This document shows, in pieces, positions 1 through 64,000 of a stretch of DNA of 64,000 nt. Below the pieces are notes generated by a model that was given only the letters and a program-made list of their open reading frames with translations, was not told the origin of the DNA and made no database searches. The stretch covers positions 62,001 through 126,000 of the forward strand of contig JAPOHD010000027.1 of the NCBI GenBank assembly GCA_026671195.1, given 5' to 3'. How positions within the stretch are numbered: the stretch's first letter is position 1; each line of letters starts with the position of its first letter. The DNA is from Draconibacterium aestuarii. GTDB taxonomy: Bacteria > Bacteroidota > Bacteroidia > Bacteroidales > Prolixibacteraceae. A program made the translations under genes and the position numbers.

Positions 1-620
1 TTATGACAGGCAGCGCATTCGAGAGCTTTGTGTTTTCCGATTAATGCGAATTTGGTTGTACTGTGATTAAATCCTGTAGCCGGGCGGAAGGTATTCTGAT
101 TGTGACAGGAAGTACAATTTGCCGAAAGTGTATTTTGGTGAAAATCAGTGTGACAAGCCAAACATTCAGTTCCAAGGCCTAAAAATGTTTCACCTTTTTT
201 CTGCGAAATCTTTTCCTGAATCAAGGCTGATTTATGGCAATCAACACATGTTATTTTCCGGTGTTTTCCTTCCAGTTGATAGCCTGTTAAATTGTGGTCG
301 AAACTTTCTTTGTCGAAACGGGTAATCTGAAAATCGCGTCCAAAATGTTCTCCATGGCATTCGGCGCATTTTTTCCCGTTTACTTCCGTCGATGCATGGT
401 AACCTTCTTTTTTGTTGATGAGCTGCTGTATTTCGGTATGACACTCCAGGCATTTCGAAGTGGTTTCTTTTTCGCCCAGAATATGGCAACTGGTGCAGTT
501 TTTCATCCCCTCCAAATGGGCGTGTGCACTGGATAATTCGCCGGGCGAAAGTTGCGAAAATACCTGAAGTGTGCTTATCAGGAATAAAACGAAAAGACAA
601 TATCTTAGTCCCTTTCTCAA
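1..620 (-). CDS. Multiheme c-type cytochrome, C-terminal part outside the window
   Basis: The reverse-strand frame from 620 to the window edge gives about 206 residues with seven CxxCH heme-attachment motifs, all in frame: CTSCH, CLECH, CAECH, CVDCH, CLACH, CTSCH and CAACH. The start is an in-frame TTG at 618-620; an in-frame stop lies a few codons upstream and no ATG falls between. The N-terminus has a hydrophobic signal peptide ending near VFSQ, then a short segment before the first heme, so the protein is exported. The regular spacing of about 15 to 45 residues resembles cytochrome c3/c7-like or octaheme electron carriers; the exact family cannot be set without the C-terminus. It is the third gene of an operon with a flavoprotein and a cytochrome b, 7 bp downstream of the former, and probably takes electrons from them in the periplasm. 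Confidence 0.85.
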   Translation of the reverse strand, partial: MRKGLRYCLFVLFLISTLQVFSQLSPGELSSAHAHLEGMKNCTSCHILGEKETTSKCLECHTEIQQLINKKEGYHASTEVNGKKCAECHGEHFGRDFQITRFDKESFDHNLTGYQLEGKHRKITCVDCHKSALIQEKISQKKGETFLGLGTECLACHTDFHQNTLSANCTSCHNQNTFRPATGFNHSTTKFALIGKHKALECAACH

Positions 621-627
621 ATTATTT

Positions 628-1980
628 TTATTTTTTATGCGTTAAAATCGCTTCGCCAAATTTGGTGCTGATCTTTATTCCTGCTTTTTGGAGAAAGTCG
701 GTAGGCAACTCACCTCCGGCAAAAATATACACCAAATCGTTTCCCAGTTTTAAATCACCTCCTGCTGCATTCAGTTGTAGCGTGATGCTGTTTTCTTCAA
801 TCGAAATCAGGTTGGAATTAAGTACTACGCTAATTTTATTTTTCGAAATAGCTTCAATGATCTTTTCATTGTTTTTAGGTTTTAACCTCGAAAACTTATC
901 CTTGCGGTAGGAGAGTGTTACTTCATTCTCATGCATTAGAAGCAGGGCAGATTCAATGGCAGAATCGCCGCCGCCAACCACAACGATTTTTTTGTTATGA
1001 ATAAGTTCCGGCTCCAGTAAACGATAGGCCACTTTTTCAGAATCTTCACGCGGAATTCCCAGTTTACGGGGAGTTCCGCGTCGGCCAATGGCAAGCAAAA
1101 CTTTCTGTGCTGAAAGCGTTTCGCCTGTTTTTATTTTAACGATAAAACCTCCGTCGGTAACTGTAATCTCTTCTGCTTTTTTCTTTTCCCGAATTTCAAT
1201 CTTATTTTTTTCCAGCACTTCAGTCCAAAGATCGAGTAGTTCTTTTTTATTGGTTTCGTACAATTTTGCTTTTCCGTGCAGCGGCAAATCCATGGGAGAG
1301 GTCATTACAATTTTTTGGCGGGGGAAGGTGTAAACCGTTCCTCCCAAAGTATCCTGTTCAAGGGTTATCGTTTTTAATCCCATTTTACGGGCTTGCAAGC
1401 TGGCCGAAATTCCTGCCGGTCCGGCGCCGATCACTACTAAATCGTATTCCGACTGATGTTTTGATTTTATTCCTTTTGCCAGATTTACAATGGCTTGTTT
1501 CCCCTGTTCAACGGCATTTTTTATGAGGCCCATTCCACCCATTTCGCCGGCAATAAAAATTCCGGGAACATTGCTTTCAAAATTCTGGTTGACATGTGGC
1601 AGATCAACACCTCGTTTTTCGGTGCCCATAAACAGCGAAATAGCCTGAGTAGGGCAGGCATGAAAACAGGCGCCATGACCAACACAGCGACTTGCATTTA
1701 TTACGGTGGCTTTTCCGTTCCGGATTCCAAGAATATCATGCTCGGGGCAAGCCAATATACAGGCGCCGCTTTTTATACACGAGTTTACATCCACCACAGG
1801 ATGAAGAGAAACCGGTTCGAACAGTCCCTCTTCTTTAGCCACTTTAATTTTCTCGTCAACTTGTTTTGATTCCTTTCTTTGTTTTCGGATATAAATCCAG
1901 AATACAACGAAAAGCAACAATCCAACGCTGCCGTAAATCATTATTTTATCGAGTTCAGCTCCCATATTTAAAATATCCAT
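628..1980 (-). CDS. Membrane-anchored FAD/NAD(P)-binding oxidoreductase with two ferredoxin-like motifs
   Basis: 450 residues from the ATG at 1978-1980; another ATG five codons later is possible. One transmembrane helix (about residues 13-31) precedes a ferredoxin-like segment. Its two motifs are unusual: C68-x2-S-x2-C74-x3-C78-P and C99-x2-H-x2-C105-x3-C109-P, so the second Cys of each classical CxxCxxCxxxCP motif is Ser or His. The rest is a two-dinucleotide-fold flavoprotein of the thioredoxin-reductase/YpdA superfamily, with FAD fold VVIGAGPAG and NAD(P) fold VVVGGGDSA, and without a redox CxxC. It probably moves electrons between a cytosolic nicotinamide or ferredoxin donor and its partners. 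It overlaps the upstream cytochrome b gene by about 13 bp and is followed by the multiheme cytochrome. Physiological donor and direction are not readable. Confidence 0.8.
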   Translation of the reverse strand: MDILNMGAELDKIMIYGSVGLLLFVVFWIYIRKQRKESKQVDEKIKVAKEEGLFEPVSLHPVVDVNSCIKSGACILACPEHDILGIRNGKATVINASRCVGHGACFHACPTQAISLFMGTEKRGVDLPHVNQNFESNVPGIFIAGEMGGMGLIKNAVEQGKQAIVNLAKGIKSKHQSEYDLVVIGAGPAGISASLQARKMGLKTITLEQDTLGGTVYTFPRQKIVMTSPMDLPLHGKAKLYETNKKELLDLWTEVLEKNKIEIREKKKAEEITVTDGGFIVKIKTGETLSAQKVLLAIGRRGTPRKLGIPREDSEKVAYRLLEPELIHNKKIVVVGGGDSAIESALLLMHENEVTLSYRKDKFSRLKPKNNEKIIEAISKNKISVVLNSNLISIEENSITLQLNAAGGDLKLGNDLVYIFAGGELPTDFLQKAGIKISTKFGEAILTHKK

Positions 1981-2837
1981 GTTGATCCGAAAAGTAATGC
2001 AATTATTATGTGTACGATCATAATGATCAGCATAATAAGAGCAAAAGGTAAATGCAAAACATGCCAGTACCTCAGATAGTTTTGCATGGTAGTGAGCCAT
2101 GCAATTCGTCTTCCCAAAACAATTTCAGCACGCACAAATCGTAAAATTTCGCGCTCTTTACTTTTGGGTATTTTTCTTGTTCGCAGTTCGGTATTGATTA
2201 GTTTGAACTGTTGTTTTTCAAATCGTAAACGTTTGAGAATTTTGCTGAAGAAGGTTCCTTTGTATAAATCATCTTCTGAAATCGTTGAAGCATTAACAAG
2301 TTCGACAAACGCACTATCAAGCGAAAACTGGGTTTTAAGGTCGGCGTTGAATTTCGCTTTTTTAATGTTTAATTCGTTCATGCTCATGGCGCGGCCTTCT
2401 ATGGTTCGCGGAATTTGAAGGTAGATAAACCGCCCGATTATTCCACTGACAACCACCGCTACCATGCTCCAGAAACTGATGGCTACCAAGCCACCAAACT
2501 TAAATGCGGTGTGATAGAGCACCAAAACGGGGCCAAGCGAACAAAGGAAAATATGAAATTCGAGCCAGTGTTTTAGAACTCCCAAACGAGCCAGACTTCG
2601 AAATCTTTTTCGCGCCATGTACCCGAAAACACCCACTGTCATCAGCAGTGCACCAATAATTCCTGCGCCGTGGCCAATGAAACCACCTGGTTTCAAAAGC
2701 TCATTTTGATCGTGAAAAAAGCGTTGGTCATGATCGGTGAGGTAATAATCTGTACCATAAACAGCCAGGTAAATAAATACAAACACCGTAATTGTTACCA
2801 GGGAGAAGAGGTAGATTTTATGTGCCAATCCAGACAT
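1968..2837 (-). CDS. Integral membrane cytochrome b-like protein
   Basis: 289 residues with an N-terminal helix (about 7-27), further helices near 52-72, 90-110 and 118-140, a charged cytosolic stretch rich in Lys/Arg/Glu (about 145-235), and a C-terminal helix ending in STWIF. Histidines sit in or beside helices (IGHGAG, LKHWLEFH, LYHTAF, YWHVLHLP, IVHIII), suiting b-heme ligation as in cytochrome b561/NarI-like anchors. No family can be named with certainty. It is the first gene of the three-gene unit with the FAD/Fe-S protein and the multiheme cytochrome c, so it is inferred to pass electrons across the membrane or to and from quinone. The 257 bp upstream, before the GH31 gene, carry no other gene. 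Confidence 0.65.
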   Translation of the reverse strand: MSGLAHKIYLFSLVTITVFVFIYLAVYGTDYYLTDHDQRFFHDQNELLKPGGFIGHGAGIIGALLMTVGVFGYMARKRFRSLARLGVLKHWLEFHIFLCSLGPVLVLYHTAFKFGGLVAISFWSMVAVVVSGIIGRFIYLQIPRTIEGRAMSMNELNIKKAKFNADLKTQFSLDSAFVELVNASTISEDDLYKGTFFSKILKRLRFEKQQFKLINTELRTRKIPKSKEREILRFVRAEIVLGRRIAWLTTMQNYLRYWHVLHLPFALIMLIIMIVHIIIALLFGSTWIF

Positions 2838-3094
2838 ATGAGTTGTGATTTAGTTAAAAGTAAACCTTTAAAGATAAAGATATTTTACTATCTCAATACG
2901 TTCAAAATGGCACATAAAGTATTCGGTATGATATTTTTATTTTGTTTTAGCCGTTTAATCCTGGTGAAATAATGTAGTCAATTGAGATTCCCATAAATCT
3001 TCAATGCCGAATAATGTTTAACGAACTGTAGTTGAGTGCTGTACTAATTGTTTTTCTAAAACAGTTGATCTGTTTGTTTTGAATACACAGCAGT

Positions 3095-5242
3095 TTATTT
3101 TGTCATAAACGTCCAACTTAAATCACCATATACCCAATTTTCTGATTGATGAAGGTCGAGTACGGAGACGTTGCCATTTTCTGTTTTTAGCATTTTTGTT
3201 GTGTATTCTCCTTTTTCAAAATCGAAAGTTGCTCCATCGTCGTCGTATAAAACAAACGAACCATTTGCTTCCCCATAAACCCTGATTTCGAGCGGGGTGT
3301 CTTCTTTCCAGTCGGAGGTTTGGCGAATGGCCGGCATCATCGGAATAATACCCCCGTCTTTTACAAAAAGGGGTATTCGTTCGAAACCTTTTTCTACCTG
3401 AATAATTTCTCCGTTTCCCACAAATTTACCGGTGTAAAAGTCGTACCAGTTTCCTTTGGGTAAGATTACTTGTCTGCCTTCATCTCCATTAAAAAGTGGG
3501 GCAACCAACAAAAAATCACCCATCATATATTGGTCTTTTACCTCTTTTTTTACAGCTTCTGCATATGGATTTTGGGTTTCATCCAATTTGCTTTCTTCTA
3601 TATCTACTGTGGTTTCAAATCCTTCTTCGAGGTTCATCCCTCTGAAAGGTGGTGTCCCGTTAAAATGATAGTCAGCAAATGTTGAATATAAATAAGGAAG
3701 CATTTGCATGCGTAAAAAGGCAACTTCGCGGCACTCTTCATAAACATCTGGGTACGACCATGGCTTTGTGCCACTTGCCCAGGCGTTTAACATGGCCAAA
3801 GGCGAAAAACAAGTGGTCTGCATGCGCCGCATCCATTCTTCCCCGCTTCGACTGGAACGTACTTCAGGAGTCCACAAAACACCACAATTCCCCGCATTGA
3901 TCAGTGCAGTAATAAAATCTTTGTGGTTGTAATAATCGTTGTAAATTACATACGGGTACGATACCGATCCGGCATTGGCAGCCCGTATTAATCCGTAAGT
4001 ACGTTCATTTTTTTTACGATAAATTTCATCGGTGAGGGTCATCATTTGTGTGCCGTAGGTTTGACGCATTTGTTCGGCATCCAGTCCCGAGGGGAAAGTG
4101 GCCACATCGGGCCATAACCAGCGATCATAACCATCTACTTCATCCATTTTAAATCCACTGATTCCAATATCAAGCAGGTGCGTTTGAAAATGTTCCTGCA
4201 TAATATTTCGCGCTTCCGGAATGGTATAATCAGGAACAATCCCATTCCAAACGGTGTGTGAGCCTGCATAGGATTTTATTTTTTCATACAACTCACCTTC
4301 AGGCCAAATGTACGGGTTCATCCAAAGGTTCAGTTTTATGCTCTGTTGATTCATGTTTTTAGCAAATTCATCCGGATTGGGATAGCGGCTTTTGTCCCAC
4401 TCAAAAGTACATGGATATGATTTGCTATGCCAGCCCGGTTCTATACCAACCACATCAAGCGGGAAGTTGTTTTCGACAAAACCATGTACTTCTTTCTGAA
4501 TATCACTTGTGTTGTATAAAGTTGGCGTACGTTGCCAAAAACCAAGTCCCCATTTGGGAGGAAGCACACCACCACCACAGTACAAGTTAAATCGTTGAAC
4601 CACATCCAGCATCGATTCTCCGGCAAATAAAACCAATTCAACACCTTCTGCCGGAACAACAATTTCCAGATTATCGGAATAGGGTTGTGCAGTCCAGCCA
4701 TCTCGTGCATTTCTATCATAAAGTTTGGGTGGATTTTTCGTATCGGTTCTTACTGTAGTCCCCACATAAACATCAATGTAACGGGCAGCATTTATTAAAA
4801 CTCCATATCCTTTCGATGAAAGATAAAAGGGCACGGGAGCATGTGTTCTGCCATTATCGGTACCTCCGTAGTGATCCATGTGTAAACGCAAAATTCGTCC
4901 ACGTTGCTGAACGGTTTTATAGTTTAAGCCCAAACCATAAATCTGTTCTTCTTTTTCAAGCGGAAACCTCAGAAAAGTTTTCCCGTTTTTTGTAAATGCT
5001 TGTATTTCGTTGGCTGAAATTGGAAATTCCTGTTCTGATTTTTGGTTGAGTGTTTCTTTTCGTGGTGGCTTATTGGCAACAGAAAGCAGGTTGAAATCTT
5101 CCAGTTGATTTACGATCGAATTCCAGACTCCCGGGAAAGTTTCGTGCCATTCCGGATTAAAGGATTCGGTTTTAATAGTGGGATTGGGAGTACAAGAGAT
5201 TAGTAATATTACTGTGGTAAAAAAGAAGATGACTTGTTTCAT
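3095..5242 (-). CDS. Glycoside hydrolase family 31 lipoprotein (alpha-glucosidase/alpha-xylosidase type)
   Basis: 715 residues. The N-terminus is a lipoprotein signal with lipobox LLISC (Cys about 17), so the enzyme is anchored in a membrane, probably on the periplasmic side or cell surface. The GH31 catalytic barrel starts after an N-terminal beta domain; the motif GFKMDE places the nucleophile at about D367, as in the KxDxxE/WxDMNE motifs of the family. GLGFWQR and IEPGWH are also typical barrel-strand elements. The C-terminal beta domains include a YDDDG motif. GH31 enzymes release alpha-linked glucose or xylose with retention; the exact substrate cannot be read here. Genes on both sides are unrelated and it seems monocistronic. 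It fits the polysaccharide-degrading lifestyle shown by the sulfatase and GH2 genes. Confidence 0.9.
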   Translation of the reverse strand: MKQVIFFFTTVILLISCTPNPTIKTESFNPEWHETFPGVWNSIVNQLEDFNLLSVANKPPRKETLNQKSEQEFPISANEIQAFTKNGKTFLRFPLEKEEQIYGLGLNYKTVQQRGRILRLHMDHYGGTDNGRTHAPVPFYLSSKGYGVLINAARYIDVYVGTTVRTDTKNPPKLYDRNARDGWTAQPYSDNLEIVVPAEGVELVLFAGESMLDVVQRFNLYCGGGVLPPKWGLGFWQRTPTLYNTSDIQKEVHGFVENNFPLDVVGIEPGWHSKSYPCTFEWDKSRYPNPDEFAKNMNQQSIKLNLWMNPYIWPEGELYEKIKSYAGSHTVWNGIVPDYTIPEARNIMQEHFQTHLLDIGISGFKMDEVDGYDRWLWPDVATFPSGLDAEQMRQTYGTQMMTLTDEIYRKKNERTYGLIRAANAGSVSYPYVIYNDYYNHKDFITALINAGNCGVLWTPEVRSSRSGEEWMRRMQTTCFSPLAMLNAWASGTKPWSYPDVYEECREVAFLRMQMLPYLYSTFADYHFNGTPPFRGMNLEEGFETTVDIEESKLDETQNPYAEAVKKEVKDQYMMGDFLLVAPLFNGDEGRQVILPKGNWYDFYTGKFVGNGEIIQVEKGFERIPLFVKDGGIIPMMPAIRQTSDWKEDTPLEIRVYGEANGSFVLYDDDGATFDFEKGEYTTKMLKTENGNVSVLDLHQSENWVYGDLSWTFMTK

Positions 5243-5336
5243 TGGTCGTTGGCTGTTTTAGTTTCACACGAAAATAGAAAAAATAGAACAGACATTTGTC
5301 GGCAATTGTAACAGAATCCTTTTGTAATGAAGTTTT

Positions 5337-5990
5337 CTATTTCTGTTTGATATCCATTAACACACCTCCTGTGTCTTTTAAAAGTCCAACCGACCATGTT
5401 ATAATAACAAAGGAGCTGATAATGGCTGCAATGGTATCGATAAAAGGAATTTCCCAGATCATGGCTGCGGTTAAACCAAAAATAGCTGCTAAACTGGTAA
5501 GTGCATCGGCAAGAACATGCACATAGGCAGCCTTAATATTATGATCGGAGTGTTCATGATTGTGATGTAAAATTAAGGCGCTTAAAATATTTACAATGAG
5601 GCCGATAATGGCTACCAGAATGGCATCCTTGAAATTAATTACATGAGGATGAAAAAAGCGGTCAAAGGCCTCAACCAAAATAACTAGTGCAAAGATGAGA
5701 AGCATTAAACCACTGGTATAACCTGAGAGCGACAGAATTTTACCCGAGTCGCCGGTAAAGGAATCTTTTTTCGAAACTTTTCGCACAAAAATGTATGCAA
5801 CCCAGCTTAATCCAATGGCCAGCACATGCGATCCCATATGAATTCCGTCGGCCAAAAGTGCCATGGAACCCGATGTTATTCCAAAATAAATTTCGACCAA
5901 CATGGTAATGGCAGTTAAAATTACTACCCAGCTGGTGCGTTTCCTGTTTTTATCTAAATGCGCTTCGTTCATCCCTAAAAACTTAAACAT
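5337..5990 (-). CDS. Cation diffusion facilitator (CDF) transporter lacking the C-terminal domain
   Basis: 217 residues, almost all membrane: six predicted helices, with the metal-site segment ADGIHMGSH (D48, H51, H55) in helix 2 and the partner motif HVLADAL in helix 5, as in DmeF-like CDF proteins. The family exports divalent metals (Zn, Co, Fe, Ni) in exchange for protons. Full-length members have about 300 residues with a cytosolic ferredoxin-like domain after helix 6; this one stops shortly after helix 6 at DIKQK. Only 94 bp lie before the GH31 gene and they do not continue the reading, so the short form appears genuine. It follows the exported HMA protein gene beyond a terminator hairpin and forms the end of the metal block. 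Confidence 0.88.
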   Translation of the reverse strand: MFKFLGMNEAHLDKNRKRTSWVVILTAITMLVEIYFGITSGSMALLADGIHMGSHVLAIGLSWVAYIFVRKVSKKDSFTGDSGKILSLSGYTSGLMLLIFALVILVEAFDRFFHPHVINFKDAILVAIIGLIVNILSALILHHNHEHSDHNIKAAYVHVLADALTSLAAIFGLTAAMIWEIPFIDTIAAIISSFVIITWSVGLLKDTGGVLMDIKQK

Positions 5991-5995
5991 AGTAA

Positions 5996-6034
5996 AAAGT
6001 TATCCGGTGCCAGTAACCTGCACCGGATAACTTT
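5996..6034 (-). terminator. Rho-independent terminator after the exported HMA protein gene
   Basis: A perfect 15-bp inverted repeat (AAAGTTATCCGGTGC and its complement) surrounds a 9-nt loop. Read on the minus strand it lies just after the stop of the HMA gene at 6057 and is followed by a T run, the usual intrinsic terminator form. It sits between the HMA gene and the CDF gene, so the CDF gene may depend on read-through or its own promoter. Confidence 0.8.
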
Positions 6035-6056
6035 ATTTAAGGAATAACCAATCAGC

Positions 6057-6401
6057 CTAGTTTTTGTTGTCGGCTCTGTCGTATTTGCAACAGCCCGGAA
6101 GTTTATCATAAACTTCGGTGCTAGCTTTATGGTTCGGTGTGTCGTGCCCAACTTTTGCAATGGCCACTTCAATTTTGTCTAAACTGGTTTTTTCATCATC
6201 AAAAACCACTTCCAGCTTTTTGGTTTTTTTATCCCAGTCGGCTTTTGAAACTCCTTCAACTGTCATTGCGGTTTTTTCGATACGTTTTTCGCACATTCCG
6301 CAATTCCCTGAGACTTTAATCTTTTCCGTTTTATTTCCTGCAAAAACGGTAAATGCGCCCATCACAAAGAGGGCTACTAAACTTAAAACTTTTGTTTTCA
6401 T
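6057..6401 (-). CDS. Exported HMA-domain metal-binding protein
   Basis: 114 residues: signal peptide (cleavage probably after VFAG near residue 22), then one heavy-metal-associated ferredoxin-like fold with the metal motif GNCGMC (CxxC) and the downstream GVSKADWD element of HMA domains. A second Cys pair lies near the C-terminus (LPGCCKYD). HMA domains bind Cu(I) or similar soft metals and hand them to partners by ligand exchange. The signal peptide places this copy in the periplasm, where it could deliver metal to the CusA/CusB/TolC pump encoded upstream in the same direction. A GC-rich terminator follows. Confidence 0.85.
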   Translation of the reverse strand: MKTKVLSLVALFVMGAFTVFAGNKTEKIKVSGNCGMCEKRIEKTAMTVEGVSKADWDKKTKKLEVVFDDEKTSLDKIEVAIAKVGHDTPNHKASTEVYDKLPGCCKYDRADNKN

Positions 6402-6579
6402 TTTTTTAATTTTAAAAGATTTAACACCATTTTTTTTAATTTTTCGATGAAGTCCCGCGACAAATTGTCCCGGGGAACTTTCATCCTTCCTTTTCTCTTT
6501 ATAAATTTACTAAACAATTGATTATCAGCTATTGCTCTATTTTTTAAAAGATTTGCATAATTTTATTTTTTTGCCATTT

Positions 6580-7116
6580 TTAATTACTTTTTGATCCCTG
6601 AAAATTGAGCATATAGGAAGTATCTCCTTCAAACATCCTAAATCGATAGCCAAAAGTATGGTTCATTGGATCAAATCCGCCAAAATGTTCGTCTCCGTCC
6701 TTGTGCTCGTCGTCCATGTGATGTTGCCATTCGGTTTCGCCATTAGTGATGTCACCCATCATTCCACCGCCCATGTGACCCTGTCCATACATGTGTCCGT
6801 ACATGTGTTCAAAGTCGTCGCCGTTAAGGCAAACCATTATACTATCGTGATTATCGAAATAGTTGAGCATAAAAGTGGTATCAATGTCATCGTTGTAACA
6901 GTGCACTTCGATCTGCCCATCGCCTGTTTTTGTTACATCGGCCGTTGCACTGGTGCTCCCCTGCATAGTTTCGGAGGCACTTTTTAACCCATTGACAGTT
7001 AAAGTACCCACATAAGTTCCTTCAATTGAATTATCAATTGGTTCTTCTGTTTTATTACAAGCAGCCAATCCAATTATTACGGCCACTACTAAAAATAACT
7101 TTGCTTTTGTATTCAT
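6580..7116 (-). CDS. His/Met/Asp-rich lipoprotein of unknown family in the copper-efflux block
   Basis: 178 residues. The lipobox is GLAAC (Cys about 20). The first half, after the signal, looks like a small beta-sheet lipocalin-like or DUF-type domain (EGTYVGTLTVNG, then charged strands). The second half contains a low-complexity cluster with many potential metal ligands: HMYGHMYGQGHMGGGMMGD, then WQHHMDDEHKDGDEHFGG. Such Met/His runs are typical of periplasmic copper or silver binding (as in CusF or PcoA/CopB segments), though no known family is recognised. It lies between cusB and the exported HMA gene, so a metal-sequestering or delivery role is inferred. Confidence 0.75.
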   Translation of the reverse strand: MNTKAKLFLVVAVIIGLAACNKTEEPIDNSIEGTYVGTLTVNGLKSASETMQGSTSATADVTKTGDGQIEVHCYNDDIDTTFMLNYFDNHDSIMVCLNGDDFEHMYGHMYGQGHMGGGMMGDITNGETEWQHHMDDEHKDGDEHFGGFDPMNHTFGYRFRMFEGDTSYMLNFQGSKSN

Positions 7117-7189
7117 TTTTTTACGTTTTTAATGATTAGAAATTTTAAATAACTTTAAGGAGCCGAAGCTCTTTTCCAACAAATCTTTT

Positions 7190-9028
7190 TTATTTTATTG
7201 TTTCTCTTGTTTCCCCACAACTTAACATCATATCGCCAAAATAAGGATTTCGAATTTCGTCCGTTTCGCTAAACCAATAAGCTCCTTTGTCACCGTTTGC
7301 CATGGGGCAGTATTGGTAATAAGCTGTGTCGTTTGCCAATCCAAACATTTTCAAACTTTTATAAAAAGCCAGATTAAAACGGGCAAACTCAATTCGTTGT
7401 TTTTCAATATCGGCAGATTTGGCAATTGTATTAATGGAGCTGTTTAGTGTTTTTAGCTGATCCATCCAAGCCATGTGGGCGTCGCCTTTCAGCAATTCCA
7501 TTTGCACCGATTGGATTGACTTTTCAACTTTTTGCGCTTCCTGACTCACTTTCTGAGCATCGGTAGCAACAAAGGCATCTTTCATCTTCAGGTAAGTTTC
7601 ATAAACGGCAGTTAACTGTTTCTTAAAAGCAGGATCGGCATCAACAGGTTTCATGGTCATATCTTCCGAAGATTGAAGTGTTTTGCTTCCCGATTGACTA
7701 CCGTTTCCCATATCCATTCCCGGCATTTTTCCTGCGCCTGAATCACCACCTTCTGGGTTCATCATACTCTGTAAGCCCTGTAATTGTGCAGCAGCATCAA
7801 TTTTGAAAACACCATTAACCGCAATTTCTTCGCCTTCATTTAATCCTTCTTTCACTACATAAAAATTACCTGCTTCCGGTCCCAGAACAATTTCTCTGTA
7901 TAAGAAAGATGGATTTTCTCTGTCCTGAACTTTTACATAAACTACGGCTCTTTTACCCGTCCACAGCAGGGCGGTTTTCGGAATCAGAATTTCATGGCCC
8001 GAACCTGCAATTTTTGATTCCAGCATTCCGGTAGTAAACATTTCGGGTTTTGCTTCTTGTTTCGCGTTATTTAATTCAACACGAACTTTTGCAACCCGGG
8101 TTTTCGAATCGATAAACGGGTCGATAAACGAAACTTTTCCTGAATACGATTTACCGGGAATTCCCTGAATGGTGTAATCAACTTTATCGTTCACTTTTAT
8201 CCATGGCAGATCGCTTTCATATGCGTCAAACAAGGCCCAAACCCGTGTCAGGTCAACTACCTTAAACAGACCTGTTCCTTCTTTTACATAATCGCCCAGT
8301 GCAACATGCCGCAGAATAACCGTTCCAGAAATGGGTGAAAGCACATCAAAATAAAGAAGTGGTTCACCTTTTTCTTCAATGTTTTTGATTTGTTTCTCGT
8401 TCAAATCCCAAAGTTTTAATTTTCCTTTGGCAGCAGTATAAAGTGCCAGACGTGTTTCTTTGTATGAAACAGCTTCCAGAAGTTCACGCTGGGCTGTAAC
8501 CAATTCGGGCGAATAAATGGTGGCCAGTTTTTCGCCTTTTTGAACGTTTTGCCCTTCAAAATTCACAAACAGCTCCTCAATCCTTCCTCCAAAACGGGCC
8601 GTTATTTCCGAAATGCGTCGTTCATCCTCTTGTATTTTCCCTTGCAGAAGAATTGATTTTTGAGGAGAGCCTGAACTTACGATCATGGTTTGAATGTCAG
8701 CCAGTTTTGCAGCCGATTCGCTCATCATTATTTCATTCGGATTTACATTGTCACCTTCTGTTTGCATTGATGAAAGCGGAATTAAATCCATTCCGCAAAT
8801 GGGGCAATCGCCTGGGTTATCCTGTTTTATTTGCGGATGCATGGAACAAGTCCAGGTAGTTGGGTCTTCTGACTCGTGGTCGTGCCCTTCGTGGTTTTCA
8901 ATCGCATTCTCCGACATAGTAGTTTTACTATTTGAATGAAAAAACAACCAACCCAGAAAAATGCCAACAACTAAAACTCCAAGTATCAGCTTGTAGTTTT
9001 GTTTTATATTTTGAATTAAATCTTTCAT
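7190..9028 (-). CDS. cusB: CusB-like RND efflux adaptor with heavy-metal-binding and DUF3347 domains
   Basis: 612 residues, longer than a classical CusB (about 400). Order of parts: membrane anchor (about 13-30), His-rich linker (HEGHDHES), heavy-metal-binding domain with C61-SMHP and C75-PICGM, membrane-fusion hairpin/lipoyl/beta-barrel core (about 110-430), a Met/Gly-rich linker (GKMPGMDMG), and a C-terminal DUF3347 domain (about 455-610) ending with CPMA and NPYFGD motifs. The protein bridges the inner-membrane pump and the TolC channel and delivers Cu(I)/Ag(I) to the pump. The extra metal-binding domains at both ends fit the Bacteroidota CusB form. It lies 47 bp downstream of the TolC-family gene in the cus operon. 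Confidence 0.92.
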   Translation of the reverse strand: MKDLIQNIKQNYKLILGVLVVGIFLGWLFFHSNSKTTMSENAIENHEGHDHESEDPTTWTCSMHPQIKQDNPGDCPICGMDLIPLSSMQTEGDNVNPNEIMMSESAAKLADIQTMIVSSGSPQKSILLQGKIQEDERRISEITARFGGRIEELFVNFEGQNVQKGEKLATIYSPELVTAQRELLEAVSYKETRLALYTAAKGKLKLWDLNEKQIKNIEEKGEPLLYFDVLSPISGTVILRHVALGDYVKEGTGLFKVVDLTRVWALFDAYESDLPWIKVNDKVDYTIQGIPGKSYSGKVSFIDPFIDSKTRVAKVRVELNNAKQEAKPEMFTTGMLESKIAGSGHEILIPKTALLWTGKRAVVYVKVQDRENPSFLYREIVLGPEAGNFYVVKEGLNEGEEIAVNGVFKIDAAAQLQGLQSMMNPEGGDSGAGKMPGMDMGNGSQSGSKTLQSSEDMTMKPVDADPAFKKQLTAVYETYLKMKDAFVATDAQKVSQEAQKVEKSIQSVQMELLKGDAHMAWMDQLKTLNSSINTIAKSADIEKQRIEFARFNLAFYKSLKMFGLANDTAYYQYCPMANGDKGAYWFSETDEIRNPYFGDMMLSCGETRETIK

Positions 9029-9075
9029 TTTGTATTCTATTAATATTCAATAATCATTAATCAATAATGAATTTC

Positions 9076-10308
9076 TTATTTCCCCATTAAATAATTGATG
9101 AAGGAAATGGCTGCTTGTTTATCTGCTTTTGCCTTTTCTCCTTCAAGATTGTATGCCAAAACTTTTCGTTCCATTCGTAATATCTCTTCAAAGTTTTTGC
9201 TTCCGGTTATGTATTCAGTTTCCAAAAGATGCATCGATTTTTGAGCAAGCTCCAGTTGTATTTTATACAATTCAATTCTCCGGTTAGCATCGAGATAATT
9301 GTTCCACCCTTTTTCAAAAAGTGTTTCAAGCAGATTTGTTTTGTTCACTTTTTCGTCGGTTTTTGCCGCTTCCAGGTAAACCACTTCCTGAATCATGGCT
9401 TTGTATTTATTCCGGTAAAGTGGAATGGTAATGCCAACCATTGGAAAAACAAATGCGTCTTTCCCCGACATATTATTATTCCCCTTTCCAATAAAAGTAT
9501 AGTCGAAACCCACATTTATATTGGGTTTCCCCATTTGTTCGGCCACCTCGCGTTTATAAGCAAGTGCTGATTGTTGAATCTCGAGACTAAGCAACTGATG
9601 ATTAAAAAGTGCTACAGAATCGAGTGCTGCCTGCTTTGAAAGCGGGAAATCGTTGGTCCACAAATCAACAGGAACTTCAACCGGAATATCGCTATTCACA
9701 TCTAAAAGATTATTAAATGTAGTTTCCAGAAAACGTTCCTTGTCTTTTAGCAGAGCCAGCTGATTTTTCAACTCATTTATTTCCATTTCAAGCCGATATT
9801 CATCGACCATCGAAACCAAACCGGCTTCAATTTTTATCTCAGCCAGCTTTTGAAAAGTTTCCAGAATCTCCAGGTTTTCAATGGTAATTGCCATTGCTTT
9901 TTTGTTGAGCCAGAGATTGAAATAAGCCGCTCTTACATCGTTGAATAAACGCGATTTTGTCTCCTCGAAAAGTTCGTATTTTGCTTTTGCAGCCTCAATT
10001 GCAGCATTTTCTTTTGCTTTTAAAGTGCCAAACCATGGAAACATTTGCGAGGCCGTCAACTTAAATTGCATCGGCCCAACCCGCGTTTCCACCGGACTAA
10101 TAAAATATCCGAAAGCGATTTGTGGGTCGGGCAAAGCATTTACCTGCGGCGCCACTTCAAGTGCTGCCATATATTCGTTAAACCGTACTTTTAATTCCGG
10201 GTTATTTTCAGCAGCAATCTTTAAATAATTGTTTAGCTCGTCCTGTGCTGAAAGCGTTGAAGAAATCAGCAACAGAAGTATTCCGATTATTAATTTATAA
10301 TTCTTCAT
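9076..10308 (-). CDS. TolC-family outer-membrane efflux channel (CusC-like)
   Basis: 410 residues with a signal peptide ending at SAQ. The rest is two repeats of the outer-membrane efflux protein fold: long helices (for example AAIEAAKAKYELFEE and LLETEYITGSKNFEEILRME) separated by short beta-barrel strands. It forms the outer-membrane exit duct of the CusA/CusB pump. Its start overlaps the 3' end of cusA by 14 bp, which indicates translational coupling. No N-terminal lipid-attachment Cys is seen, unlike E. coli CusC. Confidence 0.9.
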   Translation of the reverse strand: MKNYKLIIGILLLLISSTLSAQDELNNYLKIAAENNPELKVRFNEYMAALEVAPQVNALPDPQIAFGYFISPVETRVGPMQFKLTASQMFPWFGTLKAKENAAIEAAKAKYELFEETKSRLFNDVRAAYFNLWLNKKAMAITIENLEILETFQKLAEIKIEAGLVSMVDEYRLEMEINELKNQLALLKDKERFLETTFNNLLDVNSDIPVEVPVDLWTNDFPLSKQAALDSVALFNHQLLSLEIQQSALAYKREVAEQMGKPNINVGFDYTFIGKGNNNMSGKDAFVFPMVGITIPLYRNKYKAMIQEVVYLEAAKTDEKVNKTNLLETLFEKGWNNYLDANRRIELYKIQLELAQKSMHLLETEYITGSKNFEEILRMERKVLAYNLEGEKAKADKQAAISFINYLMGK

Positions 10309-13300
10309 GATTCTCAGCTTTTTGTTTTTTGATTTCTTTTTTTACCACTTTTTCCTGCCACATGCTGTAAAGTACCGGAACTACAAACATGGTCAAAACT
10401 TCAATTGTCATTCCGCCAAACAATGGGATGGCCATCGGAACCATAATATCGGAACCTTTTCCGGTGGAAGTAAGAATGGGTAACAATGCAATAATTGTAG
10501 TTGCGGTGGTCATAATTGCCGGCCGAACTCGTTTTGAACCTGCTTCAAGAACCAATGCACGTACTTCTTTAACCGATTTTGGTTTCTGTTTTTCCTGCAA
10601 CTGTTTTATGTATGTTGAGATTAAAACTCCATCGTCGGTGGCAACACCAAACAGGGCAATAAATCCTACCCAAACCGCAACACTCAGGTTTATTGTTTTT
10701 ACCTGGAAAAGATTTCGCAGATGAATTCCTGTCAGTTCACCGTTCATAAACCACGGTTGTCCGTACAACCAAAGCATAATAAATCCGCCAGACAAAGCCA
10801 CTATAATTCCGGTAAAAATGAGTGTTGTTGATGTAACCGACTTAAACTGGAAGTACAAAATCAGGAAGATTATAATTAGCGAAATTGGAACCACAATCAT
10901 TAAGCGTTTTGTGGCCCTGATTTGGTTTTCGTAATTCCCGGTAAATACATAACTTACTCCGGCAGGCACTTGGAATTCACCCGAATCGATTTTATCTTTT
11001 AAAAAACGCTGTGCATTTTCAACTACATCCACTTCTGCAAAGCCTTCCTTTTTATCAAAAATTACATATCCAACCAAAAAGGTGTTTTCGCTTTTAATCA
11101 ATTGAGGGCCTCGTGTATATTCGATGGCTACCAAATCGCCCAATGGAATTTGAGTTCCGGTTGGTGTTGGAATAAGTATTTTTTTGAGATCTTCGGGATT
11201 GTCACGGTATTCTCTTGCATAACGCAAACGCACCGGAAAACGCTCACGTCCTTCGATGGTAGTTGTTAATTTCATGCCGCCAATTGCGCTGCTGATAATC
11301 GTTTGCAGATTCTGAACCGTTATTCCATACCGTGCAATGGCATCTCTGTTAATTTCCATCTCGAGGTACGGTTTTCCAACCACACGATCGGCAAATACCG
11401 ACATTCCCTGAACGCCATCCACTTCTTTTAGCAAATGTTCCAGTTCGTAACCTGTTTTTTCAATACTTTCCAAATCTGGCCCGAAAACTTTTATTCCCAT
11501 TGGCGCCCTCATTCCGGTTTGCAACATAACAAGGCGGGTCTGAATGGGCTGTAATTTTGGCGCCGAAGTTAATCCCGGAATGGTTGCCTGCGAAATTATT
11601 TCATCCCAAATGTCGTTGGGCGATTTTATTTCATCGCGCCACTGCCTGAAATATTCACCATTTTTATCTTCAATCAAATTCTCTTTTCCAATTAGTCGAA
11701 ACCCTTCTTCCTTTGGATTATACGTGCTTCCGTCAATTAAAATGAATGCATCGTTTTTATCCACTTTAAAACGCATCCGGTGTCCGTCTTCATTTAAAAT
11801 GTATTCCGGTTTATAATTAATCACGTTTTCGTACATGGAAGTTGGCGCCGGGTCGAGGGCAGAATTTACACGTCCCCATTTCCCAACAACCATTTCAACC
11901 TCAGGAATCGAATTCACCTTTTTATCGAGAATACGAATTACTTCGAGGTTTTCTTCAATTCCGGAATGCGGCATTGTAGTTGGCATTAACAGGAAAGAAC
12001 CTTCATCGAGCGAAGGCATAAATTCTTTTCCGATTCCGGGAAGTGTATTGTTTAAGCTTTGATAAACGCCTGTGTTTTTTACAAATTGAGGCATAAAACC
12101 AAACAACTTGTCGAAACCCTGCCAACTTGAAATTCCAAATAATACAATAAAAATCGGAAGGCTCAGAAAAGTCCATTTGTATTCCAGACACCAGCGTAAT
12201 ATTTTACTGTAAAAAACAACAACCAAAGCCAACGCTCCTAATATTGTTCCCACAATCAGAATTACAAATAAGAAGTTGGCAAACATCGAATTTTGTGCTC
12301 CCAGCGGCAACCAGGCCCTGGTCAGAAAAAACACAACTATAACTACTGTAATTCCGATGTTAATATAATTTGCCCAGGCCTTTTTTGTTTCCGGCCATTT
12401 TTCCGAAAAGAAATTATTTAAACCGTAAGCAGTTAATGCTAGTGCAATATAGTTGCCTGTAAAAGCCGATAACAACAAACCTGCCAGCACAAGCACAATA
12501 CTCAGTATTTTTTTATACTTGTTTTTATCGAAGCGAATGGAAAAAACCATATGTGCCAGCGTTGGAATAATTATCAAACCAATTAACAATGCCGAAAGCA
12601 TGGTAAAAGTCTTGGTAAATGCAAGTGGTTTAAACAGTTTCCCTTCGGCTGCTTCCATGGCAAATACAGGTAAAAAACTTACAATAGTTGTAGCAATTGC
12701 CGTAATTACTGCTCCTGCCACTTCGGTAGTAGCTTCATAAACCACATTCAAAAGTTTTTTCCCACGTGCGCCTAAATTTCCGGGCAGTTCGGTGTGCCTT
12801 ATAATATTTTCTGTAAACACAACGCCAACATCAACCATAACTCCAATGGCAATGGCAATTCCCGAAAGCGCAACAATATTGGCATCAACACCAAAGCGCC
12901 GCATGGTTATAAAAGTGATTAAAACTCCGATGGGCAACAAACTGGAAATAAGAAATGAGGCACGCAAATTCAGCACCAAAACAATCACTACCAGAATGCT
13001 GATTAACAATTCCAGGCTAATCGCTTCTTCCAATGTTCCCAGCGTTTCCTTTATTAAACCGGTACGATCGTAAAACGGAACAATGGTAACTTTTGAAACC
13101 GTTCCATCGGCCAGTGTTTTTGAAGGTAGTCCGGGCTCAATCTCTATGATTTTTGCTCTTAAATTGTCGATGGTTTCCAGCGGATTAGAGCCGTAACGCG
13201 CAACCACCACTCCACCAACTGCTTCGGCGCCACCTTTGTCTAAACCTCCGCGGCGTGTTGCCGGACCAAAATTAACTTTGGCTACATCTTTAATACGAAT

Positions 13301-14119
13301 TGGAACATTATTCTGAACAGCGACCACACTTTTCTCCAAATCTTCGAGACTTTTTATGTAGCCAATTGCACGTACCAAATATTCAACGCGGTTGAATTCA
13401 ATGGTTCGGGCACCAACATCGAGATTGCTGTTTTTTACCGCAGCCATTATTTGCGCCACATTTACACCGTGTGCTTTCATGGCATTTGGGTCGATATCGA
13501 TTTGATATTCTTTTACAAAACCACCAATTGATGCCACTTCAGCCACACCTTTTGCCGATGTTAATGAATAGCGAACATAAAAATCCTGAATGGTTCTCAA
13601 TTCGTGCGGATCCCAGCCTCCTGCCGGATTCCCGTTTTTATCGCGGCCTTCGAGTGTGTACCAGTATATTTGTCCGAGAGCCGTTGCATCGGGTCCCAAT
13701 GCAGGCGAAACATCTTCGGGAAGTGTTCCTGCCGGAAGCGAGTTCAACTTCTCTAAAATCCGTGTACGGCTCCAGTAAAACTCTACATCTTCATCGAAAA
13801 TGATATAGATACTGGAAACGCCAAAAATGGAATTACTACGAATGGTTTTTACCCCGGGAATGCCCAGTAGTGATGTTGTGAGTGGATACGAAATCTGGTC
13901 TTCGATATCTTGCGGTGATCTTCCCGGCCATTCGGTGTAAACAATTTGTTGGTTTTCACCAATGTCCGGAATAGCATCAACGGGCACCGGGTCGGATGGT
14001 AAAATGCCTGTTTCCCAACCGAATGGAGAATTTATTATCCCCCAGCTTATGAAAATAATCAGCACTAAAAAAGTAACCAGTTTATTTTCCAGAAAAAAAC
14101 GTATGATTTTATTTAACAT
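10295..14119 (-). CDS. cusA: CusA-type heavy-metal RND efflux pump, extended form
   Basis: 1274 residues, about 230 longer than E. coli CusA. The topology is that of an HME-RND pump: TM1, periplasmic domain, TM2-6, TM7, second periplasmic domain, TM8-12. TM4 holds D430 and E437 (AIGVMVD and FTENII), matching the proton-relay pair of CusA, while the extra Asp of CzcA is Ala (A424), so a monovalent Cu/Ag pump is the better fit. Extra length comes from additional hydrophobic helices between TM6 and TM7 (about 520-650) and an insert in the second periplasmic loop (about 745-800). Such extended forms are, to my knowledge, common in Bacteroidota. It is followed by the tolC-like and cusB genes. Confidence 0.93.
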   Translation of the reverse strand: MLNKIIRFFLENKLVTFLVLIIFISWGIINSPFGWETGILPSDPVPVDAIPDIGENQQIVYTEWPGRSPQDIEDQISYPLTTSLLGIPGVKTIRSNSIFGVSSIYIIFDEDVEFYWSRTRILEKLNSLPAGTLPEDVSPALGPDATALGQIYWYTLEGRDKNGNPAGGWDPHELRTIQDFYVRYSLTSAKGVAEVASIGGFVKEYQIDIDPNAMKAHGVNVAQIMAAVKNSNLDVGARTIEFNRVEYLVRAIGYIKSLEDLEKSVVAVQNNVPIRIKDVAKVNFGPATRRGGLDKGGAEAVGGVVVARYGSNPLETIDNLRAKIIEIEPGLPSKTLADGTVSKVTIVPFYDRTGLIKETLGTLEEAISLELLISILVVIVLVLNLRASFLISSLLPIGVLITFITMRRFGVDANIVALSGIAIAIGVMVDVGVVFTENIIRHTELPGNLGARGKKLLNVVYEATTEVAGAVITAIATTIVSFLPVFAMEAAEGKLFKPLAFTKTFTMLSALLIGLIIIPTLAHMVFSIRFDKNKYKKILSIVLVLAGLLLSAFTGNYIALALTAYGLNNFFSEKWPETKKAWANYINIGITVVIVVFFLTRAWLPLGAQNSMFANFLFVILIVGTILGALALVVVFYSKILRWCLEYKWTFLSLPIFIVLFGISSWQGFDKLFGFMPQFVKNTGVYQSLNNTLPGIGKEFMPSLDEGSFLLMPTTMPHSGIEENLEVIRILDKKVNSIPEVEMVVGKWGRVNSALDPAPTSMYENVINYKPEYILNEDGHRMRFKVDKNDAFILIDGSTYNPKEEGFRLIGKENLIEDKNGEYFRQWRDEIKSPNDIWDEIISQATIPGLTSAPKLQPIQTRLVMLQTGMRAPMGIKVFGPDLESIEKTGYELEHLLKEVDGVQGMSVFADRVVGKPYLEMEINRDAIARYGITVQNLQTIISSAIGGMKLTTTIEGRERFPVRLRYAREYRDNPEDLKKILIPTPTGTQIPLGDLVAIEYTRGPQLIKSENTFLVGYVIFDKKEGFAEVDVVENAQRFLKDKIDSGEFQVPAGVSYVFTGNYENQIRATKRLMIVVPISLIIIFLILYFQFKSVTSTTLIFTGIIVALSGGFIMLWLYGQPWFMNGELTGIHLRNLFQVKTINLSVAVWVGFIALFGVATDDGVLISTYIKQLQEKQKPKSVKEVRALVLEAGSKRVRPAIMTTATTIIALLPILTSTGKGSDIMVPMAIPLFGGMTIEVLTMFVVPVLYSMWQEKVVKKEIKKQKAENHEEL

Positions 14120-14189
14120 GACAATTCAATTATGAATTATTATTGATAGGTAAATATTTGGCCGTAACTTATTCAGTTATACCCAATCA

Positions 14190-14211
14190 GAATCTTTTTA
14201 ATTAAAGATTC
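14190..14211. promoter_or_regulatory. Perfect inverted repeat upstream of cusA
   Basis: GAATCTTT, a 6-nt AT spacer, then AAAGATTC, a perfect 8-bp inverted repeat in the gap between the HYC_CC_PP gene and cusA, 71 bp before the cusA ATG. There is no T tract, so an operator is as likely as an attenuator. The arm AATCTTT recurs in the inverted repeat at 19931-19971 upstream of the second efflux operon. Confidence 0.4.
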
Positions 14212-14228
14212 AACTTATCATAATAATA

Positions 14229-14603
14229 TCATAAAAGGTATACCTGTTTCAGAGAAAGCACTTTTTGGATTGTTGGGGGGGGAGGTGAATCGGTGAATCT
14301 AAAACTTGAATTTTCAGTTGCAGGTGATTCTAAAATTAAATCGGCAAACAAATCATGGCTTAAAATATCCAACTCAGCCAAAATTGGTGTAGCTAAAACA
14401 GCTGGTGCAGAAAAATCATCTTTCACCTGGTAAAAACTGTCTTCGTTATGGCAACAATCACTGTCTCCACAACACGATTCTGCCTCGTGAAAAACAGAGG
14501 CAGATACAAATGAACCACTACAATAATGTTTGGAAACTACCACTCCTACCGTTGAGACCAACAGTAATACAGATAAAATTATATGGCTTAATTTCTTTAA
14601 CAT
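14229..14603 (-). CDS. HYC_CC_PP family protein, probable exported metal-associated small protein
   Basis: 124 residues. The N-terminal hydrophobic segment is followed by the three signatures that name this Bacteroidota family: KHYCSG (residues about 26-31), paired cysteines in SCCGDSDCCHNE (about 43-54), and the proline run SPPPP near the C-terminus. The Cys/His cluster suggests copper or other soft-metal binding in the periplasm. The proline run comes from a long G homopolymer at about 14272, yet the frame stays consistent with the family. It is the gene directly upstream of cusA in the same direction, with a 109-bp gap. Confidence 0.8.
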   Translation of the reverse strand: MLKKLSHIILSVLLLVSTVGVVVSKHYCSGSFVSASVFHEAESCCGDSDCCHNEDSFYQVKDDFSAPAVLATPILAELDILSHDLFADLILESPATENSSFRFTDSPPPPTIQKVLSLKQVYLL

Positions 14604-14685
14604 TATATTTTCGCTCTTAACAAAGAAACATATTTTTTACTAAAATGTTCTGCTTTTGTTGTTCGTTTGCAATACGTTAACAGTA

Positions 14686-14895
14686 TTATACTCTCTCCGC
14701 TTTGTACCCAACTCTTTCAATATTCGCAATTAAGTTGTTAATGTTTATTTCTTCCGACGAAATGGTTATCCGTTTTTCCGGATGATTCAAATCGATGGAA
14801 TAATCAATTACCCCTTTTTCACTTTTTAGAATTGGTTCCACTTTTTTTATGCAATGTGGACAACTTAAATCGGTTTTTAGCACTACTCTTTCCAT
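14686..14895 (-). CDS. Small cytosolic HMA copper chaperone
   Basis: 69 residues from the ATG at 14893-14895 (the open frame extends seven codons further, but MERVVLKTD is the usual start of such proteins). Single HMA fold with the metal motif DLSCPHC and the C-terminal GYKAE segment. There is no signal peptide, so it acts in the cytosol, probably carrying Cu(I) or another soft metal to the pump or the adjacent HMA-AraC regulator. It lies between the regulator gene and the HYC_CC_PP gene in the same direction. Confidence 0.85.
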   Translation of the reverse strand: MERVVLKTDLSCPHCIKKVEPILKSEKGVIDYSIDLNHPEKRITISSEEININNLIANIERVGYKAERV

Positions 14896-14980
14896 TTTGT
14901 AATTTGTTAACCACACAAAGTTACAATTTGAATTTCGCTGAAATGTTACACAATTTTTGTAAAGTGTTGTAAGATTTTGG

Positions 14981-15556
14981 TCAGTTCCCGATCTGGTCGA
15001 GAGATTTTCGTTCTTTATTTTTCAGATTTCTGAACTGTCCCGGAGTCATGCCGGTTTCTTTTTTAAACTGCGACGAAAGATGCGCAACACTGCTGTAACC
15101 TGTACTAAATGCAATTTCGCTGGTGGTTAGTTCTCCATACGATAGCAGTTCTTTTACCCTTTCTATTTTTTGCTTTATCACAAATTTTTCAATGGTAATT
15201 TCCTCTTCTGACGAAAAAAGATGACTAATGGAAGAATAATCGGCGCCAATTAATTTTGATAGATGTTCAGACAGATTTACCGGTAATATTTCATTCTTTT
15301 GATGATGAATGAGGCTTATAATTTCTGCTTTTACCTGGTTTATAATTTTACTTTTTTTGTCGATCAGTAATTCAAAGCCTTTTTCCAGCAGCAACTCTGA
15401 AAGTTCCTGTAATTGTTTGCCTGTGGGTTCTTTATTAATTTCAACTTTGCCGAGTTTTATATCCCGGACTTCGAAATCCATTGCCGAAAAAACGCCATCC
15501 ACGGTTTCGATACAGCGGGGACAAACCATATTTTTTATGTGTAAAACTGTTGGCAT
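14981..15556 (-). CDS. AraC-family regulator with an N-terminal HMA-like metal-binding domain
   Basis: 191 residues starting at the ATG at 15554-15556 (MPTVLHIKN). Residues 1-70 form an HMA-like ferredoxin fold with the metal motif NMVCPRC (MxCxxC). Residues about 85-185 are an AraC/XylS DNA-binding domain with two helix-turn-helix motifs; the second holds the family signature TSEIAFSTGYSSVAHLSSQFKK followed by MTPGQFR. The fusion suggests direct sensing of Cu(I) or another soft metal by the regulator, without a separate chaperone (inference). It is the first gene of the block that encodes the small HMA chaperone, HYC_CC_PP, CusA, TolC and CusB, so it most likely controls that block and its own expression. 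Confidence 0.87.
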   Translation of the reverse strand: MPTVLHIKNMVCPRCIETVDGVFSAMDFEVRDIKLGKVEINKEPTGKQLQELSELLLEKGFELLIDKKSKIINQVKAEIISLIHHQKNEILPVNLSEHLSKLIGADYSSISHLFSSEEEITIEKFVIKQKIERVKELLSYGELTTSEIAFSTGYSSVAHLSSQFKKETGMTPGQFRNLKNKERKSLDQIGN

Positions 15557-15696
15557 TGTTTTTTTTATTCTGAATGAAATTACCAATTAAATGTCGAAAC
15601 TAAAAACGCAATTAACTTATAGAAACAAAAAAAGAGCCGAAAGCAAATAAAGCTAACGACTCTCTGTCTCTGTTTTGAAATATATAATCTCTGATT

Positions 15697-17700
15697 TTAA
15701 TATCTCGACATCATGGCAGAAATTCCTCCGCCATTTTTTACATTGGTAAAACCTTTACTCATTAACACTTGCTGGGCGTATGCCGACCGGGCTCCTGAAG
15801 CACAATACACAATAATTTCACGATCCATGTTATCGCCTAAATCAACCTGCCCCGACATCATATCGTCAAGCGGAATGTTTAATGCATTTGGAAACGCGCC
15901 ACTCATAAATTCGCCCTTTGTTCGTACGTCGATCACCAATCTTTCCAGTTCTTCGGTACTTACATTTTTATTGGTTTCTGTTTCTTCCAATACTTTTTCC
16001 TGCGTACTTTTTTTCTCGATTGGCAACAAAGTCATGCTAAAATTCTTAAACCCGGCTGCTGCTGCATGACGTTGCAAGGACGTGTGTCCACCTGAAATAT
16101 TGATTACTTCTTTACATCCTGCACCAAGAAGTGTGCGTACAGCCTGGTGTCCTTTTTTGCCTGTTTCATCGTAAATCAGAATAGGAACATCTTTTGGAAT
16201 TCGTTCGATGTTGGGCTGCAGCATTTCCAGCGGTAAATGGTAGGCACCGTTTAATTTACTTTTTTGGTGTGCAAATACATCGCGAACATCTAAAACAATA
16301 ACCTGCTGTTTGCTTTCAAGGTAAGCATCCAGTTCCGAAACCAGAATACTGGGTCCGTAACCCGACATTTTGTTTTCAGCCACGTAAGCAGCCATATTCA
16401 TGGCATCGTTTGCCGTTCCAATTGGTGGAGAGTAGGCAAAATCAATGTCAGCCAGTTCGCTAACCGTTAATTTGGTTGCTGCTGCGGTGGCAAGAACATC
16501 CAAACGTTTATCAGCTCCTTTATATCCGGCAGTTTGACCACCCAGTACCACACCTGTTTCTTTATCGTAAATTACCATTACACTTACGGTTTCGGCACCC
16601 GGATAATAAGCGGTGTGGTGTTCTTTATGAACCACAACTGCGTCAGCATTCATCCCTGTGGCAAGTGCTTGTTTCAGCGAAAGTCCTGTTGTTCCGGCTA
16701 CGGCCTCAAAAACACGAACTACCGAGGTTCCGATAGCTCCTTTGTAACTGTGCTGACCTCCTAAAGCGTTTTCTGCCGCAATTCGTCCCTGGCGATTGGC
16801 AGGGCCTGCCAGCGGAATGCGAACTTTTTTACCATTTACACGATGTTCGATTTCCACCATGTCACCGGCAGCAAAAATATCAGTGTCAGATGTTTGCAGT
16901 TTGTCGTTTACCAACAAACCACCTGCTTCGCCAATGGCTAAACCTGCGTCTTTTGCCAATTGTAAAGTTGGACGAACACCAATTGAAAGCAGAACCATAT
17001 CGGCATCCAGTTTTTTGCCGTTGTCCAGTTCTACTGAATTCGAATCTATTTTAGTTACAGCTGTTTCGGTGTGTACACCTACTCCAAAAGCTTTTAATTC
17101 GCGGGTTATAAAACCAGCTGTTTCTGCCTCCATAATCGACATTACATGCTGCATTTTTTCTACCACATGAACTTTTAAACCTCTTTTAACCAGGGCTTCC
17201 ACCATTTCGAGGCCAATAAATCCACCACCAACTACTACCGCAGTTTTTGGTGCATTGTTTTTTAAGTGGTTGTCAATTTTATCCATGTCGTTTAGTGTCC
17301 ACAAACTAAACACATGATCTGCTTTGGCTCCGGGGATATCGGGTTGCAAAGGCAAACCTCCCTGGGCTAAAATCAGCTTGGTATATTCGAAATTTTGTTC
17401 CGAACCATTTTGGCTGTTTTTTGCTTTTACAACATGCTCTTCTTTGTTAATGGCAATTACCTGCGTATTAGTAAATACTTTTACGCCGTATTGTTCGTCA
17501 AAACTTTCAGGACTTTGTAAAATCAGTTTCGAACGGCTATCAATATCGCCGGCAATGTAGTAAGGTAAACCACAGTTGGCAAACGAAATATCCGGTCCGG
17601 CCTCAAGCATTGTAATTTGGGCTTCAGGCGATAATCTCCTTGCTTTGGCGGCTGCTGTAGCTCCGGCAGCAACTCCTCCAATAATTAAAATTTTTTCCAT
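15697..17700 (-). CDS. CoA-disulfide reductase-like flavoprotein with two rhodanese domains
   Basis: 667 residues. The flavoprotein part (about 1-450) has the FAD fold IIGGVAAGA, the redox motif SFANCGLPYY with the single active Cys C43 of CoA-disulfide/polysulfide reductases, an NAD(P) fold (VVVGGGFIGLE) and the FAD site AAGDMVE. Two rhodanese domains follow. The first (about 465-560) has D511 (YDETGKKG) where the catalytic Cys should be, so it is likely inactive. The second (about 580-667) has the active loop CASGAR with C633. Related Npsr/CoADR-Rhd enzymes reduce persulfides, polysulfide or CoA-persulfide with NAD(P)H. It heads a sulfur redox group with a lipoprotein thioredoxin and an SQR-like protein. 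Confidence 0.88.
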   Translation of the reverse strand: MEKILIIGGVAAGATAAAKARRLSPEAQITMLEAGPDISFANCGLPYYIAGDIDSRSKLILQSPESFDEQYGVKVFTNTQVIAINKEEHVVKAKNSQNGSEQNFEYTKLILAQGGLPLQPDIPGAKADHVFSLWTLNDMDKIDNHLKNNAPKTAVVVGGGFIGLEMVEALVKRGLKVHVVEKMQHVMSIMEAETAGFITRELKAFGVGVHTETAVTKIDSNSVELDNGKKLDADMVLLSIGVRPTLQLAKDAGLAIGEAGGLLVNDKLQTSDTDIFAAGDMVEIEHRVNGKKVRIPLAGPANRQGRIAAENALGGQHSYKGAIGTSVVRVFEAVAGTTGLSLKQALATGMNADAVVVHKEHHTAYYPGAETVSVMVIYDKETGVVLGGQTAGYKGADKRLDVLATAAATKLTVSELADIDFAYSPPIGTANDAMNMAAYVAENKMSGYGPSILVSELDAYLESKQQVIVLDVRDVFAHQKSKLNGAYHLPLEMLQPNIERIPKDVPILIYDETGKKGHQAVRTLLGAGCKEVINISGGHTSLQRHAAAAGFKNFSMTLLPIEKKSTQEKVLEETETNKNVSTEELERLVIDVRTKGEFMSGAFPNALNIPLDDMMSGQVDLGDNMDREIIVYCASGARSAYAQQVLMSKGFTNVKNGGGISAMMSRY

Positions 17701-17853
17701 TTTTATTTTGAATCTAAAAATCTGTTTAACTTTTTTATTTCTTTTTAGGTGTAAAGTATGACCACAGGTTTTGCAATTTCCTCAAAAAAGAAATGTTTCA
17801 TTTGTAATCGGGGAATAATCAATATTTTGATTTAATTAAAATTCGGGAAAGAT

Positions 17854-18375
17854 TTAACTTTCTTTGTTTTCACCTAACAAAACCTCTTCTATTGCCTTAA
17901 CAAAAGTTTCTTTTGGTAAGGCACCCTGCGCCATTTGCGGCTGACCTTTAACAGGTACAAAAAGAATTGAAGGAATACTGCGGATGCCAAATGCTGCGGC
18001 AAGTTCCTGTTGTTTTTCAGTATCTACTTTATAGATGAAAATTTTTCCATCGTATTCTTTTGCCAGGTCATCAAGTATCGGAGCAACTTTTTTACACGGG
18101 CCGCACCAATCGGCGTAAAAGTCAACTATACAAGGAACAGTTCCTTCGTATTTCCACTCTTCATTCACCTCGTAATTAAATACATTTTGCTTAAATGTCT
18201 CCGTGGTAAGATGGATGACTTTCCCGTCTGATTCAACAACATCGGCGACCTTTGAGGTTTCTACCTGTGTTGCGTTCTCTACTTTCTGATTTTTGTTTTT
18301 GTCGTTTGATGTTGAGTTGCAAGCTGCAAACAATACAATGCTAATTGCTAATATCAATAATTTATTCATGTTCAT
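17854..18375 (-). CDS. Thioredoxin-domain lipoprotein
   Basis: 173 residues with lipobox LFAAC (Cys 19) and a linker rich in Asn/Lys/Glu, followed by a thioredoxin fold (about 55-170) with the active site ADWCGPCKK (C91, C94) and the cis-proline loop IRSIPS. The domain is close to canonical thioredoxin but is exported and tethered to a membrane, so it likely reduces disulfides or persulfides in the periplasm. A start two codons later (MNKLL) is possible. It sits between the CoADR-rhodanese and the SQR-like gene in the same direction. Confidence 0.87.
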   Translation of the reverse strand: MNMNKLLILAISIVLFAACNSTSNDKNKNQKVENATQVETSKVADVVESDGKVIHLTTETFKQNVFNYEVNEEWKYEGTVPCIVDFYADWCGPCKKVAPILDDLAKEYDGKIFIYKVDTEKQQELAAAFGIRSIPSILFVPVKGQPQMAQGALPKETFVKAIEEVLLGENKES

Positions 18376-18499
18376 AATATTTAAATATCTATATATGTGT
18401 ATGCGAAAATAATGAATTTTTTAAACTTTGGTAATAAAGTGATTCTAATGTTAACTACATTTCAAATACGTAAATTTGTTCTGTGTTGCAAACTAAATA

Positions 18500-19669
18500 T
18501 TACATGCCCGGAATTCGCGGGATTAGTTTTAGCTTTGAATTTTTAAAATAAAAACCCCATCCTTTTTTCAGCCAGTGTCCGATTATCGGAAGCATAATCA
18601 TGGTTTCTTTTTTTGTGGTTCTGGAAACATAAGCAGCTCCGTCGCCCGAATCCATTACACAAATGATATTCAGTTTTTCTACATAACTTTTTGTTTTTCC
18701 CGATCCAACGATTTGTTGATGAGCATTGTAAGCCGCAACGTCGGCCATTATTTCGGCAACATGACCTTGTTTGGCAGCCCATTTGGGTCCCAGCAGTTCA
18801 GCTGAATCGCCAATGGCAAAAATCTCCGGGTGTCCTTCAACCTGGCAGGTTGGAAGTGTTTTTACAAAACCAGCTTCACTTAAAGGTAATCCGGAATCTT
18901 TTAAAACTGAATGCCCTTGTCCTCCGGCAATGTATACTATTAAATCGCTTTTCAGTTTGCTACCGTCTTCAAAAAGAACTTCAATTGGAGTAAATCCGGT
19001 AATTTTTTTCCCAACGTACTGTTTAATTCTGTAATGTTTAAAGAATTTGCCCAAATTACCAAAAGCCTTTTCACCCATTTTTTTACCTGGTTCAGCCATT
19101 GGTGCAAAAAAGTTAAGTTCAAATTTGTCGGCCAGTCCTTTTTTCTTAATGTAAGTACTCATGTTGAACAGCAATTCGAAAGCCGGCCCACCACGCACTG
19201 CCGAACCTTTTGTGTCTTTCGGGTTCCCGCCAAAACCTACCGATATTTTTCCTTTACCATTGCGAATAAGTTTGTCCAGTTTGTCTCCAATACTAACGGC
19301 TTGTTCCGGTTTCCCGCAAATCGATAAGGTGTTTTCGGCGCCTTTCATCTGAACTTTTTCCATGCCCAGAGCGATGAACAGATAGTCGTAGCTTTGTTCC
19401 CCGTTTTCAAGAATAACCTTTTTATTTTCTGAATCAATACTTTTAACCGCCGATATAATTACATCAAAACCGTGTTTCTTCTGCAGCTTGGCCAGTGGCA
19501 GCGTGCTGTCGTCGAAACTTATTCCTTTCACCGGAATCCAGATCGAAATGGGATATATAAATAAATAATCGCGGTCGGAAACCAGAGTTACTTTGTAGCC
19601 TCTTTTACGTAATTTAATGGCTGCCTCAACGCCTGCAAATCCGCCACCTATTACTAAAAAATGTTTCAT
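18500..19669 (-). CDS. FAD-dependent oxidoreductase, sulfide:quinone reductase/NDH-2 family
   Basis: 389 residues, beginning with the FAD fold MKHFLVIGGGFAGVEA and ending with FAD motif AIGDSAEL (about 285) and a hydrophobic/basic C-terminus (WLKKGWGFYFKNSK) that could sit on the membrane. Three isolated cysteines (C118, one in LPTCQVEG and one in IICVMD) are compatible with a sulfide:quinone oxidoreductase, which uses two or three non-CxxC cysteines, but an NDH-2-like or flavocytochrome-c-like role cannot be excluded. Together with the rhodanese fusion and the thioredoxin downstream it suggests handling of sulfide and persulfide. Confidence 0.75.
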   Translation of the reverse strand: MKHFLVIGGGFAGVEAAIKLRKRGYKVTLVSDRDYLFIYPISIWIPVKGISFDDSTLPLAKLQKKHGFDVIISAVKSIDSENKKVILENGEQSYDYLFIALGMEKVQMKGAENTLSICGKPEQAVSIGDKLDKLIRNGKGKISVGFGGNPKDTKGSAVRGGPAFELLFNMSTYIKKKGLADKFELNFFAPMAEPGKKMGEKAFGNLGKFFKHYRIKQYVGKKITGFTPIEVLFEDGSKLKSDLIVYIAGGQGHSVLKDSGLPLSEAGFVKTLPTCQVEGHPEIFAIGDSAELLGPKWAAKQGHVAEIMADVAAYNAHQQIVGSGKTKSYVEKLNIICVMDSGDGAAYVSRTTKKETMIMLPIIGHWLKKGWGFYFKNSKLKLIPRIPGM

Positions 19670-20019
19670 TGAAATTCTTGTTAATTCGTTCGGTACAAAA
19701 GTATCGGCATGTAGTTAATGCTACAATTTTATTACGATTGGCCAGATGGGTTATCCATATGAAATATGACAGTTTTTTTTCTGCCATACGATAACTTCTG
19801 ATAAATTCTCCAAACGGCAAAACTTCCCGGTTGTATCCGGATATCCTGAAAGGGCGCAAGTTTAGGGAGATTATGGTGTCCTATCCAAGTACAATTTATA
19901 TCAATATTTTGTTTGAATTTTTAATAAACTTAATCTTTTATGTATTGAACAATATTTGACTTAAAAGATTATGTATCAGAAAAAGTCGATAACTTTAAAA
20001 GAATAATTTTTCCTGAGCC
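19670..20019. other. Intergenic region between divergent genes
   Basis: 350 bp without a convincing gene between the divergent SQR-like and TolC-family genes; it must hold both promoters. The visible structure is the inverted repeat at 19931-19971. No clear TAnnTTTG promoter was identified. Confidence 0.5.
19931..19971. promoter_or_regulatory. Inverted repeat upstream of the CzcA-type efflux operon
   Basis: TAATCTTTTA and TAAAAGATTA form a perfect 10-bp inverted repeat separated by 21 bp, so arm centres are 31 bp apart (about three helical turns). It lies 49 bp before the tolC-like start at 20020 and could be an operator for a dimeric regulator. The arm core AATCTTT also occurs at 14190-14211. 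Confidence 0.4.
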
Positions 20020-21261
20020 ATGTATAAAAAATCGTTTCTAATTTTTCTATTGCTTTTAGGAAGTTCCTTTGCGTTTGCACAAGATAGTTTGCTCACCATT
20101 CAACAGGCAGTAAAATCGGCGTATACCAGAAATGCCGAATTGCAACAAATGTGGGCGCAGCTTAAGCAAAAGCAAGATATCTGGCGCACCGAAATGGGAA
20201 TTTCTGCTCCCGAATTCAGTTATTTCAAAGAAGGGATCGGATCCGGTCCGGGCGATGTTTTTGACGAGAAAAGATTTACCGTTTCGCAAGAGATCGATTT
20301 TCCGCTTACTACTTCGTATCGGTTAAAAGGGATCAAGGAGGAGGTTAAAGCGCTGGAATACCGTATTCTATCGCGTGAGAAGGAGATTAAAGCCGAAGTG
20401 AAAAGTCAATATGTGGAAGTATTATATGCACTGTTTTTACAAAAATCGAGGCAACATCAGCTTAAGCTGGCGCAGAATTTATACAATGCAGTTTATACGC
20501 GTTTTGAAACCGGTGAGGGAAACGGGATTGATTTGATAAATGCTGAATTAAAACTGGACGAGGCAAAAAACGATCTCGACCAAAGTGAGTGGATTTTGCA
20601 TCAGGCGCGTTACGGGTTGTTTTTTGCCATGGGATTGCCTGTGCAAGAGCAGAAATATTCCATTCAGTTTTCGGATACATTAACTGCAGAAAACATTGAG
20701 ATTTCACAAATATTTGCGCTTGCTGTTCAGGAAAACCAACCGGATTATGTGGCTTCGGAGCACGAATTTAACGCGTCAGAATATTTTTTGAAAGAAGCCC
20801 GAAGCAATATCCTACCCGATATTCGCTTTAACTATTACAAACAAAATCTAGGCTCGGGTTACGATTTTAACGGTTTCGAAGTGGGTTTGAAAATACCAAT
20901 CTGGTATCCTTTCGAACAAAAGGGAAAAATAAACATGGCCCGCGAAAAACAACAGGAAATTCACTGGAAACAGGAAGAGATCAAACTCAGCATGAAAAAA
21001 CAGATTGAATATGCCTGGCACAATTATTCGGTAAGCCGCAGCATAATTAACCGCTATAATGAAAATATGAAAGAAAAAGCCTCGCAGTTGCAGGAATTGT
21101 CGTTGCGGGCGTACCAGTTGGGCGAAATGGATTTACTTCAATTGTTAAATGCCCAGCAAACCTATCTTACCAGCGAGCAACGCTATTTAACCGCCCTGCG
21201 CGATTATTACCTTCAGTTGGTGGCCCTCGAAGTTTTTCTCGAAAAAGATCTTGTTTACTAA
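20020..21261 (+). CDS. TolC-family outer-membrane efflux channel of the second RND system
   Basis: 413 residues with a signal peptide ending at FAFAQ. The mature protein is built of two outer-membrane-efflux repeats, with long helices and conserved segments such as GNGIDLINAELKLDE and GEMDLLQLLNAQQTYL, typical of CzcC/CusC-like channels. It is the first gene of the plus-strand operon tolC-adaptor-czcA and gives the outer-membrane exit for the pump. The adaptor gene starts 26 bp downstream. Confidence 0.9.
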   Translation: MYKKSFLIFLLLLGSSFAFAQDSLLTIQQAVKSAYTRNAELQQMWAQLKQKQDIWRTEMGISAPEFSYFKEGIGSGPGDVFDEKRFTVSQEIDFPLTTSYRLKGIKEEVKALEYRILSREKEIKAEVKSQYVEVLYALFLQKSRQHQLKLAQNLYNAVYTRFETGEGNGIDLINAELKLDEAKNDLDQSEWILHQARYGLFFAMGLPVQEQKYSIQFSDTLTAENIEISQIFALAVQENQPDYVASEHEFNASEYFLKEARSNILPDIRFNYYKQNLGSGYDFNGFEVGLKIPIWYPFEQKGKINMAREKQQEIHWKQEEIKLSMKKQIEYAWHNYSVSRSIINRYNENMKEKASQLQELSLRAYQLGEMDLLQLLNAQQTYLTSEQRYLTALRDYYLQLVALEVFLEKDLVY

Positions 21262-21287
21262 TCTTCAGAACATAAAAAACAAACAAT

Positions 21288-22484
21288 ATGAATCGTTTAC
21301 TATTAATAATAGCCGGAATAGGGATAACCGTTCTAATATTTTCCTGCAGCAATAAAAAAGCCGGTAATGATGCTACACCTGCGGAACAAACCGAACTTCC
21401 TCCTTCGTTACAATCTGCTGATAAAGCCGTTTTTCTGGTACGTCTTTCAGAAAAAGAACAGAATGAATTACACGTTGAAACGCTTGAAGTTAGTAGTAAT
21501 TTTATCGATTATTCGGTAACTGCGCCGGGAGTTGTGTTTTATGCACCGGAGCATTCCAGTATAATAAGTACACCCATAAACGGGCAAATCAGCAAAATAT
21601 TAAAACAGGAAGGAAGCCGCGTTAGAAAGGGAGAAGAACTTTATCGTGTGCAAAGTCTGGAATTCGGGAATCTGGTCTCTGAATATTTGCAGGCATTTGC
21701 CGAGGAGCAGTTTCAAACCAACCGGTTAACGCGAATAAAACAATTGGTTGAAGAAACCATTAGTTCCCGAAGTGAGTTGGAAAGGGCGACAGCAGAATAC
21801 CAAAGGGCTGTAGCTTCTTTGCGGGCAACTTATTCAAAATTAAAAGCTGTTGGAGTAAGCGATCAGGAAATAAAATCGTTTACCGGGTCGGAACAAATAG
21901 ATCCGGTGTTAAAAATTTACGCACCTATCGACGGTGTGATCGAACGTAGTTTTGTTGAATTGGGACAATCAGTAAACGCTCTGGAAAATCTTTCGCGCGT
22001 GCTCGATACACGTGTGGTTTTGGTGCGTGGTTATTTGGCACCCGACGATGCACGCTTAATTGTTAGTGGCGATTCGGTTACCATATCGAAACGCGAAAAC
22101 AACGAAGCAGTGGCAAAAGCCGTGGTAACCTCCATTAATCCTGGCCTCGACGAAGACAGCCGATCGGTAATTACAAACATTATTTTGCCAACCATAAATG
22201 GCTGGCCCAAACCCGGAGAAAATGTCCGTCTGGAAATAATAACATCATCGCAAAAAGAGGTGATCGCCATTCCTGTGGAAGCAATAACCTACGATGGAAA
22301 TCAAGCAGTTGTATTTGTGAAAAAGCAAAATGGCATATTCGAAAAACGTAAAATTGAAGTGGCTGAAATACGCGACGAATTTGTTTTTGTGAACAGCGGA
22401 CTTGCCAGTGGTGAGGAGATTGCTAAAACAAAAGTGTTTAGTTTGAAAGCACTTTCTCGTTTCGATATCATTGCCGAAGAATAA
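21288..22484 (+). CDS. CzcB-type RND efflux periplasmic adaptor, lipoprotein
   Basis: 398 residues. Lipobox IFSC (Cys about 20) shows a lipid-anchored periplasmic protein. The core is a membrane-fusion protein: beta-barrel and lipoyl halves (TAPGVVFYAPEHSS, APIDGVIERSFVELGQSV) around a coiled-coil hairpin (about 140-190), then the barrel/membrane-proximal part. It has none of the heavy-metal-binding or DUF3347 domains found in the CusB protein at 7190-9028, which sets the two systems apart. It is 15 bp upstream of the pump gene. Confidence 0.9.
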   Translation: MNRLLLIIAGIGITVLIFSCSNKKAGNDATPAEQTELPPSLQSADKAVFLVRLSEKEQNELHVETLEVSSNFIDYSVTAPGVVFYAPEHSSIISTPINGQISKILKQEGSRVRKGEELYRVQSLEFGNLVSEYLQAFAEEQFQTNRLTRIKQLVEETISSRSELERATAEYQRAVASLRATYSKLKAVGVSDQEIKSFTGSEQIDPVLKIYAPIDGVIERSFVELGQSVNALENLSRVLDTRVVLVRGYLAPDDARLIVSGDSVTISKRENNEAVAKAVVTSINPGLDEDSRSVITNIILPTINGWPKPGENVRLEIITSSQKEVIAIPVEAITYDGNQAVVFVKKQNGIFEKRKIEVAEIRDEFVFVNSGLASGEEIAKTKVFSLKALSRFDIIAEE

Positions 22485-22499
22485 CCTAAATACACAATT

Positions 22500-25400
22500 A
22501 TGCTTCAAAATATTATAACATTCAGTATACGACAGAAATTTGTAGCGCTTTCGTTAGTGGTACTTATGGGAGTTGCAGGTTATTTTTCATTAATTCAGCT
22601 GCCCATTAATTCGTTGCCCGACGTTACGCCGGTGCAGGTTTTGGTAATTACAAAGGCTGGCCGCTATTCGCCTTTCGATGTAGAGAAGCTGGTGAGTTAT
22701 CCCATTGAAACGGCCATGAACGGTTTACCCGATGTGGCCGAAGTTCGGTCCATTTCGCAATTTGGTTTGTCGGCGGTTACGATTGAGTTTGAGGAGAAAA
22801 CCGATATCTTTTTTGCCCGGCAGATGGTAAGTCAGAGGCTGCAATCCATATCCGATGAGTTGCCGCCCGACGTATCCAATCCTCAGTTGGGTCCTATTAC
22901 AACAGCACTTGGCGAAATTTACCAGTATGTGGTTCGCGGCGAAAATTATTCATTGACAGAGTTACGTGAAATTCAGGACTGGCTTATTGCGCCACAGTTG
23001 AAAGTAGTAAAAGGTGTAACTGAAATAAATTCGTTTGGCGGATTTGTAAAACAATACAATGTGGTGGTGCAACCCGGTCGTTTGCGTTTGTTTGATATTG
23101 GTATTTCGGAAGTATTGGATGCCATCGCAAACAACAACAGCGTTTCGGGTGGTAATTTTTTGGAGCACAACGGCGAGCAGTTTATTATCCGTGGTTTTGG
23201 ACAGATCAATAAAATCGACGACATAAAAAATATCATCATTACCAATGTCGATAACAAACCTGTTTTTGTGCGCGATGTGGCCAGTGTTGAAATTGGTACA
23301 CAAATCAGGCAGGGAGGGGTTACGCAAGATGGTAAAGGCGAAATTGTAACCGGAATTGTAATGATGTTACGTGGTGGAAACGGCCGCCAGGTTATTGGAG
23401 CCATCGAAGAGAAAATTGAAAGTATAAACAGCAATTTGCCCGAAGGAGTGACGATTGAGAAATTTTACGATCAGTCGGACCTGATTAACCGGACTACAGC
23501 AACACTTTCAACTAACCTATTGGAAGGTGGGTTTTTGGTAATTGCTGTTTTGTTGTTTTTGCTGGGCGAAATTACCGGTGCTTTAATTGTTGCCATGGTT
23601 ATTCCGTTTTCAATGCTGTTTGCTTTTATCGGAATGCGCGAGTTTGGACTGGCAGCCAACCTGATGAGTTTGGGAGCCATCGACTTTGGAATGATTGTGG
23701 ATGGTTCGGTGGTAATGGTCGAGAACATTATTCATGGCCTTCAAAAAGACAAAAGTAAAAATAAGGATGAAGTGATACGAAAGGCTGCGCAGCAAGTGGC
23801 CCGGCCCATCTTTTTTGGTGTCCTTATTATTTTGATGGTTTATGTCCCCATAATGACATTTAGTGGAATGGAGGGGATATTATTCCGGCCCATGGCCATT
23901 ACCGTTGCTGCGGCTGTTCTGGGATCGTTGCTGCTGGCACTGATTTTTGTTCCCGCCATTTCAGCCATTGTCTTCCGAAAAGGAGTGAAAGTGCGCAAAA
24001 ATCACCTGATTAACTGGCTGAAACCCATATATACTAATAATCTTGGGAAATACATGGAACGGAAATGGTTTGTGGTTTCTGCAGCCGGTGCCATTTTTGT
24101 GGTTTCGCTCTTTTTAATGACGCGGCTTGGAACCGAATTCCTTCCCGAGTTGGACGAAGGTTCAATTCTGATTGAACAGGTGCGGATGCCATCGGTAACA
24201 CTCAACGAATCGATCGAGAATGCGAACTGGCTGGGAGGGAAACTGGTTGCTAATATTCCTGAAATACAAACAGTAGTTCCAAAAACCGGGCGATCAGATC
24301 TGGCAAACGATTGGATGGGGGTTCACCAAACCGATGTTTGGGTGGTTTTAAAACCGGAGGAAGAATGGCGAAAGGGAGTGGCAAAGGAGGATATAATTAC
24401 AAAAATTGAGCCTTATTTAAAAACTGAACCGGGGCTGGCGTATAATTTTACACAACCCATTGCCATGCGCGTTGATGAACTGACAAGTGGCGTAAAATCA
24501 GATTTGGCGGTAAAAATTTATGGTGAAGACCTGGATGTGTTGAGTGCCATTGGCGAACGCATTTCGGCCATGTTACCTGGAATGTCGGGAACCGATAATT
24601 TTTATGTGGAACAAACCGTAGGGCAACCTTATGTTACTATCGAAATCGACCGGGAAGCCGTGGCTTCGTTTGGTTTAAATGTAGACGATGTACAAAAAGT
24701 AATCGAAGCCGGAATTGGAGGCCAGGAAGTGAGCCAGTTGTACGAAGGTCAGCGGCGTTTTGGAATTGTGGTGCGTTACCCGGAAGATATTCGCAATCAA
24801 CTGCATAAAATTCAGGATGTGCCGGTGCATTTGCCTAATGGTGAGTTTGTCCCGCTAAAACGAGTGGCAAAAATAGAGTTGCAGGAGGGACCCCGCGAGA
24901 TTCAGCGTGAGAATGGCTGGCGCAGGCTGATCGTTGGAATAAACATTAAAAATATCGATCTGGGAACCTATGTCGCCAACCTTCAAAAAGATATAAAGTT
25001 GAAAGCCGAAATACCGGCCGGTTATTTTATTGATTATGGAGGAACTTTTGAAAATCAGCGACGTGCCATGCGTCATTTATTGCTGGTGGTTCCGCTATCC
25101 ATCTTTATTATTATTGGTTTGTTGTATCTGAACTTTGGAAGAATGCGATATGCCATCTTGATTTTGCTCAACCTGCCATTTGCACTTTCGGGAGGAGTTT
25201 TTTTACTGTGGATGCGAGGCATGTATTTATCGATTTCAGCAAGTATCGGTTTTGTGGCTTTGTTTGGTGTGGCGGTGTTAAATGGTATCGTTCTGGTCGA
25301 CCACATTAACGAACTGCGAAAAGAAAAGAAAGGCAACTTGAAAAAACTGATTTTGGAAGGATCGGCTGATCGACTTCGTCCTGTGTTGATGACCGCACTG

Positions 25401-25586
25401 GTGGCCAGTCTTGGTTTTATCCCAATGGCATTTAACACCGGGCCGGGTTCCGAAGTGCAGCGGCCTCTTGCAACTGTGGTTATCGGCGGATTGATTACAT
25501 CCACGTTTTTAACGCTTTTAGTACTTCCAATTATTTATTATTGGATGGAAAAACGTAGTGAAAGAAAACAACAAAATAATAGTTAG
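22500..25586 (+). CDS. czcA: CzcA-type heavy-metal RND efflux pump
   Basis: 1028 residues, normal length for an HME-RND pump, with twelve predicted helices in the usual 1-(loop)-6 / 7-(loop)-12 order. TM4 has the motif IDFGMIVDGSVVMVEN, giving D395, D401 and E408 with the same spacing as the essential D402, D408 and E415 of Cupriavidus CzcA, so divalent cation export (Co, Zn, Cd, Ni) is favoured over Cu/Ag. It completes the operon with the TolC-family and adaptor genes. The 3' end overlaps the convergent gene at 25583 by a few bases. Confidence 0.92.
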   Translation: MLQNIITFSIRQKFVALSLVVLMGVAGYFSLIQLPINSLPDVTPVQVLVITKAGRYSPFDVEKLVSYPIETAMNGLPDVAEVRSISQFGLSAVTIEFEEKTDIFFARQMVSQRLQSISDELPPDVSNPQLGPITTALGEIYQYVVRGENYSLTELREIQDWLIAPQLKVVKGVTEINSFGGFVKQYNVVVQPGRLRLFDIGISEVLDAIANNNSVSGGNFLEHNGEQFIIRGFGQINKIDDIKNIIITNVDNKPVFVRDVASVEIGTQIRQGGVTQDGKGEIVTGIVMMLRGGNGRQVIGAIEEKIESINSNLPEGVTIEKFYDQSDLINRTTATLSTNLLEGGFLVIAVLLFLLGEITGALIVAMVIPFSMLFAFIGMREFGLAANLMSLGAIDFGMIVDGSVVMVENIIHGLQKDKSKNKDEVIRKAAQQVARPIFFGVLIILMVYVPIMTFSGMEGILFRPMAITVAAAVLGSLLLALIFVPAISAIVFRKGVKVRKNHLINWLKPIYTNNLGKYMERKWFVVSAAGAIFVVSLFLMTRLGTEFLPELDEGSILIEQVRMPSVTLNESIENANWLGGKLVANIPEIQTVVPKTGRSDLANDWMGVHQTDVWVVLKPEEEWRKGVAKEDIITKIEPYLKTEPGLAYNFTQPIAMRVDELTSGVKSDLAVKIYGEDLDVLSAIGERISAMLPGMSGTDNFYVEQTVGQPYVTIEIDREAVASFGLNVDDVQKVIEAGIGGQEVSQLYEGQRRFGIVVRYPEDIRNQLHKIQDVPVHLPNGEFVPLKRVAKIELQEGPREIQRENGWRRLIVGINIKNIDLGTYVANLQKDIKLKAEIPAGYFIDYGGTFENQRRAMRHLLLVVPLSIFIIIGLLYLNFGRMRYAILILLNLPFALSGGVFLLWMRGMYLSISASIGFVALFGVAVLNGIVLVDHINELRKEKKGNLKKLILEGSADRLRPVLMTALVASLGFIPMAFNTGPGSEVQRPLATVVIGGLITSTFLTLLVLPIIYYWMEKRSERKQQNNS

Positions 25587-26776
25587 AAACTCGAAAATTT
25601 CATGATCCAACCATCGCTACGGGTGTTGTCTTCTTCCTGAATGCCGGGACCAATTACCACGAAACCTCCGTCGAGGGTATTAATTACTTTGCTGGCCTGG
25701 TCGTTATTGAAATGGAGTTGCAAAAGTTTTTCATCCAGCTCGTTGCCGTCGGCATCAACATGTAAAAGCCAGGGACCAACTTTGCCTAAAAACGAAGTGG
25801 CTTTTATTCCTGCAACTATAAAATTCCCGTCGGGGCGAATGGTAACACCGTTGCCGCCTTCCGATCCTTCGCGGTCGAAACCTTTGGTCCACAGAATTTC
25901 TCCGTGGCAACTGATTTTGTTGAGTACCATATCGAAATCAAAAACCGGGTTTTCCGAATTTATATCGTTCAAACATTTGCCTTTCCAGCCCACTACCATA
26001 AAACAACTGTCAGGTGAGCAGCAAATACAAGCCGGCCAGGCTTTTTGTCCTGGAGTTTTTATCCACGAGAACCATTCTTCTTTGCCTTCCTCGTCGGTTC
26101 GGAAGGCCAAAATATCGCAGTCGTTTTTCCCGGGTTCAGCAACACTTCCGGTAAGGGCAAAACCTCCAACAGGTAATTTTTTTATGGATTTTATACAACC
26201 ATTTAAGTTATCCATAAATGTTTTTTCCCATACAATTTCGCCTTTACCATTCATTGCTGCCATCCAAAGTTTTGTGTTAGCCGGATCGCTTCCCTTCCCT
26301 CCAACAATAACACAATTTCCTTCATCGAGTGCCACAATATCTTCAACAGACAGATACTCATCAATAGTAAATTGTTTCTGCCACAATTCTGATCCGTTTT
26401 CATCAATTTTGACTAAAAAGGGCGTGTTTGTGTTTTCCTTTTCGGAGGAACCAACAAGAATGTAACTTTTGTCTCCTAACTGGGCAATTCGTTTGGGAAT
26501 GTCTTTGTTTTCAGTTCCCAACGTTTTGGTCCAGATTGTATCGCCATTCGTGTTGTATCTTAAAATCCAGTATTCTAGCGATTTTGATTTTACTTTTCTG
26601 GCTCCTGCAACCGTATACCCCGTATTTGTATCTTCAATAACATCGGTAAAAAAGTCCACACCATATATTTGTGAATATTTTTGCCAACTTATATTTGTAG
26701 GCTGACAAACTGATGTTGCTGATAAAGCTGCAAGAAAAATGAGTAGCAGCAGGTACGTTGTTTTCAAGTTTTTCAT
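25583..26776 (-). CDS. Secreted beta-propeller-like repeat protein, function unknown
   Basis: 397 residues from the ATG at 26774-26776, where a clear signal peptide begins (MKNLKTTYLLLLIF, cleaved near SVCQ); the frame upstream has no signal-like sequence. The mature part has about seven repeats of 45-55 residues with shared elements: GYTVAGARK, SYILVGSSE, NCVIVGGKG, GFALTGSV, NFIVAGIK and GFVVIGPG, each followed by a Trp-containing strand (for example ILRYNTNGDTIWTKTLG). This is the delta-60/Kelch-like propeller pattern frequent in Bacteroidota secreted proteins. A short basic C-terminus without a T9SS domain is seen. It is convergent with czcA; role unknown. Confidence 0.7.
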   Translation of the reverse strand: MKNLKTTYLLLLIFLAALSATSVCQPTNISWQKYSQIYGVDFFTDVIEDTNTGYTVAGARKVKSKSLEYWILRYNTNGDTIWTKTLGTENKDIPKRIAQLGDKSYILVGSSEKENTNTPFLVKIDENGSELWQKQFTIDEYLSVEDIVALDEGNCVIVGGKGSDPANTKLWMAAMNGKGEIVWEKTFMDNLNGCIKSIKKLPVGGFALTGSVAEPGKNDCDILAFRTDEEGKEEWFSWIKTPGQKAWPACICCSPDSCFMVVGWKGKCLNDINSENPVFDFDMVLNKISCHGEILWTKGFDREGSEGGNGVTIRPDGNFIVAGIKATSFLGKVGPWLLHVDADGNELDEKLLQLHFNNDQASKVINTLDGGFVVIGPGIQEEDNTRSDGWIMKFSSF

Positions 26777-26917
26777 ACGGCCCGGGTTTTTTCCCATATA
26801 CGTTAAATCAGGGGCAGGGTTAACATAAATGTAGATTGTTTTAATCACGATGAATGATTAAACAGGAGTTTGAAGATGGGGAGAGGTCGATGTCGATGAA
26901 CCCGGTACTGTCAATCG

Positions 26918-27352
26918 TTAAAACACCAGATGTTCTAAATGTGTTTCATTCATTACGTCGGAGATCGACCAAAAGTGAATATCGCCGGCAGTAACTTTAA
27001 AAACTTCGCTGTAAGGTTCAAGATTTTGGCCGGCGATATCGTCAAGAAACAGGCGCTCTTCGTGCAGCTTGTGTATCATTTCCGGATCTTTTACAAATTC
27101 AGCTTTTCCAGTTAAACGCATTTGTTTAGCCTGTGAAAAGTCGTGTGGATTGTTGTAGAAACAAAGCTCAACCTTAGGATTTTTGTGCAGTTGTTTACTC
27201 ATTTCTTTTGGTGATAAAGTTCCAAAATAGAATCCCGTTTTATCTGCAAAAAACAGGAGAATTGCCCGAACATGAGGTTGGTCGCCATCGGTTGTAGCTA
27301 AAAAGCATACCGGATTATCTTTGGCAAAGTGAATGAATTCATCGATTTTCAT
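26918..27352 (-). CDS. Pyridoxamine 5'-phosphate oxidase-like flavin-binding protein
   Basis: 144 residues matching the split-barrel PPOX fold: N-terminal helix, then strand motif VCFLATTDGDQPHVRAI with the Asp-x-x-x-Pro-His-x-Arg pattern, and further strands GFYFGT, VELCFYN and MRLTGKAEFV. Such proteins bind FMN (or F420/heme) and act as general stress or flavin reductases; the substrate cannot be read. The gene is single, 142 bp upstream of the secreted repeat protein in the same direction and downstream of the hydrogenase operon. Confidence 0.85.
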   Translation of the reverse strand: MKIDEFIHFAKDNPVCFLATTDGDQPHVRAILLFFADKTGFYFGTLSPKEMSKQLHKNPKVELCFYNNPHDFSQAKQMRLTGKAEFVKDPEMIHKLHEERLFLDDIAGQNLEPYSEVFKVTAGDIHFWSISDVMNETHLEHLVF

Positions 27353-27483
27353 GATTAAAAATTTTGGTTAAATGATAAAAAAGAACTGATATATAATCTA
27401 TTGTTGTTGTTAGCTGAAATGAATTGTCTTCATTGTTTTCTTTATTGTTTTTAGTTTCGGTAGTGCATAATAAAAGTGCACTT

Positions 27484-27963
27484 TTATATGGCTTCCAATC
27501 GTGCGCTTGTTATTAATTCTTTTCCAATCTGGATATACGAATTGGCACATCCAACCCGATTACAGGCACCAATAAACGAATCAAACTTTACTTCTTTGTC
27601 CAGAAAAAGTGCAAAAATATCTCCGCCACAGTGGCATTTCGAGAAAATCGGTAAGGCAGCATCACATTCAGGACAACTTAAGTTGTATTGAGTTCCTTCG
27701 GTCAGCTCAATTCCAATGGCAACACGCAATTCACATCCATACACCGGGCTTAACGCTATTTGTCCTGTTTTTTCGCCTTTCGAAATTTTAAGCAGAATTC
27801 CGTCGAACTCATTAAACCGGGCATTTTTTGTAATTAAATTGTGTCCGTTCGGACAATAACATTCCGTAAAAACAAGTAATTTCTCCTCATCGCAAATTGG
27901 CCGGTGCTTCTTTGGATTAGGAAAAATAAGCATGCCTTTTTTATCAAATATACTCATCTTCAT
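27484..27963 (-). CDS. Cysteine-rich hydrogenase-operon protein of unknown function
   Basis: 159 residues; not recognised. Ten cysteines occur, most in pairs: ECYCPNGH (about 35-42), LSCPECDAA, SKCHCGGD and ACNRVGC. They could form two zinc or iron-sulfur sites of rubredoxin or zinc-ribbon type. An N-terminal segment (IFPNPKKHRP) and a stretch GIELTEGTQYNLSC between the clusters are otherwise featureless; there is no signal peptide or helix. The 5' end overlaps the protease gene by about 20 bp, making it the last gene of the hydrogenase operon, so a role in cofactor delivery, maturation or electron transfer is inferred. A start two codons later (MSIFDKK) is possible. Confidence 0.7.
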   Translation of the reverse strand: MKMSIFDKKGMLIFPNPKKHRPICDEEKLLVFTECYCPNGHNLITKNARFNEFDGILLKISKGEKTGQIALSPVYGCELRVAIGIELTEGTQYNLSCPECDAALPIFSKCHCGGDIFALFLDKEVKFDSFIGACNRVGCANSYIQIGKELITSARLEAI

Positions 27964-28465
27964 TTTTGTTTTTAGGATGAAGAATTTCCGGAATCAGTTC
28001 ATTTAAAAGGGATACGATCTTTTCTTTGATTTCGTTGTATTTTATGGCCAATTCCTCTGTAAAATATTCTGAGAAGACCATGTCTTCTTTAATTTCTACA
28101 GTAATGATGTACATTTTTTCCGGAATTTTAAGATCGAGTGATTTTCCCAGTTCAAGTGCCGTTATAAAATTTGTGTCGTGTAGATTGGATAGGTGCAGTG
28201 TTTCTTTAAAATTAGCAGGAGTGTAGAGGTTTACTTCGCCTATTTGTCCGTCAAAAGATTTTATGGCATCGATAAAGATAACGGTTTTGTAGCCTTGAAT
28301 AAACTCCAGGATTTCAATGCCGCCGACATTTAATTTCTCGAAATCAACAGGCTTGTTACGGTATTTTTCTTTCAAAAAATCGCAGAGTTTCGGGCCAATG
28401 CCATCGTCGGTTAAAATGTCGTTTCCAACTCCAAGTACTAATATGTTTTTATCGTTTTTTGGCAT
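27944..28465 (-). CDS. [NiFe] hydrogenase maturation endopeptidase
   Basis: 173 residues of the HyaD/HycI/FrcD type peptidase family (M52). The N-terminus holds the signature VLGVGNDILTDDGIGP with the conserved Asp that binds nickel, then a second Asp in IFIDAIKS; the remaining alternating sheet/helix pattern fits. These enzymes remove a C-terminal peptide from the hydrogenase large subunit after nickel insertion. Here the substrate should be the protein encoded 22 bp upstream, whose C-terminus carries a 26-residue extension after DPCFSCATH. Confidence 0.93.
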   Translation of the reverse strand: MPKNDKNILVLGVGNDILTDDGIGPKLCDFLKEKYRNKPVDFEKLNVGGIEILEFIQGYKTVIFIDAIKSFDGQIGEVNLYTPANFKETLHLSNLHDTNFITALELGKSLDLKIPEKMYIITVEIKEDMVFSEYFTEELAIKYNEIKEKIVSLLNELIPEILHPKNKNEDEYI

Positions 28466-28487
28466 ATTTTATTTTACGAAAAAAGAG

Positions 28488-29951
28488 CTATTTTCGTTGT
28501 AGCGAACGGATTAAAGTTCCGTCTTTTTCGCGAATATTAACAATCATTGGCATTTCGCCCGGCAAGCTGTGTGTTGCACACGAGAAGCACGGATCGTAGG
28601 CCCGGAAAGCCATTTCAATCATATTCAGAATTCCGTCAGTAACCACAATTCCTTTTTTTATTAATCCTTGTGCTGCTTTTTTTAGCGACATACAAATGGC
28701 TGCATTGTTGTTGGTTGTTCCAACTATAATATTTGCTTTGGTTACAATGCCTCTTTCATCGGTAAAATAATGGTGGGTTAGAGTTCCACGCTGCGCTTCA
28801 ACAATCCCAATTCCTTCTTTTGGTATTTTTGTGATGGGAGTCCTTAGTTCTTTCCCTGTAATCTCTTTATCCGTTATCAATTCGTACATTCTTTCGGCCG
28901 AATACAACAACTCGATCAGGCGCGCCCAGTGCATGGCCAGGGTTGCATGAACCGGTTTGCCGCCCAGTACGCCGTACATTTTTTCGTATTCCTGCTGAGC
29001 CAGTGGCGTTGCCATTCCATCGGCAGCGTTTAGGCGCGAAAGGGGCGTGGCATGGTAAACGCCCGAATCGATTCCTTCAACAAATCCTTTCCATCCTATC
29101 TTTTTCAGAAATGGAAATTTCAGGTAGCTCCAGGGTTCCACTCTTTCCTCCACAAATTCACGATAATCTTCGGATTTGTATTTGCAGTGCTCGTTTCCTT
29201 CTGTATCAACCACCCGAACTTTGCCATCGTAAAAATTCACATGGTTGTTTTCATCGACTAATCCCATGGAATGAAGGTTTAAGGAGTAAGGGCCATTCAA
29301 AATAAGATCTACATATTCCTTATTTTCAAGCACAACATCTTCAAAAAGCTGAAGCGAAAATTGGCCAAACTCAATAAATCCCAAAGCCCGTTTTTCGATA
29401 TCTTCGCGCTGTTCTTCTGTAATTCCTTTTCGCACGCCGCCCGGCATGTTCATTACAACATGGGTTTGATGTCCGCCCAACATAGCTTGTATTTCCTGTG
29501 CCATCCGACGTTGCCGAATTACTTCAGTGCCGGTTTTTACGCCCACCTTGTTGATCACACCCAGAATGTTTCGTTGCGCTTTGGCAGCGGTAGGACCAAC
29601 TACAAAATCGGGGGCAGCAAGGGCATAGAAGTGTGCTGTGTGGCTGTGAATAAAATGAGCCATGTAAAACAATTCGCGCAATTTTTTAGCTGTGGGAGGT
29701 GGTTCAACTCCAAAAACCGCATCAATGGCTTTGCCCGATGCCATGTGGTGGCAACCCGGACATACTCCGCATATTTTGGTAACAATTTGCGACAATTCTT
29801 CAACAGGGCGGCCCTCGCAAAATTTCTCGAAACCACGCAACTCCGGCACCTGGAAGTAGACGTTGTCGACGTCGCCGGCATCATCCAGAAAAATTTCAAT
29901 TTTGCCGTGGCCTTCAAGTCGGGTTATAGGATCTATTGTTATCTGTTTCAT
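28488..29951 (-). CDS. mvhA: [NiFe] hydrogenase large subunit, group 3c (MvhA) type
   Basis: 487 residues from the ATG at 29949-29951; the open frame runs 26 codons further upstream, but those residues come from a repetitive intergenic sequence. The N-terminus MKQITIDPITRLEGHGK is the normal start of the family. Nickel-binding motifs: KICGVCPGCHH (C61, C64) and DPCFSCATH (C455, C458, H461). A C-terminal extension of 26 residues follows the second motif and would be removed by the protease encoded next. Overall look is that of F420-non-reducing (MvhA) hydrogenases, which pair with MvhG and MvhD. It catalyses reversible H2 oxidation. Confidence 0.93.
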   Translation of the reverse strand: MKQITIDPITRLEGHGKIEIFLDDAGDVDNVYFQVPELRGFEKFCEGRPVEELSQIVTKICGVCPGCHHMASGKAIDAVFGVEPPPTAKKLRELFYMAHFIHSHTAHFYALAAPDFVVGPTAAKAQRNILGVINKVGVKTGTEVIRQRRMAQEIQAMLGGHQTHVVMNMPGGVRKGITEEQREDIEKRALGFIEFGQFSLQLFEDVVLENKEYVDLILNGPYSLNLHSMGLVDENNHVNFYDGKVRVVDTEGNEHCKYKSEDYREFVEERVEPWSYLKFPFLKKIGWKGFVEGIDSGVYHATPLSRLNAADGMATPLAQQEYEKMYGVLGGKPVHATLAMHWARLIELLYSAERMYELITDKEITGKELRTPITKIPKEGIGIVEAQRGTLTHHYFTDERGIVTKANIIVGTTNNNAAICMSLKKAAQGLIKKGIVVTDGILNMIEMAFRAYDPCFSCATHSLPGEMPMIVNIREKDGTLIRSLQRK

Positions 29952-29968
29952 AATTTTGAGAATTGGTT

Positions 29969-29997
29969 GGAAGCCGGAAGTCCGAAGCTCGAAGCCA
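29969..29997. repeat. Short GGAAG-rich repeat fragment
   Basis: Sequence of the type GGAAGCCGGAAGTCCGAAGC in the 120-bp gap between the hydrogenase subunit genes. It resembles the longer repeat units at 45362-45630. The frame of the large subunit gene reads through it only upstream of the proposed start. Confidence 0.5.
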
Positions 29998-30070
29998 GTT
30001 TGTAGTGCCAGGAACATCCTTTTCTCCAAAATTTATTTTTTCTGCATCATACAATTTTCGTTTTTATTTT

Positions 30071-31084
30071 TCATTTCTGAAGTGGTGCTTGTGCCTGTAA
30101 ATTCTCCGGTATTTTTCGTCGAAGAATAGACGCCGGCATACTAAAGCGGTAGAAATAACCTGCCGGATCGATTACGTTCTCCAGAATTTTTTCGATGGTT
30201 TCCGAAGTATCCCCATCAATCATTGTGGCAACCGACGACATCATTTTTGCTCCCGGATCGATTACATCGGGAGCCGGTCCGTAACATCCGCGGCAGGGCG
30301 CATTTACTTCTATACAGCGGTGTCCGCAGCCGGAACGTGTTGCAGGTCCCATGCACAGAACTCCCTGTTCAAGAAAGCAGGTTTCTCCATCGTCGTTAAT
30401 TTCCCATGGTCGATGGAATTCCTTAATTGTTTTTTTATCTGATTTTTTTCTCGGACACTCGTCGCATTGCGATTTGTCGGTGGCGCCCAGCACTTTCCCC
30501 CTGGGGGGAAGTTCATCGCCGCTCACAATAGCCATAAAAACTTCTAATAAACGTTCGGTTTGTGGCGGGCATCCGGGAAGGTAATAGTCGACGTCAACTG
30601 TTTGAGCGAGTGTTCGTACATCGTTAAAGAATTCGGGTAAAGTAAGTGTGCCTTCTTTAACCTCATATTTTTCCAAAGGCCTGGTGTGGTTTGGGTTGTT
30701 GGTTGATTCCGATTCTTTGTAAATACGATCAAAGATTTCTGTTTTTGTAGACAAATTGGCTAAGCCGGGTATTCCGCCAAGGTGAGCACACGAACCATAA
30801 GCAACCAGGATTTTTGTTTTTTGTCGAAGCAAACGAGCCATGTGTTTGTTTTCGCTGTTTCGAATGGCGCCGTTAAACAGGGTCACGTCAATGTCCTGAT
30901 CGGGCATGGCCTCAACATCGTTGTATTTTATATCGAGTGCAATTGGCCAGAAAACGAGATCGGCATTGGCAACTACATCGAACAGTTTTTCGTGCACATC
31001 GAGCACCGAAACGCAACAGCCGCCACAGGCAGCTCCCCAGTAAACTGCGAGCTTTATTTTTGGTCTTTCATTTCTCTCCGCCAT
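30071..31084 (-). CDS. mvhG: [NiFe] hydrogenase small subunit, MvhG type
   Basis: 337 residues. N-terminal YWGAACGGC (C20, C23) and later PGCPPQ are the proximal-cluster motifs of small subunits; a Cys-rich C-terminal region (CDECPRKKS, LCMGPATRSGCGHRC, NAPCRGCYGP) carries further [4Fe-4S] ligands. There is no twin-arginine signal, so the enzyme stays in the cytosol, as in group 3 enzymes. The small subunit passes electrons from the NiFe site to MvhD. The mvhD gene is 11 bp upstream and the large-subunit gene downstream, the same order as in methanogen mvhDGA. Confidence 0.92.
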   Translation of the reverse strand: MAERNERPKIKLAVYWGAACGGCCVSVLDVHEKLFDVVANADLVFWPIALDIKYNDVEAMPDQDIDVTLFNGAIRNSENKHMARLLRQKTKILVAYGSCAHLGGIPGLANLSTKTEIFDRIYKESESTNNPNHTRPLEKYEVKEGTLTLPEFFNDVRTLAQTVDVDYYLPGCPPQTERLLEVFMAIVSGDELPPRGKVLGATDKSQCDECPRKKSDKKTIKEFHRPWEINDDGETCFLEQGVLCMGPATRSGCGHRCIEVNAPCRGCYGPAPDVIDPGAKMMSSVATMIDGDTSETIEKILENVIDPAGYFYRFSMPASILRRKIPENLQAQAPLQK

Positions 31085-31095
31085 AATTCTTCCTC

Positions 31096-31521
31096 CTAAG
31101 TATAAGTTTCAATCACATTTTTTATTTTACAGGGGCCCAGATGCCGGATGGTTTCGGTAAACGAGTCGGCCAGATTGGCGAATTGTTTTCCTTCACTGGC
31201 ACTGATCCAGTCGAGCCTGATCCTTTCGGGTCTGATACCCAGTTGCACGAAGTATTTTTTTAGCATGTTGTATCTTCTCAGGCATTTGTAATTGCCCGAT
31301 TGATAGTGACAATCGCCGGGATGACAGCCGCACAGCAAAACCCCATCGGCGCCATTTTTAAAGGCTTCCAATACAAAGGTCGGATCGATTCTTCCCGAAC
31401 ACATCACACGTATGATTCTGATATTGGGCGAATATTTCATTCGCGAAGTTCCTGCAAGATCGGCTCCGGTGTACGAGCACCAGTTGCATAAAAACGAAAC
31501 GATTGTTGGTTCAAAATCCAT
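31096..31521 (-). CDS. mvhD: MvhD-type hydrogenase iron-sulfur subunit
   Basis: 141 residues. Cysteine pattern [23 protein letters not shown] and [14 protein letters not shown] is the signature of MvhD, which holds a [2Fe-2S] cluster and links the hydrogenase to HdrA. In sulfate reducers the same domain is fused to the C-terminus of QmoB; here it is a separate gene only 3 bp after the 579-residue HdrA-like gene, so the two look like a split QmoB. Hence the inferred path is hydrogenase to MvhD to HdrA. Confidence 0.93.
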
Positions 31522-31524
31522 GGC

Positions 31525-33264
31525 TTACATTTTTTCAAATTTATTATCAGGCGACAATAAACCCTGTATTTGAGACAGGATTTGTTGATCGGTAAAATGC
31601 CTTGAACGGATTGCTCCGGTAGGGCAGGTAGATCCGCAGGTTCCGCATCCTTTGCACAATATTTCATTTACTTCGGATACGCCTTTTTCTTTGTTAAACG
31701 AGATGGCTTTGTAGGGGCAAACACTTACACAGGTCTGGCAGCCACAACAAATATCTTCGTTCACCGTGGCCGTAATTACATCCACTTCTATGGTTCCTAC
31801 GTGAATGGTGGCCAGAACACGAGCCGCCGCAGCTTTTGCCTGTGAAATAGAATCGGGAATGTCTTTTGGTGCCTGGCAGGTACCCACAATAAAAACGCCA
31901 TCGGAAGTGGTGGCAACCGGATCGAGTTTGGGGTGTTTTTCAATGAAAAAACTGTTCCCACACATGCTTATCCCGGCAATGTGTGAAATATCTTTTGCAT
32001 CGGCGTGCGATTCCATAGCCACCATCAGGATAACCAAATCGGCCGGCACTTCAACTTGTTCTTTCGAGAATTGTTCTGTAAACTCAATGAGCATGGAAAC
32101 TGCCTCTTCCCCGTTTGTTGAACGGATTTCCGGCAATCCGTTTTGCTGGTCAAAACGCAGAAATATTACATTTTTGCGTGATGTTTGGGTGTACAGTTCT
32201 TCGCAGCCTTTCCCGAAAGACCTCATGTCTGCATATAAATCGAAGATATTTGATTCCGGCAGAGCCGAACGTATTTGGTTGGCAAATTTTAGTGCGGTCA
32301 TACAACAGGTGCGCGAGCAGTATTCATGATAGTTGGCGTTGCGGCTGCCCACGCAGTGGATGATCGCAACATTTTTGGGTTCTTTCCCCTCGCAGGTTTC
32401 GATCCTGCCTTTTGCGAGCATTTTCTCAAATTCGAGTGACGTTACAACATCGGGCAGTTTGCCGTAGTTGTAGCTTGTGATTTCTGAAGGATCAAAAGGT
32501 TGTAATCCTGTGGCAACAATAATATTTCCAAATTTCAGCTTTGTTTCATCGCCGTTTGCCAGCTGTAGTGTTGATTGAAAATTTCCCATATAACCAAATA
32601 TCTGGTTAATCTGCATCGGTTTAAAAATCCTGATGTTTTTATGGTCTTCAACGTGTCGGATCATTGGTTTTATAAGTTGTCGGGCACTGTAAAAATGGGG
32701 GAAGGTCAGGTCCAACTGAGCCGCGTACCCACCTAGTTTTTTTGATTTTTCTACCAGGTAAACCTGTTTCCCGGCGTTTGCTATTTCAAGCGCGGCCGAC
32801 ATTCCGGCAACTCCACCGCCAATAACAAGCGTAGCCGGATTTACTTCTATCGTTCGTTTGTCGAGTGACTCGTGCCATTTTACCCGGTTAATTGCCGCAT
32901 GAACCAGTGAAACCGCCTTTTTTGTGGCTTTTTCACGATCGGTATGAACCCAGGCTACCTGTTCACGGATGTTTGCCATTTGAAACATCATGGGATTTAG
33001 CCCGGCTTTTGCCAGCGCTTTTCTGAATGTGAGCTCGTGAATGCGTGGTGAGCAGGCGGCAACAACCACCCGGTTTAAATGGTGCTGTTTGATATCGCGA
33101 ATGATCATATCCTGTCCGGGATCGGAACACATGTATTTATAGTTGCGGGCCACTGCAACATCCGGCAGAAATTTTATCTGGTCAACTACCTGATCAACAT
33201 CAACCATTTTTGCAATATTGGTGCCGCACCAGCAAACATAAACTCCTATTTTTATTTCTTCCAT
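31525..33264 (-). CDS. HdrA-like flavoprotein with C-terminal ferredoxin domain (QmoB/HdrA type)
   Basis: 579 residues of the heterodisulfide reductase subunit A family. The N-terminus YVCWCGTNI (C11, C13) and a further Cys (CSDPG) suit the HdrA N-terminal cluster; the FAD fold is IGGGVAGMSA (about 150). The usual Cys-rich TLDCxxC motif is replaced by PHFYSARQ and the central ferredoxin insert is absent, but C-terminal clusters CCGCQTCVSVCP and CKGCGTCGSTCP (about 506-550) are present. Conserved CVGSRNAN and CSRTCC motifs remain. HdrA carries the FAD where electron bifurcation can take place. It pairs with the other HdrA-like protein at 34425 and with MvhD just downstream. Confidence 0.9.
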   Translation of the reverse strand: MEEIKIGVYVCWCGTNIAKMVDVDQVVDQIKFLPDVAVARNYKYMCSDPGQDMIIRDIKQHHLNRVVVAACSPRIHELTFRKALAKAGLNPMMFQMANIREQVAWVHTDREKATKKAVSLVHAAINRVKWHESLDKRTIEVNPATLVIGGGVAGMSAALEIANAGKQVYLVEKSKKLGGYAAQLDLTFPHFYSARQLIKPMIRHVEDHKNIRIFKPMQINQIFGYMGNFQSTLQLANGDETKLKFGNIIVATGLQPFDPSEITSYNYGKLPDVVTSLEFEKMLAKGRIETCEGKEPKNVAIIHCVGSRNANYHEYCSRTCCMTALKFANQIRSALPESNIFDLYADMRSFGKGCEELYTQTSRKNVIFLRFDQQNGLPEIRSTNGEEAVSMLIEFTEQFSKEQVEVPADLVILMVAMESHADAKDISHIAGISMCGNSFFIEKHPKLDPVATTSDGVFIVGTCQAPKDIPDSISQAKAAAARVLATIHVGTIEVDVITATVNEDICCGCQTCVSVCPYKAISFNKEKGVSEVNEILCKGCGTCGSTCPTGAIRSRHFTDQQILSQIQGLLSPDNKFEKM

Positions 33265-33276
33265 TTTGAACAGTTT

Positions 33277-34428
33277 TTAATACGATACCGAGAGTTTCGA
33301 TTTCAATTGCAGCTCACGTGTTTTCTTTTTCATATTCGAGAAATAGATGGCTAGCGGCCGGTACGCCAGGTGCGACCACTTCGAAAAAGCAACAAATGTG
33401 ACCACCATTGGAATTTCAAAGGCAAGGTGAGCAACATAGGTATAATAAGTGGCGAAAGGCAATCCGTTTATTCTGAAAATATGGATCAGGATTCCGGAAA
33501 ATGCAACAAGGAAAAGCAATACCACAAAGATCCAGTCGCTGTGGTGTGAGTGTTTAAATATTTGTTTTTTCTTCCGGATTCGGCCTATCATAAAGAAGAT
33601 TGTCCCGAAAAGAAAACCAGCTGTAATTATATACCCGATCAAACGCTGGGGATGGTACCAGACATTAATGTTGTCGGTTTGAAACCAGCTTAAAAAGAAG
33701 ATGATAAGAACGAACATGGTAACATAACCGATCATTAAAAACCAGTGACCAAACCAGTACATCCGGCTTTTGTTGCACTTTGAGAAACGAAGCTGAGTGC
33801 CGAAGTTGAGCAGCGCTTCACCAATTTCGGTGAAATATAAATACCATGGAATGTGTACTGTTTTATCTTTCAGGACAACCTTGTAATACATGTTGATCAT
33901 ATTGGTTAATAAAAAGAAGGAGAGCGTTAGCAGCACGATGTGGTCGATTCCGGCGATTATTTCTGCCGGAGCAAAAGTGTTAAGTCGGACACCGCCATCG
34001 GAGGTTAGCTCGGTTATCATGGGACCGCCAAAAATCAGAAAGGCCGCAACAACACTTAAGAATAAAACGAGCATAACAACGATGTGCGCTTTTGCCGACT
34101 TGTACAGCATTCCCGAAAATCCGGTCCAGTCGTACACCGAAGTGAGGTAGCGGCGCAGTGTCATCATTATTTCTCCGGGGTTGGCATCTCTCGGACAGGT
34201 ATCCGAACAGTCGCCGCAATAGTAACACAGCCACGGATCGGCATTGCTGGCCAGGCTTTCGGTCAGTCCCATTTGGGCTTGCCGGATCGCTTTCCGTGGG
34301 AACAGTATTTCCCGTTCGGTGAGCTGGCAGGTGGCTGTACAATTCCCGCAATGGTAACAGTCGTTCCAGTCTTTCGCTCCAAATTTCAGGAGTTCCTTTT
34401 TTAATTCAGGATTTATTCGCTGACTCAT
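33277..34428 (-). CDS. QmoC-like HdrC-cytochrome b fusion, membrane subunit
   Basis: 383 residues. An HdrC-like N-terminal half has two [4Fe-4S] motifs: CYHCGNCTATC (C24-C34) and CYYCGDCSDTCPR (C68-C78). Five to six transmembrane helices follow (about 117-135, 160-185, 220-245, 265-285, 300-320, 335-355) with histidines suited to heme b (GHWFLMIGY, SGILIHIF, AHLAFE). This is the layout of QmoC, where an HdrC module is fused to an HdrE/NarI-like cytochrome b that reacts with menaquinone. The 5' end overlaps the upstream HdrA-like gene by 4 bp. It ties the cytosolic hydrogenase-Hdr module to the quinone pool. Confidence 0.9.
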   Translation of the reverse strand: MSQRINPELKKELLKFGAKDWNDCYHCGNCTATCQLTEREILFPRKAIRQAQMGLTESLASNADPWLCYYCGDCSDTCPRDANPGEIMMTLRRYLTSVYDWTGFSGMLYKSAKAHIVVMLVLFLSVVAAFLIFGGPMITELTSDGGVRLNTFAPAEIIAGIDHIVLLTLSFFLLTNMINMYYKVVLKDKTVHIPWYLYFTEIGEALLNFGTQLRFSKCNKSRMYWFGHWFLMIGYVTMFVLIIFFLSWFQTDNINVWYHPQRLIGYIITAGFLFGTIFFMIGRIRKKKQIFKHSHHSDWIFVVLLFLVAFSGILIHIFRINGLPFATYYTYVAHLAFEIPMVVTFVAFSKWSHLAYRPLAIYFSNMKKKTRELQLKSKLSVSY

Positions 34429-36242
34429 TTTCTGTCCTCCATTTTAAGTGATAAGTTTTTTGCCCGCGTTCTGATTTCGGCAAGTGGCAATTCGGGGATA
34501 TTCTTTCTCATGCTTGTTCGAACAATGTGTTGCAGCACTTCCGAGGCGGCAGCCGATGCCTGTGCCACGGTGTCGGGAATATCTTTTGGCCCCTGGCATA
34601 ACCCGGCAATCAAAACACCTTCAGCAAAAGTATTTACAGGGCTGGTTACATAATTGGCTTCATCCATCCAACCGTCGCTGTCGGTTGTTACGCCACATAG
34701 TTTGGCAATTTCAGCCGATCCAGCTGCCGGTTCGAGTCCAACCGATAAAATAACCATATCTACCTTTTGCTCTAAAAGTCGTCTTCCGTCAATGTCTTCA
34801 CTTCTGATAATCAAATTGTTCTCGTCCATGCGAACTTCTGCCGGTTTGCCCCGAAGAAGATGAACGCCTTCACTTTTAATTCGCTCGTAAAAAGCCTCGT
34901 AGCCTTTCCCAAACGAGCGCATGTCGATATAATATTCGTACACCTCGGCATCAGGGATTTTTTCTTTTACAAGGTGAGCCAGTTTCAGCGAGTACATACA
35001 ACACACCCGCGAACAGTATTGGTTGTGGTTAATATCGCGGCTGCCAACACAGTGAATAATGCCAACTCGTTCGGGCGAATCGCTTTGAGGGCTGAAAATC
35101 CAGTCGCCTTTTTTATTTTGTGTTCGGAAGGTAATTTTGCCTTCCGTTGGGCCTGCAGCATTTGTCAGTCGTTCGAATTCGAGCGAGGTTAAAACATTCG
35201 GGAAGGAGCCGTATCCATAGTTGGCAAGTTTTGTTGCTTCGAAAGTTTTAAATCCGGTGGCGATAATTATATTTCCAACACACAGTTCAATTTCCGAATC
35301 TTTTTCATCGAGATCGATACAACCCGGCACCGGGCAGTTTTTCACGCAAACACCACACTTTTTGCCCTGCACGTAACGACACGCTTCGGCATCGATCAAA
35401 TATTTGTTGGGAACCGCCTGCGGAAAAGGAATGTAAATGGCTTTACGGAAAGTTGTGCCGACATCGAATTCGCTGCGTGCTTTGCCTGGGCATTTTTCGG
35501 CACACGATCCACATCCAATACATTTTGAAAGACTTACCCGCCGTGCTTTTTGTAGTACTTTTACCTTGAAATTTCCGGGAGTGCCGGTTACACTTTGAAC
35601 TTCGCTGTAGGTTAACAAATTAATACTGGGATGTTGCCCAATTTCAACCATTTTGGGCGTTAAAATACAAGCGGCGCAGTCGAGTGTAGGAAAGGTTTTA
35701 TCAAACATGGCCATGTGCCCGCCAATGGTTCCGGTTCGTTCAATCAAATGTACTTTGTGGTTGGCATTGGCAATTTCCAGCGCTGCCTGAATTCCAGCAA
35801 TCCCGGCACCAATGATCAGTGTTTCGGTGCAAACTTTTTTCTCTTCATCGGGCAAAATATCTTCCAGGGCAACATTGTAAATGGCGCACGACAGTAACGC
35901 TTTCCCCAGTTCAGTGTTGCCACTTTCCAGAATACCGTGTTCCTTAAAATCTTCGAGAAGGATATTTTCAACATTAAGCTGAAGGTTGGAAAAAACGCGC
36001 GCAAAAATGGGTTTTACCATTCCTGTGTCGTAGCCGGCAATTATTATTCGAGAGAGTTTGTACTTTTGAATTTGTGATTTCAGATATTCGATATCCCACA
36101 AGGGAAATGTTTTTGAATCCCAAACCACAGCCACATCCTCGTGCGACTCCGAATAGGCAAATAATTCGGTAAAATTAAGTTTGTCTAAATGGCCGTTTCC
36201 GGGGTGATACAGGAACATCCCGGTTGTTTCTTGTGTTCTCAT
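34425..36242 (-). CDS. HdrA-like flavoprotein with central ferredoxin insert (QmoA/HdrA type)
   Basis: 605 residues of the HdrA family. The first 135 residues look like a degenerate N-terminal domain without the YVCxCG cluster. The FAD fold is IIGAGIAGIQAALE (143-156); TLDCAACILTPKM (C189, C192) is the canonical HdrA motif. A central dicluster insert follows: CIGCGSCAEKCPG (C241, C244, C247, C251) and CGVCVKNCPVPGC (C296-C308). CVGSRDIN and CSRVCC are conserved. No C-terminal ferredoxin is present. Its cluster set complements that of the 579-residue paralogue. It is the first gene of the operon, preceded by three FNR-like sites, and its end overlaps the qmoC-like gene by 4 bp. Confidence 0.9.
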   Translation of the reverse strand: MRTQETTGMFLYHPGNGHLDKLNFTELFAYSESHEDVAVVWDSKTFPLWDIEYLKSQIQKYKLSRIIIAGYDTGMVKPIFARVFSNLQLNVENILLEDFKEHGILESGNTELGKALLSCAIYNVALEDILPDEEKKVCTETLIIGAGIAGIQAALEIANANHKVHLIERTGTIGGHMAMFDKTFPTLDCAACILTPKMVEIGQHPSINLLTYSEVQSVTGTPGNFKVKVLQKARRVSLSKCIGCGSCAEKCPGKARSEFDVGTTFRKAIYIPFPQAVPNKYLIDAEACRYVQGKKCGVCVKNCPVPGCIDLDEKDSEIELCVGNIIIATGFKTFEATKLANYGYGSFPNVLTSLEFERLTNAAGPTEGKITFRTQNKKGDWIFSPQSDSPERVGIIHCVGSRDINHNQYCSRVCCMYSLKLAHLVKEKIPDAEVYEYYIDMRSFGKGYEAFYERIKSEGVHLLRGKPAEVRMDENNLIIRSEDIDGRRLLEQKVDMVILSVGLEPAAGSAEIAKLCGVTTDSDGWMDEANYVTSPVNTFAEGVLIAGLCQGPKDIPDTVAQASAAASEVLQHIVRTSMRKNIPELPLAEIRTRAKNLSLKMEDRK

Positions 36243-36339
36243 TGTTTTCCGTTCTTACATGACTAAATTAAACACAGCATGACTTTGCGCGATGTTTAAC
36301 TGTTTATATTCAAGATACTTAAAATGAGTCTTTTTTGGC

Positions 36340-36397
36340 ATGATTGAGGTCAGAATATAAAATGACAGAGATCAGCAAATAAACTGATGTGGGTCAG
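36340..36397 (-). promoter_or_regulatory. Three phased FNR/CRP-like operators upstream of the hydrogenase-Hdr operon
   Basis: Three sites match TGAy-N4-rTCA: TGAT tgag GTCA (36341-36352), TGAC agag ATCA (36363-36374) and TGAT gtgg GTCA (36385-36396). Their centres are 36346.5, 36368.5 and 36390.5, exactly 22 bp apart. The E. coli FNR consensus is TTGAT-N4-ATCAA. They lie 98-155 bp before the start codon of the first operon gene and 160-217 bp after the stop of the Crp/Fnr gene at 36557, so that regulator is the obvious candidate to bind them. Confidence 0.7.
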
Positions 36398-36436
36398 TTT
36401 TTTGGGAATGATCAGGCAGGCAGATAAAGCCAAGGT

Positions 36437-36514
36437 TGTCATTTCGAAGGAGGTACGACTGAGAAGTCTGATTTTTTGGGGAGAGATTTCTCCTCATACT
36501 TCGTCGAAATGACA
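36437..36514. repeat. REP-like palindromic element, copy 1
   Basis: Ends are the perfect 11-bp inverted pair TGTCATTTCGA and TCGAAATGACA, with an inner pair around GAGATTTCTC. The right half shares 21 nt (TTCTCCTCATACTTCGTCG and neighbours) with the copy at 45996-46094. Elements of this look are frequent between genes in Bacteroidota. It could act as a terminator or mRNA end for the regulator gene. Confidence 0.75.
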
Positions 36515-36556
36515 ATAAAATGTGAACTTGAAATTCTCAAACAATTCGAAATAAAT

Positions 36557-37264
36557 CTACTTAAACATCTTCGCAGTTCTTTTCAATCCCTCTATATCGG
36601 AAAGAATAATCGACCGGCCGTCAATTTCAACCAACTTTTCTTCTTTAAAATCGTGAAGTAGCCTGATTATGGTTTCGGTGGCGGTACCCACAATATTTGC
36701 CAGATCTTCGCGCGGTAACGAAATGTTGGGTTTAATTTCATTTTCACCGTCGGGTTTAAACACGCGGTTTAAAATCAACAACGATTCTGCCAGTCGCTCG
36801 CGAACCGGTTTTTGCGCAATCGAGATGATTTTATCCTCGGCATCTTTTAACAATTCGCACAAATGCTCTACAATTTCAGCATTCATTTTGGGGTGTTTCT
36901 CAATTAAATGAAAAAAGAAGGATTTGTTGATGAAACAAATGACTGAATCTTCAAGAGTGGCAGCCGAAGCCGAGTAACGTTCGCCTTTTAACAACGCACG
37001 AATTCCCAGTAAACTTCCTGCCGTTGCCAGACGCAGAATTTGTTCTTTTCCGTCCATTCCCACCCGGTAAATTTTTGCCCGGCCTTGCTCCAGACAATAA
37101 ACACCGGTTGAAGTTCTTCCTTCATAAAAAATAATGTGACCTTTTTTGTAAAAGTTACAGGTTTTGTTTTCGCTCAGGTTTTTTAAATCGAAGCTGTCGA
37201 GTTCATTAAAAAACGAAAGCGCCTTGCTCAAACAAGAGGGGCAGGATGGCCTGATGACTTTCAT
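36557..37264 (-). CDS. Crp/Fnr-family transcriptional regulator
   Basis: 235 residues. A cyclic-nucleotide-binding-like barrel (about 30-140) with FYEGRTSTGVYCLEQG is followed by an HTH_Crp domain (about 155-225). The recognition helix TETIIRLL keeps the Glu and Arg that in FNR (VETISRLL, E209 and R213) read the TGA half site. The N-terminus has CPSC (C8, C11), plus C36, C57 and C110; the interval C11 to C110 equals that of C23 to C122 in E. coli FNR, though the exact ligand pattern differs. An Fe-S redox/oxygen sensor is plausible but not proven. It lies directly upstream of the hydrogenase-Hdr operon and probably controls it. Confidence 0.87.
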   Translation of the reverse strand: MKVIRPSCPSCLSKALSFFNELDSFDLKNLSENKTCNFYKKGHIIFYEGRTSTGVYCLEQGRAKIYRVGMDGKEQILRLATAGSLLGIRALLKGERYSASAATLEDSVICFINKSFFFHLIEKHPKMNAEIVEHLCELLKDAEDKIISIAQKPVRERLAESLLILNRVFKPDGENEIKPNISLPREDLANIVGTATETIIRLLHDFKEEKLVEIDGRSIILSDIEGLKRTAKMFK

Positions 37265-37374
37265 TTTTTTATTTTTTACACGTTAAAACAGGTTCCAGAG
37301 CATATAAAAATCCGTAGAGCAGATTCCATTTGTTGTATGTACGGCAAAATCAGTCTCAGGTTTACAAAGTGGTT

Positions 37375-37394
37375 TTACTATTACGCAATAGTAA
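37375..37394. promoter_or_regulatory. Inverted repeat upstream of the Crp/Fnr gene
   Basis: TTACTATT-acgc-AATAGTAA, a perfect 8-4-8 inverted repeat, lies 111 bp before the regulator start (minus strand) and about 160 bp before the methyltransferase start (plus strand) in this divergent region. It looks like an operator for a dimeric regulator; the binder is unknown. It does not match the TGA-type FNR half site. Confidence 0.4.
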
Positions 37395-37552
37395 CCTTCA
37401 ATATTATTCATTCGTTGAACACAATATTGAATGTAATATGAAACGAGCATGACAAAAATTTGCCATAAACAAGCATAATTCAAATCATGGGAGTTCCTTA
37501 TCTGCCAACAGGCAGGCATACTATACCATTGAGAACAAACAATTTTAGGAGT

Positions 37553-38281
37553 ATGAATTGGAATTGTAAAACATATTGTTTCGTCCTTGGTCCTTTTTTA
37601 GCCATTTTCTTTTCGTTTAATTCGGTTTTACGAGCACAGGATAATTATAGCGGGCAGCGCCAGCAGATGGTGAGATGGCAGATTGAAGCACGCGGGATTA
37701 CCAATAAAAAAGTGATTCAGGCATTTCGTCATGTGGAACGACATCGTTTTGTTTTGCCCGAGTTCATAAATGAAGCTTACGATGATTGTCCCTTGCCTAT
37801 TGACGAAGGGCAAACCATTTCGCAACCTTACATTGTAGCTTATATGACCGATGTACTAGAATTGAAACCGACGGACAAAGTGCTCGAAATTGGAACAGGT
37901 TCAGGGTATCAGGCTGCGATTCTGGCGCAGATTTGCGATTCGGTTTATACCATCGAACTTTTTGAAACGCTGGGGCACAAAGCAAAAGCGCTTTTTTCTG
38001 AATTGGGTTACAATAACATTTACTGCAAAATTGGCGACGGCTACAAAGGCTGGCCCGAACATGCCCCGTTTGATGCCATTATTGTTACCTGCTCGCCAAC
38101 CCATGTTCCGCAACCGCTAAAAGAACAGCTGGCAGAAGGAGGAAGGATGATTATTCCGGTGGGAAAAAGTCCGTTCCAGAACCTGGTTTTACTTGAAAAG
38201 AAAAAAGGAAAGATACGTGAAGACAAGGTATTGCTGGTTCGCTTTGTACCGATGTTGGATGAAGAGGGAAAAACGTATTAA
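37553..38281 (+). CDS. pcm: Exported protein-L-isoaspartate O-methyltransferase
   Basis: 242 residues from the ATG at 37553, preceded by an AGGAG-like ribosome site; the frame extends 22 codons upstream without signal-like sequence. The protein starts with a hydrophobic signal (LGPFLAIFFSFNSVLRAQ) and then the PIMT fold: post-signal helix ARGITNKKVIQAF, VERHRFVLPEF, the SAM-binding motif VLEIGTGSGYQAA, and DAIIVTCSPTHVP. PIMT transfers a methyl group from SAM to isoaspartyl residues to repair aged proteins. A signal peptide on this normally cytosolic enzyme is a recurring variant of periplasmic PIMT in Bacteroidota. Its neighbours have no related function. Confidence 0.88.
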   Translation: MNWNCKTYCFVLGPFLAIFFSFNSVLRAQDNYSGQRQQMVRWQIEARGITNKKVIQAFRHVERHRFVLPEFINEAYDDCPLPIDEGQTISQPYIVAYMTDVLELKPTDKVLEIGTGSGYQAAILAQICDSVYTIELFETLGHKAKALFSELGYNNIYCKIGDGYKGWPEHAPFDAIIVTCSPTHVPQPLKEQLAEGGRMIIPVGKSPFQNLVLLEKKKGKIREDKVLLVRFVPMLDEEGKTY

Positions 38282-38342
38282 AATAGTTAATTCCCTTATG
38301 GCAATGAAAATGCTTTGATGATTAAAATGAAGAATTAATTTC

Positions 38343-39326
38343 ATGCAAAAACTTGTACTACTACTTTGCCTGTTTGCTGTTCTGTTTACTTCGTGTAATC
38401 AGAATCGCTATCGACTATCGCTTCCCAAAATTAATTCAGAAAACCTGAAGTTTGCCCCTGAATATTATTCTGAAAAGCCTGATTTAGCTTCTCCGGCAAT
38501 AACAAAAGAAGAACGGGAGCTGATACTTTTAAAAACAAATGACGGGCGTTTTACCTGGATGGATGGCACGGTTGAAAACGGCGAACCTTTTAATTACAAA
38601 CAGGGATTGCAGGGGAAAGGAAACCAATTAATGGCCGACAAAGCGGATTTCCCGCATTTTGCCGAAAAAGGAGTGCACGATGAAACCGAATTGCGAAATA
38701 CAAAAACGATAACCGGTCGGTCGGTGTCGCAAATAACGGTTGACGGAAGACCATGGGCTTCATCCGGCGTAGGATTTTTGGCCGAAGATGAAACTATTAT
38801 GTCGGTGATCAGCGCCGATAATCAAACCGTAAAAAAACTCGGACTGACGCATCCTGATATTGCCCGACCATTGTTTCACTTTTGGAATCTGGCACGTGAC
38901 TTTGAAAAACAGCAGGTAGAAATCAATGTTTTGCTTTACAATAGTCATGAAGTGGAATTCAAAATTCAGGGCAGCCGGGGGTGGCAGGAATCAATTTTTG
39001 ATGATGAGATTCTGGGTACCGGACACATCGAAATCTGGCGTCAGCTTAGCTTAAAAGAAATTGATTTTCTGAAACGAAATTATTGGCAGCTTTCATCAGA
39101 CCAGTTTGAGGAGTTACAGAAAATGGTATCGCATTTCCATACCAGTGAAATGGTATTGTTTTACATCAACCGTTATGGATTTTACGAAGGACACACGGAG
39201 TACCGGCCTGATCCTGTAACCGTTGCGCTGGTGTTTGGATTAACATCGATCGAAAAGGTACACTTTGCTGCTGGTGGCGATTTATACAGCTATTTTACAA
39301 TGCATTTTACTCAAAATCCAGATTAA
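38343..39326 (+). CDS. Conserved hypothetical lipoprotein
   Basis: 327 residues. A lipobox at LFTSC (Cys 18) makes it a periplasm-facing lipoprotein. The mature part is a mixture of strands and helices without transmembrane segments; no family is recognised. Notable stretches: RFTWMDGTVENGEPF, RPLFHFWNLARDFE and FYINRYGFYEGHTEYR, which look like an enzyme or ligand-binding core rather than low complexity. Its stop codon overlaps the start of the HEAT-repeat gene (TAATG), so the two are translationally coupled and likely work together. Confidence 0.75.
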   Translation: MQKLVLLLCLFAVLFTSCNQNRYRLSLPKINSENLKFAPEYYSEKPDLASPAITKEERELILLKTNDGRFTWMDGTVENGEPFNYKQGLQGKGNQLMADKADFPHFAEKGVHDETELRNTKTITGRSVSQITVDGRPWASSGVGFLAEDETIMSVISADNQTVKKLGLTHPDIARPLFHFWNLARDFEKQQVEINVLLYNSHEVEFKIQGSRGWQESIFDDEILGTGHIEIWRQLSLKEIDFLKRNYWQLSSDQFEELQKMVSHFHTSEMVLFYINRYGFYEGHTEYRPDPVTVALVFGLTSIEKVHFAAGGDLYSYFTMHFTQNPD

Positions 39327-40255
39327 TGAAACGCCTGTGGATTATAGTAATACTCACTTTCGGACTTCTGGTTCCTGCTCGTGTTTTGGCACAGGATAGG
39401 CAAACCGAAATCGATTCGTTGATAACTTTAATGCGGACAGCCGGGCGGGAATGGAACAATTATGCGGGACCTCTGATAAAAATCGGAGAACCGGCGGTTC
39501 CGGCACTGATTAAAAATGTGCAGGATAAAAATCTGAAACAGTGGAACCGGCGAATTGCAATGATGACGCTGAACCAGATTCATTCGCCACAATGGATGGC
39601 TCCTGCACGAGCTATTCTGTTCGACGAAAATGAAGACCCGGTATTGCGAAATCATGCCACAGCAGCGCTCAGGGGTGAAAATCTTTCGGATGTAAAAACA
39701 GAATTATGGAGACTGTTTACTGATGCTGACAATCAGTTTCACAAGTCGAACCTGGCTCATTTGCTTGTAGGTGCCGATACCGCTTTGGCTTACAGAGCAT
39801 TTTATGAATTGTATACAACACAGGACGGGCATATACAGCGAAGTGCACTTTTGAATCTTGCCCGACTGAGGCCCGAAGAATCAACCTCCTGGTTTTTAAA
39901 AGCACTGCAGGGCAACGACTGGATGACTGCAAACCTGGCAATGGACAGTCTTATAGGTTCCAGCTTCTTTGATGCCGAAGTTTTACTTTCTGTTTATAAA
40001 AAACCGAATGTTAATGAAACGGTGCAGTGGAGGATAATTTATGTATTGGGGCATCGGCAGGATGCAGCGATTGTTCCGGTTTTGGTGGAGGCGTTGCAAA
40101 ATAAATACTGGCTGGTTCATACCGAAGCGACGGTGGGGTTGTGTCGTTTTGAACCTGAAGTAGTGCTGAATGAATTGAAAAATCTGGGAAATGATTCCAG
40201 ACCTTTTGTGCAGAAGAATTCAAAATGGATTACTCAACAATTAAAAAGGGAGTAG
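39326..40255 (+). CDS. Exported HEAT-repeat protein
   Basis: 309 residues with a signal peptide ending at RVLAQ. From about residue 40 on it consists of alpha-helical repeats of 30-40 residues typical of HEAT/PBS-lyase-like scaffolds, with repeated elements AVPALIKNV, PVLRNHATAALRGE, TAYRAFYEL-type helices and PVLVEALQNKYWLVHTEA. Such scaffolds bind other proteins. It is coupled to the lipoprotein upstream (overlap TAATG), and the hypF gene starts 60 bp downstream in the same direction. Function unknown; a possible link to the hydrogenase maturation genes is only positional. Confidence 0.75.
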   Translation: MKRLWIIVILTFGLLVPARVLAQDRQTEIDSLITLMRTAGREWNNYAGPLIKIGEPAVPALIKNVQDKNLKQWNRRIAMMTLNQIHSPQWMAPARAILFDENEDPVLRNHATAALRGENLSDVKTELWRLFTDADNQFHKSNLAHLLVGADTALAYRAFYELYTTQDGHIQRSALLNLARLRPEESTSWFLKALQGNDWMTANLAMDSLIGSSFFDAEVLLSVYKKPNVNETVQWRIIYVLGHRQDAAIVPVLVEALQNKYWLVHTEATVGLCRFEPEVVLNELKNLGNDSRPFVQKNSKWITQQLKRE

Positions 40256-40314
40256 ATATTCAGGCACTTAAAATAATTTATGCTGAATGGAAAATAATTA
40301 ATGATGGTTTGAAT

Positions 40315-42603
40315 ATGAGCAGGCAAGCAACAAAAAATGTTCGGATTAAAATCAGGGGGCTGGTTCAGGGAGTTGGCTTTCGTCCGTTTGTATATCGGGC
40401 GGCCGAAAAAAACAGGATCTCCGGTTGGGTAAAAAACAGGCAGGACGGATTGCTGATTGAAGCTTCAGGAAAAGAGGAAAGTTTAAATTCGTTCCTGATC
40501 AACCTGCGAAATAATTCTCCGGCAGCGGCACAAATTCAGAATATTCAGGTGAATGCTTCTAAAAAAGCACATAAAAAGGGATTTCAAATCGATTCAAGCG
40601 ACGAAAATCCCAATCAAAGGGAGATCACACAAATTGGCCCCGACATTGCAGTTTGCACCGAGTGTCTCGAAGATATGAAAACGCAGGCGTACCGAGTAAA
40701 TTACCCGTTTATTAACTGCACCAATTGCGGCCCGAGGTTTTCCATTATTCGCAACCTGCCTTACGACCGTTCTAAAACCACCATGGATGTTTTTGAAATG
40801 TGCCCGGTTTGCAAAAGCGAGTACGAAGATCCGCACAACCGCCGATTTCATGCGCAGCCGGTGGCCTGTTTAAATTGTGGACCTCATTACAAAATCAAAA
40901 CAAAGGAACAAGAAACTGAAATTCAGGACGAGGTGCTTGAGCTTACTTCCGGAATGATCGATGAAGGTAAAATTGTTGCTATAAAAGGAATTGGTGGGTT
41001 TTTTATTGCCTGCGATGCCACTAATAGAGAAACGGTGAAACAACTCCGCGAACTAAAACTCCGTGAGGGAAAACCGTTTGCCGTAATGTTTCAGGATGTT
41101 CATTCCGTTCAGAATTATTGTTACCTGAATACTGAAGAGAAAGAAATTCTAACGTCGTGGAGACGGCCGATCGTAATTTTAAAATCGAAAAAGAAATTGC
41201 CTGAAAGCGTTAGTCGCGGAATCAGAACGGTGGGGGCTTTGCTGCCATACATGCCTTTTCATTTTTTGCTTTTTGAAAAGTTAAAAACCCGTGCACTAAT
41301 TTTTACCAGCGGTAATTTCCCCGACGAGCCAATTGTGGTTTCAAATACAAAGGCAGAAGAGGAGCTGGCTAAAATTTGCGACGCGGTGGTTTCGTACAAC
41401 CGCCGGATTTACAACCGAACGGATGATTCGGTGTTGCAGGTTATAAATAAAAAGCCACGATTAATGCGGCGTTCGAGAGGGTGGGTGCCCAACCCGGTTT
41501 TTCTTGATGTCAAAGTCGACGGGATTCTGGCAACCGGAGCCGAACTAAAAAACACCTTTTGTATTGGCAAAGGAAACCAGGCAATTCTCAGTCAACACAT
41601 TGGCGATTTAAAAGATTTTGAAACCTGGTCTTTTTATGAGAAGAACATCAGGCAGTTTAAAAAGATGTTTCAAGTGGAGCCGGAATTAATAGCTGCCGAC
41701 TTTCATCTCGATTATCTTTCAACAAAATACGCCCTGGAAAGTGGTTTGCCCCTGAATCGGGTACAGCATCACCATGCACACATTGCTTCTGCCATGGCCG
41801 AAAACGGGCTCGATGAAAAAGTGATCGGAATTAGTTTTGACGGAACCGGTTTAGGCGACGACGGAAACAGCTGGGGTTCCGAATTTTTTATCTGCGATTT
41901 GCTGGAATACGAGCGGAGATTGCATTTTGAATACATCCCACTGCCCGGAGGCGACCTGGCTGTGAAAGAGCCCTGGCGGATGGCTGTTTCTTGGTTGTAC
42001 AAAGTTTTTAACCGCGAGTTTTTAAAATTCTCTTTACCCTTTCTGAAATCGGTTTCGAAAAACGACCTGAACCGGGTGATCAAATCCATTGACAATAAAA
42101 TAAACGCTCCGCTAACGTGTGGAGCAGGCCGCTTGTTCGATGCTGTTTCAGCTCTTTTGGAATTGTGCCCACACTCCACTTTTGAAGCCGAAGCGCCCAT
42201 GCGACTTGAAAACAGAATTGCCCGTGATGTGGATGAAACCTATTCATGGAAAATTTCCGAAACGATAGAGTTTTCAGAAATGTTTATCGAAATTATTTCT
42301 GATTTGCTTCAAAAAATAAATCCGGCGGTTATTTCCGCAAAGTTTCACAATACGATTTCTGAAATAGTAGTTGAAGGTGCAGATATAATCAGGAAGGAAA
42401 CAGGATTCGGAATAGTGGTTTTGTCGGGTGGCACTTTCCAGAATAAATACCTGACTGAACGCACCGAGCAAAAGTTACGGGCAAGGGGTTTTAAAGTTTT
42501 CAGCAATTGCTCTGTACCTTGTAACGATGGAGGAATTTCGCTGGGGCAGTTGGTAGTGGCAGCCAAGAGGAGAAGTGTGCAGCCTCAATTGCAGTTTATA
42601 TAA
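40315..42603 (+). CDS. hypF: HypF carbamoyltransferase
   Basis: 762 residues from the ATG at 40315; the longer frame starting at 40225 lies inside the HEAT gene and does not align with the family. Order of parts: acylphosphatase domain with GLVQGVGFRPFVYR, two zinc-finger pairs (CTECLEDM with CTNCGPR; CPVCKSEY with CLNCGPH), YrdC-like domain (about 215-400), and a Kae1/HypF carbamoyltransferase domain with HHHAHIASAM. HypF uses carbamoyl phosphate to make the carbamoyl adenylate passed to HypE for the cyanide ligands of the NiFe centre. It heads the hypFCDEAB cluster. Confidence 0.96.
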   Translation: MSRQATKNVRIKIRGLVQGVGFRPFVYRAAEKNRISGWVKNRQDGLLIEASGKEESLNSFLINLRNNSPAAAQIQNIQVNASKKAHKKGFQIDSSDENPNQREITQIGPDIAVCTECLEDMKTQAYRVNYPFINCTNCGPRFSIIRNLPYDRSKTTMDVFEMCPVCKSEYEDPHNRRFHAQPVACLNCGPHYKIKTKEQETEIQDEVLELTSGMIDEGKIVAIKGIGGFFIACDATNRETVKQLRELKLREGKPFAVMFQDVHSVQNYCYLNTEEKEILTSWRRPIVILKSKKKLPESVSRGIRTVGALLPYMPFHFLLFEKLKTRALIFTSGNFPDEPIVVSNTKAEEELAKICDAVVSYNRRIYNRTDDSVLQVINKKPRLMRRSRGWVPNPVFLDVKVDGILATGAELKNTFCIGKGNQAILSQHIGDLKDFETWSFYEKNIRQFKKMFQVEPELIAADFHLDYLSTKYALESGLPLNRVQHHHAHIASAMAENGLDEKVIGISFDGTGLGDDGNSWGSEFFICDLLEYERRLHFEYIPLPGGDLAVKEPWRMAVSWLYKVFNREFLKFSLPFLKSVSKNDLNRVIKSIDNKINAPLTCGAGRLFDAVSALLELCPHSTFEAEAPMRLENRIARDVDETYSWKISETIEFSEMFIEIISDLLQKINPAVISAKFHNTISEIVVEGADIIRKETGFGIVVLSGGTFQNKYLTERTEQKLRARGFKVFSNCSVPCNDGGISLGQLVVAAKRRSVQPQLQFI

Positions 42604-42632
42604 AAAGTACCGAAGGGATTTAATAAAAATAA

Positions 42633-42652
42633 CCCCGGACTGAAGTCCGGGG
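42633..42652 (+). terminator. GC-rich hairpin between hypF and hypC
   Basis: CCCCGGACT-ga-AGTCCGGGG, a perfect 9-bp stem with a 2-nt spacer, 30 bp after the hypF stop. No clear T tract follows, so it may be an attenuator or RNA-stabilising hairpin rather than a full terminator. The hypF and hypC genes are 177 bp apart. Confidence 0.55.
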
Positions 42653-42780
42653 ATAAGAGATAAGAGGGAGAGTCGGCACAATCGGAAAGTACAGTAAAGT
42701 GTAATAGCAACATGTGCCGAAATTGCTCAAGTTTGATTGGAGCACGGAATTAATAAATAGACAATAATAAGTAATCAATT

Positions 42781-43041
42781 ATGTGTTTAAGTGTGCCTGC
42801 AAAAATACTATCCATCAACGGCGACAGGGCCCGGGTTTCTCTGGGAGGAGCTGAATACAACGCAGCTTTAAACCTGGTTGACGATGTAATAGTGGGCGAT
42901 TATGTTTTGCTGCATTCCGGGTTTGCCATTCAGAAGATTGATGAAGAGGAGGCCATGGAAACCATGCGCTTGCTCAACGAAGTTCTCGAAAAGGAAAAGG
43001 AAGACGAGAATGAAACAGGTCATGGCCGAGATGTAAACTGA
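42781..43041 (+). CDS. hypC: HypC hydrogenase assembly chaperone
   Basis: 86 residues beginning MCLSVPAKI, where the essential N-terminal Cys (C2) binds iron and transfers it with HypD to the hydrogenase. The beta-barrel fold is visible in strands RARVSLGG and GDYVLLHSGFAIQKI, and the acidic C-terminus EEEAMETMRLLNEV is typical. It is followed at 43107 by hypD. Confidence 0.95.
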   Translation: MCLSVPAKILSINGDRARVSLGGAEYNAALNLVDDVIVGDYVLLHSGFAIQKIDEEEAMETMRLLNEVLEKEKEDENETGHGRDVN

Positions 43042-43106
43042 GTCACAAAGGAGAATATGTAAACAATGTCTCACCCGATAAACGGGCTGAAATAAATAGT
43101 AGGCAG

Positions 43107-44183
43107 ATGAGACACATTGACGAATACCGCGATAAAAAACTGGTTGATGTGCTGTTGAAGCAGATTTGGGAAGCCAGTAAAAAGCCCATCCGACTGATGG
43201 AAGTTTGTGGCGGGCACACCGTCGCTATTCGTAAGTTTGGGATTCCTGCTTTGTTGCCATCCACCATTCAATTGCTCAGCGGCCCCGGCTGTCCGGTTTG
43301 TGTTACCGGCAAATCTTATATCGATAAGGCCATAAAACTGGTCGCCCGCACCGATACAATTGTTGCAACTTATGGAGATCTGGTTCGTGTGCCGGGTTCT
43401 GGCTCAACACTGGAAAAAGAACGTGCCAACGGAGCCGATGTTCGGATGGTGTATTCCGCGCTGGATGCATTGGAAATAGCGAAGCAAAATCCTGCAAAAA
43501 AGGTAATTTTTCCGGGAATTGGTTTTGAAACCACATCGCCGGCCAGCGCAGTGACCGTTCTTCGGGCGAAAAAAGAAAATACCGAAAATTTCTATTTTTT
43601 GAGTGCGCACAAAATTATGCCGCCTGCCATGGAAGTGTTGATTGATGAAGAGGTGCAGATCGACGGCTACATTTGTCCGGGGCATGTGAGTACGATTACC
43701 GGCTCCGGAATTTACGAAGGAATTGTAGATAAATTTGGACTGGGCTGTGTAATTACGGGTTTCGAACCGGTTGATTTGTTGCAGGGAATTTTAATGCTGG
43801 TCAGGCAGTTTGAAATGAGTAGTCCCAAAGTTGAGATCCAGTACAAACGTGCCGTAAAACCGGAAGGAAACGTAAAAGCACTAAAATTGCTCGATGAGGT
43901 GTTTGAACAACGAGACGATTGGTGGCGGGGTTTGGGAATTGTTCCGAAAAGCGGATTCAAGCTAAAAAAGGAATTTGAATGTTTTGATGCGGAGGAAAAT
44001 TTCGATCTGGAATTGCCGGAAGCTGAAGAAGAAAAAGGTTGTATTTGCGGTGCGATATTAAAAGGATTAAAACGGCCAGCCGATTGTAAATTATTCGGGA
44101 AGGTCTGTACGCCGGAAAATCCGGTGGGAGCTTGTATGGTTTCGGCGGAAGGAGCGTGTCAGGCGTATTTTAGATACGAGTAG
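43107..44183 (+). CDS. hypD: HypD, Fe(CN)2CO assembly protein
   Basis: 358 residues. Conserved motifs: MEVCGGHTVAI, the thiol/iron motif GPGCPVCVT, and the C-terminal Fe-S region with cysteines in CICGAILKG, ADCKLFGKVCTPENPVGAC and EGAC. HypD carries a [4Fe-4S] cluster and, with HypC, forms the Fe(CN)2CO unit of [NiFe] hydrogenases. Length is normal. The gene sits in the order hypC-D-E. Confidence 0.96.
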   Translation: MRHIDEYRDKKLVDVLLKQIWEASKKPIRLMEVCGGHTVAIRKFGIPALLPSTIQLLSGPGCPVCVTGKSYIDKAIKLVARTDTIVATYGDLVRVPGSGSTLEKERANGADVRMVYSALDALEIAKQNPAKKVIFPGIGFETTSPASAVTVLRAKKENTENFYFLSAHKIMPPAMEVLIDEEVQIDGYICPGHVSTITGSGIYEGIVDKFGLGCVITGFEPVDLLQGILMLVRQFEMSSPKVEIQYKRAVKPEGNVKALKLLDEVFEQRDDWWRGLGIVPKSGFKLKKEFECFDAEENFDLELPEAEEEKGCICGAILKGLKRPADCKLFGKVCTPENPVGACMVSAEGACQAYFRYE

Positions 44184-44341
44184 AAAGTGATCAGTGATCA
44201 GTTGCAGTAGGCAGTTTTGTTTGACGTTCATTGGAATTGAAGAGCCCGGAAAGGGTAAATGAATTTAAGCAGTATTTGATTTACAATTTTAAAATAGAAT
44301 AGTTTAACATTTTTCCTGTTTGCCAATAATGAATTAGAAAC

Positions 44342-45361
44342 ATGTCGAATGGAAATAAAATAGTATTAAGTCATGGCAGCGGAGGGAAACGCAGCCGCGA
44401 TCTGATCCGGAATTTGTTTTTCAAGTATTTTGGGAATGAGATTTTGAGTCAGGGCAGCGACTCGGCCGTTTTCGAAACTCCAGCTGCAAATCTTGCATTT
44501 ACCACCGATTCGTTTGTGGTTGACCCATTGTTTTTCCCGGGTGGCGACATCGGAAAACTTGCCATTTGCGGGACGGTAAACGACCTGGCCGTGTCGGGAG
44601 CGGTTCCAAAATATTTAAGTGTTGGATTTATTATTGAAGAAGGACTTGAGATTTCGGTATTGGAAAGCGTTGTAATAAGTATGGCCGAAACAGCAAAACA
44701 GACCGGTGTAGAAATTGTTACCGGCGATACAAAAGTGGTCAATAAAGGGAAATGCGACAAACTTTTCATCAACACTACGGGCATTGGCGAACTGGATCCA
44801 AAATTCAAAAAAATAAGTTCGGGAGAAACGATACAAGCCGGCGATAAAATTCTGGTAAATGGTTTTGTTGCCGACCATGGCATTGCGGTTATGAGTGTCC
44901 GCAACGAATTAAAAGTTCAGGCCGATGTGTTGTCGGATTGTGCCCCGCTGAATAAACTGATCGCGGAGGTGCTACAGGTTTCCGAAAATGTTAGGTTTAT
45001 GCGCGATGCCACGCGGGGCGGACTGGCAACTGTTCTGGCAGAAATTGTTCAGCATAAAAGTTTTGGGATTCACATCGATGAAGAAAAAATTCCGGTTCGT
45101 GCAAGCGTTCGGGGAATGTGCGAATTTTTTGGATTTGATCCGCTGTATGTGGCCAACGAAGGGAAAGTGGTGTTGATTGTTCCGGCAGACGATGCTGAAG
45201 AAGTGCTGGAAATAATGCAAAAAAATGAGCTGGGAAAAGAAGCACAGATTATTGGAGAAGTGGTGGCTGATCATCCCGGGAAAGTGGTGATGCAAACCCA
45301 AATTGGCGGGAAACGTATAATCGATATGCTGGTAGGCGACCAGTTGCCGAGGATATGTTGA
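44342..45361 (+). CDS. hypE: HypE, carbamoyl dehydratase
   Basis: 339 residues of the PurM-like ATP-binding family. The N-terminal motif LSHGSGGKRSRDLI and the ATP-site LAFTTDSFVV fit HypE. The end is the essential C-terminal PRIC motif, whose Cys is carbamoylated by HypF and dehydrated to thiocyanate. It is separated from hypD by a 158-bp gap with a short repeat (GTGATCAGTGATCAG). Confidence 0.96.
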   Translation: MSNGNKIVLSHGSGGKRSRDLIRNLFFKYFGNEILSQGSDSAVFETPAANLAFTTDSFVVDPLFFPGGDIGKLAICGTVNDLAVSGAVPKYLSVGFIIEEGLEISVLESVVISMAETAKQTGVEIVTGDTKVVNKGKCDKLFINTTGIGELDPKFKKISSGETIQAGDKILVNGFVADHGIAVMSVRNELKVQADVLSDCAPLNKLIAEVLQVSENVRFMRDATRGGLATVLAEIVQHKSFGIHIDEEKIPVRASVRGMCEFFGFDPLYVANEGKVVLIVPADDAEEVLEIMQKNELGKEAQIIGEVVADHPGKVVMQTQIGGKRIIDMLVGDQLPRIC

Positions 45362-45630
45362 GGAAGTCGGAAGACGGAAGCACGAAGTTCGAATCAATGA
45401 CCAGTGACTAACTTTGTGTTTCTCTGTGAAATCACTGTGTCCTCTGTGGTTAAAAAGAAAGGGAAACGGAAGCACGAAGCGGGAAGTCGGAAGACGGAAG
45501 CACGAAGCTCGAATCAATGACTAATGACCAATGACAGACTCAGTGGCACTCTGTGAAATCTCCGTGACCTCTGTGGTTAAAGAGAAAGGGAAGACAGAAG
45601 CACGAAGTTCGAAGAACTTGAAGCTAGCAG
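45362..45630. repeat. Imperfect tandem repeat, about 120-bp units, between hypE and hypA
   Basis: Two full units and part of a third: each starts near GGAAGTCGGAAGACGGAAGC and ends with a segment like TGACCTCTGTGGTTAAA. The first two units begin at about 45362 and 45482 (120 bp apart). Such GGAAG-rich repeats occur between genes in Bacteroidota. A related fragment is at 29969-29997. The gap of 285 bp contains no gene. Confidence 0.7.
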
Positions 45631-45646
45631 CTAGTAACTATAAATT

Positions 45647-45985
45647 ATGCACGAAATGTCCATAGCACAATCGATTGTTGAGTTGGCCGAGGAAGTAGCA
45701 ATAAAAGAACAGGCCGGCCCGATACAAAGCATCGATATTGAAATTGGTGCTTTGTCGGGGGTGGTGTTGGAAGCGCTGGAGTTTGCCATGGAGATCAGCG
45801 TAAAAAATACAAAACTGGAAAAGGCGAAAATAAATTATCGGGTACTACCCGGGAAAGCCAGGTGCAGGGAATGCAACCGGGAATTCGAAACCAACGACCT
45901 GCTGGCACTTTGTCCGGGATGTAAACAGGCAAATTATACCATTACCGATGGCAAACAGTTGCGGATAAAATCGCTGGTAGTCTGA
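45647..45985 (+). CDS. hypA: HypA nickel metallochaperone
   Basis: 112 residues beginning MHEMSIAQSIVE, where His2 is the nickel ligand. A zinc site is formed by CRECN and CPGCK (about residues 74-95). HypA delivers nickel, together with HypB, into the hydrogenase large subunit. It is followed by hypB with a 151-bp gap that contains a REP-like element. Confidence 0.95.
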   Translation: MHEMSIAQSIVELAEEVAIKEQAGPIQSIDIEIGALSGVVLEALEFAMEISVKNTKLEKAKINYRVLPGKARCRECNREFETNDLLALCPGCKQANYTITDGKQLRIKSLVV

Positions 45986-45995
45986 GATTTGTTCC

Positions 45996-46094
45996 TGTCA
46001 TTTCGAATGAGGGAAACGAATGAGAAATCTGCGCATTTCGAGAGAGATTTAGCTCCGCTGATTTTCAATTCTCCTCATACTTCGTCGAATGACA
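45996..46094. repeat. REP-like palindromic element, copy 2
   Basis: Shares ends (TGTCATTTCGA and TCGAATGACA) and about 21 nt of the right half with the copy at 36437-36514; the right end lacks one A. Inner part: GAGAAATCT and AGAGATTT. It lies in the hypA-hypB gap. Confidence 0.7.
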
Positions 46095-46136
46095 TAATTA
46101 AGATGATTGTATGAAAATATCAAAAAATTAAATACT

Positions 46137-46904
46137 ATGTGCGACACGTGTGGATGCGGAGAAAGCAACAATGTGAGAATTTACGAACCCGGCAGCGAGC
46201 ACCATCATTCGCATAAGCAGGATGTGCCGCATCACCATCATCACCACGAACACCAACATCGGGAGATTACGGTTGAAAAAGATATCCTGACCAAAAACGA
46301 TTTGCTGGCTGAACGTAACCGTGGGTATTTTGAAGCGCTGGGAATCTTTGCTCTGAACATGGTCAGTTCACCGGGATCGGGGAAAACGTCGATCATCGAA
46401 AAAACACTGGAAGCAATGGGTGCGGAAACAAACATTTATGTAATTGAAGGCGACCAACAAACTTCGAACGATGCCAGCCGGATACAAAAAGCCGGTGGAA
46501 AAGCCATTCAGGTGAACACCGGAAACGGTTGCCATTTGGATGCCCGAATGGTGAACGACGCGGCAAAAAAACTTCAGCCCCAACAAAACTCCCTGTTGAT
46601 CATCGAGAATGTGGGAAACCTGGTTTGCCCCTCATTGTTCGATTTGGGTGAACAAAAACGAGTGCTCATTTTCAGTGTACCCGAGGGCGACGACAAACCC
46701 GAAAAATATCCCACTATTTTTCATACTTCCGATGTGTGTATCATCAATAAAACCGATTTGCTGCCTTACGTTGATTTCGATGTGGAAAAGGCAAAACGTG
46801 TGGCCCGGCAACTCAACCCCGAAATGGTATTTTTTGAAGTATCGGCCAAAACCGGCGAGGGGATGATGGAGTGGATAGAGTGGCTGAGTCGGCAGGTTAA
46901 TTAG
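46137..46904 (+). CDS. hypB: HypB nickel-insertion GTPase
   Basis: 255 residues from the ATG at 46137, which gives the standard N-terminus MCDTCGCGE with the CxxCGC nickel-binding motif; the frame extends ten codons upstream. A His-rich stretch (about 22-45) stores nickel. The P-loop is SSPGSGKTS and further G-domain motifs are ENVGNL and NKTDLL. HypB hydrolyses GTP to power nickel delivery from HypA to the hydrogenase. Confidence 0.95.
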   Translation: MCDTCGCGESNNVRIYEPGSEHHHSHKQDVPHHHHHHEHQHREITVEKDILTKNDLLAERNRGYFEALGIFALNMVSSPGSGKTSIIEKTLEAMGAETNIYVIEGDQQTSNDASRIQKAGGKAIQVNTGNGCHLDARMVNDAAKKLQPQQNSLLIIENVGNLVCPSLFDLGEQKRVLIFSVPEGDDKPEKYPTIFHTSDVCIINKTDLLPYVDFDVEKAKRVARQLNPEMVFFEVSAKTGEGMMEWIEWLSRQVN

Positions 46905-47438
46905 TTGTAATAAAAGTGAACAGTTGCACGGAATAAAAAGGCGTTGGCAGTAACTCTTCAAGCGTCTCCAAGACCTTGAAAGGTTTAAAAACCAACAAAA
47001 AATGCATAACCCGCTGAAATATAAGCTCTCGCAAATCTGCGGCTGGCTACCCGACGCAAAGGATTGGCCCCTGCAAATCTGCGGGAGCCAACTTTTTCCG
47101 TCGGAAACGCTCCTGCAAACCTGCGAGAGCAAATCCGGCGCAACGGAAACGCTCCTGCAAATCTGCGGGAACGAATTTTTTGCAAAAGATTGGCCCCTGC
47201 AAATCTGCGACAGCTAACTTTTTCTGTCGGATAGGCGCACGCAAACCTGCGAGAGCAAATCTGACACGTTGGAAGCCTTGCTGCAAAACTGCGAGAGCCA
47301 ATACGGTGCAACGAAAACATTCTCGCAAACCTGCAGGAAGAAAATTTTCAAATAGAAATGATGCCAGCAAAGGGGAGTTGAACTAAAAAGAATCCTTTTG
47401 GATGGAGTTTTCTTCTTTCTGGGCTTCTCGCTTTACGC
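46905..47438. other. Convergent intergenic region
   Basis: 534 bp between the convergent ends of hypB and the nickel permease. Most of it is the 42-bp-period array at 47031-47345. The rest holds no gene that can be supported. Confidence 0.6.
47031..47345. repeat. Tandem array with an exact 42-bp period
   Basis: The core GCAAAYCTGCG starts at 47031, 47073, 47115, 47157, 47199, 47241, 47283 and 47325, each 42 bp apart, with diverged sequence between cores. Because 42 is divisible by three, several frames stay open and translate as 14-residue repeats (for example SRRFAGA per unit on the minus strand), but no start context supports a gene. It differs from a CRISPR: conserved part about 11-12 nt, no cas genes. 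Confidence 0.85.
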
Positions 47439-48146
47439 CTACATCCCCAAAAACTGAACCGCCACTCCACAGATCAGAATCAAAATTCCGGCCAGGGCGT
47501 GCGAAAAGCGTTCCATCTTTTTAAACGGTATAAACCGAAAACCAAACAATGCCAGGGCAACCATAAACAGCATGGTTGAGATAGTGGTAAGTGCAAATAC
47601 AGCGGTGGCCGAAATCAGTAAGCCGTAATTGCTTTCAACGGCCGGGTACATTACAATCGGTATCAGTACTTCGCAGGGGCCAAATACAAAAATGAGAAAC
47701 AAAATCCAGGGGGTAATACTTTTCTTCTTTTTTTCGGAATGGATATGCACGTGCTCTTTTTTATGCACGTGTTGATGAGTATGAACGGTTCCGTCGGTAT
47801 GAACATGGGCATGTTCGTGCGTTTGGTTGGTATAGGCTTTTCGCAGGCCGTAAATGGTGTACACCAGTCCGAAAGCAATTAACAACCAGGCAGCCACTGT
47901 TCCGCGAAACGATTCAATTATTTCGAGGCTTTCGATGGCAAAACCCGAGAGAACACCAATCAGGCCGATAACGATACTTCCCAACACATGCCCGATTCCG
48001 CAAAGTGTTGTAACTCCAAGTGTTTTGCTTAGCCCCCAGTTTTTCGCTTTCGATAGGGCAATAAACGGAATGTAATGATCGGGACCCAGTACAGTGTGTA
48101 CAAATCCCAGCGAGGCCGCAGTTAGGATCAGGATGTTTTGGTTCAT
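47439..48146 (-). CDS. Nickel/cobalt permease-like membrane protein (UreH/HupE-like)
   Basis: 235 residues, six or so transmembrane helices. The first helix region has HTVLGPDH, the HxxxxPDH signature of nickel/cobalt transporters and of the related TauE/UreH group. A large His-rich loop (HEHAHVHTDGTVHTHQHVH, about residues 112-135) lies between helices 3 and 4. The protein most probably brings nickel into the cell for the hydrogenase; location next to hypB supports this. A role in sulfite export is the alternative. Confidence 0.75.
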   Translation of the reverse strand: MNQNILILTAASLGFVHTVLGPDHYIPFIALSKAKNWGLSKTLGVTTLCGIGHVLGSIVIGLIGVLSGFAIESLEIIESFRGTVAAWLLIAFGLVYTIYGLRKAYTNQTHEHAHVHTDGTVHTHQHVHKKEHVHIHSEKKKKSITPWILFLIFVFGPCEVLIPIVMYPAVESNYGLLISATAVFALTTISTMLFMVALALFGFRFIPFKKMERFSHALAGILILICGVAVQFLGM

Positions 48147-48446
48147 ACCAACCTTTACTGAAAACTGCAGCTTTTGGTTTCATAATCAGGATTACCCATA
48201 AAATCCAGTGGATTTGTAATTTATTGAAACCATTTTCGGTGTTTTTTATATGAGCGTTATCAATTTATCATTGTTTAAGTGTTTAAAACAATATCTTCTT
48301 TCCTGCCGGAGGCCTTCATCTTTGCCTTGAAGCAAAGACGAAGCAGAAAGTTCAAGGCTGCTTTTGCTCTTCGCACTTCATCTTCACAAAACCAAACTTC
48401 GGACGGGTGATTTCACTCCTTTAGAATTAAAATTTTTGGCAACTCG

Positions 48447-48631
48447 TGTAACTCGCAAGCTCGTTTCCTCGTTTCCTCGGAGCTTCCCGCTCTCAGTAAG
48501 GCTTTGTTTTAATTCAGTACTTGATCAAAAGAGGCCGGTTCACGGACAAGTATCATTAAAAGTTACATGGTTTGCAGCCCGCCCGGTCCGCCTTCGAGAA
48601 AAAGCGTAAAGAAACGAGCTTGTGAGTTACA
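48447..48631. repeat. Long inverted repeat
   Basis: Arms 48447-48467 and 48611-48631 match at 20 of 21 positions (core AACTCGCAAGCTCGTTTC and its complement) around 143 bp of spacer. No ORF of weight lies inside. It may be a MITE-like element or a structured RNA. Confidence 0.65.
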
Positions 48632-48690
48632 GTGAGTACCTTTAAAATAATCAATAATAACGAACTGAAAATAAATGGAGAGAACGTTAA

Positions 48691-48759
48691 AAAATCAAGT
48701 CTGTTTGACGCTCGTTAGCCTGAGTTACGAAAGGCTAAAAGGAGGAGTTTCTTGATTTT
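48691..48759. repeat. Nested hairpin element
   Basis: Outer arms AAAATCAAG and CTTGATTTT pair perfectly; an inner pair TTAGCCT / AGGCTAA (48715-48721 and 48732-48738) forms a second stem. Similar hairpins starting with TCAAGTCTGTTTGA are, from memory, frequent in Bacteroidota intergenic DNA. Confidence 0.6.
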
Positions 48760-48969
48760 AGTGAATGGAATTTATTTTTAGCTTTTTATCGTCAGCGGTG
48801 GCTTTTTTGAATACTTTTTCAGCTATAGGAAAAAGTATTTCCTGTCTGGAAAGACAAAGGGTAACTATTTATTTGAAAGCACTACAGAAAAGTGTCTTTA
48901 GTATTGGTTCTACAAAGAATTTTGTTGGATCGATTTTTTCTCCACCGGAATTTCATTGTGATCCCAGAA

Positions 48970-50583
48970 TCAGAAATCTGTTGTAATGTAAGGCATCCGT
49001 TCAAAGGTCTGCCCGTCGCCGGTAACACGCGGATCGCCGGTGGCTTTTAGTTCTTTCAATAATTGTTCCCTCAGTTGGGTTTTTATGTTTTCGTAACTGG
49101 GATCGTCGGCCAGGTTCTTTATCTGGAACGGATCGCCGGCAATGGCATACAGTTCTTCGGATGGTCGTTTGCCAAAAGCAAACTGGTAGAATTTTTCATT
49201 CCCGTTATTTCGGTTTTTAACAATCCAGGCTTTGGTTGGGCTGGCATCCAGGTCGGCATAAGTAGCAAAAGTATTGTTGGCTAAAAGATCAAAATCAAGT
49301 TCGGTTTCGTCTTTTTCCCCCGGATCGCCCATTGGAAAACGATCTTCCTGAAAGTTAATGATGTACAAAAAATCATCGGTGCGAATGGCGCGTTGCGGGT
49401 AGGGTAAATTGTCTTCGCGGGCTTTTGCCACATGCCGCTCGCGACCGGTAATCACGTAATTTCTTTCTTTTTCAATCTGTCCGCTGTTGTTGTTTCTGAA
49501 AACGTCCAGCAAACTTTTACCGGTCATCAACTCAGGAATTACAGCGCCACCCACTTCCAGAAAAGTAGGAGCCAGATCCATCAGGTTTACAAAATCGTCG
49601 ACCACCCGTTTCGGTTTTATAACCCCGGGCCATCGGGCCATAAGCCCTACACTTGTTCCAAAATCGTAGAGGTTGCATTTTCCGTGTGGAAAGCCGGGAA
49701 TACCGTGATCGCCACTCACCACAATCAGTGTATTGTCAAGCTCGCCGCGTTCTTCCAGCATTTCGAGCAATACACCCAATCCGGCATCAAAAGCCATGGT
49801 TTCGCCCAGGTAATCGGCAAAATCTTCTCGTACGGTATCCACATCAGGAAGAAACGGAGGGAGTTTTCCTGTCAGGTTGTCGGGTTCAATGCCCCATAAT
49901 TTTTTACCCGAACCCATGGTCCATTTGCGGTGGGTGTTGGTGGGGCCAAACCAGTAACAGAAAGGTTGTCCGTTTTCATTCGCATTTAAAAAGGCCTGGA
50001 AATTGCCGCGTACTTCATCCAGCAAAACCTGTTTGGCGGCTGCAATGGTTTTTCCCTCGGTAACCATTTTTGTCACGTTCTGGCTGAACTGGTTAAAACT
50101 TCGCCCGGCAGTTTCATATTTTGTCCTTTCGCCTCCATACCCTGCATTAACCGGTTTCCCCGGACTCCAGACTTTATAGGTATAGCCAATGTGGTACCCG
50201 TTCTGTTCGAGCAAAAGCGGATAGGTGGGAATGGTCTCATCCCAAACAGCACCCTGCAAAATGGCCCCCCGCCCGGTGCGGTAAAAGTATTGCCCCGATA
50301 ATAGCGAACTGCGGCAGGGCGTACACGACGGAGCATTTACATAGGCACGGTTAAAAAGAACGCCTTCGTTGGCAATCCGGTCGATGTGGGGTGTTTTTAC
50401 CAGTTTTTGCCAGTCCTCGCTTCCTTTAACATTGGCGTAACAGCTTGCGTACTTTCCCCAATCATCGGCAAAGGCAAAAAGAATATTGGGTTTCTGTTGA
50501 GTTTCTTCTCTGCTTGTTGGAGTGCAGGCTGAGTTGATAATCAGAAAGAGTGCGGTAAAATGGATAAGATAGAATCTTCTCAT
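48970..50583 (-). CDS. Sulfatase lipoprotein (formylglycine-dependent)
   Basis: 537 residues. Lipobox NSAC (Cys 20). The active-site motif is [13 protein letters not shown]87 would be converted to formylglycine (C-x-P-x-R, Cys type). Metal-site residues D40 and D41 occur in FAFADDWG, and [13 protein letters not shown] supplies the second metal/substrate half. The C-terminal part with [17 protein letters not shown] is typical of arylsulfatases of the S1 family. It removes sulfate from sulfated polysaccharides; the substrate (heparin-like or other) cannot be named. The gene is 103 bp divergent from the PQQ-propeller gene. Confidence 0.9.
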
Positions 50584-50686
50584 TGGTAAAGGTTTATCTG
50601 GTTTTGAAGTAAAAATAAAAAAACAATTTTAGCCACCCGCACGATTCAATAAAATTCAGTAATTTGTAAGAATCAAAATTGAAACC

Positions 50687-52045
50687 ATGTTGAAAGTTCG
50701 TTTCTTCTTGTTCATACTCCTTGCCAGTTTGTTTGTTTCGGCCAGTGGTCAGCCTGTTGATCCTGATCGCCAATGGCCCATGTACCGCGGAAATTATGCC
50801 AGTGGATTTTTAAACAATGTCAATCTTCCGGGAAGCTGGGATATAAAATCGGGAACAAATATCGCCTGGAAAACAAAAATACCGGGCCTCGCAAATTCGT
50901 GCCCGATTGTTTGGGGTGACGATGTTTTTGTGACCACTGCCGTAAGTGACAAGGATAAGGTGGCGGTTGAAACGGGCATTTATGGCTCGATTACACCGGT
51001 GCAGGATTCGTCGGTGCACCAGTGGAAGATTTACTGTTTGGATAAAAGCACAGGTAAAATTAAGTGGGAACAAACTTCACATATTGGAGTACCTCAACAA
51101 AAAAGGCATCCCATGTCGTCGCATGCCAACTGCACGCCCGCAACCAATGGCGAATATGTTGTGGCTTTTTTTGGTTCGGAAGGATTGTTCTGTTACGATA
51201 TGGATGGCAATTTGCAGTGGTCGAAAGATTTTGGTGTGCTGAAATCGACTTTCTTTTTGGTGCCGGATGCCGAATGGGAGTTTTCCAGTTCGCCCGTAAT
51301 TCACGAAAATGTAGTCATTATTCAGTGCGATGTAAAAGACAGTTCGTTTGTGGCAACTTTTAATTTAAAAACCGGGGAAGAAATCTGGAAACAGGAACGC
51401 GATGAATATCCCGGTTGGTGCACACCAAATGTATACTACGATGGAGAAAAAGCAATTGTTGTGGTGAATGGTTACAAACACCGGGGTGGTTACGATTTTA
51501 AAACCGGTGAAGAGATTTGGCGCATGTCGGGTGGCGGCGATATTCCTATTCCAACACCTGTGATCGGCGATGATTTGATCTATTTTAACAGCGCCCACGG
51601 CAAGGTTTCGCCAGTTTATGCCATTAGTAAAAGTGCCAAAGGCGATATCACGCTGGCACAAAATCAAACCTCGAATGAATATGTAAAATGGGCAAAATTG
51701 CGGGGTGGATCGTACATGGGAACGGTGTTGTTGTACGACGGCTATTTGTACAATGCCCGGTGGAATGGCCGGTTAACCTGTTACAATGCCCTTACCGGGG
51801 AAGAAATGTATTCTGAAAAGGTTGGCGACGGCAACAGCTACACTTCCTCGCCGGTGGCAGCCGACGGAATAATTTATATTGCCGATAACGATGGAAATGT
51901 TTATTCCGTTCACGCCGGACCTGAGTATACGCTAATTGAAGAAAACAAACTGAATGAAGTGTGTATGTCCACTCCGGCCATTTCAGAAAACTATCTTTTT
52001 TTCCGAACTGCGGGGCATATAATTGCCATTTCTAACGAAGAATAA
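50687..52045 (+). CDS. PQQ-like beta-propeller protein, exported
   Basis: 452 residues with a signal peptide ending at ASGQ. The mature part is a pyrrolo-quinoline-quinone-type beta-propeller with repeats of about 45 residues and recurring DLDG/KTGEEIW/ALTGEEMY motifs (for example GKIKWEQTSHIG, FNLKTGEEIWKQE and YNALTGEEMYSEK). Such propellers occur in BamB-like scaffolds and in PQQ dehydrogenases; the residues of a quinoprotein active site cannot be confirmed. It is divergent from the sulfatase. Confidence 0.82.
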   Translation: MLKVRFFLFILLASLFVSASGQPVDPDRQWPMYRGNYASGFLNNVNLPGSWDIKSGTNIAWKTKIPGLANSCPIVWGDDVFVTTAVSDKDKVAVETGIYGSITPVQDSSVHQWKIYCLDKSTGKIKWEQTSHIGVPQQKRHPMSSHANCTPATNGEYVVAFFGSEGLFCYDMDGNLQWSKDFGVLKSTFFLVPDAEWEFSSSPVIHENVVIIQCDVKDSSFVATFNLKTGEEIWKQERDEYPGWCTPNVYYDGEKAIVVVNGYKHRGGYDFKTGEEIWRMSGGGDIPIPTPVIGDDLIYFNSAHGKVSPVYAISKSAKGDITLAQNQTSNEYVKWAKLRGGSYMGTVLLYDGYLYNARWNGRLTCYNALTGEEMYSEKVGDGNSYTSSPVAADGIIYIADNDGNVYSVHAGPEYTLIEENKLNEVCMSTPAISENYLFFRTAGHIIAISNEE

Positions 52046-52261
52046 CAACAGATAATTAAAAAGTATTAAAATAGAAGCACTGGGTAACTTTGTACTTTTC
52101 AAAATCCGAGAATTTGTTATACTTTCGTCGGGTTATTACGAAAATTAACGATTCCTGACCGCTTTAGGGTTGAGTTACAAGATATTAGAAAACTTTTTTA
52201 AGTGTTGTGCTTGTTATGTTTTTAATGGAGTATATTCACTTGACTTTATATTATTTAAAAT

Positions 52262-54703
52262 ATGTGGATTAAGGTATCCCGGATAATCCTTCGAAATAAA
52301 ATTCTTCTACTTTCAATTTTGGCAGTAATTACCATCTTTTTTGGTTATATGGCCCGAAATGTAGAAATGTCGTACGAGTATGCTTCGTTGCTGCCCAAAA
52401 AAGATCAGGCGTACAAGGATTATCAGAAATTTGTTGAAGTATTTGGAGAAGAAGGGAACCTGATAATTGTCGGGATTCAGGATTCTGACTTTTTTAACAT
52501 CGATCACTTTAATGCATGGAGAGAATTGAGTGATAATCTCGCCGAAGTTGAAGGTGTTGAAAATTTGCTGTCGATCTCTAATACCTATAATCTTAAAAAG
52601 AATACCGAAGAGAAGAAATTCGAAGTAGAAATGATTTTTCCTGATACTATTGCTGATCAGGAAGAGTTGGATAAATATGTTGCAGAGTTCAGAAGTTTGC
52701 CTTTTTATCGGGGGCTTGTTTATAACGATGAATTGGAAGCCTACCTGCTGGCCATTACCGTTAATAAAGACAAAATGGCAAGTAAAGACCGTGAAGATAT
52801 GGTCGCCGGAATTCAGGAGGTATGTCATGCTTTTGAGCAAGAACAAAATGTGCAGTTGCATTATTCCGGATTGCCCTATATACGTGTTGTTAATGCGGTA
52901 AAAATAAAAAGGGAACTCTATCTTTTTAGTGTGCTGGCGCTGCTTATTTGTATTGTGGTTCTTTTCTTGTTTTTCCGTTCGTTTAAAGCCGTTGTTGTGC
53001 CGGTGTTGATCGTGCTGGTTGGTGTAGTCTGGTCGATGGGGATGCTGGCCTTGTTTGGGTATAAAATTACCCTGCTAACCGGAATGATTCCTCCTTTGCT
53101 GATTGTAATTGGTATCCCGAACAGTATTTATATGTTGAACAAATTTCATCAGGAATATGTCCAACACGGAAACCGGGTGAAAGCCTTACAACGGGTAATT
53201 ATAAAAATCGGGAATGCCACCTTTTTAACCAACCTTACCACCGCATCGGGATTTGCTACTTTTGTGATTGTAAAAAGCGATATATTGCGTCAGTTTGGTA
53301 TAATTGCCTCGCTGAATATTCTGGGATTGTTTTTCCTTTCGCTTTTATTAATACCGATCATTTTTAGTTTTATTACGCCGCCTTCGTCGAAACATGTTGG
53401 CCATCTCGATAATAAAATGGTTACAAAAGTTATCACGCAACTTATTCATATTACCCAAAACTACCGCCGGGTGGTGTATATAGTTACACTTGCGATTATC
53501 GGGCTTGGTATTTATGGAATATCGCTGATGAAAAGTTCGGGATACATGGTTGACGATATTCCTGAAGATGACCCGGTTTATATGGATTTAAAATTCTTTG
53601 AAACGAATTTTAATGGACTTATGCCGCTCGAAATTATGGTAGATACCAAAAAACCGCAGGGTGTTATGCAACTCTCAACTTTCCGGAAAATAGACCAGTT
53701 GGAAACACAGCTTGCCAAGTATCCCGAATTGTCTGCCCCTACATCGCTGCTCAATCTTTTAAAATTCTCGAAACAGGCCTTTTACAATGGCCACGAAAAA
53801 TATTACAGTGTACCCAATAATCGCGAAAAGAATTTTATTCTGCAATACGTTCCCCAGGAAGGAGGCGAAGCCGATTTATTGCATTCTTTTCTCGACAGTA
53901 CGGTTCAGACCACTCGAATTAGCATACGTGTAAAAGACGTGGGAACGAAACGAATGGAAGAGCTTTCTCAAAGTTTTTATGCCGAAATTGATTCGATTTT
54001 TACCCCAGACAATTACGATGTAACCGTAACCGGATCGAGTATTGTAGCATTTAAGGGAAACCAATACCTGTTGAAAAACCTGTTTACCAGTCTTGGATTG
54101 GCAATTTTGTTAATCTCCTCGTTTATGGCCATTATGTTTTCGTCGTGGCGAATGGTAATTATGTCGCTTACGCCGAATGTGATTCCGCTGGTATTTACGG
54201 CGGCAGTTATGGGATTTACCGATATTCCCATTAAAGCATCAACCATTCTGGTATTTAGCATCGCCTTTGGAATTTCGGTAGATAATACCATTCATTTCCT
54301 GGCAAAATACCGGCAGGAACTTAATGTTACCAATTGGGATATACGCAAGTCGGTGGTGTTGGCGCTAAAAGAAACGGGGGTGAGTATGCTTTATACATCA
54401 GTAGTGCTGTTTTTTGGCTTTGGTATATTTACCATCTCAAGTTTTGGCGGAACCCAGGCCATGGGAATATTGGTTTCGCTTACGCTTTTGGTAGCCGTTA
54501 CTTCAAACCTGATTTTGCTGCCATCGTTGCTGTCAGGATTAGAACGATTGACAACAACCGAAGCCTTTAAAGAACCTCTGTTGCATATTTACGACGAAGA
54601 AGAGGACATTGAACTGGATGACCTGGAAATTTATGTTCCCGACGCTGAAAGTGCAGCGTTAGGAGAGGTTGATGCATCAGAATCGGAAACCGCTGCGAAG
54701 TAG
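52262..54703 (+). CDS. MMPL/RND-family exporter
   Basis: 813 residues with the repeated layout of MMPL and SSD-type RND proteins: TM1, a large exoplasmic domain (about 35-205), TM2-6 (about 215-370), TM7, a second domain (about 425-590), and TM8-12 (about 605-765). Conserved motifs: GIPNSIYMLNKFHQE and GISVDNTIHFLAKYR. Acidic C-terminal tail. These proteins export lipids, hopanoid-like molecules or peptides; the substrate is not readable. The polyprenyl synthase gene follows 116 bp downstream in the same direction. Confidence 0.88.
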   Translation: MWIKVSRIILRNKILLLSILAVITIFFGYMARNVEMSYEYASLLPKKDQAYKDYQKFVEVFGEEGNLIIVGIQDSDFFNIDHFNAWRELSDNLAEVEGVENLLSISNTYNLKKNTEEKKFEVEMIFPDTIADQEELDKYVAEFRSLPFYRGLVYNDELEAYLLAITVNKDKMASKDREDMVAGIQEVCHAFEQEQNVQLHYSGLPYIRVVNAVKIKRELYLFSVLALLICIVVLFLFFRSFKAVVVPVLIVLVGVVWSMGMLALFGYKITLLTGMIPPLLIVIGIPNSIYMLNKFHQEYVQHGNRVKALQRVIIKIGNATFLTNLTTASGFATFVIVKSDILRQFGIIASLNILGLFFLSLLLIPIIFSFITPPSSKHVGHLDNKMVTKVITQLIHITQNYRRVVYIVTLAIIGLGIYGISLMKSSGYMVDDIPEDDPVYMDLKFFETNFNGLMPLEIMVDTKKPQGVMQLSTFRKIDQLETQLAKYPELSAPTSLLNLLKFSKQAFYNGHEKYYSVPNNREKNFILQYVPQEGGEADLLHSFLDSTVQTTRISIRVKDVGTKRMEELSQSFYAEIDSIFTPDNYDVTVTGSSIVAFKGNQYLLKNLFTSLGLAILLISSFMAIMFSSWRMVIMSLTPNVIPLVFTAAVMGFTDIPIKASTILVFSIAFGISVDNTIHFLAKYRQELNVTNWDIRKSVVLALKETGVSMLYTSVVLFFGFGIFTISSFGGTQAMGILVSLTLLVAVTSNLILLPSLLSGLERLTTTEAFKEPLLHIYDEEEDIELDDLEIYVPDAESAALGEVDASESETAAK

Positions 54704-54819
54704 AATAACCCGGAATAATCATTTATACAAGAAGCAGATTTTATTTTTTTGGAATTTGTTACTTGTGTTTTGGTGCTTTTTCCCAATCTTCGCAAAACTA
54801 AAATCAAAACAGGAAAAAC

Positions 54820-55803
54820 ATGTATTCGGTTGAAGAGCTACAAAAAATAATAGAAGCTGAAATCATTTCGCGCTCGAAACAGCTGTTGGAGCAAAATCCG
54901 GTTGAGTTATACGAGCCCATTAGTTATTCGCTCGAAATGGGTGGCAAAAGACTTCGCCCGGTTCTTTTATTGCTGGCCTATAATCTTTTTTCTGAAGACG
55001 TTATACCTGCTGTGCCTGCAGCTTTGGCTATCGAAGTATTTCACAACTTTACCCTGTTGCACGACGATATTATGGACAAAGCCGATGTGCGCAGAAACAG
55101 GCAGACCGTTCATGTAAAATTCAGCGAAAACAGTGCTATTCTTTCGGGCGATGCCATGGCCTTTCAGTCGTATAAATATTTGGTAGAATGCAAATCGAAG
55201 CGGTTGGTTGAAGCACTTGAGTTGTTTACCAAAACTGCCATTGAAGTATGCGAAGGCCAGCAATTCGATATGGATTTTGAAAACCGGATGGATGTTACCG
55301 TTGACGAATATCTGGAAATGATACGCCTGAAAACTGCTGTACTTTTGGCCTGTAGTTTAAAAGCCGGGGCTGTGCTGGCCAATGCATCTGCCGAAGTGGC
55401 CAATCAACTCTACGAGTTTGGAATCAATCTTGGACTTTCGTTTCAACTTCAGGATGATCTGCTGGATACTTTTGGCGATCAAAAGACTTTCGGGAAAAAG
55501 ATAGGAGGCGATATTCTCGCCAATAAAAAGACTTTCCTGCTGATAAATGCATTGGAGAATGCTTCTGAAGCACAAAACACCGAACTTTTAAACTGGATTG
55601 AAAAATCAGTTTTTCATCCGGATGAAAAAATTGAAGCGGTTACAGGCATTTATAAACAGCTGGGGATTAAACAGCTGGCAGAAGAAAAAGTGGATTTCTA
55701 TTTCAAAAAGGCCGTTGCTTGTTTAGAGGCAGTTCAACTGGAAGATGTTATTAAACAACCACTTCGCGAACTGGCTAATAAAATGCTTATTCGCAGGCAC
55801 TAG
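54820..55803 (+). CDS. Trans-isoprenyl diphosphate synthase
   Basis: 327 residues with both aspartate-rich motifs of the family: HDDIMDKADVRR (D82, D83, D86) and LQDDLLDTFG. The segment GGKRLRPVL gives the diphosphate-binding Lys/Arg. It condenses isopentenyl diphosphate with an allylic primer to a long-chain prenyl diphosphate (probably the side chain of menaquinone). In this setting it may supply menaquinone for the respiratory complexes of the window (inference). Confidence 0.92.
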   Translation: MYSVEELQKIIEAEIISRSKQLLEQNPVELYEPISYSLEMGGKRLRPVLLLLAYNLFSEDVIPAVPAALAIEVFHNFTLLHDDIMDKADVRRNRQTVHVKFSENSAILSGDAMAFQSYKYLVECKSKRLVEALELFTKTAIEVCEGQQFDMDFENRMDVTVDEYLEMIRLKTAVLLACSLKAGAVLANASAEVANQLYEFGINLGLSFQLQDDLLDTFGDQKTFGKKIGGDILANKKTFLLINALENASEAQNTELLNWIEKSVFHPDEKIEAVTGIYKQLGIKQLAEEKVDFYFKKAVACLEAVQLEDVIKQPLRELANKMLIRRH

Positions 55804-55850
55804 CACCCGTTTGTAAACGTTAAATTTCGCCTAAAATAAATGGGGGTAAG

Positions 55851-55880
55851 TTGCATAAAAGCAAAACAATGCTAAATTTG
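55851..55880 (+). promoter_or_regulatory. Bacteroidota-type promoter of atpD
   Basis: A -33 element TTG (55851-55853) and a -7 element TAAATTTG (55873-55880) separated by 19 bp match the Bacteroidota consensus TTTG-N19/21-TAnnTTTG. The atpD ATG follows 44 bp after the -7 element. It is the clearest promoter seen in the window. Confidence 0.75.
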
Positions 55881-55884
55881 TTAG

Positions 55885-57429
<1,545 letters not shown>

Positions 57430-57445
57430 TTCGGAAAGGAAAAAA

Positions 57446-57688
57446 ATGTACCTGGAAATTATTACACCCGATAAAAAGATTTTTGAAGGAGAAGTGAAAT
57501 TAATTCAGCTTCCCGGAAGCAAAGGTGCTTTCGAAATTCTGAAAAACCATGCTCCGATTATTTCAACACTTGAAAGAGGGACCATAAAGATCAAAGATCA
57601 AAATAATGAGGAGAAGTTGTTTGAAGTTGATGGAGGTGTAATCGAAAATAAGGCGAACAAAATTATTGTTCTTGTTGAATCAGCTTAA
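57446..57688 (+). CDS. atpC: ATP synthase subunit epsilon (short form)
   Basis: 80 residues covering only the N-terminal beta-sandwich domain of epsilon: MYLEIITPDKKIFEG, LPGSKGAFEILKNHAPI and VDGGVIENKANKIIVL. The C-terminal helical hairpin is absent, as in other Bacteroidota epsilon subunits, so ATP-hydrolysis control by that hairpin is not expected. It forms the F1 stalk with gamma. A terminator follows. Confidence 0.95.
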   Translation: MYLEIITPDKKIFEGEVKLIQLPGSKGAFEILKNHAPIISTLERGTIKIKDQNNEEKLFEVDGGVIENKANKIIVLVESA

Positions 57689-57704
57689 AGAAATAAAATT
57701 ATAG

Positions 57705-57740
57705 TAATCTCCCTGTAGATTTTTCTGCGGGGATTTTTTT
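57705..57740 (+). terminator. Terminator after atpC
   Basis: A hairpin AATCTCCCTGTAGA / TCTGCGGGGATT, with two single-base bulges and a short T loop, is followed by a run of seven T. It lies 17 bp after the atpC stop. Confidence 0.85.
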
Positions 57741-57831
57741 GTTTATTTATACCAAAAATTTAAAGGGAAGGGAATTTCAGATTAGTTGATCGATGATTCC
57801 TGTTTTCAATTTCGACCTTTCTGTATACTGA

Positions 57832-58815
57832 ATGAAAGTTAAATTTCTGATCATAAGGTTTAGTTCGATCGGCGATGTTGTTTTAACAACGCCTGTTATT
57901 CGTGGCTTAAAACAACAAGTTAAAAATTCAGAAGTACATTTTGTTACAAAAGAAGAATATGCATGCTTGCTCACAGCCAATCCATATATCGACAAGCTGC
58001 ATTTGTTGGGACAAAGTATGAGTGACCTCGTACACGATCTTGAAAAGGAAAATTTCGATTATATCATCGACCTGCATCAGAATTTCAGAAGTAAAAAAAT
58101 CAGGCGCAGATTAGGAGTAGAGGCCTTTTCGGTTAATAAACTCAATTGGCAGAAAATGCTGATGGTGAGTTTAAAAATCAACAAACTACCCAACCAACAC
58201 ATTGTCGATCGCTATTTAGAAACAATAACGATATTCGATGTGCACAACGATGGCAAAGGATTGGATTATTTTATAAATGATGAAGATGCCTTTGAACAGG
58301 GCGATCTTCCGGCTCCTTTTCAAAATGGTTATGTTGCCTTTGTTATTGCCGGAACTTATTTCACCAAAAAACTGCCAGCCAGTAAAGTCTCTCAAATTTG
58401 CCAAAGTATTCCTTTTCCTGTTATCCTCTTAGGCGGAAAGGAAGAAGTTGATGAGGGTGAAAAGGTACTTTCTGAATCAAAGGGGAATGTGCTGAATTAT
58501 GCCGGAAAAATTAGTTTAAATCAATCGGCTTCGCTGATTCGCGAAGCAAAGCTTGTCCTTACCAACGACACCGGATTAATGCACATTGCAGCAGCTTTTA
58601 AAAAGAAAATACTTTCGTTCTGGGGAAATACAATTCCGGACTTTGGCATGTATCCTTACGAAACAGACAAAGCATCGGACCGACTTGAAATTAAAGATTT
58701 GAAATGCAGACCTTGCTCGAAACTGGGTTATCACAAATGCCCGAAAAAGCATTTTAAATGTATGACTGAAATTTCAGTAAAAAGTGCGGTGCAGTGGATT
58801 CATGAAAATTTCTAA
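57832..58815 (+). CDS. Glycosyltransferase family 9 (heptosyltransferase-like)
   Basis: 327 residues. N-terminal motif IIRFSSIGDVVLTTPVIRGLK is the GT9 signature; a second domain has VFVIAGTYFTKKLP-type and VLTNDTGLMHIAAA segments that bind the nucleotide sugar. The C-terminus has a Cys pattern (LKCRPCSKLG and CPKKHFKCM) found in many Bacteroidota members. GT9 enzymes add heptose or related sugars to lipid A-core; the donor is not readable. It sits alone after the atpDC terminator. Confidence 0.9.
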   Translation: MKVKFLIIRFSSIGDVVLTTPVIRGLKQQVKNSEVHFVTKEEYACLLTANPYIDKLHLLGQSMSDLVHDLEKENFDYIIDLHQNFRSKKIRRRLGVEAFSVNKLNWQKMLMVSLKINKLPNQHIVDRYLETITIFDVHNDGKGLDYFINDEDAFEQGDLPAPFQNGYVAFVIAGTYFTKKLPASKVSQICQSIPFPVILLGGKEEVDEGEKVLSESKGNVLNYAGKISLNQSASLIREAKLVLTNDTGLMHIAAAFKKKILSFWGNTIPDFGMYPYETDKASDRLEIKDLKCRPCSKLGYHKCPKKHFKCMTEISVKSAVQWIHENF

Positions 58816-58845
58816 ACTCCTTTCTTTTTAACCTGGAATGGAGAA

Positions 58846-59733
58846 TTATCCCTTTTCTAATTTCCGATATTTTAGGGGAGACATACCCATTAGTTTCTTA
58901 AAAGCCCGACTAAAATAATACGGATCGGCAAAACCCGATGAGCGGGCAATCTCATTTACCTGAAGCGTTGAATTATCCAGCATTTGTGAAGCTTTCTGGA
59001 TACGTAACTGCATTAAATAATCCATGGGCGAATGGTTGGTTCTTTTTCTGAAGAGCAAAGAAAAATAGGAAACAGAGAGTCGATGCATTTCGGCCAATTT
59101 GGTTAAGTTTAAGTCTTCCGAACAATTTTGCTTCATGTACTGAATACTTTTGGAAATCTTATCCGAGTCGGTTCCGATTTGTGCGTGATTAAATTGAGTG
59201 GTGTACTTTAGGGTAGCCAAAAAATGTAAAAGACAAATCCCCGCATATTCAAGATTTTCATAACTGTAACCCATTTCCAGGCTCTGATATATTTCGTTGA
59301 ATAGTTGAATCCGATAGTTTTTCCTTACTTCATTTTCTGAAAGAGTTTGGGGTGTTGGATCAGTCTCAGAAAAGAACGGAGCCGTTAGTTTTCCTGCAAA
59401 ATGGAGCCAGTATATTGTCCATGGATTGTTTTTGTCGGCACCATAACTGTGTGGGATATTCGATGGAATTACAAAATAACTGTTGGCGTTTATTTTCAGC
59501 TTTTTATTATTTGCAATCAGCCAGCCTGATCCTTTTGTGCAGTATATTAGTATATTCTGTTTACACCCCTCGTTACGTTGCCTGAAATGAAAATGGGCTT
59601 GAGGGTAATAGCCAATATCGGTTACATAAAACAGTTGGGAGAAACGGGTATTGTTTAAGGTTTGTAATACTTCATTCGGAATCACAATTGATCTTTGTCC
59701 GCCAAATCCTTCTTCAATATGCTTTGTTTTCAT
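58846..59733 (-). CDS. AraC-family regulator with cupin sensor domain
   Basis: 295 residues from the ATG at 59731-59733 (MKTKHIEEGF); the open frame extends 30 codons upstream into the promoter region of the divergent transporter. An N-terminal AraC-type cupin (IVIPNEVLQTL, QAHFHFRQRNEG, YFVIPSNIPHSYGA) is followed by two helix-turn-helix motifs; the second holds EIARSSGFADPYYFSRAFKK and the SPLKYRKL end. It is divergent from the MFS sugar symporter and likely activates it and the downstream GH2 gene on binding a sugar. Confidence 0.9.
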   Translation of the reverse strand: MKTKHIEEGFGGQRSIVIPNEVLQTLNNTRFSQLFYVTDIGYYPQAHFHFRQRNEGCKQNILIYCTKGSGWLIANNKKLKINANSYFVIPSNIPHSYGADKNNPWTIYWLHFAGKLTAPFFSETDPTPQTLSENEVRKNYRIQLFNEIYQSLEMGYSYENLEYAGICLLHFLATLKYTTQFNHAQIGTDSDKISKSIQYMKQNCSEDLNLTKLAEMHRLSVSYFSLLFRKRTNHSPMDYLMQLRIQKASQMLDNSTLQVNEIARSSGFADPYYFSRAFKKLMGMSPLKYRKLEKG

Positions 59734-59845
59734 GAACGACAAAATAATAAGATAATCCATTAAATCAAAATGGTATCCATTTGTGAAAGTTTTGAAAAGG
59801 GCTAATTTTGAATAGTTAATCATGTTTGCTATTACTTATTTGATT

Positions 59846-61231
59846 ATGGATAAATTAAACACAAAATACATTTTCGCTATTTCAATGGTTTCGGCTCTTG
59901 GAGGTTTGTTATTTGGCTACGATTGGGTGGTAATTGGAGGGGCTAAACCTTTTTACGAGCAGTTTTTCAATATCGCTTCTTCACCGGCAATGCAGGGATG
60001 GGCTATGAGTTGTGCACTTGTGGGTTGTTTGCTTGGTGCTATGTTGTCTGGAATGTTAAGCGATCGATTTGGTCGGAAACGCCTCTTGATACTCTCTGCG
60101 GCATTGTTCGTCTTTTCTGCTGTAGGAACAGGGGCTGCCAATACTTTTAATGTATTTGTGTTCTATCGGATACTTGGAGGTATAGCCATTGGTTTAGCTT
60201 CAAATCTTTCACCAATGTATATTGCTGAAGTAGCGCCGGGAAGTGTTAGGGGGCGATTTGTTTCACTTAATCAGTTAACAATTGTAATTGGTATATTATT
60301 GGCTCAGTTGGTGAATCTGAAAATTGCAGAATCTGTTGCTGCAGGAGCTTCGGATGTTGAAATTCTTAATTCCTGGAATGGACAACATGGATGGCGTTGG
60401 ATGTTTTGGGCCGAAAATGTACCGGCGGGTTTGTTTTTTTTCCTGATGTTTTTTGTCCCTGAAAGTCCTCGATGGCTGGCTAAAAATGGCAACGAACAAA
60501 AGGTGCTTAAAACTCTTGGAAAAATAGGGGGTGTAAAATATGCTCAACATGCTTATGCCGATATTAAGGAAACCTTAAAGAGTGAAACCGGAAAGGTAAA
60601 TTTCAAACATCTTTTTGAGCCTAATTTAAGAGGAGTACTGATTATTGGTATTGTGCTTGCAGCTTTTCAGCAATGGTGCGGAATTAATGTAATTTTCAAT
60701 TATGCACAGGAAGTATTTGCCGCTGCCGGATATGGTGTTTCAGATATATTATTCAATATAGTAATTACTGGAAGTGTGAATTTGATTTTCACTTTTGTGG
60801 CCATGTACACGGTCGATAAACTTGGGCGCAGGGCTTTAATGGTATTAGGTGCCGGTGGACTTGCGGGTATTTATGCCGTAATGGGAGGTTTGTATTATTT
60901 TCAGGTAAGCGGCTGGCCCCTGCTATTGCTTGTGTTATTGGCTATTGCCTGCTACGCAATATCTTTGGCCCCTGTAACCTGGGTTGTGCTTTCTGAGATC
61001 TTTCCAAATAAAATTCGTGGCGCAGCAATGGCAGTGGCTACCTTTTCGTTATGGGCAGCTTCATTTGTTTTAACTTATACTTTCCCATTGCTGAATAAGT
61101 TTTTGGGTGCCTCCGGAACATTCTGGATTTATGGGATAATATGTTTTGCAGGGCTTGTTTTTATTAAGAAAAAGTTGCCCGAAACGAAAGGGAAGTCATT
61201 GGAAGAGCTGGAGAAGGAGTTGGTAAAGTAG
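59846..61231 (+). CDS. MFS sugar:proton symporter (sugar porter family)
   Basis: 461 residues, twelve helices. Sugar-porter motifs: GGLLFGYDWVVIGG in TM1, DRFGRKR in loop 2-3, PESPRWLAKNG in the central loop, QQWCGIN in TM7, VDKLGRRALM in loop 8-9 and PETKGKSLEELE at the C-terminus. The start at 59846 is preferred to one eight codons upstream. It imports a monosaccharide with protons. Sugar identity cannot be read; the divergent AraC gene and downstream sulfatase remnant and GH2 gene point to a plant or algal glycan. Confidence 0.92.
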   Translation: MDKLNTKYIFAISMVSALGGLLFGYDWVVIGGAKPFYEQFFNIASSPAMQGWAMSCALVGCLLGAMLSGMLSDRFGRKRLLILSAALFVFSAVGTGAANTFNVFVFYRILGGIAIGLASNLSPMYIAEVAPGSVRGRFVSLNQLTIVIGILLAQLVNLKIAESVAAGASDVEILNSWNGQHGWRWMFWAENVPAGLFFFLMFFVPESPRWLAKNGNEQKVLKTLGKIGGVKYAQHAYADIKETLKSETGKVNFKHLFEPNLRGVLIIGIVLAAFQQWCGINVIFNYAQEVFAAAGYGVSDILFNIVITGSVNLIFTFVAMYTVDKLGRRALMVLGAGGLAGIYAVMGGLYYFQVSGWPLLLLVLLAIACYAISLAPVTWVVLSEIFPNKIRGAAMAVATFSLWAASFVLTYTFPLLNKFLGASGTFWIYGIICFAGLVFIKKKLPETKGKSLEELEKELVK

Positions 61232-61612
61232 TGTAGTTTATTGTTTGCTGGTGGGTAAACTCAGATAAGCGTGGTACTCAATTTTTTAAATTGAACCCAA
61301 TGGATTCGGACTATAATAACCGGTTTAACCAAGAGGGTAAATAGAAACACAGCTATGATCAAAGTTGATTTTGAAGGATTCTGTTAGAAAATAACATCTA
61401 TCATGAAAAAGTTATACAATACTTTAATTGGAATGATACTAGTGCTTGAGAATATGGCTTAAACGCAAAAAAGTGAGCAGCCCAGCACTCTTATGTAATT
61501 TGGATAGTGATTCCGGAGAGCAGAATAATCGAGTCGAAGAATATCCGGAGAAAATAAAAGAACTTGATGCTTTGCATCTGAATTGGAGAGAAAACTTATA
61601 AAATAGCGTAAA
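61232..61612. other. Intergenic region with a collapsed sulfatase gene
   Basis: 381 bp between the transporter and the GH2 gene. The first 170 bp contain no gene; the rest is the sulfatase remnant at 61403-61601. The stop of the remnant is 11 bp before the GH2 start. Confidence 0.7.
61403..61601 (+). pseudogene. Sulfatase remnant with internal deletion and stops
   Basis: From the ATG at 61403 the frame reads a signal peptide (MKKLYNTLIGMILVLENMA), then a stop, then TQKSEQPS, as in sulfatase N-termini. After a frame change it continues with LCNLDSDSGEQNNRVEEYP and KIKELDALHLNWRENL followed by a stop, the typical C-terminus of arylsulfatases (LYNLDxDPGEQNN). The middle of the gene (roughly 1.3 kb in intact members), with the Cys-x-Pro-x-Arg site and metal ligands, is missing. 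So this is a gene that decayed by an internal deletion and point changes. Confidence 0.8.
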
Positions 61613-64000
61613 ATGAAACTAATCAATTGTGTTGTTATTGTATTGCTCGTTTTTTTATCGGCATGCAATCAAAATACTCAGCAAAACATAGATCTTTCAG
61701 GTGAATGGAAATTTCAGATCGATTCGCTGGATGTAGGGATAGCCGAACATTGGTACAATCTGGATTTGTCCGAAACTGTTCAGTTGCCCGGTTCCATGGT
61801 CGAAAATGGGAAAGGTAATCCCGTTGGCCCCAATACGCACTGGGTGGGGAATCAAAGAAATATGGAATGGTTCGAAGATGAAAATTACAAGCCTTTTTTG
61901 AGCGATGAAGAATACCTGTTTCCGTATTGGCTGATCCCTGATAAACATTATTATGGCGCTGCGTGGTATCAAAAAACAGTGGATATTCCTTCAGATTGGA
62001 AGGAGCAGAATATCGAATTGTATCTGGAACGTTGTCATTGGGAAACTCAGGTTTGGGTTGATGGACAAAAAGTGGGACTGCAAAACAGCCTGGGTACAGC
62101 GCATCAATACGACTTAACTAAATACTTGTCTCCCGGAAAGCATAAGATTTCTGTTTGTGTGGATAATAGAATAAAAGATTTGGATGTTGGTCCCGATTCG
62201 CATAGTGTTTCTGATCATACACAAAGTAACTGGAACGGAATTGTTGGCGAAATAAAACTGGTAAAAAGAGCCAAACTTTCAATTTCTAACCTCCAGGTTT
62301 TTCCTGACATCGCAAATAAAAAAGTGCGGGTTGAAATCGAATTAAAAGATATTGCCGAAACAAAAGGGGAAACGATTATTCGTGTAGAAGCTGTCAGCGC
62401 TGGGAATGAAGAGGAAGTTCGCGTAAATCCGGTTGAAATGAAGATTGAAAATCGTTCTGGCAAAATTGTAATCGATTATCCGATGGGAGATGCTGTGCGA
62501 TTGTGGGACGAATTTGACCCGAATTTATATAAGTTAACTGTTGAGGTACAATCAGGTTCGGCAAAAGATGAACAAGAGGTACATTTTGGAATGCGCGAAA
62601 TTAAGGCAGACGGCACTCGTTTTGCTGTAAACGGACGCCCGGTTTTTCTGCGGGGAACACTTGAATGTGCCATTTTCCCCAGAACCGGTTATCCACCCAC
62701 TGATGTTGAATCATGGAAACGGATCATTACGATTTGTAGGGCGCACGGTTTAAATCATATTCGTTTTCATTCATGGTGTCCTCCCGAAGCAGCTTTTACT
62801 GCGGCCGATGAACTTGGATTTTATTACCAGGTGGAGTGTTCGTCGTGGGCCAATTCAACAAGCAGGCTGGGTGATGGATTGCCCGTGGATAAATGGTTGT
62901 ACGAGGAGAGTGTGCGAATGATAAAGGCTTATGGGAACCATCCTTCGTTTTGTTTAATGGCGTATGGTAACGAGCCTGCAGGTAAAAATCAGAAGCAATT
63001 TCTGGCAGATTTTGTAACCCTCTGGAAAACAAAAGACAGCCGTAGAGTTTATACCGGCGGTGCAGGTTGGCCGGCAATTGAGCAGAATGATTATCACAAT
63101 CTTCCCCAACCACGGATTCAAGCCTGGGGTGAAGGGCTCCGCAGTATAATAAATGCACAACCTCCGCGAAATGACTACGACTGGCAGAACCGACTTGGTA
63201 AAAACGACCGCCCGGTTGTGAGCCACGAAATTGGGCAGTGGTGTGTTTATCCCAACCTAAAAGAAAGTGAAAAGTATGATGGCGTATTAAAAGCTAAAAA
63301 TTTCGAATTGTTTAGGCGCAGTTTAAATGCGCATCAAATGGGCCATCTTGCCGATAGCTTTTTATTGGCATCGGGGAAGTTGCAGGCGTTATGCTACAAG
63401 GCTGATATTGAGGCAGCACTTCGAACCCCCGGTTTTGGTGGATTTCAGCTGCTCGATCTTCATGATTTCCCCGGGCAGGGAACGGCTTTGGTTGGTGTAC
63501 TCGATCCGTTTTGGGAGGAGAAAGGATACATTACCCCTGAAGAATACAGCAGGTTTTGTAATGAAACAGTTCCGTTGGCACGACTGCCAAAACGAATATT
63601 TAAAAGTAACGAAACCATTTCGGCAGAGATTGAAGTGGCACATTTTGGGCCGAAGGAATTAGCTGGTGTAACTCCCCATTGGAAGATTGCAGATCAGCTT
63701 GGAACTGTAGTCAGGGAGGGTAACCTGGCTACAACAAATCTCAACTGGGGTAATGGAATAAAATTAGGTTTTGTTGAAACAACAATCCCGACAGAAAAAG
63801 CAAAACAATTTACTTTGGAGGTCGAAATTGCCGGTTTTATTAATAGTTGGGACATTTGGGTATATCCATCGGAACAACCCAAATTACAGGAAGAAATTCT
63901 TGTGGTTCAGGAACTCAATAAAAAGGCAATTACTACCTTGAAAAATGGTGGAAAAGTATTGCTGACAGCCAGAATAGGAAGTGTAAAAAATGGGAAAGGC
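61613..64000 (+). CDS. Glycoside hydrolase family 2 lipoprotein, 3' end outside the window
   Basis: At least 796 residues. Start at the ATG 61613-61615 with lipobox LSAC (Cys 18). A jelly-roll sugar-binding domain (about 25-220; ERCHWETQVWVDGQKVG) and an immunoglobulin-like domain precede the TIM barrel. The acid/base is E454 in AYGNEPAG and the nucleophile E539 in VSHEIGQW, matching GH2 (beta-galactosidase, beta-glucuronidase, beta-mannosidase group). Substrate not readable. The gene runs off the window end, so domain count and total length are unknown. It follows the sulfatase remnant and the sugar transporter. Confidence 0.9.
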   Translation, partial: MKLINCVVIVLLVFLSACNQNTQQNIDLSGEWKFQIDSLDVGIAEHWYNLDLSETVQLPGSMVENGKGNPVGPNTHWVGNQRNMEWFEDENYKPFLSDEEYLFPYWLIPDKHYYGAAWYQKTVDIPSDWKEQNIELYLERCHWETQVWVDGQKVGLQNSLGTAHQYDLTKYLSPGKHKISVCVDNRIKDLDVGPDSHSVSDHTQSNWNGIVGEIKLVKRAKLSISNLQVFPDIANKKVRVEIELKDIAETKGETIIRVEAVSAGNEEEVRVNPVEMKIENRSGKIVIDYPMGDAVRLWDEFDPNLYKLTVEVQSGSAKDEQEVHFGMREIKADGTRFAVNGRPVFLRGTLECAIFPRTGYPPTDVESWKRIITICRAHGLNHIRFHSWCPPEAAFTAADELGFYYQVECSSWANSTSRLGDGLPVDKWLYEESVRMIKAYGNHPSFCLMAYGNEPAGKNQKQFLADFVTLWKTKDSRRVYTGGAGWPAIEQNDYHNLPQPRIQAWGEGLRSIINAQPPRNDYDWQNRLGKNDRPVVSHEIGQWCVYPNLKESEKYDGVLKAKNFELFRRSLNAHQMGHLADSFLLASGKLQALCYKADIEAALRTPGFGGFQLLDLHDFPGQGTALVGVLDPFWEEKGYITPEEYSRFCNETVPLARLPKRIFKSNETISAEIEVAHFGPKELAGVTPHWKIADQLGTVVREGNLATTNLNWGNGIKLGFVETTIPTEKAKQFTLEVEIAGFINSWDIWVYPSEQPKLQEEILVVQELNKKAITTLKNGGKVLLTARIGSVKNGKG

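Follow-up and report, generated by a model that had tools for sequence, protein, structure and literature searches.

A candidate H2:menaquinone oxidoreductase operon in Draconibacterium aestuarii combining a group 3c-like hydrogenase, two HdrA flavoproteins and a QmoC-like membrane subunit

The closest described counterpart of the locus studied here is archaeal. In the Archaeoglobi methanogens Ca. Methanoglobus hypatiae and Ca. M. nevadensis, a cluster of Mvh, two HdrA and QmoC-HdrC genes without HdrB has been described, and electron transfer from H2 to menaquinone and ferredoxin has already been proposed for it (PMC10945360). In HdrABC-MvhAGD, the inserted domain of HdrA is described as the ferredoxin site, and the equivalents of E356 and K409 serve as a criterion for a bifurcating HdrA (PMC9430772). 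A precedent for joint reduction of ferredoxin and menaquinone is EtfABCX, for which NADH is the described donor (PMC10734219). We analyzed a window of 64,000 nucleotides from the bacterium Draconibacterium aestuarii (contig JAPOHD010000027.1), and all coordinates refer to this stretch.

Gene content of the operon and its genome

Eight genes on the minus strand span 27484-36242, and every gene that an earlier note on this DNA had listed for the operon was present. HdrA1 (34425..36242; 605 aa; phmmer match to 5odc_A, E = 2.4e-134) overlaps the gene for the QmoC-like protein (33277..34428; 383 aa) by 4 nt. After a gap of 12 nt follows HdrA2 (31525..33264; 579 aa; phmmer match to 8rvu_a in two stretches, E = 1.1e-142), then, after 3 nt, the [2Fe-2S] connector MvhD (31096..31521; 141 aa; PF02662, 187.5 bits) and, after 11 nt, the hydrogenase small subunit MvhG (30071..31084; 337 aa; PF01058, 84.9 bits). 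A gap of 119 nt separates MvhG from the [NiFe] hydrogenase large subunit MvhA (28488..29951; 487 aa; PF00374, 128.6 bits); the open reading frame of MvhA extends to 513 aa from an upstream TTG, and the ATG at 29951 gives the 487 aa that match its relatives. The last two genes encode a hydrogenase maturation protease (27944..28465; 173 aa; TIGR00072, 86.5 bits, above the cutoff of 47.45) and a Cys-rich accessory protein (27484..27963; 159 aa) without a Pfam or NCBIfam match. The latter has relatives in 7 of the 80 named loci surveyed below, as well as in L187, and its structure model (pLDDT 79.1) had no PDB match at an E value of 0.001.

A hypFCDEAB maturation set adjoins the operon on the plus strand (40225..46904). 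Its genes were recognized by Pfam matches above the cutoff (hypF, 40225-42603; hypC, 42781-43041; hypD, 43107-44183; hypA, 45647-45985), with hypE (44342-45361) called from AIRS domains plus context and hypB (46107-46904) from a CobW/HypB/UreG domain plus context. Upstream of HdrA1, a Crp/Fnr-type protein (36557..37264, minus strand; 235 aa; PF00027 and PF13545; four conserved Cys) is likely the regulator of the operon. Such a gene lies no more than 2.5 kb upstream of HdrA1 in 18 of the 33 loci having at least 1.6 kb of room, and C8, C11, C57 and C110 are conserved in all 18 of these relatives. A palindrome resembling an FNR box was absent upstream of HdrA1 in the window and occurred three times among 18 upstream stretches.

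MvhA has both Cys pairs of the NiFe site (C61, C64, C455, C458 and H461 in 29/29 rows) and carries a C-terminal extension beyond DPCxxCxxH. Together with MvhG and MvhD, this points to a hydrogenase of the group 3c type (Mvh/Vhu), with scores below the Vhu equivalog cutoffs for both MvhG (NF045875 VhuG, 234.5 bits; cutoff, 450) and MvhA (NF041785 VhuA, 378.5 bits; cutoff, 800). MvhADG is the only [NiFe] hydrogenase of the genome, the completeness of which is estimated at 100%.

The earlier note had found neither HdrB nor AprAB in the window, which is correct and, for HdrB and AprA, extends to the whole genome. A PF02754 search of the genome returned a single CCG protein of another kind (237 aa), encoded on a different contig (C61) from the operon. 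Its best NCBIfam match was the C-terminal part of LdhH (191.1 bits, below the cutoff), and it scored at most 32.8 bits with HdrB models, so an HdrB encoded elsewhere in this genome was rejected. As a positive control, genome G072 yielded an HdrB-like gene. The absence of HdrB applies to the genome of the window; G019 and G082 have further CCG proteins. The best aprA score in the genome was 33.8 bits against a cutoff of 641.75; G082 has no aprA, and the AprA of G019 sits beside its separate QmoABC. The gene content thus supports the proposed union of a group 3c-like hydrogenase with a QmoC-type arm through two HdrA.

Relationship to QmoABC and spread of the neighborhood

As a reference we used the QmoABC copy of G019 (locus L025), which belongs to the same genus. 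The QmoC-like protein reached 195.5 bits against the NF038018 equivalog cutoff of 300, whereas true QmoC proteins reached 384 (same genus) and 360.2, and its identity to true QmoC is 25%. HdrA1 shares 36% identity with true QmoA versus 46% with the HdrA of an Mvh-HdrABC operon; for HdrA2, the figures are 29% with true QmoB versus 43-50% with HdrA from an Mvh-HdrABC operon. Each of the two forms its own clade in the HdrA tree (support 100/99; references, two QmoA and two QmoB). Identity with the Qmo subunits is therefore not borne out. The 579-residue HdrA and its separate MvhD had been equated with a split QmoB, a description that holds for the domain order, as an analogy; homology is ruled out by the identities to QmoA and QmoB and by the separate clades.

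We then looked for mvhA-mvhG-mvhD-hdrA-qmoC neighborhoods in other genomes, a check the note had suggested, among 80 named loci with QmoC relatives (all 80 records are MAGs). All six core genes were present in 32 of the 80, some of them cut within the last gene. This count includes 29 loci identified by open reading frame thresholds plus L063, L064 and L103, where MvhD had been missed by open reading frame calling and was shown by tblastn. A further 13 loci were partial, and all 13 end at a contig end. Such recurrence rules out a chance neighborhood. In the QmoC tree, which excludes L030 (stop), 45 of the 46 hydrogenase-linked rows fell in one clade (support 99); outside it were a hydrogenase-less extra copy of L065 on a long branch and two rows with a giant HdrA.

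Nine other genomes of the same phylum encode an MvhA with at least 56% identity and have HdrB/CCG-type or NuoE/NuoF-like genes in the place of QmoC (neighbor genes called by eye and motif). In G072, represented by one MAG contig, an MvhA of the QmoC lineage lies within an hdrCBA operon. From these arrangements the acceptor arm looks exchangeable, and a hydrogenase swap with an HdrABC operon is probable. A single-origin MvhA clade (support 99) was lost once G072 was added, as its hdrCBA-linked MvhA nested inside.

Domain layout, electron path and energetics

The two HdrA proteins are complementary. HdrA1 consists of an FAD domain with an inserted 2x[4Fe-4S] ferredoxin domain and has neither the N-terminal cluster Cys nor a C-terminal ferredoxin domain; HdrA2 has an N-terminal cluster, an FAD domain without the insert, and a C-terminal 2x[4Fe-4S] domain. 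This asymmetry occurs in 42/42 alignment rows for each protein, and all 8 Cys of the HdrA1 insert are kept in 42/42. The QmoC-like protein combines an HdrC-type 2x[4Fe-4S] domain with a membrane domain of five hydrophobic segments, and its 8 cluster Cys and five His are conserved in at least 95% of 47 rows. In its structure model (pLDDT 85.2), the top structural match of the N-terminal part was HdrC (5odc_C; E = 0.021, probability 1.00), and the membrane domain had no structural match at an E value of 0.001. Seven Cys of MvhD are invariant in 35/35 rows.

This layout (the C-terminal ferredoxin domain of HdrA2, the HdrA1 insert and the QmoC-like membrane arm) supports the coupling of H2 to menaquinone that the earlier note had put forward. 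The coupling is likely; the part of the claim that did not stand is the identity of the subunits with those of Qmo. We infer complex formation, heme content and the following electron path. MvhA would cleave H2, and electrons would pass via the clusters of MvhG and the [2Fe-2S] cluster of MvhD to the C-terminal ferredoxin domain of HdrA2 and on to the HdrA1-HdrA2 flavins. High-potential electrons would exit by way of the HdrC-like portion of the QmoC-like subunit and b hemes to menaquinone. The low-potential branch would run through the inserted domain of HdrA1 and reduce ferredoxin, which could then serve Rnf. RnfC, five POR-family domains, menA and cydA are all encoded in the genome. Judged from sequence, a quinone is a highly plausible acceptor. 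We lean more cautiously toward bifurcation, and we somewhat favor the overall reading of an Mvh-HdrA-type H2:menaquinone oxidoreductase that is attached to the membrane, faces the cytoplasm and has a high-potential exit to menaquinone and a low-potential exit to ferredoxin.

Residues equivalent to E356 and K409 are E357 and K420 in HdrA1 (42/42 rows) and E280 and K326 in HdrA2 (42/42 rows), so that the bifurcation signature is present in 84/84 HdrA rows. True QmoA and QmoB of the same genus also keep these residues in the alignments, which means that they are no proof of bifurcation. A plain H2:menaquinone oxidoreductase, in which both HdrA flavins do no more than hand electrons on from MvhD to the QmoC-like subunit, is the best-surviving alternative, if an unlikely one. 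The described role of QmoABC, which has the same Glu and Lys, is to link menaquinol with APS reductase (PMC2702500), and confurcation by it is presented as a proposal only (PMC10553843). Electron transfer from H2 to menaquinone alone yields -65.6 kJ per H2 at 1 bar and is so strongly downhill that coupling to ferredoxin is not forced. However, the HdrA1 insert with its 8 Cys and the Glu/Lys pair on both flavins are kept in every row, even though the Glu/Lys pair can be lost: in a hydrogenase-less sister class, the Lys is gone from 26 of 27 long HdrA.

With ferredoxin at -500 mV and menaquinone at -74 mV, bifurcation is feasible above about 5 Pa H2, and the crossover ranged from 0.2 to 21 Pa over the potentials tried. 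A bifurcating complex would accordingly take up H2 above a few pascals and be reversible below. Below about 5 Pa, with the same range, it is thermodynamically possible that the complex mainly evolves H2, confurcating menaquinol and reduced ferredoxin when H2 is very low, as in syntrophy, and the RnfC and POR-family domains of the genome speak for this. We regard this as improbable, since four [FeFe] hydrogenase H-domains already give H2 routes and cydA, a bd oxidase subunit, offers another sink for menaquinol. Least probable is an acceptor acting in trans, such as the CCG protein or a soluble dehydrogenase, with the QmoC-like subunit as a mere anchor: HdrA modules are described with many partners (PMC12054007), but the CCG protein is not HdrB-like and is encoded on a separate contig, and the QmoC-like subunit retains all cluster Cys and five His.

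Implications and comparison with known systems

Returning to bifurcation, we tentatively suggest a bacterial respiratory bifurcator, in which two bifurcation-type flavins on the asymmetric HdrA1-HdrA2 pair may couple H2 with both menaquinone and ferredoxin in a reaction that is reversible near a few pascals of H2. It may have arisen by arm exchange on a common Bacteroidota hydrogenase, and the same HdrA-HdrA-QmoC core may underlie a sister complex fed by a sulfur carrier. Should the coupling prove real, a large bacterial group would supply its quinone pool as well as low-potential ferredoxin from H2 oxidation, and H2, beyond being a respiratory fuel, could pay for Rnf-driven ion pumping or biosynthesis. 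Bacterial sources are now on offer for testing a mechanism hitherto proposed from archaeal genomes, and the HdrBC, NuoEF-like and QmoC arms on related hydrogenases form a natural set for asking how the arm sets the outcome of bifurcation.

No bacterial Mvh-QmoC complex appeared among the literature matches listed, in a search that covered few subscription journals. Compared with QmoABC-AprAB of sulfate reducers, the locus likewise has two HdrA-type proteins, both with the Glu/Lys pair, and one protein of the HdrC-cytochrome b type; it differs in having a hydrogenase, a separate MvhD and an HdrA pair in its own clades, in a genome without aprA. With methanogen MvhADG-HdrABC it shares the hydrogenase, MvhD and an HdrA flavoprotein with E356/K409, but it lacks HdrB, divides HdrA into two complementary proteins and adds a membrane QmoC-like arm. 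Ca. Symbiobacter mobilis is also a bacterium with a group 3c hydrogenase and HdrA without HdrB; its HdrC is absent too, NADH is the proposed partner, and QmoC is absent from the published account (PMC4053972). The closest likeness is to the Archaeoglobi Mvh-Qmo-Hdr cluster, which as published has MvhAGD, two HdrA and a QmoC-HdrC fusion without HdrB (PMC10945360); this likeness is one of gene content as described, and the host here is bacterial. The idea itself is not new, as both the composition and the proposal were published for Ca. Methanoglobus (PMC10945360). What is new is the bacterial lineage and its distribution in Bacteroidota, together with the asymmetry of the HdrA pair and the probable exchange of a hydrogenase with an HdrABC operon.

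Operon and distribution

The operon (27484 to 36242, minus strand) is real, complete, and conserved. All eight genes described in the earlier note were recovered by gene calls and domain searches: a 605-aa HdrA-like flavoprotein (HdrA1), a QmoC-like protein, a 579-aa HdrA-like flavoprotein (HdrA2), MvhD, MvhG, MvhA, a protease, and a Cys-rich protein, all on the minus strand and separated by short gaps or overlaps. MvhA keeps both NiFe-site Cys pairs and, judging from its sequence and conservation in relatives, a C-terminal extension beyond DPCxxCxxH that would be there for the protease. A domain search placed a hypFCDEAB set beside the operon (40225 to 46904, plus strand), so the locus contains what a [NiFe] enzyme needs. 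The operon is preceded by a Crp/Fnr-type regulator gene (36557 to 37264). A regulator lies upstream of HdrA1 in 18 of the 33 cases with enough room, and the four Cys kept in 18 of 18 would fit an oxygen-sensing FNR.

The Cys-rich protein (27484 to 27963) has seven Cys invariant across eight aligned rows, adjoins the hydrogenase in some loci only, and had no match in Pfam or NCBIfam, making it an orphan family by both. A membrane protein near hypB (47439 to 48146, minus strand) is weakly DsbD-like (24.0 bits, just below the cutoff) and is perhaps a nickel transporter; by eye, look-alikes adjoin hyp genes in two other loci (L160 and L161). Two RND-type metal efflux clusters (7190 to 14119 and 20020 to 25586) were also seen by eye ahead of the operon.

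The host genome is 6.37 Mb (estimated 100% complete), and the same operon is present in a congener (G019). A search of named genomes, based on an alignment of four QmoC sequences, gave at least 505 related stretches, of which the best 80 were kept, all of them MAGs by title. The neighborhood that the earlier note had proposed searching for recurs: all six core genes (HdrA1, QmoC-like, HdrA2, and MvhDGA) were found in 32 of these best 80 (29 by ORF thresholds, plus L063, L064, and L103 by tblastn), a partial set stopping at a contig end in 13, and other arrangements in 35. By MAG label, the 45 hydrogenase-linked records (32 full and 13 partial) are Bacteroidota apart from four: L097 and L099 (Chlorobiota), L045 (Aminicenantes), and L059 (SAR324, partial). 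Of 395 genomes searched in the phylum, 33 contain an MvhA-like sequence (E 1e-60), and nine of these, not counting the window's own, have MvhA at 56% identity or more. In a set of 101 genomes related to that of the window, MvhA of at least 76% identity was found in the window's own genome and in G019, G072, G074 (partial), and G082. Occurrence of the operon is sporadic yet widespread. One stretch of G082 (L026, contig C35) has two tandem copies with differing gene orders, MvhDGA-HdrA1-QmoC-HdrA2 and HdrA1 (cut by the stretch end)-QmoC-HdrA2-MvhDGA-protease. In locus L065, a complete operon is faced by a further HdrA1-QmoC-HdrA2 set (1367 to 6086, minus strand), which is diverged and has no hydrogenase of its own.

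HdrA pair, membrane arm, and comparison with Qmo

In methanogens, HdrA is described as carrying two ferredoxin domains, one inserted and one C-terminal, besides an N-terminal cluster (PMC12054007). This layout is also visible in alignments with HdrA1 and HdrA2, whereby the elements are divided: HdrA1 has the insert alone, whereas HdrA2 has the N-terminal and C-terminal ones. Their Cys are conserved in all 42 rows of each protein (rows below 500 aa were left out; a few loci contribute two). The ferredoxin site has been assigned to the inserted domain, and a bifurcating flavin is said to be marked by E356/K409 (PMC9430772). The equivalents, E357 and K420 in HdrA1 and E280 and K326 in HdrA2, are likewise present in 42 of 42 rows each. 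As a control, we used a sister class of HdrA-HdrA-QmoC loci without hydrogenase (32 loci; rows of 400 to 480 aa for the short HdrA and 600 to 760 aa for the long one). Both residues occur in 18/18 short HdrA; the long HdrA has the Glu in 4/27 rows and the Lys in 1/27, the latter missing from 26. In alignments, the real QmoA and QmoB of G019 also keep both residues, which cautions against over-reading them in HdrA1 and HdrA2.

Five hydrophobic segments were counted in the QmoC-like protein, in which eight cluster Cys and five His are conserved. In its structural model (pLDDT 85.2), the N-terminal part best matched HdrC (E 0.021, prob 1.00), and the membrane part gave weak matches, NarI included. 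Heme number and quinone site would be putative assignments.

The true aprA-qmoA-qmoB-qmoC locus of G019 served as the reference for comparison. The earlier note had equated HdrA2 plus MvhD with a split QmoB, an identity that held for domain order only. The window's proteins are 25% (QmoC-like to QmoC), 36% (HdrA1 to QmoA), and 29% (HdrA2 to QmoB) identical to those of G019, and with the QmoC model NF038018 (cutoff, 300 bits), G019 QmoC scored 384 and the QmoC-like protein 195.5. A careful tree was built with 60 HdrA-type proteins, among them those of the window, of 14 named loci out of the 45 linked to hydrogenase, and of 10 of the 32 sister-class loci. HdrA1 falls into one clade and HdrA2 into another (100/99 both), separate from QmoA, QmoB, and HdrA of HdrABC. 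HdrA2 is nearest to the sister-class long HdrA (99/97), and HdrA1 falls on the same side of a branch of this unrooted tree as QmoA, QmoB, and the short HdrA (99/95). A position of the pair inside a characterized complex, which the note had named as contrary to its reading, was not seen among the complexes included. Judged by sequence, the window's complex is not Qmo proper. In the single genome of G019 (L023, L024, and L025), the hydrogenase-linked complex coexists with another HdrA-HdrA-QmoC locus and with the true AprA-QmoABC locus.

Sister class and alternative acceptor arms

Sister-class loci (L053, 3493 to 9302; L052, 3870 to 11161; L067, 5648 to 11158) have an MvhD-like gene. Of the 32 loci of this class, 24 contain TusA-like genes and 17 contain DsrE-like genes (Pfam for L053), and neither was found in the 45 hydrogenase-linked named loci. 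The class looks like a sulfur-carrier-fed Qmo-like complex.

We inspected 15- to 20-kb neighborhoods of the nine MvhA genomes (≥56% identity) by eye and by CCG motif. HdrC-, HdrB-, and HdrA-like genes lie beside MvhA in four (L154, L157, L158, and L159), a CCG-bearing membrane protein with a CCG-bearing Fe-S protein in two (L160 and L161), and NuoE/NuoF-like genes with HdrA in three (L153, L155, and L156); a full QmoC was seen in none of these nine stretches. Genome G072 has an hdrC-hdrB-hdrA-mvhD-mvhG-mvhA operon whose MvhA is nested within the QmoC-linked clade (100/99), sister to that of locus L081 (100/92), and whose MvhD lies outside the QmoC-linked MvhD group (a single group at 94 in a quick tree). 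The simplest reading, from one G072 contig, would be an exchange of the hydrogenase between an HdrABC and an HdrA1-HdrA2-QmoC arm. Two other loci (L164, 1682 to 10414; L092, 6661 to 14409) combine MvhDGA with a QmoC-like gene and a fused HdrA of giant size (1490 and 1098 aa, respectively). With MvhA at just 44 to 47% identity, they represent a distinct Mvh-QmoC arrangement, remote from the clade of the window.

Predicted function and known counterparts

The window's genome has one [NiFe] hydrogenase, four [FeFe] H-domains, RnfC, five POR-family domains, menA, and cydA. With potentials of −414 (H2), −74 (menaquinone), and −500 mV (ferredoxin) (PMC10734219 and PMC9304861), H2 oxidation to menaquinone plus ferredoxin is exergonic at H2 pressures above about 5 Pa and reversed at lower ones; the crossover was 0.2 to 21 Pa across the potentials tried. 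The complex in the window probably couples H2 to menaquinone, and there is a fair chance that it bifurcates to ferredoxin as well.

Among the matches listed in the open-licence literature, we found no biochemical test or bacterial report of such a complex. For "Ca. Methanoglobus hypatiae," a highly expressed cluster lacking HdrB is described that encodes MvhAGD, two HdrA, and a QmoC-HdrC fusion, with the proposal that it bifurcates the electrons of H2 between menaquinone and ferredoxin; the cluster is cited also for "Ca. M. nevadensis" (PMC10945360); PMC12008871 cites the Methanoglobus work in the same context. Mvh with a QmoB homologue had been suggested earlier, tentatively, for Archaeoglobus sulfaticallidus (PMC3949148). 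Given these archaeal reports, this kind of complex is already known as a proposal, and the window's complex is a bacterial member of it.
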